A stretch of 39,975 bases of DNA from assembly GCA_025463055.1 (NCBI GenBank), contig JAOAPV010000052.1, positions 1-39,975 on the forward strand, written 5' to 3'. The DNA is from Candidatus Acidiferrum typicum (GTDB taxonomy: Bacteria; Acidobacteriota; Terriglobia; Acidiferrales; UBA7541). Of the stretch, positions 1-39,975 are shown piece after piece (the first letter of the stretch is position 1; the number at the start of each line of letters is the position of its first letter). The translations under genes were made by a program, and so were the position numbers. The notes under the pieces were generated by a model that did no database searches, was not told where the DNA came from, and worked only from the letters and a program-made list of their open reading frames with translations.

Positions 1-1
1 C

Positions 2-715
2 GGTGCACCGGGTCATAAGGAAGCGCAAAGCATCGAGTTAGCCACATGGCTCGATAAATCTTCCATCATCGCGGAGTCCTTTCGTAACGTCGTTGCTTCC
101 ATTCTGTACAGCCCTCAAGGATCGCGGTCGCGGGTGATCCTCGTGACCAGCGCAATTCGGAGTGAAGGGAAAACTACAGTCGTCAGCAATCTCGGAATTA
201 CCCTCGCTGAAATCAATCAGCGTGTTTTGCTAATCGATGGTGATATGCGAAAGCCCCGGCTCAGTAGTGTCTTTAACGTCCCAAATGATTGGGGGCTGAG
301 TAACATTTTGCGCGAAAAGGAATGCCTGCGGGACTGCCCGTTAGAGGCTATCGTAAAGCGCACCGAAATGCCGGAACTTTCTATTTTAACAAGTGGGCCA
401 GGAACGAGCAGCATCTCCAACCTGCTCTATTCGAATCGCATGCTGGAATTGCTGCAACGTTTGCGAAGCGAATTTGACACCATCTTGATTGACACGCCGC
501 CTATGCTGGACATTTCTGATGCGCGCATATTGGGACATCTAGCAGATGCCGTGGTTCTAGTTTTCAACGCACGGACCAGCCGCGACGCAGCATTGGCGGC
601 CAAACGGCGCCTTATGGAAGACGGCATCCCCGTGCTGGGTACGATTTTGAACGCCTGGGATTTCAGGCGCATGAGCAGCTATGAGGCGTATCAACAGTCC
701 TATCAGCCCGCGTAA
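2..715 (+). CDS. BY-type tyrosine kinase (Wzc/CpsD-like), 5' truncated
   Basis: The reading frame is open from the window edge to the TAA at 713, so this is the C-terminal 237 residues of a longer protein; the ATG/GTG codons near 134 are internal. Visible in order: ESFRNVVASIL (matching the 'EayR.lrtnl' lead-in of BY-kinases), Walker A SAIRSEGKTT, Walker A' LLIDGDMRKPRL, Walker B ILIDTPPML, and a C-terminal tyrosine cluster (SYEAYQQSYQ), the usual autophosphorylation tail. The family regulates chain length and export of capsule or exopolysaccharide at the inner membrane. The missing upstream part should hold a Wzz-type membrane domain if it is a fused Wzc. Next to OPX and initiating-transferase genes, a polymer-export role is very likely. 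Confidence 0.9.
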   Translation, partial: GAPGHKEAQSIELATWLDKSSIIAESFRNVVASILYSPQGSRSRVILVTSAIRSEGKTTVVSNLGITLAEINQRVLLIDGDMRKPRLSSVFNVPNDWGLSNILREKECLRDCPLEAIVKRTEMPELSILTSGPGTSSISNLLYSNRMLELLQRLRSEFDTILIDTPPMLDISDARILGHLADAVVLVFNARTSRDAALAAKRRLMEDGIPVLGTILNAWDFRRMSSYEAYQQSYQPA

Positions 716-829
716 CTGACTCGTCAGATTTGCTGCAGTCTAGATCGAACGCCAGGCAAGTTCCAATCCCCGACATACGCTCAGAAAGCTAGTCTCATAC
801 GACTCCATTTTATTTCTCGCCGATCAGCC

Positions 830-1453
830 GTGGAGAGTTGCGTTGCAGCCATCACGCTGTTGATGTTTTCTCCCATTCTTCTAGCGATAGGTCTAGCGGT
901 GTTTCTCGAGAACGGTTTGCCAATTCTGTTTCTACAAACGCGCGTAGGGCGCAATGGACAGTTGTTTCGTATGGTGAAGATCCGGACGATGCGCTCGGGA
1001 GCAAATGGCAGTGGTATCACCATCAGCGGGGATTGCCGAGTCACTCGAGTAGGCAGAGTGTTGCGGAAATTCAAATTAGACGAGTTGCCACAGCTTTGGA
1101 ATGTAGTGAGAGGACAAATGAGCCTGGTAGGTCCCAGGCCAGAGGTGCCCGAGTTCGTCGATTTAAGCGAGCCCGTGTGGCGTTCTGTTCTTCGCGTTCG
1201 CCCGGGAATCACCGATCCTGTATCTGTAGCCTATCGTGATGAGGAGAAGCTTCTGGCGAAAGCAAATGACGCAGTGCGGTTTTATCGAGAGATCGTTTTG
1301 CCCGACAAGCTGGCGCGAACGCTCGGCTATTTGGAAAACCGCTCTTTATGGGGCGACGTGCTCGTAATCGTGCAAACGATCAGGTGCGCTGCTTTCCCAC
1401 AACAGTTTGAATCCAAGAGAGCCGAAACTATAAGACTTGGAGATCCAAGATGA
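830..1453 (+). CDS. Initiating sugar-phosphate transferase (PglC/WbaP family)
   Basis: Transfers a sugar-1-phosphate from a UDP-sugar to undecaprenyl phosphate, the first step of lipid-linked glycan assembly. Visible: a re-entrant hydrophobic helix at the N-terminus (TLLMFSPILLAIGLAVFL), QTRVGRNGQLFRMVKIRTM, the Asp-Glu catalytic pair in KLDELPQLWNVVRGQMS and the LVGPRPE motif. It is the short catalytic form without the extra WbaP membrane region. The start is uncertain: GTG at 830 is the first conventional start, but it truncates the family's K-R-x-x-D motif, whose equivalent (R-S-A-V-E) begins one or two codons earlier, and the frame stays open back to the kinase stop at 715. No clear ribosome-binding site precedes 830. 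It overlaps the next gene by ATGA. Confidence 0.88.
   Translation: MESCVAAITLLMFSPILLAIGLAVFLENGLPILFLQTRVGRNGQLFRMVKIRTMRSGANGSGITISGDCRVTRVGRVLRKFKLDELPQLWNVVRGQMSLVGPRPEVPEFVDLSEPVWRSVLRVRPGITDPVSVAYRDEEKLLAKANDAVRFYREIVLPDKLARTLGYLENRSLWGDVLVIVQTIRCAAFPQQFESKRAETIRLGDPR
1436..1449 (+). promoter_or_regulatory. Inverted repeat covering the ribosome-binding site of the aminotransferase gene
   Basis: CTTGGA-GA-TCCAAG lies directly before the ATG at 1450; the GGAG core that would pair with 16S rRNA sits inside it. Six-base arms with a 2-base centre make a poor hairpin (the loop would have to open), so it could equally be chance or a DNA-level palindrome. Confidence 0.25.
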
Positions 1454-2676
1454 ACCAGCATTCATTCATTCCATTTCACCGTCCTGAGATTGACGGCGCT
1501 GAAATCGATGCAGTAACAAGCACGCTTCGCTCTGGATGGCTAACGACGGGCGCCCGGACGGCACAATTTGAGAAGGAGTTCCGTGATTACATCGGAGCGA
1601 AAGACGCGCTGGCCTTAAATTCTGGTACCGCCGCTCTTCATTTGGCTCTGGCTGCGCTTGGGATTGGTCCTGGGGATGAGGTGATTACGACTCCGCTGAC
1701 CTTTTGCGCGACAGTGACCGCGATCATGCATGTCGGCGCAAAGCCGGTCCTGGCCGATATAGGTGCCGACGGAAATATCGATCCGGCTTGCATCGAACAA
1801 AAGATAACCGCACGCACGCGGGCAGTGATTCCCGTTCATTTTGCCGGTGCTCCTTGTCAAATGGACCAAATCTGGGCCCTAGCTAAGAAATACGACCTAT
1901 TCGTGGTTGAAGACGCAGCGCACGCGGCTGGAACATTGTATCGGGACAGACATGTCGGTGCGGAAAGCTTTGCCAGCGATGCGGTGGCCTTCAGTTTTTA
2001 CGCCACCAAGAACATGACGACCGGCGAAGGCGGCATGATTACTGCCAATAGTGAAGCTCTTCTCGCCCGAATGAGAATACTGGCATTACACGGAATCAAT
2101 CGAGACGCTTGGGGCCGATATCGCGAAAGCGGAAATTGGTACTACCAAGTGCTAGAAGCAGGGTTCAAGTACAACCTCAGCGACCTTCAATCAGCGATCG
2201 GAATACAACAGCTTCACAAGCTCGAGCGATTCATCGAGAAACGCACCCAGTATGCTGACCTCTATAACCAACTCTTGGGTGGCATAGAAGAATTGGAAGT
2301 GCCGCAGCCAGCCAGAAACGGCCGGCATTCCTGGCATCTCTATGTGCTCCGCCTCAATCTGGAGGAACTCAGCATTAACCGGGCTGCTTTTGTCTCAGAA
2401 TTGCGGGGCAGATGCATTGGTGCGAGTGTCCACTTCATCCCAATCCCTCTACACCCATTTTTTCAAGATCATGCCACTCGGCCTGAAAACGACTGTCCGC
2501 AATGTTTCGAACTCTACCCGCGACTGATCTCGCTTCCGCTATATCCATCAATGGCCGAGGAAGAAGTGTGTTACGTGGCCGACTCGGTTCGAGAAATCGT
2601 CGAGACATTCCGGAAGCCCAGACTCACCGCCGCGCCAATGGGCACTGGCCACGCCGGCCAGTGGAGTCCGCTATGA
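1450..2676 (+). CDS. DegT/DnrJ/EryC1/StrS sugar aminotransferase
   Basis: PLP-dependent aminotransferase that aminates a keto-sugar nucleotide, typically UDP-4-keto-6-deoxy-sugars. Family motifs are intact: SGTAALHLAL (residues 58-67), EDAAHA (154-159) and the PLP lysine K187 in FSFYATKNMTTGEGG. 408 residues is a normal length. The natural partner is the FlaA1/CapD-type 4,6-dehydratase at 5568, giving a 4-amino-4,6-dideoxyhexose of the bacillosamine, UDP-4-amino-FucNAc or perosamine kind. That product could serve the NulO pathway (legionaminic type) or be a separate residue in the polymer. The start ATG overlaps the upstream stop by ATGA and its own stop overlaps the OPX start the same way, so the three genes are translationally coupled. 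Confidence 0.92.
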   Translation: MNQHSFIPFHRPEIDGAEIDAVTSTLRSGWLTTGARTAQFEKEFRDYIGAKDALALNSGTAALHLALAALGIGPGDEVITTPLTFCATVTAIMHVGAKPVLADIGADGNIDPACIEQKITARTRAVIPVHFAGAPCQMDQIWALAKKYDLFVVEDAAHAAGTLYRDRHVGAESFASDAVAFSFYATKNMTTGEGGMITANSEALLARMRILALHGINRDAWGRYRESGNWYYQVLEAGFKYNLSDLQSAIGIQQLHKLERFIEKRTQYADLYNQLLGGIEELEVPQPARNGRHSWHLYVLRLNLEELSINRAAFVSELRGRCIGASVHFIPIPLHPFFQDHATRPENDCPQCFELYPRLISLPLYPSMAEEEVCYVADSVREIVETFRKPRLTAAPMGTGHAGQWSPL

Positions 2677-3629
2677 TGTCTAGAATCGTTGTTTTATTTT
2701 TTGTTTTGGGCTTCGCGACGAATTCTTTCGCTGCTCGACAGAACACTCAACCTGTACTGTCAAAAAACGATAATGTGATCGGCCCCGAGGATACGCTCAA
2801 CATAGTGGCCGGGGAGGCGGAGGAGATTAGCAAGACGTGGCGAGTGAGCGCCAATGGCGATCTGGCTCTGCCTATGATTGGACACATTCATGCAGCGGGC
2901 CTGACGGTGGCCCAGCTCGAAGAACAAATCGCAGAAAAGTTGAAGGCGTTTATTCGCGAACCCCATGTAAGCGTTTACATTTCTGAATTTCGCAGCCAGC
3001 CGGTGACGATTGAGGGCGCGGTGGCAAAGCCAGGAACGATACAGACAGAAGGCCCGAAAACGCTGCTTAATGTGCTGATGATGGCAGGTGGACCAAACGC
3101 AGCGGGGCCCACTGTGATCCTAACCCGAAAGACGAAGAATGGAAGCATTCCACTCGACGGCGCCAAGACTGACGCGAACGGGGAATACAGTACGGTTGAG
3201 TTGAAACTGAAAGATGTGATGAATGCAAGCAGTCCCGCGGCTAACCTCATCATGCGGCCCCATGACGTGCTTTCGGTTTCGACTAAGCAGCGCCTCGTCT
3301 ATATCATTGGACAAGTGAATCGGCCGGGCGCGGTCGAGTTAGATACTCAAGATTCTGTTTCGGCCATGCAGGTGCTGGCCGCGGCAGGTGGTCTGACGAG
3401 TCTGGCGGTACCGAGTAACACAGCAATTATGCACGTGGACGAAAAAGGCCAGTACAGTAAAGTCGCCTCAATTAATTTGAAGAGCGTCATGAATGGCAAA
3501 GGGGCGGACAGAATGCTGACGCCTGGTGACATCGTTGTTGTGCCCGAGAACCACATAAAATCCTATGTCCAAGCTGCAACAATGTCCGCTACCACGTCGG
3601 GAATGTACGCCATTCTCATGCACTTCTAG
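2673..3629 (+). CDS. Polysaccharide export outer-membrane protein (Wza/OPX family)
   Basis: Periplasmic/outer-membrane channel component for polymer export. I start at ATG 2673, where ATGATG overlaps the aminotransferase stop and a signal peptide begins at once (MMSRIVVLFFVLGFATNSFA); the same frame is open further upstream, but that stretch lies antiparallel to family logic. After the signal comes the Poly_export domain (IGPEDTLNI, then VSANGDLALPMIGHIHAAGL), then SLBB-type segments around residues 110-180 (VTIEGAVAKPGTI) and 210-290 (VYIIGQVNRPGAV). There is no cysteine after the signal sequence, so unlike E. coli Wza it does not look like a lipoprotein. At 318 residues it is a compact OPX; it would partner with the kinase at the left edge. 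Confidence 0.9.
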   Translation: MMSRIVVLFFVLGFATNSFAARQNTQPVLSKNDNVIGPEDTLNIVAGEAEEISKTWRVSANGDLALPMIGHIHAAGLTVAQLEEQIAEKLKAFIREPHVSVYISEFRSQPVTIEGAVAKPGTIQTEGPKTLLNVLMMAGGPNAAGPTVILTRKTKNGSIPLDGAKTDANGEYSTVELKLKDVMNASSPAANLIMRPHDVLSVSTKQRLVYIIGQVNRPGAVELDTQDSVSAMQVLAAAGGLTSLAVPSNTAIMHVDEKGQYSKVASINLKSVMNGKGADRMLTPGDIVVVPENHIKSYVQAATMSATTSGMYAILMHF

Positions 3630-3765
3630 CGGAGAGAAAAACTGGCGCCCACATCACTGCCTGGGAACCTCACGAATCGCCTGACAAATCAAGTGTTATT
3701 GAGTTTTGTAGATCGCTTCCGCCTTCAACCTACGAACGGAATCAATTAACAGCAGCTCTCCCTCA

Positions 3766-5487
3766 ATGAAAAACCTAACAACTACCGCTGCACTCTGCGG
3801 AGCGTACTTTCGATGGGAGCCGCCTGATGAGGCCGTCTCAATTGATTTACACTTGAATATTGTTCAGCTCTTGGAGAGAGATGTAGTTCGGGCTGGGGAG
3901 AATAGCGCAGCAGGTCTTTTGCTGGGCCGAATGGAAGCTGGCCATCTTATTGTCGAAGGCGCTGAAGCGGCTACGCCAGAGACTGGCGCACCGAAATCTC
4001 CGTTCACTGACCTGGCGAAAATGGAACCGATGCTGGACCGTTGGCGCCCGGGGAAAAAGCGAATTTCAATTGTTGGCCTTTATCGCTCTTCTGGGCAAGG
4101 CGGTTCTGTTCTCACAAAAGACGATCTAGCCGTTCTACGCGCATGCATCGGCGCGACCGATGTGACTGTCGCAAATGCGAACCCACAGTCAACGGAAAGC
4201 GAACACATAACGTCAGAAACAAACAGCGAAGGATCGCTGCAACTCTTTCTGCTGATCGAGCCGTGTGAGAATCGAGCAGCCAATGCAACTATTTATCTAA
4301 CAAGAAGCTGCGCTGTACTGCATGAATTGTCCCTAGCACCGTTCAACCGCGCCGAGCTCTCCAAACACCAACCGGCTGAGGAAACGAACACGCCTTGCAC
4401 GCCCTTGCTAAGGCACGAGGTAAAAACTGATTTCCAGGAGCGAAATCCTCTTCCCCCCGAAAGAATACAGTACAAAGCGGCAATGAAGTGGCGCTGGCTA
4501 GTTGCCCCTGCCGGGATCGCAATTCTTGGGGGTTTGTTGGTACTCGGAAACCGGCAACAGTTACATTTTTTGTCCGACCCTCAGAGATCGGCTGAGCACC
4601 ATCTCGGATTGAAGCTGCAACGGAGCGGCAACGACTGGGAATTACGATGGGATCAAGATGCTTCGATTTTGCTAACCGGGGCGGCCGGTCATTTACGAAT
4701 AAGTGACGGGGCCATTCATAAGGAGCTAGATCTCACCACTTCTGAGCTGCGCAATGGCCGAATTATCTACACACCCATGACTGATGATGTCGCGATGGAG
4801 CTCGAGGTGGAGAGTCCAAAATCAGCGAAGCCGTTTAGCGAGTCCGTGCGCATTGTGGCGGGAATGCTTCCTGCTCAAGGGAGTCAAGGAGCAATTGCAA
4901 CTCGTATCCACGACTTTCCGACTCAGAATTCTTTGACTTCCAGTAAACCCATTTCAACAGCTCCTTCTACCATTGGAGTCTCTTCTGAGCAGGCGAGACC
5001 GCTAAATCCCACGCCAGCGCCGCATACAAGGCCGTCGACAAGTACTCCTTTAGCGACGCAGAAGATCTCTCTGGGACGTAAGAATCAAAACGATCACACA
5101 AATGCGGAAGGTGAGGGCGAGCGTTCGAATGAACCGTCTTTGTCATTTTCAGAACGAACTGCATTCTTAGATAGTCCAAAGATGCTTGTTCCGCTCTCTT
5201 CTCCGCCGGCCCCCTTGGGGGGCAAAATCGAGCCGGCTCAGTTGATCTCGCGGTCGGATCCAATCTATCCACAGTTGGCCAAGCGACAGCAAATCGCTGG
5301 AACGGTCGAAGTGAATTTTAAGATAAGTGCAAACGGCGAAGTACGTGACGTGACCGCAAAGGGGCCTTCTGTGCTAACACAGGCCGCGATTGAAGCAGTT
5401 CAAAAGTGGCGGTACGTTCCGGCACGCTTAAATGGCGTTTCTACCGAAACAAAAGCCACCACTGTCGTAGCCTTCAGGCTGAACTGA
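3766..5487 (+). CDS. Degenerate MPN/JAB-like domain, membrane segment and TonB-C domain fusion
   Basis: Not a recognised named protein. Residues about 25-130 look like an MPN/JAB fold: GLLLGR (50-55) after a Glu at 45, then VGLYRSS (103-109) and a DD pair at 119-120, where catalytic members have V-G-W-Y-H-x-H-P and a later Ser-x-x-Asp. The zinc-binding histidines are absent (Arg and Ser), so it should be a non-catalytic binding module. One membrane helix follows at 244-261, then a low-complexity Ser/Thr/Pro periplasmic stretch, and a TonB C-terminal domain at 490-573 (DPIYPQLAKRQQIAGTVEV...AVQKWRYVPA). Cytoplasmic sensor to periplasmic arm is the implied topology. It is flanked by the OPX and dehydratase genes with gaps of 136 and 80 bases, so it may have its own promoter; no clear ribosome-binding site is seen. 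Confidence 0.75.
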   Translation: MKNLTTTAALCGAYFRWEPPDEAVSIDLHLNIVQLLERDVVRAGENSAAGLLLGRMEAGHLIVEGAEAATPETGAPKSPFTDLAKMEPMLDRWRPGKKRISIVGLYRSSGQGGSVLTKDDLAVLRACIGATDVTVANANPQSTESEHITSETNSEGSLQLFLLIEPCENRAANATIYLTRSCAVLHELSLAPFNRAELSKHQPAEETNTPCTPLLRHEVKTDFQERNPLPPERIQYKAAMKWRWLVAPAGIAILGGLLVLGNRQQLHFLSDPQRSAEHHLGLKLQRSGNDWELRWDQDASILLTGAAGHLRISDGAIHKELDLTTSELRNGRIIYTPMTDDVAMELEVESPKSAKPFSESVRIVAGMLPAQGSQGAIATRIHDFPTQNSLTSSKPISTAPSTIGVSSEQARPLNPTPAPHTRPSTSTPLATQKISLGRKNQNDHTNAEGEGERSNEPSLSFSERTAFLDSPKMLVPLSSPPAPLGGKIEPAQLISRSDPIYPQLAKRQQIAGTVEVNFKISANGEVRDVTAKGPSVLTQAAIEAVQKWRYVPARLNGVSTETKATTVVAFRLN

Positions 5488-5567
5488 CTTTTTAAAAGCA
5501 AACCAAATGTTTTCACGCAACTCTAGCGGAAATTGGTAACCGGGGTGTTCCTTCGCTAGCTAACGCC

Positions 5568-7487
5568 ATGATTTATAATTTCATACTGGATCATCGTTCA
5601 GGTTTCATGCAGCTGTGGAAGACAGGAGTAATCATCCTGTCGGTATGGGCAGCCTATATGCTGCGATTCGATTTCGCCATTCCCGGGACAGAGCTGCGTC
5701 ACCTACGGAGTGGAATAGTTATTGCGCTGATGGCGAAAATGTTGGTCTTTTACTTACTCGGGCTGGACCGCGGTTTGTGGCGATTCACGGGAGCGACCGA
5801 CGTTCCAAGGATTTTCGTTGCCAATCTTTCCGGATCGACGTTATTTACAATTGCCACTGCTGTCGTAGTGGGCCGCAATTTTCCGCGAGCCGTATATTTG
5901 ATCGATCTCTTACTCTGCTTTCTGCTGACTTGTGGCTGTCAACTTACAGTTCGGCTTTATCACGAAATGAGACTGCCGGGCATTCCTTCAGGGAAATCGG
6001 CCAAGGGATTACTGATATATGGCGCCGGGGAAGCGGGATTGAATCTCGTTCGAGAAATCCGATCAACTCCGAATTTCCAATATCGAATTGTAGGCTTCCT
6101 CGACGACGATGCTCGCAAACAACAAGCAACCTTGTTGGGTGTCCGAGTGTTCGGCCGCGGGCGTGATGCCGCTCGAATAGTTGAGCATCTTCGACACAAA
6201 TCAATCGGTGTCGATGAAATTGTAATCGCATTGCCGTCCGCTTCCGGACGGAAGCTCTCCGAGGCGCTGGCTAACTGCCGCTCCAGCGGAGTCCCTTGCA
6301 AGACGATCCCAAGCTCGGGAGAGTTGCTCTCCGGCAAAGTGCGCGTGAGTCAGATTCGCGAAATTACGGTCGAAAACCTGCTTGAGCGTGCACCGGTGAG
6401 TTTAGAACTCGAGCATATCCGTGAGTCGGTTTCTGAGCGATCCGTAATGGTTACCGGAGCGGGAGGATCGATTGGCTCTGAGCTGTGCCGGCAACTGCTT
6501 CAATTCCGTCCGAAATGTCTTGTCGCTCTCGACCAAGCAGAAAGCGATTTGTTCAAGATTGACCTGGAACTTAGAGAGCGACCACACGGCAGTAAAGTGT
6601 GTCCGGTCATTGCAGATATCCGGAATTACGACCGCCTGAAAGCAGTAGTTCAGCAGTATGGAGTCACATCTATTTATCACGCCGCCGCATACAAGCACGT
6701 ACCTATGATGGAAGACCATTTGCTTGAGGCCGTGATCACAAATGTGCTTGCCTTACATCACTTAGTGCGAACCGCGATGCAATGTGGAGTGAAGTCATTC
6801 ATCATGATTTCCTCCGATAAGGCAGTTAATCCCACAAACATTATGGGCTTAACGAAACGCGTCGCCGAGTTAGTGGTTTCTTCCATGCCAACCTCGAGCG
6901 AGCGGGGCAAGACGCGATTCGTGTCCGTCCGCTTTGGCAACGTGCTTGGGAGCAACGGAAGCGTCGTGCCTCTTTTCAAAGCGCAAATTGCAGCTGGCGG
7001 TCCGGTTACGGTCACTCATCCTGAGATGAGGCGTTATTTCATGACAATCCCCGAGGCAGTACAGCTCGTCCTGCAGGCTGGGACAATGGGCAAAGGTTCA
7101 GAACTTTTCGTGCTCGATATGGGCGAGCCCGTAAGAATCATTGACTTGGCCCGCAACATGATCCGGCTGTCCGGCTACGAGCCTGATGTCGAAATTCCCA
7201 TCCGGATTGTTGGAATGCGACCGGGCGAAAAACTCTACGAAGAACTGGCGACTACAAGCGATAAGGTGAGCCCTACGTGCCACGAAAAGATAATGGTTTT
7301 CCGAGGTTCTACATTCCCTCAACAATTTATGGAGCATTGGATCGCGGGACTTCAGGAATTAGTGGCTCAAGGGGACGACACTGGGGTCTTGTCCCACATG
7401 TGGGATCTCGTGACAGAGTACCAGCCAAGTGAAAAATGGCGAGCGGCCTTAGACACGAATCGCATGAAAGCCGTGGTCAACGCTTAG
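5568..7487 (+). CDS. Membrane-anchored nucleotide-sugar 4,6-dehydratase (WbpM/PglF/CapD type)
   Basis: About four N-terminal membrane helices (residues 15-130), a first Rossmann-like CoA-binding-type domain (YGAGEAG near 150) and a C-terminal extended SDR domain with VTGAGGSIGSELCRQ near 293. The catalytic region is SSDKAVNPTNIMGLTKR near 413: the usual YxxxK tyrosine is Met, as is normal in the WbpM/FlaA1 group, with the Asp-Lys pair kept. 639 residues is typical of full-length WbpM. Reaction in the family: UDP-GlcNAc to UDP-4-keto-6-deoxy sugar (with or without C5 inversion). It should feed the aminotransferase at 1450. The NeuB-type gene begins two bases after its stop, so it leads the NulO operon. 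Confidence 0.92.
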   Translation: MIYNFILDHRSGFMQLWKTGVIILSVWAAYMLRFDFAIPGTELRHLRSGIVIALMAKMLVFYLLGLDRGLWRFTGATDVPRIFVANLSGSTLFTIATAVVVGRNFPRAVYLIDLLLCFLLTCGCQLTVRLYHEMRLPGIPSGKSAKGLLIYGAGEAGLNLVREIRSTPNFQYRIVGFLDDDARKQQATLLGVRVFGRGRDAARIVEHLRHKSIGVDEIVIALPSASGRKLSEALANCRSSGVPCKTIPSSGELLSGKVRVSQIREITVENLLERAPVSLELEHIRESVSERSVMVTGAGGSIGSELCRQLLQFRPKCLVALDQAESDLFKIDLELRERPHGSKVCPVIADIRNYDRLKAVVQQYGVTSIYHAAAYKHVPMMEDHLLEAVITNVLALHHLVRTAMQCGVKSFIMISSDKAVNPTNIMGLTKRVAELVVSSMPTSSERGKTRFVSVRFGNVLGSNGSVVPLFKAQIAAGGPVTVTHPEMRRYFMTIPEAVQLVLQAGTMGKGSELFVLDMGEPVRIIDLARNMIRLSGYEPDVEIPIRIVGMRPGEKLYEELATTSDKVSPTCHEKIMVFRGSTFPQQFMEHWIAGLQELVAQGDDTGVLSHMWDLVTEYQPSEKWRAALDTNRMKAVVNA

Positions 7488-7489
7488 CT

Positions 7490-8539
7490 ATGCAGTTTGA
7501 TTCCAATCGCTGCTTTATCATCGGAGAAGTTGCGCAGGCTCACGACGGAAGCCTGGGCGCAGCTCATGCCTACATCGATGTCATCGCCCGGAGTGGAGCC
7601 GACGCAGTAAAGTTCCAAACTCATATCGCTGCGGCCGAAAGCACACCCGGCGAGCCCTGGCGCGTCTCGTTCAGTTTTCAAGACGAGTCGAGATATGCCT
7701 ACTGGAAACGAATGGAGTTTACGGAGGACCAATGGCTTGGCCTCAAACGCCATGCTGAGGAAAGAGGGCTTGAATTCCTTAGTTCGCCGTTCTCCATCGA
7801 AGCAGCGAAGATGCTCCGGCGGACCGGGGTCCGCGCGTGGAAAGTCGCCTCCGGTGAAGTGAGTAATCCTCAGCTCTTTAACTATTTGATCGATACACGT
7901 CTTCCGATCTTGCTTTCCACTGGAATGAGCACACTTCAGGAAGTGGATACAGCCGTTATGCAAGTTCAAGCGGCAGGAGTTGAACTTGCTGTTATGCAAT
8001 GCACGTCGATTTATCCGTGTCCGGCCGAGAAGGTCGGTTTAAACATGATTCCCTATTATCGGCAGCGCTATGGTTGTGCCGTTGGCCTTTCTGATCATTC
8101 GGCAACCATCTTCCCGTGCCTCGCCGGAGCGAGCATAGGAGTCGAAGTACTCGAGGTGCACGTTACCTTCAGTCATGACTGCTTCGGTCCTGACGTCGTA
8201 GCCTCACTAACCAGTGAGGAACTCGCAACGATGATTCAAGGTGTTCGCTTCATCGAGAAGATGACAAACCACATCGTCATCAAAGATGAATTGGCCAAGG
8301 AATTGGCTCCCGTTCGGGATCTCTTCACGAAGAGTATCGTGGCCGACGTCGACCTCCCAGTGGGAGCGTTGCTGACGCCTGAGTGCCTTACAGTCAAGAA
8401 GCCGGGCACTGGAATTCCCGCCGAAAGGCTGCCCTCGATAATTGGCCGGCGGGTGCGGCGTCCAATTACAGCCGGGGAGATGCTCAGTCCTTCCGACTTC
8501 AATGAAGACCGGGTGCCGCAGTGTCCACAAAACAGATGA
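7490..8539 (+). CDS. neuB: Nonulosonic acid synthase (NeuB/LegI/PseI family)
   Basis: Condenses phosphoenolpyruvate with a 6-carbon amino sugar to form a 9-carbon sialic-acid-like sugar. Start ATG 7490 (MQFDSNRCFIIGEVAQAHDG) is chosen because the family fold begins there; upstream Met codons lie within the dehydratase. Visible: the barrel N-terminus GEVAQAHDGSLGAAH, AVKFQTH, FLSSPFS, WKVASGE, LLSTGMST, GLSDHS, and a C-terminal SAF/antifreeze-like domain (about 290-345; VKKPGTGIP). GEVAQAHDG replaces the usual EIGxNHxG, marking a distinct subgroup, so I cannot say whether the product is neuraminic, legionaminic or another NulO. 349 residues is normal. It overlaps the MaoC-SDR gene by ATGA. Confidence 0.92.
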   Translation: MQFDSNRCFIIGEVAQAHDGSLGAAHAYIDVIARSGADAVKFQTHIAAAESTPGEPWRVSFSFQDESRYAYWKRMEFTEDQWLGLKRHAEERGLEFLSSPFSIEAAKMLRRTGVRAWKVASGEVSNPQLFNYLIDTRLPILLSTGMSTLQEVDTAVMQVQAAGVELAVMQCTSIYPCPAEKVGLNMIPYYRQRYGCAVGLSDHSATIFPCLAGASIGVEVLEVHVTFSHDCFGPDVVASLTSEELATMIQGVRFIEKMTNHIVIKDELAKELAPVRDLFTKSIVADVDLPVGALLTPECLTVKKPGTGIPAERLPSIIGRRVRRPITAGEMLSPSDFNEDRVPQCPQNR

Positions 8540-9801
8540 GCCAAAACCGTATTTCCGTGCTCCCTTGGAAGCCGAACTGCGAAATATCTGTCGAGAAATC
8601 GGTCTCCTCGTCACCACAGTTCGCCGACTTCGCCAAGATTCAGCCAGGCAGCGAAACGAGCTTTTCCAAAACAATTACTGCCGAAGACGTGGAGTCTTTT
8701 GCACGGCTCAGTGGTGATCGCAATCCGCTGCACATGAACGATGAATTCGCGGCGCGAACGCATTTCCAGCGACGTGTTGTGCATGGCATGCTCCTCGCGA
8801 GCTATGTTTCGGCGCTGGTTGGCATGCATTGTCCCGGCCCCGGTGCACTTTGGGCTCAGCAAAGCTTTCGTTGGCAGGCCCCCGCATTCATTGGCGACCG
8901 CATTGTCATCACTCTGAAGGTGAAACATAAATCGATGGGCTCAAGAACTTTAACGCTTGAGGTTAAGGCAGTGAACCAAGATGGAAAAACGCTGATGGAA
9001 GGTGAAGGTACCGTAAGCGCTCTCGAAGAAAAGAAGCGATCGGAAGATGTCCCGGTCAGCGAACGGGTCGCGTTCGTGAGCGGCGGGGCACGCGGAATAG
9101 GGGCGGCTATTTCGTTGGCGCTCGGCCGCGCGGGAGCCGCAGTGGTAGTTAACTATCGCAATAGCGCCGTCGCAGCGGAACAGTTGTGCGCTGAGATCCG
9201 GCGCGGCGGCGGTCGCGCTATTTCGGTACAAGCGGATGTGAGCGACTATTCATCCGTAGCTGAAACTGCGGTCCTCGCGTGCGCAGAGTTTAAGCATCCG
9301 ATTGACCTCCTTATCAACAATGCCGGTACTGTTCCGGAACCACGCCCCTTTATGGAGACGACATGGGAGGAAATCCAGTCAGCGCTCGACGTGCATCTTA
9401 GAGGCGCTGTTCATTGCTGCCAGGCGATGGTCCCCGGTATGATGGCGCAAAAATCCGGACGTATCATCAACATCGGCTCTGCATTTGTTCGAGCAACACC
9501 GCCGCCGAACTGGAGCTGCTTCCTGCTGGCCAAGTCTGCCGTACAAGCTCTGACACGCTGCCTTGCTTCTGAACTTGGGCCCTACGGTATTCGGGTGAAT
9601 TCAGTGTTACCAGGCTTGGTTGAAACGGACGCCATCAGTGGATTGTCCGAGCGGCTGCGAAAGGTCCAAGCGATGCAGACTCCGCTCCGCCGGCTCGCCA
9701 CTCCAAGCGAAATAGCAGCAGCTGTCACGGCCCTCTGCACAGGGCCGGGCGACTTCATTAACGGCGCCGAGATTCCAGTCTCTGGCGGCTTTCAGATGTA
9801 G
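8536..9801 (+). CDS. MaoC-like hydratase fused to short-chain dehydrogenase/reductase
   Basis: Two domains in one chain. Residues about 40-165 are a MaoC/R-hydratase hot-dog fold with its catalytic Asp61 and His66 in GDRNPLHMND. Residues about 176-420 are FabG-like: SGGARGIG cofactor loop, LINNAG, IINIGS with Ser315, and C-terminal FINGAEIPVSGG. The active-site Tyr of YxxxK is Phe329 (FLLAK, Lys333 kept), read directly from codon TTC at 9520. With the ACP next door, the fusion implies (R)-3-hydroxyacyl/enoyl-ACP chemistry, as in fatty-acid synthesis, but the reductase half may be inactive or altered. Start ATG 8536 gives an ATGA overlap; GTG 8521 is an alternative. Confidence 0.88.
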   Translation: MSQNRISVLPWKPNCEISVEKSVSSSPQFADFAKIQPGSETSFSKTITAEDVESFARLSGDRNPLHMNDEFAARTHFQRRVVHGMLLASYVSALVGMHCPGPGALWAQQSFRWQAPAFIGDRIVITLKVKHKSMGSRTLTLEVKAVNQDGKTLMEGEGTVSALEEKKRSEDVPVSERVAFVSGGARGIGAAISLALGRAGAAVVVNYRNSAVAAEQLCAEIRRGGGRAISVQADVSDYSSVAETAVLACAEFKHPIDLLINNAGTVPEPRPFMETTWEEIQSALDVHLRGAVHCCQAMVPGMMAQKSGRIINIGSAFVRATPPPNWSCFLLAKSAVQALTRCLASELGPYGIRVNSVLPGLVETDAISGLSERLRKVQAMQTPLRRLATPSEIAAAVTALCTGPGDFINGAEIPVSGGFQM

Positions 9802-9839
9802 AGACGCAGACTTTCCCTCTCCAGAATGGATTCAACTGT

Positions 9840-10124
9840 ATGTCACAAATGAGCCCCGTCGCGCAGACTCGCGCGCTTAGCAAAGTTCTAGGTCTCGCTG
9901 CAGAAGTTTTTCAAGTCCCGGAATCAAACCTCGCAGCTGCATCCTCGCCGGATACAATCGAGAGTTGGGACTCTCTTCATCACTTGACCTTTGTAGTGGC
10001 TCTTGAGCAGGAATTCAACATTCAATTTTCTCCAGAAGAAATTGAACAACTTCTTTCCATCGAGCTCGCGGCAGCGTTAGTCGACGAAAAAGCCAAAGGA
10101 CGGGAGATTTCTGATGGCTATTGA
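9840..10124 (+). CDS. Dedicated acyl carrier protein
   Basis: A 94-residue four-helix carrier protein with the phosphopantetheine site Ser45 in ESWDSLHHLTFV and the acidic helix II/III expected (VALEQEFNIQFSPEEIE). The DSL context followed by HHL is that of stand-alone carriers in O-antigen and capsule loci rather than housekeeping AcpP (which has DSLDTVE). It overlaps the following acyltransferase gene by 11 bases, and 38 bases separate it from the MaoC-SDR gene. Inference: it carries the acyl group that the MaoC-SDR fusion shapes and that the next enzyme transfers to a sugar amine. Confidence 0.93.
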   Translation: MSQMSPVAQTRALSKVLGLAAEVFQVPESNLAAASSPDTIESWDSLHHLTFVVALEQEFNIQFSPEEIEQLLSIELAAALVDEKAKGREISDGY

Positions 10125-11247
10125 GATCCGTTACGCAAGTCTGGACGAATATCCAGAGATCAGCCGTTTTCTAGACAATCACTGGGCTAAGAATCATGTA
10201 TACACCCGCGAACGCGACTTATTTGATTGGACATTCCACAGGCCGGGTCATTGGGGCGCCGACAAATACAGTATGTCCGTGGCAGTTGACGGAAACGAAC
10301 TGGTCGGTATTTTGGGAGGAATTCCATTTACGTTAAATCGGTTTGGGAAGAGCTCGAAAGCAGTTTGGATCGTTAACTATGTGATTCGTCCGGATTATCG
10401 TCGGGGCGCAACAGCACTGCAACTGTTGAGTTCATTTCGTCGCCAGGAGTTCTCCGCAGTCGTAGCTTTTGGAATTAATCCTGCGACGGTGGCCATTTAC
10501 CAGGTTCTGCGAGGCCAGGTTTTACCCGAAATTCCGCGTCACATCCTAGTTATGCCTCGCCAGGCGGAAAGGATGGCGCTCGCGCTGACGATCGCCTATC
10601 CGGATTGGGATGGCGAACGTATCCGGGATCTAAGTTCGGCATTTGAACTACCATCCCTGCCAGCGTATTCCAGTGCGTACGGCGTAACGTTGCCGTCCAA
10701 CTGGGACGAGAGAGATTGGCCTGAACACGCTTTGTCTACGTTAGGCGCTGCCCGCGATTATGACTACCTCGATTGGAGATATCGGAGCCATCCTTTGTTC
10801 CGCTACGAGTTTGTAACCGTAGAAGAGGGGAATAAAACCGGACTAGCAGTGTGGCGGGAAGAAACCATCCGCACCGAAACTCCGAACGGATTGCAAGAGG
10901 TAGACCGTATCGCGCGCCTTGTAGAATTCCTCCCATCCTCACCGGCGAATGCGCAACCTTTATTTGCTGCGTTTCTCGCAGAGGTAGCTCGCACAGGCGT
11001 GATGGCTGCTGATTTCTACGGATACCACGGTCAGACACGAGAGTGGCTGGAAGAAATGGGTTTTGGCGTCTCGGACAATCACCCAGATGGTGCGTGTTTT
11101 CCTTCCCGCTTCCAGCCGCTTGACGGCAAAGGTGGAGGCATTATGAGCGCCATTTTCTTGCAGGACAGCGCACTTCCATGCTCAAACGATTCTCAATGTC
11201 CGTGGTATTGGACCAAATCTGATTCAGACCAAGATCGGCCTAATTAA
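10114..11247 (+). CDS. GNAT-type acyltransferase, probably ACP-dependent
   Basis: The N-terminal half (residues 1-150) is a GNAT fold: IRYASLDEYPEISRFLDNHW, VDGNELVGILGGIP, then WIVNYVIRPDYRRGATALQLL, where RPDYRRGA occupies the acyl-donor pyrophosphate loop. The second half (about 200-345) looks like another, weaker GNAT-like or FemAB-like lobe. 377 residues is long for a simple acetyltransferase but normal for this glycan-locus group. Starting inside the ACP gene, it is the obvious candidate to move the ACP-borne acyl group to the amino sugar or the nonulosonate. Acetyl-CoA as donor cannot be excluded from sequence alone. Confidence 0.75.
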   Translation: MAIEIRYASLDEYPEISRFLDNHWAKNHVYTRERDLFDWTFHRPGHWGADKYSMSVAVDGNELVGILGGIPFTLNRFGKSSKAVWIVNYVIRPDYRRGATALQLLSSFRRQEFSAVVAFGINPATVAIYQVLRGQVLPEIPRHILVMPRQAERMALALTIAYPDWDGERIRDLSSAFELPSLPAYSSAYGVTLPSNWDERDWPEHALSTLGAARDYDYLDWRYRSHPLFRYEFVTVEEGNKTGLAVWREETIRTETPNGLQEVDRIARLVEFLPSSPANAQPLFAAFLAEVARTGVMAADFYGYHGQTREWLEEMGFGVSDNHPDGACFPSRFQPLDGKGGGIMSAIFLQDSALPCSNDSQCPWYWTKSDSDQDRPN

Positions 11248-11329
11248 CTATTTCACTGCCAACGCGGCCTAACGGTCCGGTGTCACCGACATAAGGCGTT
11301 GTAGTTCCCCGCCCAGTACTGGAGTTCCC

Positions 11330-12298
11330 GTGAATCATGGTCGACAGTTATACATCGCGACATATCACTACGTCAGAGATCTTCCCCACAGTCGTTTCCC
11401 CCAAATCAAGGGCATGCTTCTTGACGATTTTCGCAACCAGGTGAAAGTGCTGCCGGACTTGTTTGAGATGGCAACGCTGAACTCGGCTTATGACTTCCTG
11501 GCAGGAAGATATCAGCCCGGGCGGGATCTCTGCCTCATGACGTTTGACGATGGCCTCAAAGAGCACTACTCGGAAGTTACGCCAATACTCTCAGAGAAAG
11601 GGATACAAGGGATCTTTTTTCCAATTACCGGCTGTATGCAAGACCACGTTGTAGCACCGGTTCACATGAATCACTTTCTGTTGGCAGCGCTTGGGTGTGA
11701 GCAATACCGCGCTGCGTTTGTCGATGAACTAAGTACGTTGGGGCTTGCGGACCTTGCACATACAACGCTGGATGACGCTGCAGCTCAATGGACTTATCCT
11801 TTAGATGATTGCGAGACTGCGCGATTCAAGTATCTCTTCAATTTCATTTTGTCTCCTCTTTACCGCGACGTAGTTGTTCAAAAGCTGTTCGAGGAATGGA
11901 TCGGAGAAGAGGCTGCATTCGCCGCTGATCTTTACTTAAGCTGGGAAGAAGCCCGCGAGATGCAGCGAGCCGGAATGATGATGGGAGGGCACTCGCATGC
12001 CCACAGGCCCTTAGCACGCCTGGAGAACTCGGAGCTGGACCTCGATCTCGCTCGCTGCTGGGAACTCATGCAAGCGAACTTAGATGCGCAGGACTACTGG
12101 CCGTTCAGTTATCCCTACGGGAAAGCAGATTCATTCGATGGACGTGTAATCCAGAAATTACGTGAGCTGGGATTCTGCTGTTCTCTATGCACCGAAAAAG
12201 GCCTCAATGTGCCTGGCGTGGACTTCTTCGCGATTCATCGCGTTGATTGCAAGCAAATACTTCCTGAAAACCACTTACTACCACAAACATCCTTTTGA
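11330..12298 (+). CDS. Polysaccharide deacetylase (NodB-homology) family protein
   Basis: Metal-dependent de-N-acetylase fold with its motifs: TFDDG (Asp73, Asp74), HSHAH (His221-His225) and SYPYG (260-264). The GTG at 330 bases past 11 kb (11330) is the first start in frame; it reads MNHGRQLYIATYHYV, where the family's 'lxYHrV' strand begins, so little can be missing. No signal peptide, hence cytoplasmic: it would act on a nucleotide-sugar or free-sugar intermediate rather than finished polymer. Within a NulO cluster this fits removal of an N-acetyl group before the GNAT enzyme adds another acyl; that pairing is inference. The insert between TFDDG and HSHAH (about 145 residues, helical) is larger than in chitin deacetylases. 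Confidence 0.85.
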   Translation: MNHGRQLYIATYHYVRDLPHSRFPQIKGMLLDDFRNQVKVLPDLFEMATLNSAYDFLAGRYQPGRDLCLMTFDDGLKEHYSEVTPILSEKGIQGIFFPITGCMQDHVVAPVHMNHFLLAALGCEQYRAAFVDELSTLGLADLAHTTLDDAAAQWTYPLDDCETARFKYLFNFILSPLYRDVVVQKLFEEWIGEEAAFAADLYLSWEEAREMQRAGMMMGGHSHAHRPLARLENSELDLDLARCWELMQANLDAQDYWPFSYPYGKADSFDGRVIQKLRELGFCCSLCTEKGLNVPGVDFFAIHRVDCKQILPENHLLPQTSF

Positions 12299-12376
12299 AC
12301 GTGAAGTGTTCCCTGTTGAGTGCCATAAGTCGGTGCTAGCGGCGGCACATGAACACGTGCGTCGAGGTGGTCAGAG

Positions 12377-13654
12377 ATGATGGCATCCAAGTTGAACAAC
12401 GAAATGAAACGCAAAATCTGTGTAGTACTTGTAGATCGCGCTAATTACGGGCGTCTCAAACCAGTCCTAGCCGCGCTGTCAAAGAGGTCCGAAGTTGCTC
12501 TGCAGCTGATTGCGGCTGGCACGATGGTCTTAGAGCGGTTCGGCAATCCGGTGCAGAATGTAAAGAATGACGGATTCACCGTAGATGGCGAAATCTATAT
12601 TGAACTTGAGGGATCCACGCCAGCGACGATGGCAAAGTCGTTAGGCTTTGCGGTGGTGGAATTCGCCAGCGAATTCCAGCGTCTAAAACCCGATGTCGTC
12701 CTGCTGATCGGAGATCGATACGAAGCACTCGCCGCAGCCTTGGCTGCCGCGTATATGAATATCTGCATTGCGCACATTCAAGGTGGCGAAGTGTCCGGCT
12801 CCATCGATGAAAGCGCACGACATGCCATATCGAAGTTTGCTCATTATCATTTTCCGAGCACAGTACGAGCGGCCAATTATTTGGCGCGCATGGGAGAGAA
12901 TCCTCAGTCAATTCTAAGCATTGGTTGTCCAAGTAGCGACATTGCACGCGTGCTCGTACCCACAATCACTTCAGACATCATCAATAGCACGGGGAGCGGA
13001 TCAGAGATCGATCTCGATCATCCTTTTTTGCTGGTTGTTTTTCATCCCATCACGACTTCTTATGGCGGAGAAGGGGAGGAAGTGGGCCAGATTTTGGAGG
13101 CGCTCGAGCGACTGCAAACGCAAACCATTATGCTCTGGCCAAATATCGATGCCGGTGCTGACCACATTAGTAAGGCCATTCGAATGTTCCGGGATCGCGT
13201 CGGTCCCGCTTGGATGCGGACCCTTACTAATCTCTCTCCAGAGCATTACCTCGAGTTGCTCGCGCGAGTTTCCTGTGCCGTTGGCAATTCAAGCAGCTTC
13301 GTCCGCGACGCTGGCTTCTTCGGAACGCCCGTGGTTCTTGTCGGTGACAGGCAAGAGGGGCGCGAAACGGACGAGCACGCTATGCACGTGGCACCCGTGG
13401 CGTCTCACATATTCACAGCCATTCGTAAGCAGCTCAAGCACGGACCCTACGAATCCAGCGCGCTTTACGGCGATGGGCTTGTTGCCGAACGCATTGCAGG
13501 CGGACTCGTTCAACTGAGGCCCTACATTCAAAAACGACTCCACTATATCTACGAAGGGGGGACCGACCATGAGTATCCGCGTTCTTGGGGTGATCACGGC
13601 TCGGGGAGGGTCGAAGGGAATCTCTCGGAAGAACATCGTGCCGCTGCTCGGTAA
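12377..13654 (+). CDS. neuC: Hydrolysing UDP-N-acetylhexosamine 2-epimerase (NeuC type)
   Basis: Converts a UDP-N-acetylated glucosamine-type sugar to the free 2-epimer (ManNAc type) plus UDP, the precursor for NeuB. GT-B-like fold with motifs VLLIGDRYEALAAALAA, HIQGGEVSGSIDESARHAISK, a central VVFHP and the C-terminal VGNSSSFVRDAGFFGTPVV. It is closer in motif wording to NeuC/NeuC-like (legionaminic GlcNAc 2-epimerase) than to WecB. A start at ATG 12377 (or 12380) follows a purine-rich stretch. The last 28 residues after HYIYEGG are low-quality and overlap neuA by 86 bases, unlike every other junction in the locus; one extra G in the run of six at 13556-13561 would end the gene at TGA 13570-13572 in present numbering, giving ATGA coupling. 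Confidence 0.92.
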   Translation: MMASKLNNEMKRKICVVLVDRANYGRLKPVLAALSKRSEVALQLIAAGTMVLERFGNPVQNVKNDGFTVDGEIYIELEGSTPATMAKSLGFAVVEFASEFQRLKPDVVLLIGDRYEALAAALAAAYMNICIAHIQGGEVSGSIDESARHAISKFAHYHFPSTVRAANYLARMGENPQSILSIGCPSSDIARVLVPTITSDIINSTGSGSEIDLDHPFLLVVFHPITTSYGGEGEEVGQILEALERLQTQTIMLWPNIDAGADHISKAIRMFRDRVGPAWMRTLTNLSPEHYLELLARVSCAVGNSSSFVRDAGFFGTPVVLVGDRQEGRETDEHAMHVAPVASHIFTAIRKQLKHGPYESSALYGDGLVAERIAGGLVQLRPYIQKRLHYIYEGGTDHEYPRSWGDHGSGRVEGNLSEEHRAAAR

Positions 13655-14288
13655 ACCACTCCTCGTTTATACAGTGCAAGCCGCACTGGCAAGTAAGAAA
13701 CTCACTCGAACTGTCTTGTCGACCGACGATACAGCTATAGCAGAAATTGGTATGCGTTCGGGAGTCGACGTGCCATTCATGCGCCCTGCTGAACTGGCCG
13801 GCGACGACGTCGCAACGATTCCAGTCCTGCAGCATGCGGTTGGAGAATTGGAGAAGGCAGGTGAACGGTACGACGCGGTTCTAACCCTGCAGCCCACGAA
13901 CCCGTTGCGTCGGGCTGAGGACATTGACGGAGCGATAGAGCTGTTGGAGTCAACCGGAGCGGATTCCGTAATCTCGTTTGTCGAGGTGGGTGAGCATCAC
14001 CCAGCTCGAATGAAATGGATTGCTCCAGACGGCCGTGTATCAGACCCTGCTTTTGCTGAGGCGTTCGAAGGCCAACCACGCCAGCAACTTCAGAAGCTTT
14101 ATCTTCGCGAGGGATCCATTTACTTGACGCGTCGCGCGGTGCTGATGGAAAACAATTCCATAAAGGGAAATGACTGCCGCGCATGGATCATTCCGCCGGA
14201 GCGAGCACTGAATATCGACACACCTTTCGACCTGCTAATGACGGAACAGGTCTTGAAATCTAACGGAAAGCCAGCAGCGCACGCCTAG
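13569..14288 (+). CDS. neuA: CMP-nonulosonate cytidylyltransferase (NeuA type)
   Basis: Activates the NulO with CTP to the CMP-sugar donor. Diagnostic N-terminus VITARGGSKGISRKNI (ARGGSKG at 11-17 is the CTP-binding loop), then LTLQPTNPLRRAEDI and the C-terminal LNIDTPFDLLMTEQV. 239 residues matches single-domain NeuA/LegF/PseF; no extra phosphatase or esterase domain. The stop TAG shares its G with the GTG of the next gene. Together with the synthase at 7490 and the epimerase at 12377 it completes the NulO pathway except for a NeuB-phosphate phosphatase, which is not needed if the substrate is unphosphorylated. Confidence 0.93.
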   Translation: MSIRVLGVITARGGSKGISRKNIVPLLGKPLLVYTVQAALASKKLTRTVLSTDDTAIAEIGMRSGVDVPFMRPAELAGDDVATIPVLQHAVGELEKAGERYDAVLTLQPTNPLRRAEDIDGAIELLESTGADSVISFVEVGEHHPARMKWIAPDGRVSDPAFAEAFEGQPRQQLQKLYLREGSIYLTRRAVLMENNSIKGNDCRAWIIPPERALNIDTPFDLLMTEQVLKSNGKPAAHA

Positions 14289-15364
14289 TGCTACCTAATA
14301 TTCTAGTTTCGGAAGCTACTGGTTTTTCGGACAGTGCGGCGGAGCATCTTCGGATCTGTTCTCGGCTATTTCTGAGAGATTTGGACCGAACCTCTCTAAT
14401 CATAGCAGTGCGCGACGTCGACGTTCTTTGGGTTCGGCTAAGGCACAAAATCGATCGTGAAGTAATCGAAGCCGGTCCCAACCTGCGGGCGATTGCGACG
14501 CCTACGACCGGGCTGAACCACATCGATTTAGCACACGCCGAAAAGCTTGGTATTCACGTCATTTCGCTTCAAGGCGCAACCGACTTCTTGCAAAACGTAT
14601 ATGCGACTGCGGAACATGCTGTCGCACTGATTCTCAGCCTGATGAGACATTTGCCCGCCGCGCACGAACATGCCATCAGCGACCATTGGAACCGCGATTT
14701 GTTCATTGGAAACGAGTTGCACGGAAAGGCGGCAGGAGTAATCGGGTATGGTCGTCTCGGCAAAATGGTCGCTAAGTATCTGCAAAGTTTTGGCATGCGA
14801 ATTTCCGTTACGGACGTCAAGAATCCTGATCAACTTGAGCACCCCGACATAGCAAACGTCTCTCTCGATCACCTGCTCCACACCAGTGACGTCGTAACGT
14901 TGCATGTGCCCCTCTCGGACCAAACAAAGGGATTTTTCGGGAAACGCGAGTTTGCCTGCATGAAGCCGGGTTCTTGGTTTATTAATACGGCGCGAGGCGA
15001 ACTCGTGGACGAACGCGCTCTTCTTGATGCGCTCCGAACAAGACACCTTAGCGGTGCGGCTTTGGATGTTTTGTGTGATGAGCAATCGTCTAATTTCGGC
15101 GATAACTCACTGGTTCGATATGCGCAGCAGCATACGAACTTGCTGATCACACCTCATATAGGAGGATGCACGCGAGAGTCGAGAGAGAAAACCGAGCGTT
15201 TTCTCGCGACAAGAGTCGTCGAGTTTCTTTCTAGAGGTCTCAAGGATTCAGTTGCAACAGGCAGTCGCTTAGAAGAGGTAACTGGCACTCCAAATTATGA
15301 TCCCAGCTTTCCTACAACGGAAGGTGTCTCTGTCGCCGCAGGAGTTTCATGGAAAAAGCAATGA
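14288..15364 (+). CDS. D-isomer-specific 2-hydroxyacid dehydrogenase family protein
   Basis: NAD(P)-dependent oxidoreductase of the D-2-hydroxyacid family (phosphoglycerate/lactate dehydrogenase group). Visible: substrate-domain start, ATPTTGLNHIDL, the NAD loop GVIGYGRLGK near 156-164, VTLHVPLSDQT, INTARGELVDE with the catalytic Arg, AALDVLCDE and the catalytic His in ITPHIGGCT. 358 residues with a roughly 30-residue C-terminal tail. GTG 14288 shares one base with the neuA stop, so it is a cotranslated part of the NulO operon. The substrate is unknown; oxidation or reduction of a 2-hydroxy acid or of a nonulosonate-derived keto acid is conceivable. Also found near sugar loci in other bacteria, role unproven as far as I know. 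Confidence 0.85.
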   Translation: MLPNILVSEATGFSDSAAEHLRICSRLFLRDLDRTSLIIAVRDVDVLWVRLRHKIDREVIEAGPNLRAIATPTTGLNHIDLAHAEKLGIHVISLQGATDFLQNVYATAEHAVALILSLMRHLPAAHEHAISDHWNRDLFIGNELHGKAAGVIGYGRLGKMVAKYLQSFGMRISVTDVKNPDQLEHPDIANVSLDHLLHTSDVVTLHVPLSDQTKGFFGKREFACMKPGSWFINTARGELVDERALLDALRTRHLSGAALDVLCDEQSSNFGDNSLVRYAQQHTNLLITPHIGGCTRESREKTERFLATRVVEFLSRGLKDSVATGSRLEEVTGTPNYDPSFPTTEGVSVAAGVSWKKQ

Positions 15365-16200
15365 CCAGCGATTTCTCGGCAGTCAGTCACCTTCGCATTC
15401 AGCCAAGCCAAGGCTGGGTTGCGTTACAACTCAGAGATTTGTGGTTATACCGCGAGCTGCTCTACTTTTTTATCTGGCGAGATATCAAAGTCCGGTACAA
15501 GCAGACGGCCTTAGGGGCAGCATGGGCCGTAATCCAGCCGCTATTCACAATGTTGGTTTTCAGTCTTTTCTTTGGGCGTCTTGCAAAAATACCATCCGAT
15601 GGCATTCCATATCCCTTGTTTGTTTATTGCGCTCTCGTGCCTTGGACGTTCTTTGCTCAAGGATTGGCGCAATCGGCTGATAGTCTTGTCGGACAGGGAA
15701 ATCTAATTAGAAAAGTCTATTTCCCACGTTTAGCCATACCTCTGAGCAGCGTGAGTGCGGGACTGGTGGACTTCTCAATTAGCTTCACAGTTTTGTTGGC
15801 ACTCATGGCCCGTTACGGTGTTCGCCCCACCAGTCATCTCGTTTGGCTTCCATGCCTATTGTTACTAGCATTTGTGACTTCCCTCGGCGTTGGACTCTGG
15901 CTGTCCGCGCTAAACGTACGATTTCGAGATGTCAAATACGCCCTCCCTTTCATTATCCAGTTTTGGATGTTCGCGACGCCGATAGCGTACCCCAGCAGCT
16001 TGCTAGGTAAACCTGGAAGACTTGTTCTTGCGCTCAACCCGATGGTGGGTGTGGTCGAAGGCTTTCGCTGGGCTCTATTGGGTGCGAAAACTGCTCCAGG
16101 ACCACTAATGCTTGTGTCAGGACTTGCAGCCCTGGGTGTCTTAACCGGGGGCGCGTTTTATTTCCGCAGGATGGAGAAAAGCTTCGCGGACGTCGTCTGA
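15349..16200 (+). CDS. wzm: ABC-2 type polysaccharide transporter permease (Wzm/KpsM/TagG type)
   Basis: Six-helix inner-membrane permease: LWLYRELLYFFIWRDIKVRYKQTALGAAWAV is family-typical in its Rxx-IKVRYKQT core, followed by PLFTMLVFSLFFGRLA, VPWTFFAQGL, NLIRKVYFPRLA, and RFRDVKYALPFIIQFWMFATP near the C-terminal third. 283 residues is standard. It would export lipid-linked glycan with the ATPase at 17991. ATG 15349 has a close AGGAG (four-base spacing); ATG 15361 would give an ATGA overlap with the dehydrogenase stop, so either start is possible. An AsnB gene separates it from its ATPase, which is unusual. Confidence 0.92.
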   Translation: MEKAMTSDFSAVSHLRIQPSQGWVALQLRDLWLYRELLYFFIWRDIKVRYKQTALGAAWAVIQPLFTMLVFSLFFGRLAKIPSDGIPYPLFVYCALVPWTFFAQGLAQSADSLVGQGNLIRKVYFPRLAIPLSSVSAGLVDFSISFTVLLALMARYGVRPTSHLVWLPCLLLLAFVTSLGVGLWLSALNVRFRDVKYALPFIIQFWMFATPIAYPSSLLGKPGRLVLALNPMVGVVEGFRWALLGAKTAPGPLMLVSGLAALGVLTGGAFYFRRMEKSFADVV

Positions 16201-16242
16201 GTTTCCGGATAAGCATTTCCAAGCACTACCTCGTTAAAAACT

Positions 16243-17994
16243 ATGTGTGGGATGGCTGGATTATTCGGCACTGAGTGGAATCGGTTTCAGCTCGAGCGCA
16301 TGGCAACCGTTCAGCACCACCGAGGCCCTGACGACCGCGGTTTTTTTGTCGATGAAAGCGGGATGGCCGCACTGGCGCATAATCGGCTAAGTATCCTCGA
16401 CTTATCGCCCGCGGGTCATCAACCGATGGCGAACGCTGCGGGAAATCTTCGGATTGTATTTAACGGAGAAATCTACAACTTCCTCGAGCTTCGGCGGGAG
16501 TTAAGCGATTACCAATTTCGGACCACAACCGATACCGAAGTTATTCTGGCAGCGTATGAGCGATGGGGCGAATCCTGCCTCGATCATTTCGTAGGGATGT
16601 TCAGTCTCCTGATCTGGGACATTCACGAACAGCAGCTATTCGGAGCACGTGACCGCTTCGGAGTGAAGCCCCTGTACTATGCGCTAGGTCCAAACGGCGG
16701 CCTTGCGATAGCGAGTGAGATCAGGGCCCTTCACGCGGCTGGCGTTCCCAAGAACATCAACGAGAATACTTGGGCTTCGTATCTCGCCTACGGCTTGCAC
16801 GACCACTCAACGTCGACATTCTGGGAGGGCGTTTCAGCTCTCGCGCCTGGACACTCCTTTACCTGGGAAGATGGACGCCTTCAGATCAACCAATGGTATG
16901 ACCTGCCAACACAGGTTGGATGGGAGTTCGATTCAAGACCGTCGCATGAGGTTTGCGAAGAATATTTAGCCTTGCTCCTCGAAAGTATCCAGTTAAGGTT
17001 TCGTTCTGACGTCGAAGTTGGAATTAACATCAGCGGGGGCTTGGACTCCTCTACGCTGCTTGCTTTGATCCATCGATCGAATAGTTGCGCGAGCAAGGTT
17101 AAGGCGTTCACTTACACAACGGGCGACGCACGATACGACGAGCTCCCATGGGTGCAAAGAAATTTGAAACAGATGGAACACCCTTCTTTCGTCTATCAGC
17201 TCCGCCCCGAAGAGGTCCCCGATCTAGCAACGGATGTACAGGAACATCAGGATGAGCCTTTCGGTGGTTTGCCCACTCTGGCCTACGCCCGGCTGTTTGA
17301 ACTAGCCAGACGCTCGGGAGTCGTTGTCCTACTCGATGGCCAAGGAATGGACGAGCAGTGGGCGGGCTACGACTATTACACGCAGTTAACTGAAGAGACT
17401 TCCTTTGCTCCCCTGCAGGGAACGAATCATAGAGCCACAATGCCTGGATGTCTCACTTCGGAGTTTCTCAGGAGGGCTGAGCCTTTGCATCCTCCTCAGC
17501 CCTTTCCAGATCGACTGCGCAACCGTCAGTATCTCGATACCCGTTTTACAAAAATTCCCAGAGCTTTGCGGTTCAACGACCGCGTTTCAATGAGAGCTTC
17601 GACAGAGTTACGCGAACCGTTCATGGACCATCGCCTGTTTGAACTGGCATTCCGCCAACCCAAGGAAAGAAAGATCATGGATCACACTGGCAAGTGGTTG
17701 CTGCGTGAGATGACACGGAACTTGCTTCCGTGCGAAGTGTCGGAAGCTCCCAAACGCCCTGTCCAAACTCCTCAAAGAGAATGGCTATCCGGCCCGCTCC
17801 GCAGTTGGACGCAGAGTTGCATCGAAACGGTCCTGTCGGAGTACGGCGGCACTTGGTTCGACAAAGGCCGCGTGATGGATGCTTGGAGTACGTACGTTGG
17901 GGGCGGGAGTTCGAATAGCTACTACGTGTGGCAATGGATCAGTCTGTGCTTAACGCTTCAGACTTCTCTCCAGGGAGTGGTGGCACTTCAATGA
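16243..17994 (+). CDS. Glutamine-dependent asparagine synthetase-type amidotransferase (AsnB family)
   Basis: N-terminal Ntn glutaminase domain with the nucleophile Cys2 (MCGMAGLFG), HHRGPDDRGFF, HNRLSILDLSPAGHQP and FNGEIYNFLELR; C-terminal ATP-pyrophosphatase domain with ISGGLDSS near 263, LLDGQGMDEQWAGYDYY and FNDRVSMRASTELREPFMDHR. 583 residues, full length. The reaction is amide transfer from glutamine to an adenylated carboxylate. Embedded between the ABC permease and ATPase genes, it more likely amidates a carboxyl group of the glycan (uronic acid or nonulosonate) than makes asparagine; that is inference from position. The DGQGMDEQ wording differs from housekeeping AsnB (DGxGGDEL). Its stop overlaps the ATPase start by ATGA. 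Confidence 0.9.
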   Translation: MCGMAGLFGTEWNRFQLERMATVQHHRGPDDRGFFVDESGMAALAHNRLSILDLSPAGHQPMANAAGNLRIVFNGEIYNFLELRRELSDYQFRTTTDTEVILAAYERWGESCLDHFVGMFSLLIWDIHEQQLFGARDRFGVKPLYYALGPNGGLAIASEIRALHAAGVPKNINENTWASYLAYGLHDHSTSTFWEGVSALAPGHSFTWEDGRLQINQWYDLPTQVGWEFDSRPSHEVCEEYLALLLESIQLRFRSDVEVGINISGGLDSSTLLALIHRSNSCASKVKAFTYTTGDARYDELPWVQRNLKQMEHPSFVYQLRPEEVPDLATDVQEHQDEPFGGLPTLAYARLFELARRSGVVVLLDGQGMDEQWAGYDYYTQLTEETSFAPLQGTNHRATMPGCLTSEFLRRAEPLHPPQPFPDRLRNRQYLDTRFTKIPRALRFNDRVSMRASTELREPFMDHRLFELAFRQPKERKIMDHTGKWLLREMTRNLLPCEVSEAPKRPVQTPQREWLSGPLRSWTQSCIETVLSEYGGTWFDKGRVMDAWSTYVGGGSSNSYYVWQWISLCLTLQTSLQGVVALQ

Positions 17995-19256
17995 GTCGCA
18001 TTGCGATAAAGGCCGAGGGAATTTCCAAGCGCTACACAATTGGCGCTAGACAGCAGCCCTATCGAACGTTGAGAGATTCCATTGCGGGCGCTGTCGCCAG
18101 GCCATTTAGCGTTTTCCGGCCTCGCAGAGCGCATGTCGCCCAAGAAGATCGAAACGTGTGGGCTCTCCGGGATGTCTCCTTTGAGATTCACCCGGGCGAA
18201 GTAGTGGGTGTCATTGGTCGAAACGGCGCCGGCAAAAGCACTCTCCTCAAAATTCTTTCCCGCATCACGGAACCAACCTCTGGCGCGGCAGACCTGTATG
18301 GACGGATTGGTTCGCTTCTGGAAGTAGGTACCGGCTTTCACGGAGAGCTCACCGGCCGCGAGAATATTTATCTGAACGGCGCAATCTTGGGTATGAGAGC
18401 CAAGGATATCAATCGGCAGTTTGATCGCATCGTCGCTTTCGCGGAAGTAGAAAAATTCATTGACACTCCGGTGAAGCACTACTCCACGGGCATGTACATG
18501 AGGCTGGCTTTTGCCGTAGCAGCTCACCTCGAGCCCGAAATCCTTCTTGTCGACGAGGTACTAGCTGTCGGCGACGTTTCTTTCCAACGTAAATGCCTTG
18601 GTCGGATCGGCGAGGTAGCCGCGGATGGGCGGACCGTGCTTTTTGTGAGCCACAATATGGGTGCTATTCGATCTTTATGTACCAAGGGAATCGTACTCGA
18701 CAGAGGGCGCGTAACGCACTTCGGCCAGATTGCCAAGAGCATTGAGGCCTATTTCGAATCGACAAATAATTCCTCGACCCATGCCGCGGAGAATGACTCT
18801 CTACCCCATGGATTCGGCCCGATATTGATAACAGGGTCCGATGGAACCATTGAGCAGGGCGACAGCTTCGAGGTAAACACGACAATGCGAATTCCGCCGG
18901 CCGCCGCGGGCTTCACGCTTCTGTGTGTGTTGGAAGACCCTTCTCAACGCAACATTTTTCATCTCCGGATCGACAGCTCGGATCTCAAATTGAGTTTGCC
19001 TTGGCGAGACAACTACGCCATCAGGCTGCGGCTGCCTCCCCTCTGGCTGGAGCCCGGACTGTATTCTCTTTGGTTTAAAGCACTCTATTGCGGTGAGACT
19101 GTTCAATCCCGAATTCTATCGGATATCTACTATCTGGATGTTTCGGGCAGAAGTAGTGGTTGGAACGCGGTTCTCTCGCCAGCCCCTCGATGGTCCCTGG
19201 AAGCCGTTGATGCGGCGCAGGTATGTGAGATAGAGGCAGCGACTTCGAACACATGA
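17991..19256 (+). CDS. wzt: ABC transporter ATPase with C-terminal glycan-recognition extension (Wzt type)
   Basis: Nucleotide-binding domain: GRNGAGKSTLL (Walker A, near 76), STGMYMRLAFAVA (signature region of the Wzt/TagH group), ILLVDEVLAVGD (Walker B) and VSHNMGAI (switch His). After about residue 265 a further roughly 155 residues form a beta-rich domain resembling Wzt-C, which in O8/O9a systems binds the capped non-reducing end of the finished glycan before export. Start ATG 17991 overlaps the AsnB stop; the frame is open upstream but MSRIAIKAEGISKRY is where the family begins. The presence of this domain predicts a terminal modification, for which the methyltransferases just downstream are candidates. 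Confidence 0.92.
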   Translation: MSRIAIKAEGISKRYTIGARQQPYRTLRDSIAGAVARPFSVFRPRRAHVAQEDRNVWALRDVSFEIHPGEVVGVIGRNGAGKSTLLKILSRITEPTSGAADLYGRIGSLLEVGTGFHGELTGRENIYLNGAILGMRAKDINRQFDRIVAFAEVEKFIDTPVKHYSTGMYMRLAFAVAAHLEPEILLVDEVLAVGDVSFQRKCLGRIGEVAADGRTVLFVSHNMGAIRSLCTKGIVLDRGRVTHFGQIAKSIEAYFESTNNSSTHAAENDSLPHGFGPILITGSDGTIEQGDSFEVNTTMRIPPAAAGFTLLCVLEDPSQRNIFHLRIDSSDLKLSLPWRDNYAIRLRLPPLWLEPGLYSLWFKALYCGETVQSRILSDIYYLDVSGRSSGWNAVLSPAPRWSLEAVDAAQVCEIEAATSNT

Positions 19257-19981
19257 AAGTTTTTGAAATCGCTTATACGTTTTGCGAGCCCGGATTGCCG
19301 GTTGTGTATAAGCGTGTACGAAAGATTCTTACTTCGATTGCCAAAACATGTACGACTAGGCCCCGCTTCCTCGATATTGGCGGTCGGAAGTCGCACTACA
19401 CCATCGGCGTCCCGGCTGACATCACGATTACAGATCTCCCGCGAAACAGCGCTATCCAGCATCGGCTGCATCTTGGAATAAACCAGGAAATCGCCAACAC
19501 GATCCGAGCACGACGTAGCAATGTAGATTCGGTGTTGATCGACGATATGACGCGCTCCTGCCTAAGGAACGACTCGTTTGATTGCGCCGTAGCAGTTGAG
19601 GTGCTCGAGCATGTGGATGATGACGCTACGTTCGTACGCGAAGTCAAACGTGTACTCAAACCCAAGGGCACGTTTTTAATGACGACTCCCAATGGCGATT
19701 TCGTGAAAAACATCAATCCCGATCACAAACGTCATTATCGCCGCCATGAACTGGAAGCACTGCTCCGGTGCGAGTTCGATTCGGTTCAAGTACGTTACGC
19801 AAGTCCAAGTACGAAGTCTTATAAGATGGCGCTTCGGTCTTGGTCGCTGGCGCAACCAGTGCAAACACTTCTGACGTATGTCGGAGGGGTGATCAATTCG
19901 CTAGAAGATCGGTTTGCCCCGCAGACTGCGGATGGCGTGGGGATGCAAGAGCTAATCGCCGTGTCTCGCAAATCGGCCTAA
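19253..19981 (+). CDS. SAM-dependent methyltransferase (class I, type 11)
   Basis: Motif I region is RFLDIGGRKSHYTIG (an atypical, longer glycine loop), motif II/post-I ITITDLP, then DCAVAVEVLEHVDDDATFVREVKRVLKPKGTFLMTTPNG, which is characteristic of Methyltransf_11 enzymes. 242 residues. It begins within the last four bases of the ATPase gene, so it is coupled to the exporter. Directly following a Wzt with a C-terminal extension, it is a reasonable candidate for capping the polysaccharide end; internal O-methylation is the alternative. Confidence 0.82.
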   Translation: MKVFEIAYTFCEPGLPVVYKRVRKILTSIAKTCTTRPRFLDIGGRKSHYTIGVPADITITDLPRNSAIQHRLHLGINQEIANTIRARRSNVDSVLIDDMTRSCLRNDSFDCAVAVEVLEHVDDDATFVREVKRVLKPKGTFLMTTPNGDFVKNINPDHKRHYRRHELEALLRCEFDSVQVRYASPSTKSYKMALRSWSLAQPVQTLLTYVGGVINSLEDRFAPQTADGVGMQELIAVSRKSA

Positions 19982-20031
19982 CGCACAGCTCCTACACTGA
20001 CCGCCATGATTCAATCACCAATTAGGGTCCT

Positions 20032-21495
20032 ATGAAAACTCTCTCGAAATTGGCTCTTCTAATTCCCGACGGAGTCGGCGTACGCAATTTCTTGCTCGGC
20101 AATTTCCTGCGTCGGCTGGACTCTTCCACTGAAGTAGACATTTTCCACGTGATTTCTGGAGCAGCACTCCGCTCGATTGGCAGCGAGCATGGCAAGAACA
20201 TCCATTGGCACGAACTGCCGCCTTATCGCCCGAATGAGACAGCTTTAATTCTCCAGACTGCCTTGGGCTACGCTCAGATGTACTGGGCCGATACCATGGC
20301 CATGCGGCGAGTGCGCAATACTCCGGCGCGCGGAACATTTCAGCAGCGCGTGCTGACGCATGGCACAAAAGCGCTAGGGCGAATGAGTGCCGGACCGCTT
20401 CGCATGCGCCTGCTGGATAGGCTGCACTATGCCGTCGCGGAACAGCTACCGGAAGTGAACCATTACAAATGTGTTTTTGAGCGGATTCAGCCATCCGTCC
20501 TGTTCTGTTCGCACCAACGTCCTTCTATAGTCCTGCCCGCAATCCTTGCTGCGCGTCAGTTGGGAATCCCCACTGCGACTTTCATTTTTAGTTGGGACAA
20601 CATAACGAGTAAGGGCCGAATTACGGCGCCATTCGATCACTACTTAGTGTGGAGCAACCATATGCGCGACGAGTTGCTCCGGTATTATCCAAACGTTCGT
20701 GCCGATTGTGTTCATGTAGTGGGAACGCCTCAGTTCGAACCATATGCCGACCCCGATTTGCTCTGGTCGAAAGAAGAATTCTTTTCCAGGGTAGGTGCCG
20801 ATAGTCGCCGACCCCTCATCTGTTATTCCGGCGGTGATCCTGGAACTTGCCCGGAAGACCAGGAACACATACGCGTACTTTTAGAATTAATCCGAGCCGG
20901 CCGAATTGAACGGAATTGCCAGGTAATCGTAAGACCGGTTCCTGTGGAAGACGGACGCCGTTACGACCGGGTTCGCGCCAGCTTCCCCGAGTTGATTTTT
21001 GCGCAGCCGAAATGGGAGCACACGGACGCGGGCGATTGGTCTCGCGTAATTCCGACGAAAGAGGATATTCAATTCTTGGCCAATCTAACTTATCACTGCG
21101 ATCTAAACGTGAATCTCGGCTCGACAATGACTCTGGACTTCGGAATTCGCAACAAGCCGGTCGTCAATATTGCGTTCGACATCGCAGATCCTCCGATCTT
21201 CGGCATGTCCCTGTGGGATTACTACTATTTCTTTGACCACTATCGACCGGTCGTGGAGCTCAAAGCGGCGAGGCCAGCCCGTTCAGCAGAGCAGCTCGCC
21301 GATTTGATCAACACCTACCTCGAAAACCCGGAACTCGACGCTGAAGGCAGAAGGCAATTAGTCAATATGCAGGTCGGGGTGCCACTCGCCGAATCGAGTT
21401 ACCGCATCCTTGATGCCTTAAGCAACGTGGCGGGTCCCATGCATCGGGGTGAGGCCGCAAGGCAAGGTCGCTTGGCACGCGTAGTCGCAAATTAA
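20032..21495 (+). CDS. Putative GT-B glycosyltransferase of capsule/surface-glycan type
   Basis: 487 residues with no signal peptide. The N-terminal half begins LALLIPDGVGVRNFLLGNFL; the middle carries SHQRPSIVLPAILAARQLGIPTATFIFSWDNITSKGR, a wording typical of GT-B enzymes in capsule clusters related to CDP-glycerol or polysialyl-type transferases; the second Rossmann half has ICYSGGDPGTCPEDQEHI and LNVNLGSTMTLDFGIRNKPVVNIAFD (acceptor/donor loop with Gly-Ser). I cannot assign donor sugar. It is the only glycosyltransferase here outside the common GT4/GT2 groups, so it is the best candidate for the CMP-nonulosonate transferase. Confidence 0.65.
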   Translation: MKTLSKLALLIPDGVGVRNFLLGNFLRRLDSSTEVDIFHVISGAALRSIGSEHGKNIHWHELPPYRPNETALILQTALGYAQMYWADTMAMRRVRNTPARGTFQQRVLTHGTKALGRMSAGPLRMRLLDRLHYAVAEQLPEVNHYKCVFERIQPSVLFCSHQRPSIVLPAILAARQLGIPTATFIFSWDNITSKGRITAPFDHYLVWSNHMRDELLRYYPNVRADCVHVVGTPQFEPYADPDLLWSKEEFFSRVGADSRRPLICYSGGDPGTCPEDQEHIRVLLELIRAGRIERNCQVIVRPVPVEDGRRYDRVRASFPELIFAQPKWEHTDAGDWSRVIPTKEDIQFLANLTYHCDLNVNLGSTMTLDFGIRNKPVVNIAFDIADPPIFGMSLWDYYYFFDHYRPVVELKAARPARSAEQLADLINTYLENPELDAEGRRQLVNMQVGVPLAESSYRILDALSNVAGPMHRGEAARQGRLARVVAN

Positions 21496-21511
21496 TATCG
21501 TCGGATTCTTT

Positions 21512-22591
21512 ATGACTTTGCTGAAGTCTTATGACACGAATGGCCCCAGCGCTCTTCCGTTCCTCCGGAGCGCACCGGGTTCTTATCAGCTGGCTGCACT
21601 CATGAATCGCTTGAATGTCCAGTTGGATCCCGCCACGTTCATTGAAGCCGTGGCAGTGGCATTTAAGGACGCACAATCAGACGAAAAATGTGAGTCAATG
21701 GCGCACAAGTTTCGGACCGAACCTTCATTTCAATTGTTTCAGAACGCCCTGCGCCTCGCCCAGCGCACAGAGGAAGCACAATCCATTTGTGTTCTCGGGT
21801 GTGGGCAGGGATTCGCCGGAGAACCAGCAGACTTTGCTTTAAGCGTTGTGTACGAAGTCTTCGATTCGACCAAAATTAAGGACACCGCCACTCTCAATCT
21901 GTCTCCCGCGATGCTGCGGTTAGATCGGGAAGCGCTTTTCGCCGATCCGCAACTCGTTGCAAAGGACGGTGCATCGGACCTCGTTATCGTCCACTCATTA
22001 CTCCACTATGTTCCCGATATCGGTAAAGCGTTTGATTTAATTCGCCGGCTACTCAAGCCCTGCGGAGGACTGATCGTAAGCCACGAGCCTAACGCCCGGT
22101 TCTGGCAAAATGCCAAACGCCAATCAGCGGTCGCAGAGTTGCAGCGGAGTCGACGTCGTCGACGATTGCGGCGGTACTTGAATAGATCCCGCACGTTCCT
22201 GCAGCTTCGAAGAAGGAAGACGCAGTCGTCAACAATTTGGGACCGCGTAAACATGCTCCTGAAACAACGCTATCAATTGTCTGGTCCTCTCGCGGAAAAC
22301 GAAATCCGAAGACTAGTCGATATCCATAGACCCGAATCCGTGCCGGGCACGTTCTGTATTGGACTAAATGGTTTCGACTTTGACGAACTCTCGCGCGTTC
22401 ATCTCCCTGATTTTCATCTGGAATGGGTTGGGACGACAGGCCACCTGGGCTACGACACCTCCACATCGGTGACACCAAAATGGCAGCGTAAGGCGATAGC
22501 GCTTGCCGAAGAGGATGCTCTGGCTGGCTGCGTGTTCACGGGATATTGGAAGCGCCATGTGGCCTATAGCGCGGCTTCTGAATTGAGCTAA
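21512..22591 (+). CDS. SAM-dependent methyltransferase, paralog A
   Basis: Class I methyltransferase: motif I SICVLGCGQGFAGEP near 91, an LNLSPAMLRLDRE segment, LVIVHSLLHYVPDIGKAFDLIRRLLKPCGGLIVSHEP. A helical N-terminal extension (RLNVQLDPATFIEAVAVAF) precedes it and a very basic linker (about 210-240, SRRRRRLRRYLNRSR) follows it, then a C-terminal domain of about 120 residues. The next gene has the same architecture, so the pair arose by an old tandem duplication. The basic linker could contact membrane lipid or the polyanionic glycan. Target atom is unknown. Confidence 0.75.
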   Translation: MTLLKSYDTNGPSALPFLRSAPGSYQLAALMNRLNVQLDPATFIEAVAVAFKDAQSDEKCESMAHKFRTEPSFQLFQNALRLAQRTEEAQSICVLGCGQGFAGEPADFALSVVYEVFDSTKIKDTATLNLSPAMLRLDREALFADPQLVAKDGASDLVIVHSLLHYVPDIGKAFDLIRRLLKPCGGLIVSHEPNARFWQNAKRQSAVAELQRSRRRRRLRRYLNRSRTFLQLRRRKTQSSTIWDRVNMLLKQRYQLSGPLAENEIRRLVDIHRPESVPGTFCIGLNGFDFDELSRVHLPDFHLEWVGTTGHLGYDTSTSVTPKWQRKAIALAEEDALAGCVFTGYWKRHVAYSAASELS

Positions 22592-22592
22592 C

Positions 22593-23588
22593 TTGAAAAG
22601 TTTGGACTCAATTTTACCGGTGATGAATAAGTATGGCGTTAAATGCGCGCCATATCAGTTTCAGCACGCCGTCAACCTCGCCTTTCACAAGTCTGAATCG
22701 GGCGTTTACGATTCCATACATCGGGACATGTGGGCCAGTTTGCCTCAGCAGTTCGCTCTTCTCATTTCGGATTACCTAGCCTCAGGCGAAGAACTCGGCA
22801 ATGATCTGGTAATAGTCGATGTTGGCTGCGGAACTGGTTTGGCGTCTGAGCTGCTACTGAAAACAAAAATAGGCGACCGCGTCTCAGAGATCGATCTGCT
22901 GGATACGTCGCCAGAAATGTTGGAAAAAGCGAGTGAGCGGGCGAGCACATGGAAAGTCAAAACGACGACAATACATGGTGGAGTTAGGAGCATTGCTGAG
23001 AGAAGGCGTCGGTACGATCTCATCATTACGTGCTCGGTTTTACATCACATTCCAGATTTGATCGACTTCCTGCAAGACATTCGCCATTTGCAGGCGCCCC
23101 GCGGTATTTTCATGCACTTACAAGACCCAAATGGCGATTATCTGGGTGACGATCTCCTTCAGGAGAGAACTAGAGAACTTAAGGATTATGAGCGCCCTTT
23201 AATACCTAAACGCTTACGTCGGCTCGCTCCCCGGAATGTGATTGGTAGGATTCGCAGGAAATTGTCAAATAGAGAGGACGAGGACTACATAAGTCGAGTC
23301 AACAAACAACTGATTCAGTCAGGGCTCACACGTGAACCTATGATCGCACCGGACATTTGGGCAGTTACCGATATTCACGTTCATGACGGTGAAGGTATCT
23401 CTATTAAGACGCTATCCGGGCTGCTGGGCGATTATCGGATGATTTCCGTCAGGTCCTATTCGTTCTTTGGAAAAATGGCCAGCGAATTACCGACTGCCTT
23501 TAAGGAACGAGAGCAGCTATTGATTGACGCAAGGGCCCTCAACGGTCTCGAGATAGCAGGATTGTGGAAGTTGATGAATGACCGGTAA
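22593..23588 (+). CDS. SAM-dependent methyltransferase, paralog B
   Basis: Better-preserved motifs than its neighbour: VIVDVGCGTGLASELL (motif I), IDLLDTSPEMLEKASERA, YDLIITCSVLHHIPDLIDFLQDI and GIFMHLQDPNG. The N-terminal KYGVKCAPYQFQHAVNLAFHKSE parallels the same region in the gene at 21512, as does a basic linker (KRLRRLAPRNVIGRIRRKL) and a C-terminal segment. I take TTG 22593, one base after the upstream stop; GTG 22620 or ATG 22623 are alternatives that lose about ten residues. 331 residues. Confidence 0.78.
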   Translation: MKSLDSILPVMNKYGVKCAPYQFQHAVNLAFHKSESGVYDSIHRDMWASLPQQFALLISDYLASGEELGNDLVIVDVGCGTGLASELLLKTKIGDRVSEIDLLDTSPEMLEKASERASTWKVKTTTIHGGVRSIAERRRRYDLIITCSVLHHIPDLIDFLQDIRHLQAPRGIFMHLQDPNGDYLGDDLLQERTRELKDYERPLIPKRLRRLAPRNVIGRIRRKLSNREDEDYISRVNKQLIQSGLTREPMIAPDIWAVTDIHVHDGEGISIKTLSGLLGDYRMISVRSYSFFGKMASELPTAFKEREQLLIDARALNGLEIAGLWKLMNDR

Positions 23589-23632
23589 TGAACGATTGGA
23601 CTTACCCATCAGCTTAGAACTGGGCTGTCTCC

Positions 23633-24799
23633 TTGAAAATTTGCTTTATATGTAACGAATATCCGCCGGCACGCCATGGTGGAATCGGGAGTCTCACGCG
23701 CACTCTCGGTCGAGCGCTGGTGGAGGCTGGCAACCAAGTTCGTGTCATAGGTTTCTGCTCACAAGATGAAGCTGCTCCGGACATGGAGTCCGATCATGGC
23801 GTCTCAGTCCACCGGTTCAAGATGTCCTATCGTCCTTTGGAATGGGTGCGGGCTCGATATTTCCTTTATAGCACCGTCGCGCGCTGGGTCCAGGCTGGTC
23901 TTGTCGATCTCGTAGAGGCTCCGGACTATCAGGGATTGGCTGCCGGATGGCCAGCCCTCCCCATTCCCGTAATCATCCGCATGCATGGCTCTTCCACTTA
24001 TTTCGCGGCGGAAATGGGAAAACGCCCCGATGCGGCTATGTCTTTAATTGAGGGCGCTTCCTTGCGAAGAGGGAATTTTCTTTGCTCATGCAGTCGTTAT
24101 ACCGCCGAGCGAAGTCGACACTTGTTTCGATTGGGTGAATCGAAAATCGCCGTTCTTCACAATCCTGTGGCAACTGAGGCCTCTTTGACTGAGACAAGGC
24201 GCTGTGAGGACCAAGTCGTTTTTAGCGGAACGTTGACGGCAAAGAAAGGTGTCAGTTCGCTTGTCCGAGCGTGGGCCAAAGTACTTGAAAGCTGTCCTCA
24301 GGCGAAACTGCAAATCTTTGGTAAGGATGGCCGCACGGAATCGGGCTCATCAATGAAGGATCATTTGATCTCGCTGGTGCCTCCACATGTGCAAAATACG
24401 ATCCACTTTCACGGCCATGTGGATTTTGCGCAGCTTCGGTCTGTTTTTCGATCTGCAACTGTCGCTGTTTTCCCGTCCTATTCGGAAGCGTTTGCCCTCG
24501 CACCAATGGAGGCAATGGCAGAAGGTTGTCCAACAATCTACAGCCAACGGGCAAGTGGGAGGGAGCTGATACAAGACGGAGAGAACGGTTTGTTGGTCGA
24601 TCCCGACAATCCAAACGCGATTGCTGATGCGATTATAAAAATCTTCACCCAGCATCAAATCGCCAAGGAGCTTGCTCGCAAAGGGAGAGAAAGTATTGAA
24701 TCCCACTTCTCTCTCAACGTCCTGCTCGCTCGCAATATCCAGTTCTATCTCGACTGTCTGCGATCATTTTCTGAAGGCCTGACACAGCCGACGCATTGA
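23633..24799 (+). CDS. Glycosyltransferase family 4
   Basis: Retaining GT-B enzyme. Starts at TTG 23633 because KICFICNEYPPARHGGIGSLT is the exact N-terminal strand and glycine loop of the family, with nothing useful upstream. Second half: VFSGTLTAKKGVSSLVRAW, IFGKDGR, VAVFPSYSEAFALAPMEAMAEGCPTIYS (the E-x7-E region) and NGLLVDPDNPNAIADAI. 388 residues, no membrane segment; acts on the cytoplasmic face building the lipid-linked repeat. The 44-base gap upstream and non-ATG start suggest modest expression. Confidence 0.9.
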   Translation: MKICFICNEYPPARHGGIGSLTRTLGRALVEAGNQVRVIGFCSQDEAAPDMESDHGVSVHRFKMSYRPLEWVRARYFLYSTVARWVQAGLVDLVEAPDYQGLAAGWPALPIPVIIRMHGSSTYFAAEMGKRPDAAMSLIEGASLRRGNFLCSCSRYTAERSRHLFRLGESKIAVLHNPVATEASLTETRRCEDQVVFSGTLTAKKGVSSLVRAWAKVLESCPQAKLQIFGKDGRTESGSSMKDHLISLVPPHVQNTIHFHGHVDFAQLRSVFRSATVAVFPSYSEAFALAPMEAMAEGCPTIYSQRASGRELIQDGENGLLVDPDNPNAIADAIIKIFTQHQIAKELARKGRESIESHFSLNVLLARNIQFYLDCLRSFSEGLTQPTH

Positions 24800-24836
24800 A
24801 GGTAGCGAGCGATTCCCATCTGCTGATTTCCAAACG

Positions 24837-25916
24837 ATGTCTACGATCTTGATTGAATCTCCAAAGGGTTTGAGCAACCACACTTCCCTTCTTCCGGGCT
24901 GGCACTTCAAGCCAAAGTGTGTGAAAGGATGTCCGGATTGCACGCTTGTTATTGCCACCTGCAATCGCGTCGCCGACGTAATGGAGCTAATGGCGGTCTT
25001 ATCACAACGAAAAGATGTGCCCTCCGAGATAGTTATAGTCGATGGCTCGTCGCAGGCGTGCCTTGAAATAGGGCTTAAGGAGTGGATCTCGCAATTGCCG
25101 CCACCGTTCGAGCTTGTTTTCGCTCGCTGCTCACCAGGTCTCACTCGCCAACGAAATGTAGGTATAGATATCAGCACGAGAGAGCACGTGTTTTTCTTGG
25201 ACGATGACTCACGGCCGCTGGAAAACTATTTTCGCGAAATCCGGGAAGTGTTCGTCAACGACATTGAAAAGAAGATTGGTGCAGTGGGCGGTTCTGTTGT
25301 GAACGAAATGGATCGGCCTCTCTCTGGCCGGTGGAGGCTTCGCCTGGCGACCGGCCTGGTTCCCAATGTACAGCCGATGATGTACGACTCTTGCGGTACG
25401 TCCACACCAAAAGGATTGATCACGCGTTTCCAAGGCATCCGCCATGTGGACGTTCTCCCTGGATGTGCTTTTGCTTTCCGGCGAGAAGTGCTTGAACAGC
25501 ATCGGTTTTCTTCGTTCTTTGGAGGATATTGCCAGGGTGAAGACTTAGAGATGTCGTTGCGAGTAGGTGCGCATTGGCAGGTAGTCTGCTGCGGAGATGC
25601 GGAAGTTGTGCACCAAGTGGCCCCCGGCCCTCGAGCTGGCGGTTTCGCAAAAGGCCTAATGGAAGTACGTAACAGATTTTTCATATGGCAGCGGCACCGT
25701 CCGCAAACCAAGCGGATCGACCGGTTGCGGTTCTGGTCGGACATCGGACTGCTATTCGCCCTCGATCTGCTGCATTTCTTTCGTCGACCGTGGCACATCC
25801 GGAATCTAAAGCACGCGGCCGGATTGTTGTCTGGTACGTTGCGATGCTTCTTTGCCCCGGCTCCGTACTCAGAGCCGCAAGCGCGCAGAGAGTATCAGCT
25901 AAATCTCGAGGCGTAG
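24837..25916 (+). CDS. Glycosyltransferase family 2
   Basis: Inverting GT-A enzyme. TLVIATCNRVADVMELMAVL opens the nucleotide-binding fold; IVIVDGSS, LTRQRNVGIDIS and VFFLDDDSRPLENYF give the metal-binding DxD (as DDD); CAFAFRREVLEQHRFSSFF and GEDLEMSLRVG give the acceptor region with ED. An N-terminal extension of about 35 residues (including a C-x-x-x-C pair, KCVKGCPDC) is not family standard. The C-terminus has an amphipathic/hydrophobic stretch (WSDIGLLFALDLLHFF) that may sit at the membrane. 359 residues. Confidence 0.88.
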   Translation: MSTILIESPKGLSNHTSLLPGWHFKPKCVKGCPDCTLVIATCNRVADVMELMAVLSQRKDVPSEIVIVDGSSQACLEIGLKEWISQLPPPFELVFARCSPGLTRQRNVGIDISTREHVFFLDDDSRPLENYFREIREVFVNDIEKKIGAVGGSVVNEMDRPLSGRWRLRLATGLVPNVQPMMYDSCGTSTPKGLITRFQGIRHVDVLPGCAFAFRREVLEQHRFSSFFGGYCQGEDLEMSLRVGAHWQVVCCGDAEVVHQVAPGPRAGGFAKGLMEVRNRFFIWQRHRPQTKRIDRLRFWSDIGLLFALDLLHFFRRPWHIRNLKHAAGLLSGTLRCFFAPAPYSEPQARREYQLNLEA

Positions 25917-25922
25917 GCTTTT

Positions 25923-27338
25923 GTGACTCAAGGCTCTATTCGTCAATACGCTGGACACCGGCAGGGACGACGCAAGGAATGCGGCTGGACCCTGCTGCAG
26001 ACAGTGCTTTGCGTAGGGCCGGCTATGGCAGCTCTCTATACCAGCCAACCTGCCCTCGCCGCCCAGCTGTTGTACGGTTCCGCGGCGGTCTTTCTCGGTT
26101 TCCACGCATTGGCCGGAGATCCGCGCCGATATACCACCTTCGCGATCAGCATCATTCCGGCGGTTCTGTTGTTGCGGAATCATTATTTGTTCAGCTCCTT
26201 AGTTGCCATTTTTGGCTTCGGAATAATGCTTTGGTGGCTGCTCTCACCTGCAGAGTTCTTCCAGCTTTGGCGCAGTGCACCCCCCAAATTGCTTTTGTTT
26301 GCGACATTTCTCTATTGGCTGGCCTCATGGTTCAACACCGGGTCGTATTCCTCGAACCTGCACTCCGTCGAGTTCTCGCTTGTAGCAGTCAGCATTTTCT
26401 TACTCGGCGCGCATCGCAGCTCTCTCGAAGCAGCGTTCATGGGCATGGCCTTAACTGTCTTTTGCGAGGGTATCGGAACATTTCCGTTTGGCGATCGTCT
26501 TGGCTCTGCTCGGATCGGATCTATTTCACTCGGCAACCCCATCACCTATGGTTTGGCCGCGACGCTGATCTTTCTACTGTGTGTAGCCGAAAATGGGCGC
26601 TGGCTTGGACTCGAGCGCTTCGGAGCCGGCCGCTTTTCAATCAGCCTGGGCTGCGCAGCATTCTTAGTTCTCTCAACATCACGAGGCAGCTGGCTCGTTG
26701 CCATTATCGGAGTTCTGGTTGCACTTGTTTTTGGACAGGGCTTCCGCGCTAACGCCTTTTGGATCGTAATCTCGGTTCCCGTCATTGCGATCTCCATTGC
26801 TCTTTCCACCGGACGGGGCCCGGACGTGTTGAGGTTCTATAACAAAGTAGCGTCATCCGACACAAATTTAGGCCAGAAAACAACGGGACGAATAGACCAG
26901 TGGGAGCGACTACCTGATGCATTCTCAACTTCTCCGATCTGGGGCCATGGAGGCGGTAGCGGCGCATCTGTCTACCACGATATTGGCGGGAAGGAACTCG
27001 AGTGGCATTCCGTGTACTTGCAACTGCTGGTTGAAACCGGTGCCATGGGTTTTGTGATATTCGCCGGCATATTGGCCGGCGTCGGCAATTTAGTCCTAGA
27101 GCACCGTCGGATTACAGGAGAGATCCTTCCGCTGGTCGCGCTTGTCTGCTACTTGGCAATAGGCGTGTCCATCTCCGCTCTAGATGGGATGTCTGGCGTC
27201 TACATGGGCCTGGCCTTGCTCGGCGGCAAGTATTCGCGGTTCTGCAAAATGACCATCGCCAATTTGAGGCACGGAGCGGTAGTGAAACTTGAACCGCTGC
27301 CCCAGGGTGATCTGCGTGAGATCAAAACAGTTGCGTGA
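25923..27338 (+). CDS. O-antigen ligase/polymerase family membrane protein (Wzy/WaaL type)
   Basis: About ten to twelve membrane helices across 471 residues, with a family-typical LSTSRGSWLVAIIGVLVAL near 240-265 followed by a periplasmic loop (DVLRFYNKV...GRIDQWERLPDAFSTSPIWGHGGGSG) and EWHSVYLQLLVETGAMGFV, which matches the conserved loop His/Arg layout of Wzy_C proteins. Role: either block polymerisation of flipped repeats or ligation of polymer to an acceptor. With an ABC exporter and no Wzx in view, a ligase role is at least as likely. GTG 25923 lies six bases past the upstream stop. Confidence 0.88.
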   Translation: MTQGSIRQYAGHRQGRRKECGWTLLQTVLCVGPAMAALYTSQPALAAQLLYGSAAVFLGFHALAGDPRRYTTFAISIIPAVLLLRNHYLFSSLVAIFGFGIMLWWLLSPAEFFQLWRSAPPKLLLFATFLYWLASWFNTGSYSSNLHSVEFSLVAVSIFLLGAHRSSLEAAFMGMALTVFCEGIGTFPFGDRLGSARIGSISLGNPITYGLAATLIFLLCVAENGRWLGLERFGAGRFSISLGCAAFLVLSTSRGSWLVAIIGVLVALVFGQGFRANAFWIVISVPVIAISIALSTGRGPDVLRFYNKVASSDTNLGQKTTGRIDQWERLPDAFSTSPIWGHGGGSGASVYHDIGGKELEWHSVYLQLLVETGAMGFVIFAGILAGVGNLVLEHRRITGEILPLVALVCYLAIGVSISALDGMSGVYMGLALLGGKYSRFCKMTIANLRHGAVVKLEPLPQGDLREIKTVA

Positions 27339-27339
27339 G

Positions 27340-28524
27340 ATGCGTTTGCTCGTGATCACTTCGGTGATCCATTACGAGTGGAATAGCAGTCTCTCAGCCT
27401 TTGCTGGCTATGCGCGCGAGATCGATATTTGGGCCGACCTTTTTTCAGAGGTCGGAATCGCGGCTCCAGTGCGCCATGAGCCTCCCCCTGGTGATTGTAT
27501 GCCATTCACACGCCGGAACATTCATGCCCTGCCGCAAAAAGAAGTAGGCGGGGCCACCTACCCAGCAAAGGTCAAATTGTTTGCGAATGTGCCCTCTCTC
27601 GTGTGGAATCTGGCCAACGCGTTGCGCCGCTATGATGCGGTACACGTACGTTGTCCGGGAAATCTTGGCTTCCTTGGTATTTTCCTGGCCCCTATCTTCT
27701 CCCATCGCATAGTTGCTAAATACGCGGGGCAATGGAACGGCTACCAAGGGGAAGATATAACTACGCGCGTGCAGCGACGCCTTCTGAAGTCGAGGTTCTG
27801 GAGTGGCCCAGTCACCGTCTATGGGCAGTGGCCTAAGCAGCCCGCTCACGTTATTCCCTTCTTTACGTCGGTCATGACCCGCGACGGATTACAACGTGCG
27901 GCCAAGGCAGCGTCCAAAGAGAGGCAATCGACGTTGCTGCGGGTTCTCTTCGTCGGAAGACTGAGTGCCGGAAAAAACGTGGACATTCTGGTCGAAGCAC
28001 TCTCGTCACTCCATGATCATGGGATCGCATTTGCGTGCTCAATTGTTGGAGAAGGACCTCAATTAAGCCAATTACAGGCGCTCGCCCGTAAACTTGGAAT
28101 TTCCAATTTCATCCGGTTCACTGGCGGCCTCGATCACGACCATGTACTCGAACAAATGGAGCGATCGGATGTTCTTGTGCTTGCTTCCAATAGTGAGGGT
28201 TGGCCAAAAGCAATTGCGGAAGGGATGGCCCATGGCTTGGTTTGCGTTGGTTCGGATCGCGGTCTAATTCCCGAGATGCTCGCCGACGGTCGGGGAGTGA
28301 TTGTGCCTTCCAGAGATTCTGCGGAGCTTGCCAGGGCACTTGAGCAAATTGCTGCCGACCCTCAACGATTCGAAGTCATGCGCGAGCGCGCCGCCAGGTG
28401 GGCTAGCCGGTATTCAATTGAAGGATTACGTGACGCGCTAGCAGATTTGCTCCAAACCCATTGGCGGCTATCTCCAAACGACGTGCCCGTAAAGTACGAG
28501 GCAAAGTGGCAGGAAGTTACCTGA
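27340..28524 (+). CDS. Glycosyltransferase family 4
   Basis: ATG 27340, one base after the ligase/polymerase stop, starts the family strand (MRLLVITSVIHYEWN). The donor half carries VLFVGRLSAGKNVDILVEAL, SIVGEGPQLSQLQALARKLG, IRFTGGLDHDHVLEQM and VLVLASNSEGWPKAIAEGMA, with the SEGWPKAIAE motif in place of the more common SEGFGLVxxE, as in transferases of exopolysaccharide loci. 394 residues, soluble. Its final base overlaps the next glycosyltransferase (TGATG). The last 20 residues are not conserved-looking. Confidence 0.9.
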   Translation: MRLLVITSVIHYEWNSSLSAFAGYAREIDIWADLFSEVGIAAPVRHEPPPGDCMPFTRRNIHALPQKEVGGATYPAKVKLFANVPSLVWNLANALRRYDAVHVRCPGNLGFLGIFLAPIFSHRIVAKYAGQWNGYQGEDITTRVQRRLLKSRFWSGPVTVYGQWPKQPAHVIPFFTSVMTRDGLQRAAKAASKERQSTLLRVLFVGRLSAGKNVDILVEALSSLHDHGIAFACSIVGEGPQLSQLQALARKLGISNFIRFTGGLDHDHVLEQMERSDVLVLASNSEGWPKAIAEGMAHGLVCVGSDRGLIPEMLADGRGVIVPSRDSAELARALEQIAADPQRFEVMRERAARWASRYSIEGLRDALADLLQTHWRLSPNDVPVKYEAKWQEVT

Positions 28525-29675
28525 TGAATCCAATCGGAGTCCTACATGTCATCGACTCGATGGATGTAGGCGGTGCGGAGCGCCTCGCCGTGAATCTGGT
28601 AAATTGTTTGCCCCGCGAGCGATACCGTCCCTATCTATGCACGACGCGGCGTGCCGGCCCGCTACTTAACAGCGTCCATTCGGATGTGACTGTTCTGAAT
28701 CTTGCTCGGCGCACCCGATTTGATCTGGCGGCACTCAACGAGATGAAGACGTTTGTACGGAAACAGGAAATCCGCGTCCTTCATGCGCACGGACCTGCGG
28801 TGTTCTTTTCTAAGTTGGTGGCGATGTGGGTGCCAGGGACAATCTTGATTTGGCACGCACATTACGGGGGCCTTAGTTCACAAAATCTAAAATCGCTGTT
28901 GTATAGAGTTGCGTGTGCGGAGGCCACGATCATCACGGTGAATGAAAATTTAGCCACGTGGGCACGTGAGCGTTTAGGAGTTTCGCCGGAGCGAGTTCAC
29001 TATTTGCAGAATTTTGTGGAGAAGCCGCAGTCCGAGTTCGTATCCCGCGGATTGCCCGGCGAAGCGGGATTTCGGATTGCCTACGTCGCAAATATTCGCT
29101 CTGAAAAAGACCACATAACTCTTCTGCGGTCACTAGCGACAGTATTGAAAAGGTATCCCAGAACACACCTCCTCTTCATTGGCTCGCCATCTGATCGAGA
29201 TTATTACGACCTCGTGTGTAAGTCCGTGGTCGACTTTGGACTTTCAAACAATGTTTCATTTCTTGGGCCAGTCCAGGACGTTTACTCCGTTTTGAGGGCT
29301 TGCGACATTGGCGTACTGAGCTCCGAAATCGAGGGGTTGCCAATGGCTCTTCTCGAGTACGGGATGGCCGGACTACCCACCGTGGCTACTCGTGTAGGTC
29401 AGTGCGCCGAGGTGCTAAACAATGGCCGTGCAGGGATTTTAGTGGATTCCCGTTCGGCTCGTGAGTTGGGGCGAGCTCTGGAGTACTTACTTGAATTCCC
29501 AGAGAGACGGCGAGCTTTTGGTGCAATCTTCCGCGAGCACGTCGAACAGAACTACAGCTCAGGTGCGGTTTTAACCAAACTCTCTCGAATATACGAAAAC
29601 CTTCTGCGATCCGACCAGACCCCAGAACCAGCGGCTATCACCACTGAAAAGATCCGTGGGGTGTTGCACGAATAA
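28524..29675 (+). CDS. Glycosyltransferase family 4
   Basis: ATG 28524 is preceded by AGGAAG at good spacing and shares a base with the preceding stop. N-terminal VLHVIDSMDVGGAERLAVNLV is the classic WbnK/WcoF-like opening with the GGAE loop; HAHGPAVFFSKLVA, then donor domain IAYVANIRSEKDHITLLRSL, LFIGSPSDRDYYDLV, VSFLGPVQDVYSVLRACDIGVLSSEIEGLPMAL (EGLP motif) and GILVDSRSARELGRAL. 383 residues. It is the last transferase of the locus; about 90 bases of non-coding sequence follow. Confidence 0.9.
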   Translation: MNPIGVLHVIDSMDVGGAERLAVNLVNCLPRERYRPYLCTTRRAGPLLNSVHSDVTVLNLARRTRFDLAALNEMKTFVRKQEIRVLHAHGPAVFFSKLVAMWVPGTILIWHAHYGGLSSQNLKSLLYRVACAEATIITVNENLATWARERLGVSPERVHYLQNFVEKPQSEFVSRGLPGEAGFRIAYVANIRSEKDHITLLRSLATVLKRYPRTHLLFIGSPSDRDYYDLVCKSVVDFGLSNNVSFLGPVQDVYSVLRACDIGVLSSEIEGLPMALLEYGMAGLPTVATRVGQCAEVLNNGRAGILVDSRSARELGRALEYLLEFPERRRAFGAIFREHVEQNYSSGAVLTKLSRIYENLLRSDQTPEPAAITTEKIRGVLHE

Positions 29676-29766
29676 GAATTGGCTTTTCTGAGACATAAGT
29701 AAGCCACGGTGCCCAACTCAATTCCAGTCTGTGTCGAAACCTATTTAATACGTGCGAGCAACTCTC

Positions 29767-31374
29767 ATGAAAACAGACCAACGCGTCTTTGTCTTTAGCC
29801 CCGCTTGGACCTGTGCGCTTGCGCTGCTGTTATGCCTCGCGGGATTCCTCTTTCTGATTCCATCTAGTATCAGTGCCACGTCTAGTTCGGCCGCTATCGG
29901 CATAAATTTTTCCGGCGGCAACACAAATATGGCGGCGTCGGAAACGGCCGGCGTCGTGGCCCAAAACAACTGGAACAATGCCAGCGGAGCCAGCATTTCC
30001 TCCCCGCTAGCTCTGGTGAACCAGACCGGCAGCCCCAGTGGCGCCACTGTTTCCTGGACTTCCGACAACACTTGGGCTCTGTCTAGCGTTCTCGATCAGG
30101 CGGGGAACACGCGCATGATGAGAGGATACCTCGACACCGGCAACTCCCATCCGACCGTCGTTACCGTCGCGAACTTGAGCTCGGGAACCTACAACATTTA
30201 CGTTTACGCGGACGGCGACAATGGCACCTCAACGCGCACCGGCAGTTACCAACTCAGTGGGCCTGGAATTACTCCCACAATCATTAGTTTGACCGACGCG
30301 CCTAACACAAACTTCGCCGGAACATTCGTGCAAGCCAACAATTCCAACGGCAACTATATTCTGTTCAGCAATGTGCCGGTGACCAGCGGCTTCACCCTGA
30401 CGGCCACGCCGGGGCAAACTTCCGATGGCTATCCGCGCGCCCCGGTGAATGGCATACAGATCGTTCCCGTTTCCCAGGCATCTCCGGACTTCACGCTGAC
30501 CGCCACCCCTGCTTCGCAAACGGTGAATCCTGGCGCGAGCACCACCTATACGGCCACCATTACTCCCCTGAATGGCTTTACTGGAACCGTAACTTTGAGT
30601 GCGTCCAGCCTTCCAAGCAATGCGACGGCTTCGTTTAGCCCCGTAAATGCAGGAGGTAGCTCTACGCTTACAGTTTCAACTGCGACTAGCACACCGCCAG
30701 GTAGTTCGACACTTACGATCACGGGTACAAGCGGGAGTCTGAGCCACTCCACGACCGTCACATTCGTTGTCGCGACAGCGTCGGGGCCGGCCGCTATCGG
30801 AATCAACTTTGCCGGCGGCAATACAAATATGGCGGCGTCGGAAACGGCCGGCGTCGTGGCCCAAAACAACTGGAACAATGCCAACGGAGCCAGCAGTTCA
30901 TCCCTGCTAGCTCTCGTTAACCAGACCGGCAGCCCGACTAGCGCCACCGTTTCCTGGACTTCCGACAACACTTGGGCTCTGTCTAGCGTTCTCGATCAGG
31001 CGGGGAACAATCGAATGATGAGAGGATACCTCGACACCGGCAACTCCCATCCGACCGTCGTTACCGTCGCGAACTTGAGTTCGGGAACCTACAACATTTA
31101 CGTTTATGCGGACGGCGACAACGGCACCTCCACGCGCACGGGCAGTTACCAACTCAGCGGGCCCGGAATTACTCCAGCAATCATTAGTTTGACTGACGCG
31201 CCCAACACGAACTTCGCGGGAACGTTCGCCCAAGCCAACAATTCCAACGGCAACTATATTCTGTTCAGCAATGTGCCAGTGAGCAGCGGCTTTACCCTGA
31301 CAGCCACGCCGGGACAAACCTCTGATAGTTACCCTCGCGCCCCGGTGAATGGCATACAGATCATTCCACGTTGA
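29767..31374 (+). CDS. Secreted two-repeat beta-rich protein
   Basis: Signal peptide or membrane anchor (about residues 15-42: CALALLLCLAGFLFLIPSS) and then two copies of a domain of about 194 residues (opening AAIGINF.GGNTNMAASE, closing APVNGIQI) separated by an Ig/BACON-like domain of about 105 residues (SPDFTLTATPASQTVNPGAS...). The repeat family (NNTW-ALSS, MRGYLDTGN, NIYVYADGDNG) recurs in secreted proteins of Acidobacteriota and Verrucomicrobiota and looks like a carbohydrate-binding or adhesive beta-sandwich; no catalytic residues stand out. No sortase or PEP-CTERM tail. I prefer ATG 29767 over GTG 29752. A TTTAATAC box about 25 bases upstream might be a -10 element. Confidence 0.75.
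   Translation: MKTDQRVFVFSPAWTCALALLLCLAGFLFLIPSSISATSSSAAIGINFSGGNTNMAASETAGVVAQNNWNNASGASISSPLALVNQTGSPSGATVSWTSDNTWALSSVLDQAGNTRMMRGYLDTGNSHPTVVTVANLSSGTYNIYVYADGDNGTSTRTGSYQLSGPGITPTIISLTDAPNTNFAGTFVQANNSNGNYILFSNVPVTSGFTLTATPGQTSDGYPRAPVNGIQIVPVSQASPDFTLTATPASQTVNPGASTTYTATITPLNGFTGTVTLSASSLPSNATASFSPVNAGGSSTLTVSTATSTPPGSSTLTITGTSGSLSHSTTVTFVVATASGPAAIGINFAGGNTNMAASETAGVVAQNNWNNANGASSSSLLALVNQTGSPTSATVSWTSDNTWALSSVLDQAGNNRMMRGYLDTGNSHPTVVTVANLSSGTYNIYVYADGDNGTSTRTGSYQLSGPGITPAIISLTDAPNTNFAGTFAQANNSNGNYILFSNVPVSSGFTLTATPGQTSDSYPRAPVNGIQIIPR
29890..30470 (+). repeat. Direct repeat copy 1 (with 30790-31370)
   Basis: Copy 1 of a coding repeat of about 580 bases whose partner begins exactly 900 bases later. 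Stretches such as 30061-30108 and 30115-30179 are identical in the two copies, including silent positions; differences cluster near 29970-30040. Confidence 0.92.
30790..31370 (+). repeat. Direct repeat copy 2 (with 29890-30470)
   Basis: Second copy, ending four bases before the end of the gene. The constant 900-base offset (no indels) and shared silent sites point to recent duplication or ongoing gene conversion. Confidence 0.92.
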
Positions 31375-31493
31375 CGCTAGTGGTCATGCAAAGGTGGCTC
31401 GGACCAAGGAGGTGGGAACACTGCATTGCGTTTGAACATTTGCTCCAACTTGCAAACGAATGACGAACAGCGTACTTACAGGGAATGCCTGCG

Positions 31494-31516
31494 ATGGCGG
31501 AGGAGGAGGGATTTGA
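31494..31516 (-). repeat. tRNA-Ser 3'-end fragment, attachment-site-like direct repeat
   Basis: 23 bases identical to 35658-35680. On the - strand they are the distal T-loop, acceptor 3' strand and encoded CCA of the tRNA-Ser(UGA) gene (22 bases), plus one base beyond it. Upstream of this (toward the T-stem) the sequence is GGGACTC rather than GGGGGTTC and the rest of the tRNA is absent. Tyrosine integrases commonly leave such partial tRNA duplicates at the far end of an integrated element. Confidence 0.8.
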
Positions 31517-31703
31517 GTCCCATTTGTTTTGTAGCAATCCGAGGTAGCAAGGGCAGTTGTATTTCGTTCGCCTGCTTGAACAATTTTCGGTCGCATGGCC
31601 TTCCATTCTACCGCATCTGGAAAAGCGAGATGTTCGAGCCTAATTTTGTTCGCACAAAACATTCGGCGCCGAATCGAAGGATCGCTTTATCACATTTAGT
31701 TAG

Positions 31704-31844
31704 CCACTCCTTTCTGATGCTACCCACGTACGCGTAGAACTTGCAAAGCACATCGAGAAAATAACGCTGACGCCACACGGCGAGACCTACATCGCTTCAG
31801 GCATGCGGAATTTTATTGGGCGTGTTTTGGAGACCGAACTATAG
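31704..31844 (+). pseudogene. C-terminal remnant resembling a large serine recombinase
   Basis: An open stretch between TAG 31701 and TAG 31842 reads VELAKHIEKITLTPHGETY then IASGMRNFIGRVLETEL. The KH-x-x-KI-x-LTP-x-G-x-TY-x-ASG pattern is, to my recollection, that of the C-terminal end of recombinase-family (resolvase/invertase) proteins. No start codon, catalytic Ser domain or further homologous sequence is present upstream, so only a fragment of about 46 codons survives. Assignment rests on pattern memory alone. Confidence 0.4.
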
Positions 31845-31876
31845 AGGTTTAGCACTTGCGAATACACACTGCTGCT

Positions 31877-33226
31877 TCAGGCCTGATCTTGATGCCAGGC
31901 TTTCTTTACAATCTCACGCTCCCGCGAAAGCGCATCTGAAATCCGAATTTGTCCTGCCGTCACAAATCGCTCGTGATTTTCCTCGAGTTCGTCAGGCACG
32001 TAGCGGTAGTTAATGGTGATCCCAAACGAAGCTTTAAGACCGTAGGGGCGCAGGTTGCCGAAGGCGTTGATCCCTTCAAGCCGAGCTCCGTTCGAAAGAT
32101 GAAATGAGGCGACTGGATCGGGGACTTTGCCGTTCTGGCGTGCTTCCGTTAAATACGCGAATGCCAGGCGAGATAACGGCGCGGCAAGTACGTCGCGGTT
32201 AGCAACCGGCTGCTCCAGTAGCAAAAAAAACGCTTCGACGGGACCGCGGCGTCTTGCTGCCGCTGTCAGTGTGGCAGCGTAATCGGAGAGCAGCGCCGAG
32301 AGGCGGCGCGGTGTAAAACCATGTTCATCATGCGTGTCCAGCAATGCTTTGGAAAAGCGTGGCAAGGGAGAGAGTGTGCAGAAATTTTTCATGTTGGGAA
32401 ACTCGGCCGCCAACTCGACCACTACCTGCTTAATCAGGAAATTGCCGAAGGGGATCCCTCGCAGGCCATCCAGGCAGTTATTGATGGAATAAAAGATGGC
32501 GGTATTCACTTTGTCGGACGTCAACACGGGAGTGTTGACGTCCAGGAGACGTTCCAGATCGCCGGTTAGTCCGTTCGCCAGCGCCACCTCCACAAAAATG
32601 ATCGGCTCATCGATAAGCGCCGGATGAAAAAAAGCAAAGCATCGCCTGTCTGCCTGCAACCGCCTGCGAAGGTCGGGCCATCCGTTGATTTCATGCACCG
32701 ATTCATAGTGGATCAGCTTTTCCAGAATAAGGGCGGAGGTTTGCCAGCTGATACTCCTCAAAGTGAGAAATCCCCGGTTAAACCAGGACCTGAACAGATG
32801 CCTTAGATCGGCGTCGAGCGGGCTGATGTCCGGCGATTTTACAGACAAGTCCAGCAGGTGTTTGCGGATTGCCACGAGCGTCTCTGTGCCCCGCGGCGCG
32901 GTATTAATACGGCGAAGAAGCTCCTGCCGCGGCGGCTCGACTGCCGCGGAGAGGAGCGAAAGATTCGTTTCATTCGGATCTTCCAGATAGTTCGCTGCGG
33001 CACGGTGAAGGACTTTTGTGTCCGGAGAGAATTCACTGGAGAGCATCTTGTAAAACCTAGTGCGTTGTGTGGAGTCCATCGCGGCATAGGTATTAATGAT
33101 TTCCTGGGCAAGCGCCGTCTGAGAGGCTTCGCCACGTTGCGAAAGCAGATGGCGGCACAGAAAACGCATGTCCTTGCCGCGGCGGCTTTGCAATATCTTC
33201 AGCAGTTTATCGAGGAATCCGGGCAT
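31877..33226 (-). CDS. Malonyl-CoA decarboxylase
   Basis: Catalyses malonyl-CoA to acetyl-CoA and CO2. Helical N-terminal domain (LLSQRGEASQTALAQEI), then LLRRINTAPRGTETLVAIR, HYESVHEINGWPDLRRRL, CFAFFHPALIDEPIIFVEVAL, FYSINNCLDGLRGIPFGNFL, CTLSPLPRF (position of the active-site Ser) and FHLSNGARLEGINAFG (His region), all hallmarks of the MCD family. 449 residues, complete. It lies 73 bases downstream of an MFS transporter on the same strand, so the pair probably forms a malonate (or related dicarboxylate) uptake and use operon. No malonyl-CoA synthetase or CoA-transferase is in the window, so activation of malonate must come from elsewhere. Confidence 0.93.
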   Translation of the reverse strand: MPGFLDKLLKILQSRRGKDMRFLCRHLLSQRGEASQTALAQEIINTYAAMDSTQRTRFYKMLSSEFSPDTKVLHRAAANYLEDPNETNLSLLSAAVEPPRQELLRRINTAPRGTETLVAIRKHLLDLSVKSPDISPLDADLRHLFRSWFNRGFLTLRSISWQTSALILEKLIHYESVHEINGWPDLRRRLQADRRCFAFFHPALIDEPIIFVEVALANGLTGDLERLLDVNTPVLTSDKVNTAIFYSINNCLDGLRGIPFGNFLIKQVVVELAAEFPNMKNFCTLSPLPRFSKALLDTHDEHGFTPRRLSALLSDYAATLTAAARRRGPVEAFFLLLEQPVANRDVLAAPLSRLAFAYLTEARQNGKVPDPVASFHLSNGARLEGINAFGNLRPYGLKASFGITINYRYVPDELEENHERFVTAGQIRISDALSREREIVKKAWHQDQA

Positions 33227-33299
33227 CGTAGTTTCTGCATTTCATACGGCTTTGGCGCGCGTTCAGCACGGTGCCAAGCTCTCGAACCCTAGATGCCCT

Positions 33300-34631
33300 T
33301 CAATCCGGCAATGGCTCGTTCCGAGTTTCCTGTGCGAACGGAATGATCAGCAGTCCAAGCCCAAAGGCGATCGCTGTGTACGCTACAGGTTTCCCGATTG
33401 TACCTACATGACGAACCATTGCACCGATCAGAAAATTCACACCGGCTCCAACAAACCTTCCGAAAGAGGTCGCAAACGAAAACGCCGTTGCGCGAACGGA
33501 AGTGTCGTACTGTTCTGGAAGCCAAAGACTGAACAATGCGAAGTTTCCGCCAAAAAATCCCAGGAAAAACAAGCAGGCTAGGAACGGCCTTAGTCCATTT
33601 GCAACGTAGAAAACCCAGCCGAAAGTCAAAAAAATAAACACGCACATTCCCGCGAAATATATTGCCAGCGTTTTCTTGCGTCCGAAGCTCTCCGCCAGAA
33701 TCGGGACCGCAAGGCAACCGAGTATGGTGCCGATGGAAAGGATTACGGTTCCCAATGAGGCCGTCTTGGACGCCTCGGCTATTGTCATGCCAGCCTTCTT
33801 GGCCAGGGTGATGATCGCAGTGGGCTCATAGACCGATCCAGCCCACAATCCGATGATTGCGACCGTGAGTAAAGCGGCATTTACGATCGTTCTCTTGCGG
33901 TATTTCGGACCAAAAATACCCCCGCCCGTCCGTTTGTCCAAACCTTCGTCAGTCCGTCGCTTCCAACGCGCGGGCTCCTTTACCCGAAGCGTGATGACCA
34001 ACGAAACAAGCACAGGCGAGAGGCCACACAGAAACATCGCTCGCCAACCAAATCGAGCACCGATCGTATAATTCAGCGCAGCAGCGATGAAAAATCCGAA
34101 GTAGTACCCGGTTTGCAAATATCCCGCGCCCATTTTGCGCCGGTCTTCAGGCCACGCTTCCGCCACATAAGTGCCTGCAAGCGCCCACTCCCCTCCTATC
34201 CCGATGCCGGCCAGCAGGCGGAAAAGCGCGAGTTCCCAAACATTTTGTGCCCAAGCTGCCGCACCAGTGAAAAGCGCATAAGCAAAAACCGTCGCCGCAA
34301 GCACACGAGTGCGACCGAAGCGGTCCGCCAAAGGTCCCCAGATGAAGGAAAAGCCCCAGCCGACCAGAAACAATGCAAAAAGGATGGAACCGGCGAGGCC
34401 AACATTTTCCGGTGTATTCGCCATCCCTGATTTCGGCAGCAGTTCCGTCAGTGCCGGGCTCAGCACCAATGCATAAATGAACGAGTCCATCCCATCAAGG
34501 GTCCATCCCGTCCATGCAGCCCAAAATCCGGTGACCTGTTCCGCTGTCAGTTTTGTGCGGTGCTCGCGCAGCGATCGAACGAGGATAGTCTCGATGCAAC
34601 CTCCTGAGGCCGCGACGATCTGAGCCAACAC
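33300..34631 (-). CDS. MFS transporter (sugar/carboxylate-proton symporter group)
   Basis: Twelve-helix major facilitator protein: FWAAWTGWTLDGMDSFIYALVL (helix 1 with the D-G-x-D signature of aromatic-acid, sialate and dicarboxylate symporters), WGPLADRFGRTRVL (loop 2-3 motif), LLAGIGIGGEWALAGTYVAE, a central basic loop, and SFGRKKTL in the loop 8-9. 443 residues from a GTG at 34631. The start is doubtful: a perfect AGGAGG (34602-34607 on the + strand as CCTCCT) lies about ten codons inside, four bases before an in-frame ATC. Substrate is not readable; pairing with malonyl-CoA decarboxylase suggests malonate. Confidence 0.9.
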   Translation of the reverse strand: MLAQIVAASGGCIETILVRSLREHRTKLTAEQVTGFWAAWTGWTLDGMDSFIYALVLSPALTELLPKSGMANTPENVGLAGSILFALFLVGWGFSFIWGPLADRFGRTRVLAATVFAYALFTGAAAWAQNVWELALFRLLAGIGIGGEWALAGTYVAEAWPEDRRKMGAGYLQTGYYFGFFIAAALNYTIGARFGWRAMFLCGLSPVLVSLVITLRVKEPARWKRRTDEGLDKRTGGGIFGPKYRKRTIVNAALLTVAIIGLWAGSVYEPTAIITLAKKAGMTIAEASKTASLGTVILSIGTILGCLAVPILAESFGRKKTLAIYFAGMCVFIFLTFGWVFYVANGLRPFLACLFFLGFFGGNFALFSLWLPEQYDTSVRATAFSFATSFGRFVGAGVNFLIGAMVRHVGTIGKPVAYTAIAFGLGLLIIPFAQETRNEPLPD

Positions 34632-34855
34632 CTCAAATGCTAGAAGCCCAACGCAAGCATTATTTCGCAGCCTGCGGGCTGAAGTCTATCGCAGCCACAG
34701 CCAGGCCTTATTAAACGAGCATTAATTGGTATTTATCATCGAGCACAATTTCAGCGGGATCTTGGACGCCGAGAAGATGAAGCAGTGCTTGTGGGTGCGT
34801 CCCATCATGGTGAAAACTACGGCGGAAGGTTATGTCCTCGGTTCTCGGAGAATCG

Positions 34856-35466
34856 ATGGAACCATTCCTTATTATGCGGATTAGCTCTTCGCCTTTGGTC
34901 TTGTTTCTCACTCTGCTAGCGATGACGCTTATCCTGCACGTCGTCTTCGTTTGGCTATGGCCCCTTAGGGACGTTACGTTGAAATACGTAGACTATGTTT
35001 GGCTCTCCGTAGCAGCAATAGGAGCGTTTGCTGCGAGCGCAAAGGGCGGGCAGTTTATCGCGGCGAATCAGCTCAACAGATTTCATATGACTTTCTGCGT
35101 CGCGACATCAAAAGTGTTCGCCCCGTGATTTTAACGATATTCAACAGGCCCTGCAGCAAATGTGTAGGCAGTATAAGAATCTCGACGCACAGATACCCGC
35201 CTCGGTGCAAACCTCCGTTTCGTCCTCTAAGCGAGCTAAATTTTCACCCGCCAATCGCAGACCCAAAATATTCGCAATATTCGCAACACGAAATCGAAGG
35301 GCTCAACCAAGACGTAGCTTTATACGACGAGAATCTTTCAATCTATCAGCAACTGATTAAAGAAAGGGACGCTTCGAGTTGGGAAGACGTGTGTAGCGCA
35401 CTAGGCCCTTTCCTACTTGCGCTTGCCATCGCCGTTCGCGTTATGAAGACGTCGGGGAGATTATGA
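34856..35466 (+). pseudogene. Frame-broken small membrane-protein gene
   Basis: ATG 34856 has GGAG five bases upstream and opens a two-helix protein (LVLFLTLLAMTLILHVVFVWLW and VWLSVAAIGAFAASAKG). At about 35085 coherent sequence leaves this frame (which stops at 35126-35128) and continues as ISYDFLRRDIKS in the next frame, then RDFNDIQQALQQMCRQYKN in the third (about 35124-35225), then LNQDVALYDENLSIYQQL and a final membrane-like LGPFLLALAIAVRV ending at TGA 35464. Sensible, protein-like text across three frames implies at least three indels. No family recognised. Alternatively these are unrelated short ORFs, or the assembly has errors here. Confidence 0.5.
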
Positions 35467-35523
35467 ATGCAAAACGAAAGTCAAATCCTCAACCGCCTAG
35501 ATATGTAGGTCAGGAGAAATACA

Positions 35524-35646
35524 ATGGCCGCGAAAGATTACATCGACCCGAAACGTTATTTCGGCGACCCTGAAGGCAACATTCACCGCATGGGCGATGA
35601 AGACGGCGAGCAGAGGCAAGCCGTCAATTTGTGCGTTTTTGGTTGA
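35524..35646 (+). CDS. Small hypothetical protein (40 aa)
   Basis: ATG 35524 with AGGAG seven bases upstream, reading AAKDYIDPKRYFGDPEGNI and HRMGDEDGEQRQAVN. Hydrophilic, acidic, no family recognised. It ends 12 bases before the 3' end of the convergent tRNA-Ser gene. A second short frame (35463-35572) starts by ATGA at the end of the broken gene upstream but has no comparable quality. Confidence 0.4.
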   Translation: MAAKDYIDPKRYFGDPEGNIHRMGDEDGEQRQAVNLCVFG

Positions 35647-35658
35647 GTTTTAGCGATA

Positions 35659-35748
35659 TGGCGGAGGAGGAGGGATTTGAACCCCCGAGACCCTTTCGGG
35701 TCTAACGGTTTTCAAGACCGCCGGTTTCAACCGCTCACCCACTCCTCC
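35659..35748 (-). tRNA. tRNA-Ser (anticodon UGA)
   Basis: Read on the - strand: acceptor GGAGGAG pairs with CTCCTCC, discriminator G and encoded CCA follow; D-arm GAGCGGTTGAAACC; anticodon arm GCGGT-CTTGAAA-ACCGT with anticodon TGA; long variable arm with stem GACCC/GGGTC around GAAA, typical of class II serine tRNAs; T-arm GGGGG-TTCAAAT-CCCTC. 90 bases. Its 3' end faces the insertion and is duplicated at 31494-31516. Confidence 0.97.
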
Positions 35749-36027
35749 ATAGGAAAGTCTATCAGTTACGAGGCCATGCGGGAACTTCGTGGGTCGATAC
35801 TTGTAAGAAATTCGATTTTTGGTGAAGTCACGCTGGCGGTATTGGCGATTTTTGGCTGGTTGAATTTCATTCTTCACTGCACTGGCAACTTTGTCACCAC
35901 GGATCCGACGGCGCGAATGGATTTATCCACCGCCAGATCCGAGATGACACAACATTCGGAAGCGATCGTTCAGGCGCTGGCTCGCACTTCTTGATCGGCC
36001 GAGCGAGCCAGAAGAACGCACCCGGCG

Positions 36028-37311
36028 CTATCGCGTTGCGAGCGATACCGAAGGATCATTGGAATCCAATCGCAGGAAAATCGGAGTGTGCGCCGGCAGT
36101 TCGACGTTTGAACCTTTAGTAATGAATGCATCGCAAAGTCTCTTTGCGGCGCCAAAGTATCCAAATCCGATTGCTGTGCCTACAGATGCCTGCGCCGCGC
36201 CGGCACCCAGCAAGCCGAAGCCTTTCCGGCCTTCGCCGGATCGAGACCATGCTGTCTTCTGCAGAGTCGAGTCTGCAACTGCTCTCGATGGGCCTATAAG
36301 TGAAACGGGAGCGAGAACCCGCGCGAAGGTCGAAGTCGTAGCCTTAATTTCGCCTTCTTTCCCGACGTCCAAACCTTCCGAACTCTGGGCTTGAATGCCC
36401 CCGACAGTTGAATGGATATCTCTTGTCGTGCCGTCCGGCATCTGGATTGAGCGGAATGCAAACACGATGCTACCGTTTTTCTTCATCCACCCCGCGGAGG
36501 AGGCTTTCCGTACCGTCCCGGTGATTCTAGTCCCGGCGGGATAGAGCAGTTGATGATCCGCCTGGTAGTACGGCTGCGAAACAATGGCCTCGATTTGCGA
36601 GCCCGCCGTGGACGTACTTGAGTTGATGGGGGTCAAAAGGTGAAGGTGGAGGTAGTCACTCGCTTGCAAAGACGCCGGATTGGGCTGAACCGGCACAAGT
36701 ACAGTCAGAGGTTCGAGCAGGGCGGTGTCAAAGACAGTTCCTTGATCGATGTATTCCGGGTGGTAGGGCAAGCTGGTTACGACGGCTTCGCCCAATCGCT
36801 GCAGCTTATTCGGTTCTCGCAGCGGGGCCATAGCGCCTTTGAGTTTTTGGCGGACTCCGGGACGCTGTGCCTTGGGAAGATATCGCGAATTTGCGACACG
36901 ACCAAGGCCGACAGCGGAATCACTGTGAATCGGTAGCGTCGTTCCATCGGAAAGGACCAGTTGATCAAAGGTCACGTGCGCGGTCTTAGGCGGAGTAAAG
37001 TCGCCGGACAGGAGTCTTCCGGCACGCATGCGCATCGGAGCCGTACTAATTGCGGCAACATGCCCCTTGATCGTCGAGCCCACGGGGATCGCGAGATCTT
37101 CTCCGGCGTAGACCGGCTCTATCAGCTTGGCGGTGATGGGTTGGCCTGGAGCTTTGAGACGCACTCCTTTTTCGAGTGCGGCACGGAAATCATTGCCGGG
37201 TTTTACAACTAAAGTTTTCGTTTCGGGGCTTGTCTCTTGTGCGCGCACTGGAATGGCCGTGAGGCCCAAGACTGAATAGGAAAGCAAAACCAACACAACG
37301 CTGCATTTCAT
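36028..37311 (-). CDS. Secreted protein of TrbI/VirB10-like beta-barrel type, unknown function
   Basis: ATG 37311 has GAGGA five bases upstream and starts a signal peptide (MKCSVVLVLLSYSVLGLTA ... VRAQE). The mature part has two similar beta modules: KAPGQPITAKLIEPVYAGEDLAIPVGSTIKGHV and a second with LLYPAGTRITGTVRKASSAG and SIVFAFRSIQMPDGTTRDIH. The 'PVG(T/S)xIxGxV' unit is the same as in the C-terminal domain of TrbI/VirB10, but no type IV secretion genes are nearby and such stand-alone proteins are common in Acidobacteriota. 428 residues, ending in a hydrophilic tail. It lies downstream of the histidine kinase gene on the same strand with a 264-base gap, so it probably has its own promoter. 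Confidence 0.7.
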   Translation of the reverse strand: MKCSVVLVLLSYSVLGLTAIPVRAQETSPETKTLVVKPGNDFRAALEKGVRLKAPGQPITAKLIEPVYAGEDLAIPVGSTIKGHVAAISTAPMRMRAGRLLSGDFTPPKTAHVTFDQLVLSDGTTLPIHSDSAVGLGRVANSRYLPKAQRPGVRQKLKGAMAPLREPNKLQRLGEAVVTSLPYHPEYIDQGTVFDTALLEPLTVLVPVQPNPASLQASDYLHLHLLTPINSSTSTAGSQIEAIVSQPYYQADHQLLYPAGTRITGTVRKASSAGWMKKNGSIVFAFRSIQMPDGTTRDIHSTVGGIQAQSSEGLDVGKEGEIKATTSTFARVLAPVSLIGPSRAVADSTLQKTAWSRSGEGRKGFGLLGAGAAQASVGTAIGFGYFGAAKRLCDAFITKGSNVELPAHTPIFLRLDSNDPSVSLATR

Positions 37312-37487
37312 AGTGTCCTCATCTCGTATCAAGTTTCGGGCGCATTCCCGGCACGCGACCGCCCTGCGTTCGAGGAACTTAGCCAGACGTTACGTGGACG
37401 GGACCCGGAGTGCGGCGAGGATATGTGTACGTTATGTAAGGAATTGAATGGAACCCAATCTTTAGACGAGCGAGATTATTTTCCGCC

Positions 37488-37515
37488 CCGTAAAGTCAAG
37501 GGTGTGAATTTACGG
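37488..37515. promoter_or_regulatory. Inverted repeat CCGTAAA-N14-TTTACGG in the kinase/TrbI-like intergenic region
   Basis: Perfect 7-base arms separated by 14 bases, about 177 bases upstream of the secreted-protein start at 37311. The GTAAA cores resemble half-sites of OmpR/CpxR-type regulators, but in inverted rather than tandem order. Function unknown. Confidence 0.3.
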
Positions 37516-37575
37516 CACGTACTTCTGAGGTATTTAGTATCGAAACTCATGTGTCGCGGTCGCGATACGAACGCC

Positions 37576-39009
37576 TTATAGTGAGGTGCTATGCTCGGGC
37601 CTTAAGTGCACATCTTCGTGAGAGGCCACGTCGTACGCGACAGGCAACTGGACAATAATTTCGAAGCCCGCAGGCCGAACGTTCTTGGCACGAATTGTAC
37701 CGCGGTGCAAACGAATCGCTTCCGAAGCAATGGCGAGCCCCAGACCATTTCCTCCCGTCGCTTCGCCCTCCGCGTTGATTCGATAGAAGGGTTGAAATAT
37801 AGCCTGAAGAGAATCTTCCGGAACCCCGGGACCATGATCCCGGACAGAGAGAAATGCCAGCGGTTCCGGAGCACTTCGATCAACTTCCAGAACGATCTGG
37901 ACATCGCTTCCCGGCGGCGTGAAGCGGACTGCATTGCGAATAATATTTTCACAAGCGCTTCTAAGAGCATGAGGATCGGCATTCCGGAGAATGATCAAAC
38001 CGGTTGTCTGAAGACTCACGGATTTGCCCAGGGCTTGTGCTTCGAAGTTCGCATCAGCCGTCGCTTCCTCCACGAGTTGAGCGAGGTCCACGTCTTCATT
38101 CTCCGCGGAGGAAAACCCGGATTCCAGGCGTGAGAGCGTCAGAAGCTGTCCCATTAGCAGATCGATTCTGACAACATCACGATCCAGACGCTGAAAGAGC
38201 TCATCGGAATCAGCGGAGGAACGATTTCGTAGAAGAGCCAGAGAGAGATTAATGCGAGCTAGTGGAGAGCGCAGTTCATGCGATACCGAGTTCAGAAGGT
38301 TCTTTTGCGTTTGGATCAGTGAGTCAAGACGGCTAACCATCGAGTCGAAGTCTTTTGCGAGAGGTGCCAACTCGTCAAAGCGCCGAGAAACGGAAGACGG
38401 CACTCGCGCTTTGAGATCTCCTTGCGCGACTTTTCTAGCAGTCGCCTGAATACTGTGGATGGGGGAGGCAATATGATACGCAAGCCCGAAGCAAAGTAAG
38501 GTGACCAGAAGGATCAGGGAAATGCTAAAAGGAAGGCCCTCCCGCCACAGTATTTCTCCTATCTGGCGCAACTCGGACTTCATGTAGAGCATTAGTATGT
38601 AGGGATGCCCTGAGGAAGAGACAAACTTGTAGGCTGCGATATGGCCTCGAAGTACGACGAGTTGACCGTCTTTTGCCGCGTGCGCAGCTCGAAGACCGTC
38701 GTCTGATAGCGGGCGCGCCAGCACATCTTTGTAGAATCCGTCGAGCAAGAAGAGTTGCCGTTCGCGGTTGCGAAGATTGCTCTGCGAAAAACGAGCAAAC
38801 GCCTCAGGGCCGCCCGATTCATATGCCTTAGCGGCCTCTGCCGCCATGATAGGCGCAACCGTCGCATACATGTTTGGAGCTGAGGAGACCTGCCTCATGG
38901 CCGTGAGGCGACTGCCCAGAAGCACGATAGCGATCATGCCCCAGGCAGTCAGCCAATACCAAAAAAAGATCTTCAAAAAGAGCCGGTACATCGGCACTCT
39001 GGCTCTCAT
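37576..39009 (-). CDS. CpxA-like sensor histidine kinase
   Basis: Membrane sensor kinase: first membrane helix MYRLFLKIFFWYWLTAWGMI (the CpxA-like opening), periplasmic domain of about 130 residues, second helix FSISLILLVTLLCFGLAYHI, HAMP (SPIHSIQATARKVAQGDLKAR), HisKA with phosphorylated His in NSVSHELRSPLARI, then N box ENIIRNAVRFTPPG, DHGPGVPED and GNGLGLAIASEAIRLH (G2). Start choice is open: ATG 39009 is given; ATG 38991 fits CpxA homologs best and GTG 39072 is the longest frame. The cognate regulator is transcribed divergently from 39527, not in the usual single operon. Possible autoregulatory site at 39121-39137. Confidence 0.92.
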   Translation of the reverse strand: MRARVPMYRLFLKIFFWYWLTAWGMIAIVLLGSRLTAMRQVSSAPNMYATVAPIMAAEAAKAYESGGPEAFARFSQSNLRNRERQLFLLDGFYKDVLARPLSDDGLRAAHAAKDGQLVVLRGHIAAYKFVSSSGHPYILMLYMKSELRQIGEILWREGLPFSISLILLVTLLCFGLAYHIASPIHSIQATARKVAQGDLKARVPSSVSRRFDELAPLAKDFDSMVSRLDSLIQTQKNLLNSVSHELRSPLARINLSLALLRNRSSADSDELFQRLDRDVVRIDLLMGQLLTLSRLESGFSSAENEDVDLAQLVEEATADANFEAQALGKSVSLQTTGLIILRNADPHALRSACENIIRNAVRFTPPGSDVQIVLEVDRSAPEPLAFLSVRDHGPGVPEDSLQAIFQPFYRINAEGEATGGNGLGLAIASEAIRLHRGTIRAKNVRPAGFEIIVQLPVAYDVASHEDVHLRPEHSTSL

Positions 39010-39120
39010 CTTGAGGAGTCTTGCTTGAAGATTAAGAGGCAAGAGTCTTCCTTCCTGATCAGCGGTTCTCACTTGGATGTATACAATACAACCCGGCTTC
39101 CGAATAGCGCTCCAGCCTCG

Positions 39121-39137
39121 CCTTACAAATCCTTACA
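39121..39137 (-). promoter_or_regulatory. CpxR-box-like tandem repeat upstream of the kinase gene
   Basis: On the - strand TGTAAGGATTTGTAAGG: two GTAAG cores exactly ten bases apart (one helical turn), matching the layout of the E. coli CpxR box GTAAA-N5-GTAAA. It lies upstream of all possible kinase starts (49 bases before GTG 39072, 112 before ATG 39009), as expected for positive autoregulation. Confidence 0.5.
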
Positions 39138-39484
39138 GGCCCTCTACGCTTTCTAACTGCAGCTTCCGCAGCCTCCCGGTATCCTGAATCTGAACGAACC
39201 GGCTAGTGGTGGATTCCGCAACATGCACACCAGCATTGGCATTGTCGGAGCTAGCTGTAGGATGCTCGATTGACCTACTTGAATACCCCTAATGGGCATC
39301 TAGCTAACCTCCATTTCTTTCACCCGTTGACAGAACAACCAGGGAAAGTGCCGTTTGAGGCTGAGTGGCCGAATTTCATACCGAGGAACGGATTGTAGGT
39401 GACCTGTCCCCTCTAAGTTGCATCGTATCGTTTACCGGAACGCGGCATAGCACGGTCGGAAAAAGCAATTTTTTAGGATTTTTT

Positions 39485-39498
39485 GGACAGGCCTGTCC
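39485..39498. promoter_or_regulatory. 14-base perfect palindrome upstream of the response regulator
   Basis: GGACAGGCCTGTCC, perfectly self-complementary, 28 bases before ATG 39527 and directly after a T-rich run. It could be an operator or a hairpin in the leader. A related half (ACCTGTCCCC) occurs at 39402-39411. Confidence 0.4.
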
Positions 39499-39526
39499 TG
39501 GTTCAACGAGATTCGTCGGAGTCGTC

Positions 39527-39975
39527 ATGGACGATAAGAGCACATCGACTGCAAACGCCAGGGAAGTTGCCGGTAGGACGACGCAGCAGCTTAAACCGAA
39601 TCTGCTCATAGTGGATGACGACCGCGAACTCTGCGAAGTCCTGAAGCGCTATCTCGAGGCGGAGGGTTTCTGCGTGTCGTTTGCGCATACGGGCGACGCT
39701 GGCGCAAAGGCGGCGATAGAGGGCAGTTTCGAGCTAATCGTGCTGGACGTCATGTTGCCGGACAAGAAGGGATTTAGCGTTCTCAAGGACATTCGACAGC
39801 GCGCGCGGACCCCGGTTCTGATGCTGACTGCAAGGGGCGAAGAGTTTGACCGCATCCTCGGGTTGGAACTCGGCGCCGACGACTACATGGCAAAGCCGTT
39901 CAACCCCCGTGAACTCGCGGCAAGAATTTCTGCCATTCTCCGCAGGTCGGGCTGGCAATCCGATAACAAGAACGG
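39527..39975 (+). CDS. CpxR/OmpR-type response regulator, 3' truncated by window edge
   Basis: ATG 39527 has GGAG five bases upstream. After a 23-residue hydrophilic leader not usual in the family comes a receiver domain: LLIVDDDRE (acidic pair), phospho-acceptor Asp74 in LIVLDVMLP, Thr in LMLTARGEEFDRI, and Lys in GADDYMAKPFNPRELAARI. The frame is open at the right edge after SGWQSDN, where the linker to a winged-helix DNA-binding domain would begin. It is the evident partner of the divergent CpxA-like kinase. Confidence 0.92.
   Translation, partial: MDDKSTSTANAREVAGRTTQQLKPNLLIVDDDRELCEVLKRYLEAEGFCVSFAHTGDAGAKAAIEGSFELIVLDVMLPDKKGFSVLKDIRQRARTPVLMLTARGEEFDRILGLELGADDYMAKPFNPRELAARISAILRRSGWQSDNKN

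Follow-up and report, generated by a model that had tools for sequence, protein, structure and literature searches.

A 39,975-nt stretch of DNA from Candidatus Acidiferrum typicum (hereafter the window) carries genes for a MaoC-SDR fusion, an acyl carrier protein (ACP), a GNAT-like protein, and a NodB-type deacetylase, all lying on the plus strand between the NeuB-type gene and the NeuC/NeuA-type genes of a polysaccharide locus (Table 1). We tentatively read these four genes as an accessory N-acylation cassette acting on a nonulosonate precursor, an assignment in which our confidence is somewhat below even. The dedicated ACP would carry a short acyl chain, which the MaoC domain would fix as a 3-hydroxyacyl or enoyl thioester and the GNAT-like protein would move from the ACP to a free amine of the sugar precursor. 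The acceptor would be either the 4-amino group from the DegT aminotransferase (the future C7) or an amine freed by the deacetylase; NeuB would then build the acid, NeuA activate it, and Wzm/Wzt export the polymer. We infer the use of the ACP by the GNAT-like protein, the sugar position, the identity of the acyl group, and the route by which the ACP would be loaded; whether the group is hydroxybutyryl or crotonyl is not readable from the sequence.

An initial annotation had named the genes of this operon at this place and on this strand, and open reading frame coordinates together with Pfam/NCBIfam searches agree with it. Its description of a tightly coupled run suits most junctions: NeuB and MaoC-SDR overlap by 4 nt when the latter is read from the ATG at 8536 (19 nt from the alternative GTG), the GNAT-like gene starts inside the ACP gene (an 11-nt overlap), and NeuC and NeuA overlap by 86 nt. 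Others are looser, with 38 nt between MaoC-SDR and ACP and gaps of 82 and 78 nt flanking the deacetylase gene. The PglF-like dehydratase gene stops 2 nt upstream of the NeuB start, the D-2-hydroxyacid dehydrogenase gene overlaps NeuA by 1 nt, and every frame of the cassette is open. That annotation had overlooked the dehydratase, the DegT protein, the D-2-hydroxyacid dehydrogenase, and a Tyr-to-Phe change in the SDR half of the fusion.

Table 1. Genes of the nonulosonate and polysaccharide locus, with positions counted from the first nucleotide of the window
Feature	Coordinates	Strand	Basis of assignment
DegT/DnrJ-family sugar 4-aminotransferase (PseC/ArnB-like)	1450..2676	+	NCBIfam, PDB match
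PglF-type UDP-GlcNAc 4,6-dehydratase	5568..7487	+	Pfam Polysacc_synt_2, 4.6e-118
NeuB-type nonulosonate synthase, QAHDG subgroup	7490..8539	+	Pfam NeuB + SAF
MaoC-SDR fusion	8536..9801 (alternative GTG start 8521)	+	Pfam
Acyl carrier protein (94 aa; the serine of the WDSL motif is residue 45)	9840..10124	+	Pfam PP-binding
Candidate acyl transferase of GNAT-like type (377 aa)	10114..11247	+	Acetyltransf_9, borderline
NodB-type deacetylase, no recognisable signal peptide	11330..12298	+	Polysacc_deac_1
Hydrolysing UDP-sugar 2-epimerase (NeuC/LegG type)	12377..13654	+	TIGR03568
CMP-nonulosonate cytidylyltransferase (NeuA/PseF-like)	13569..14288	+	Pfam CTP_transf_3
D-2-hydroxyacid dehydrogenase	14288..15364	+	Pfam
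Wzm-type ABC export permease	15349..16200	+	Pfam ABC2_membrane
Wzt-type ABC export ATPase	17928..19256	+	Pfam ABC_tran, 2.9e-21

The MaoC domain of the fusion (Pfam MaoC, 5.4e-20) retains an intact GDRNPLH motif. In the SDR half (adh_short_C2, 2.9e-54) the catalytic Tyr is replaced by Phe (WSCFLLAK), which makes a ketoreductase step doubtful; the Tyr is present in the fusions of four other loci (L037, L055, L057, and L086). We considered, and rejected, assigning the SDR to a stand-alone family that has His where this Tyr would be, since the tree places the window protein outside that clade (support 0.995). The same tree sets it near the L037, L055, and L057 fusions, in a grouping that is unsupported (0.204), with the L086 SDR half elsewhere. 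The ACP, as first annotated, has an intact phosphopantetheine serine: it scores above the PP-binding cut-off (22.2 bits against 20.8; 1.7e-4), the DSL of its WDSL motif occupies residues 44-46, and it is 41% identical to the L055 ACP over residues 15-87. Family scans of window proteins (Pfam, 20 proteins up to position 31374; NCBIfam) recognised neither an acyl ligase nor a KAS III.

For the GNAT-type transferase of the initial annotation, the start within the ACP gene stands, but the domain falls just under the Pfam cut-off (Acetyltransf_9, 24.8 bits against 25). The consensus CoA loop R/Q-x-x-G-x-G/A was not found in its sequence, a PDB search returned no match at E<=1, tblastn of the plasmid collection gave none at E<=0.01, and a structure predicted from the one sequence alone had a mean pLDDT of 38.3. 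Its relative in L043 has a Pfam GNAT domain (39.9 bits) and lies near a DegT aminotransferase gene, without NeuB; another, in L093, has no Pfam match and overlaps an AMP-binding ligase gene. The deacetylase scores above its Pfam cut-off (Polysacc_deac_1, 3.7e-18, 66.1 bits against 23.1) and has the Asp-His-His motifs TFDDG, HSHAH, and FSYPYG. It had been called cytoplasmic, as its N-terminal sequence and its highest 19-residue Kyte-Doolittle mean (0.95) also suggest. Relatives occur in L039 and L108, and in the latter the gene shares 4 nt with a formyltransferase gene and has NeuA next to it on the opposite strand, an arrangement that fits deacetylation followed by re-acylation. The scheme put forward earlier, in which a sugar amine is deacetylated, an acyl group prepared on the ACP, and the group then transferred, draws support from the L108, L043, and L093 contexts; it is weakened by the doubtful ketoreductase step and by the failure to recognise a loading enzyme in the window.

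The genes around the cassette may, as far as homology indicates, make up a complete CMP-nonulosonate pathway. The DegT protein scores below the PseC model (379.2 bits, cut-off 423.5) and does not reach that of the LegC family (TIGR04181, 234.5 bits against 420); its best PDB match is ArnB-type, and we infer its tie to the nonulosonate pathway. The best PDB matches of the dehydratase are WlaL entries (5bjw, 285.2 bits, against 124.8 bits for 2gn4), which we take to be structures of Campylobacter jejuni PglF; the protein is a candidate for the retaining UDP-GlcNAc 4,6-dehydratase role. With a PglF-type dehydratase gene preceding NeuB and DegT upstream, the locus may encode a legionaminic-type pathway whose product leaves through Wzm/Wzt. 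NeuC exceeds its model cut-off (TIGR03568, 353 bits against 235.9) and is nearer to human-type GNE (4zht, 232.7 bits) than to the diacetylbacillosamine 2-epimerase (5xvs, 161 bits), which argues for UDP-GlcNAc and against the legionaminic route. NeuA remains under the PseF cut-off (144.5 bits, 205.7 required).

NeuB itself is well supported as a family member (Pfam NeuB, 5.3e-62, 209.9 bits, cut-off 22.1; SAF, 41 bits, cut-off 21). It falls below the models for both N-acetylneuraminate synthase (TIGR03569, 284.2 bits against 399.65) and pseudaminic acid synthase (TIGR03586, 187.4 against 340.25), and its nearest solved structure is SiaC/N-acetylneuraminate synthase. The motif GEVAQAHDG had been proposed to mark a NeuB subgroup, and QAHDGSLG does recur in all ten of the first-found relatives. 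Among 17 relatives, QAHDG occurs in those ten and in L104, QSHDG in L107 and L108, and SVHDG in L105, L106, and L109; in L103, residues 1-60 of the frame as read showed no HDG pattern. L094 and L100, from the same genomes as L002 and L006, were counted once. A D-2-hydroxyacid dehydrogenase gene is a recurrent neighbour in this group (7 of 17 loci), and Wzm/Wzt pairs of similar kind occur in some. The expectation that close NeuB relatives would share the acylation genes largely fails: ACP and MaoC lie near NeuB in one of the 17 and GNAT in none, five of the loci being short or cut near NeuB. We accordingly reject the idea of the module as a general feature of the NeuB subgroup.

The absence of ACP and MaoC from 16 of these loci also favours a different target, in which the cassette would acylate some other amino sugar, or a lipid portion, of this polysaccharide and its position between NeuB and NeuC would reflect co-transfer. 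The placement of the L043 GNAT relative with DegT and not NeuB points the same way, as do the further amino-sugar and initiating-transferase genes within the window. Loci with other MaoC-SDR fusions speak on both sides. Four were found (L008/L037, L055, L057, and L086), each with an ACP and an FkbH gene within about 6 kb, and the window fusion is 33-40% identical to those of L008/L037, L055, and L057 by tblastn. The MaoC-SDR/ACP pair is a recurring unit. No NeuB/PseI match was found in the stretches covered for L057 (plus L111) and L086, L057 giving a weak NeuC match (4e-5). In the other two, nonulosonate genes lie within about 10 kb, L008 having two NeuB/NeuC/NeuA sets and L055/L110 having PseB, PseC, PseG, and PseI, all over cut-offs. 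These two loci, and the fact that the cassette splits the NeuB-NeuC pair and overlaps NeuB, count against another target, which we consider rather unlikely. The earlier proposal of an acylation module for nonulosonates is supported in part, as regards recurrence of the MaoC-SDR/ACP pair, twice near nonulosonate genes, and not as regards the NeuB relatives.

No other genome of the 297 in the own-phylum sample matched it at E<=1e-60, a stricter limit than that applied elsewhere, which would miss two of the three fusions from another search (E of 3.2e-57 and 2.9e-55); tblastn of the plasmid collection at E<=1e-30 gave three matches, to the SDR part only. L089, in which the MaoC and SDR frames are adjacent and no ACP was found by HMM, was left out of the count of fusions; its cluster appears by eye to contain CoA-transferase-like genes. 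Also set aside were L082, a weak and wide fusion match in G452 (E 1.3e-26, two stops), and L090-L092, in which ACPs near SDR genes are presumed to be housekeeping.

FkbH (TIGR01686), which each of the four other fusion loci has, was not found beside the ACP or elsewhere in the window. Its loss, together with that of the SDR tyrosine, would be expected if the MaoC-SDR and ACP were remnants of an FkbH-ACP-MaoC-SDR unit and the GNAT-like protein an ordinary acetyl-CoA N-acetyltransferase in the LegH/PglD role; Pfam recognises no hexapeptide-type N-acetyltransferase for that role among the proteins of 5568-15364. The open frames, the ACP serine, and the intact MaoC motif all speak against such decay or reassignment, which we judge improbable. 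We regard a glycerate- or lactate-derived acyl group as very improbable; here the genome's single FkbH over cut-off would feed the cassette in trans, as FkbH may in cis in related loci. FkbH-ACP-MaoC-SDR is the usual grouping, and an fkbH-domain gene occurs in the flagellar glycosylation locus of C. jejuni, whose flagella bear dimethylglyceric-acid nonulosonates (two facts not tied together in the available text of that report, PMC7099621), but this FkbH lies on another contig (C14) beside its own ACP, GNAT, and hexapeptide-like gene, and supply in trans is speculation.

A modular N-acylation add-on to the nonulosonate pathway is plausible. A narrower version, that an ACP-dependent GNAT with a degenerate CoA pyrophosphate loop would put 3-hydroxybutyryl or crotonyl on the nonulosonate precursor, is unlikely as it stands; here the MaoC domain alone would set the acyl form, the SDR half having lost its catalytic tyrosine. 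If the cassette does work as we propose, so compact an ACP/MaoC/transferase/deacetylase operon beside the sugar genes would make the acyl step testable in vitro, and a MaoC-SDR fusion plus ACP would be a genomic marker for acyl-modified glycans in uncultured bacteria.

The legionaminic acid pathway comprises LegB, LegC, LegH, LegG, LegI, and LegF. The window likewise has candidates for the dehydratase, aminotransferase, 2-epimerase, synthase, and cytidylyltransferase; it differs in that no LegH-type acetyltransferase was recognised in the operon, where the GNAT-like protein is a candidate replacement, and in that the LegC model is not reached. With the FkbH-ACP-MaoC-SDR units of other polysaccharide loci (L008/L037, L055, and L057, with L086 similar) it shares the fusion and the ACP, but it lacks FkbH and the SDR tyrosine and has the order fusion-ACP-GNAT. 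Among the matches listed in a search of open PMC titles and abstract starts, no nonulosonate operon combining MaoC-SDR, ACP, GNAT, and deacetylase is described. ACP-linked acylation of glycan sugars, by contrast, is already in print. The viosamine island of Pseudomonas syringae (vioA, vioB, vioM, vioT, vioS, vioR, and acp) provides ACP-linked 3-hydroxybutyrylation of an amino sugar. Like the window, it groups a dedicated ACP with sugar genes; to its reductase and its acyltransferase for the amino sugar, the SDR half and the GNAT-like protein of the window would correspond. As far as the available text describes it, its product is a 3-hydroxybutyryl amide on a hexose, viosamine, and not on a nonulosonate, it has a KAS III (vioS) of a kind not recognised in the window, and its seven named genes include no MaoC fusion and no deacetylase (PMC3927599). 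Such acylation is also proposed for Aeromonas polar-flagella glycosylation islands, where, in the part of the report available, ACP and reductase genes lie among pseudaminic acid genes. Group II islands place an ACP and a 3-oxoacyl-ACP reductase between such genes, much as the window has its ACP among nonulosonate genes, adding an AMP-dependent synthetase, LuxE, and LuxC, and a GNAT and an acyl dehydratase are listed for Group III islands; the target there is flagellin and not an exported polysaccharide, and the liposugar part is the authors' proposal (PMC7874193). The capsular polysaccharide of Sinorhizobium fredii contains, by the available account, a nonulosonate with a 7-(3-hydroxybutyramido) group in the L-glycero-L-manno (pseudaminic) configuration, so 3-hydroxybutyryl nonulosonates exist and N-acyl groups beyond acetyl are known chemically; that account names no origin for the acyl chain (PMC4881576). 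Since comparable add-ons are known in other bacteria, the cassette would represent a variation on an existing type of system.

Seven genes running in one direction occupy 7490-14288 of the window (contig C9 of a 5.33-Mb genome in 146 contigs), and their identities and order confirm the gene set described in the initial annotation. NeuC scores over its family cut-off, and NeuB and NeuA score under the cut-offs of the named-sugar families. Gene junctions are overlapping or short, save for 82 and 78 nt flanking the deacetylase. A simple duplex calculation gives a good ribosome-binding match at the GNAT start (-8.0 kcal/mol) but weak ones for NeuB (-1.1), the fusion at its ATG start (+0.8), and the ACP (-3.1 kcal/mol), a pattern that would be consistent with translational coupling. 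The NeuC and NeuA genes share 86 nt (13569-13654), and the final ~30 NeuC residues lie outside the region that aligns with relatives.

Features of the window and of two further loci
Feature	Coordinates	Remarks
DegT aminotransferase	1450-2676	PseC model 379.2 bits, under cut-off
PglF-type dehydratase	5568-7487	stop 2 nt upstream of NeuB; closest solved structures WlaL
NeuB	7490-8539	
MaoC-SDR fusion	8536-9801	alternative GTG start 8521
ACP	9840-10124	
GNAT-like protein	10114-11247	
NodB-type deacetylase	11330-12298	
NeuC	12377-13654	
NeuA	13569-14288	
D-2-hydroxyacid (PGDH-like) dehydrogenase	14288-15364	downstream of NeuA
Wzm, asparagine-synthase-type protein, Wzt		downstream of NeuA
Methyltransferases, glycosyltransferases, Wzy_C protein		beyond Wzt
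Repeat protein	29752-31374	near polysaccharide cluster end
Second ACP unit (L067, own genome, contig C14)	8677-12455	consecutive GNAT, FkbH, ACP, hexapeptide-like transferase (last read by eye)
Deacetylase and formyltransferase (L108)	13291-15023	4-nt overlap; adjoining NeuA

The WlaL structures closest to the dehydratase are those of C. jejuni PglF. Together with DegT, NeuC, NeuB, and NeuA, this enzyme could yield a legionaminic-type acid if the GNAT-like protein replaces the absent N-acetyltransferase. Speaking against this, NeuC scores higher against GNE (232.7 bits) than against bacillosamine 2-epimerase (161 bits), so that a neuraminic-type route starting from UDP-GlcNAc would also be open. 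The PGDH-like dehydrogenase is a NeuB neighbor both here and at seven of 17 loci of NeuB relatives (L003, L008, L009, L010, L103, L104, and L107). The repeat protein contains two copies of a 191-residue segment (180/191 residues identical) and matches no Pfam family over cut-off.

The MaoC-SDR fusion was sought in 297 genomes of its own phylum at E<=1e-60, a threshold too strict for two of the fusions detected elsewhere, and matched only in its own genome; 16 chosen genomes were also searched at E<=1e-25. At 1e-45, matches were found in 12 of 193 genomes in the phylum of L008 (three aligned across both halves) and in 11 of 247 in the phylum of L002, the latter search yielding L086, with MaoC and SDR in a single 597-residue frame. 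All four other fusion loci encode an ACP as well as an FkbH over its cut-off. In L008/L037, L055, and L057 they lie immediately adjacent, and in L086 at a distance of about 4 to 5.5 kb. L008 carries two NeuB/NeuC/NeuA sets, and L055/L110 encodes PseI, PseB, PseC, and PseG over their cut-offs, PseI lying ~7 kb from the fusion; the stretches of L057 and L086 that were read gave no NeuB or PseI match. The MaoC-SDR/ACP pair is thus a genuine unit occurring in glycan loci, of which nonulosonate loci are one home and others exist.

Close relatives of NeuB, where the initial annotation proposed looking for linked module genes, mostly lack them. Among the 17 loci (ten from a first search, seven from later ones), NeuC is present in 14 and NeuA in 12, ACP, MaoC, and FkbH together in one (L008), a related deacetylase in one (L108), and the GNAT in none; absence carries little weight in five (L001, L004, L006, L007, and L109) that are short or cut close to NeuB. 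QAHDG occurs in all ten first-search relatives and, among the six resolved of the later seven, in L104, with QSHDG in L107 and L108 and SVHDG in three. The NeuB wording therefore does mark a subgroup, as proposed, but not the acylation module. The formyltransferase beside the L108 deacetylase has as its best NCBIfam match an amino-sugar formyltransferase, far under cut-off (53.6 versus 238), and the two form a possible deacetylate-then-formylate pair. In L039, a further related deacetylase lies ~11.6 kb from the NeuB of that locus.

The GNAT-like protein is borderline (24.8 bits; cut-off 25) and does not match the consensus CoA loop. GNAT-fold enzymes using acyl-ACP exist, and by analogy the loop would fit ACP instead of CoA as donor; it may equally reflect divergence. 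Relatives are rare, being found in two of 396 own-phylum genomes at E<=1e-8 (own genome included, which has no second good match; next E 0.44) and in one of 193 genomes of another phylum at E<=1e-5. One (L043) lies near an epimerase-like gene and DegT; another (L093), matching no Pfam family, overlaps an AMP-binding ligase gene that is itself downstream of an SDR.

In the window SDR the catalytic tyrosine, kept in the fusions of L037, L055, L057, and L086, is replaced by phenylalanine (TTC codon), which makes reductase activity doubtful and leaves the MaoC half, which retains an intact GDxNPxH motif. Stand-alone SDRs with histidine at this position (AHSTAK-type motif; L056, L058-L065, L084, and L088) are 38-46% identical to the window SDR domain; L056, L058, L062, and L064, read by eye, show no conspicuous polysaccharide genes. 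Among the window proteins scanned (20 with Pfam; 20 with NCBIfam, part at E<=1e-10), neither an acyl ligase nor a KAS III was recognized. FkbH is absent from the window, the sole one over cut-off in the genome lying on contig C14.

The proposed ACP-borne acylation of the nonulosonate amine is accordingly upheld in part: the MaoC-SDR/ACP unit recurs, with nonulosonate genes at two fusion loci, but the NeuB survey, the altered tyrosine, and the failure to recognize a ligase or KAS III among the scanned window proteins tell against it. An accessory N-acylation cassette within the nonulosonate operon is tentatively our best reading; its main rival, action of the cassette on a different sugar of the same polymer, we consider rather unlikely.

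Systems of this kind are already known. 3-Hydroxybutyryl viosamine of P. syringae derives from an island including acp, vioR (reductase), and vioS (KAS III) (PMC3927599); Aeromonas Group II islands hold an ACP, a 3-oxoacyl-ACP reductase, and an AMP-dependent synthetase between pseudaminic genes, with a GNAT and an acyl dehydratase among the genes listed for Group III (PMC7874193). Enterobacterial flagellin islands carry ACP and FabG, plus FabZ in one strain (PMC4875605), S. fredii has a nonulosonate with a 7-(3-hydroxybutyramido) group (PMC4881576), and a C. jejuni locus includes an fkbH-domain gene (PMC7099621). The window differs from these systems in its MaoC-SDR fusion, its deacetylase, and the placement of the cassette between NeuB and NeuC.
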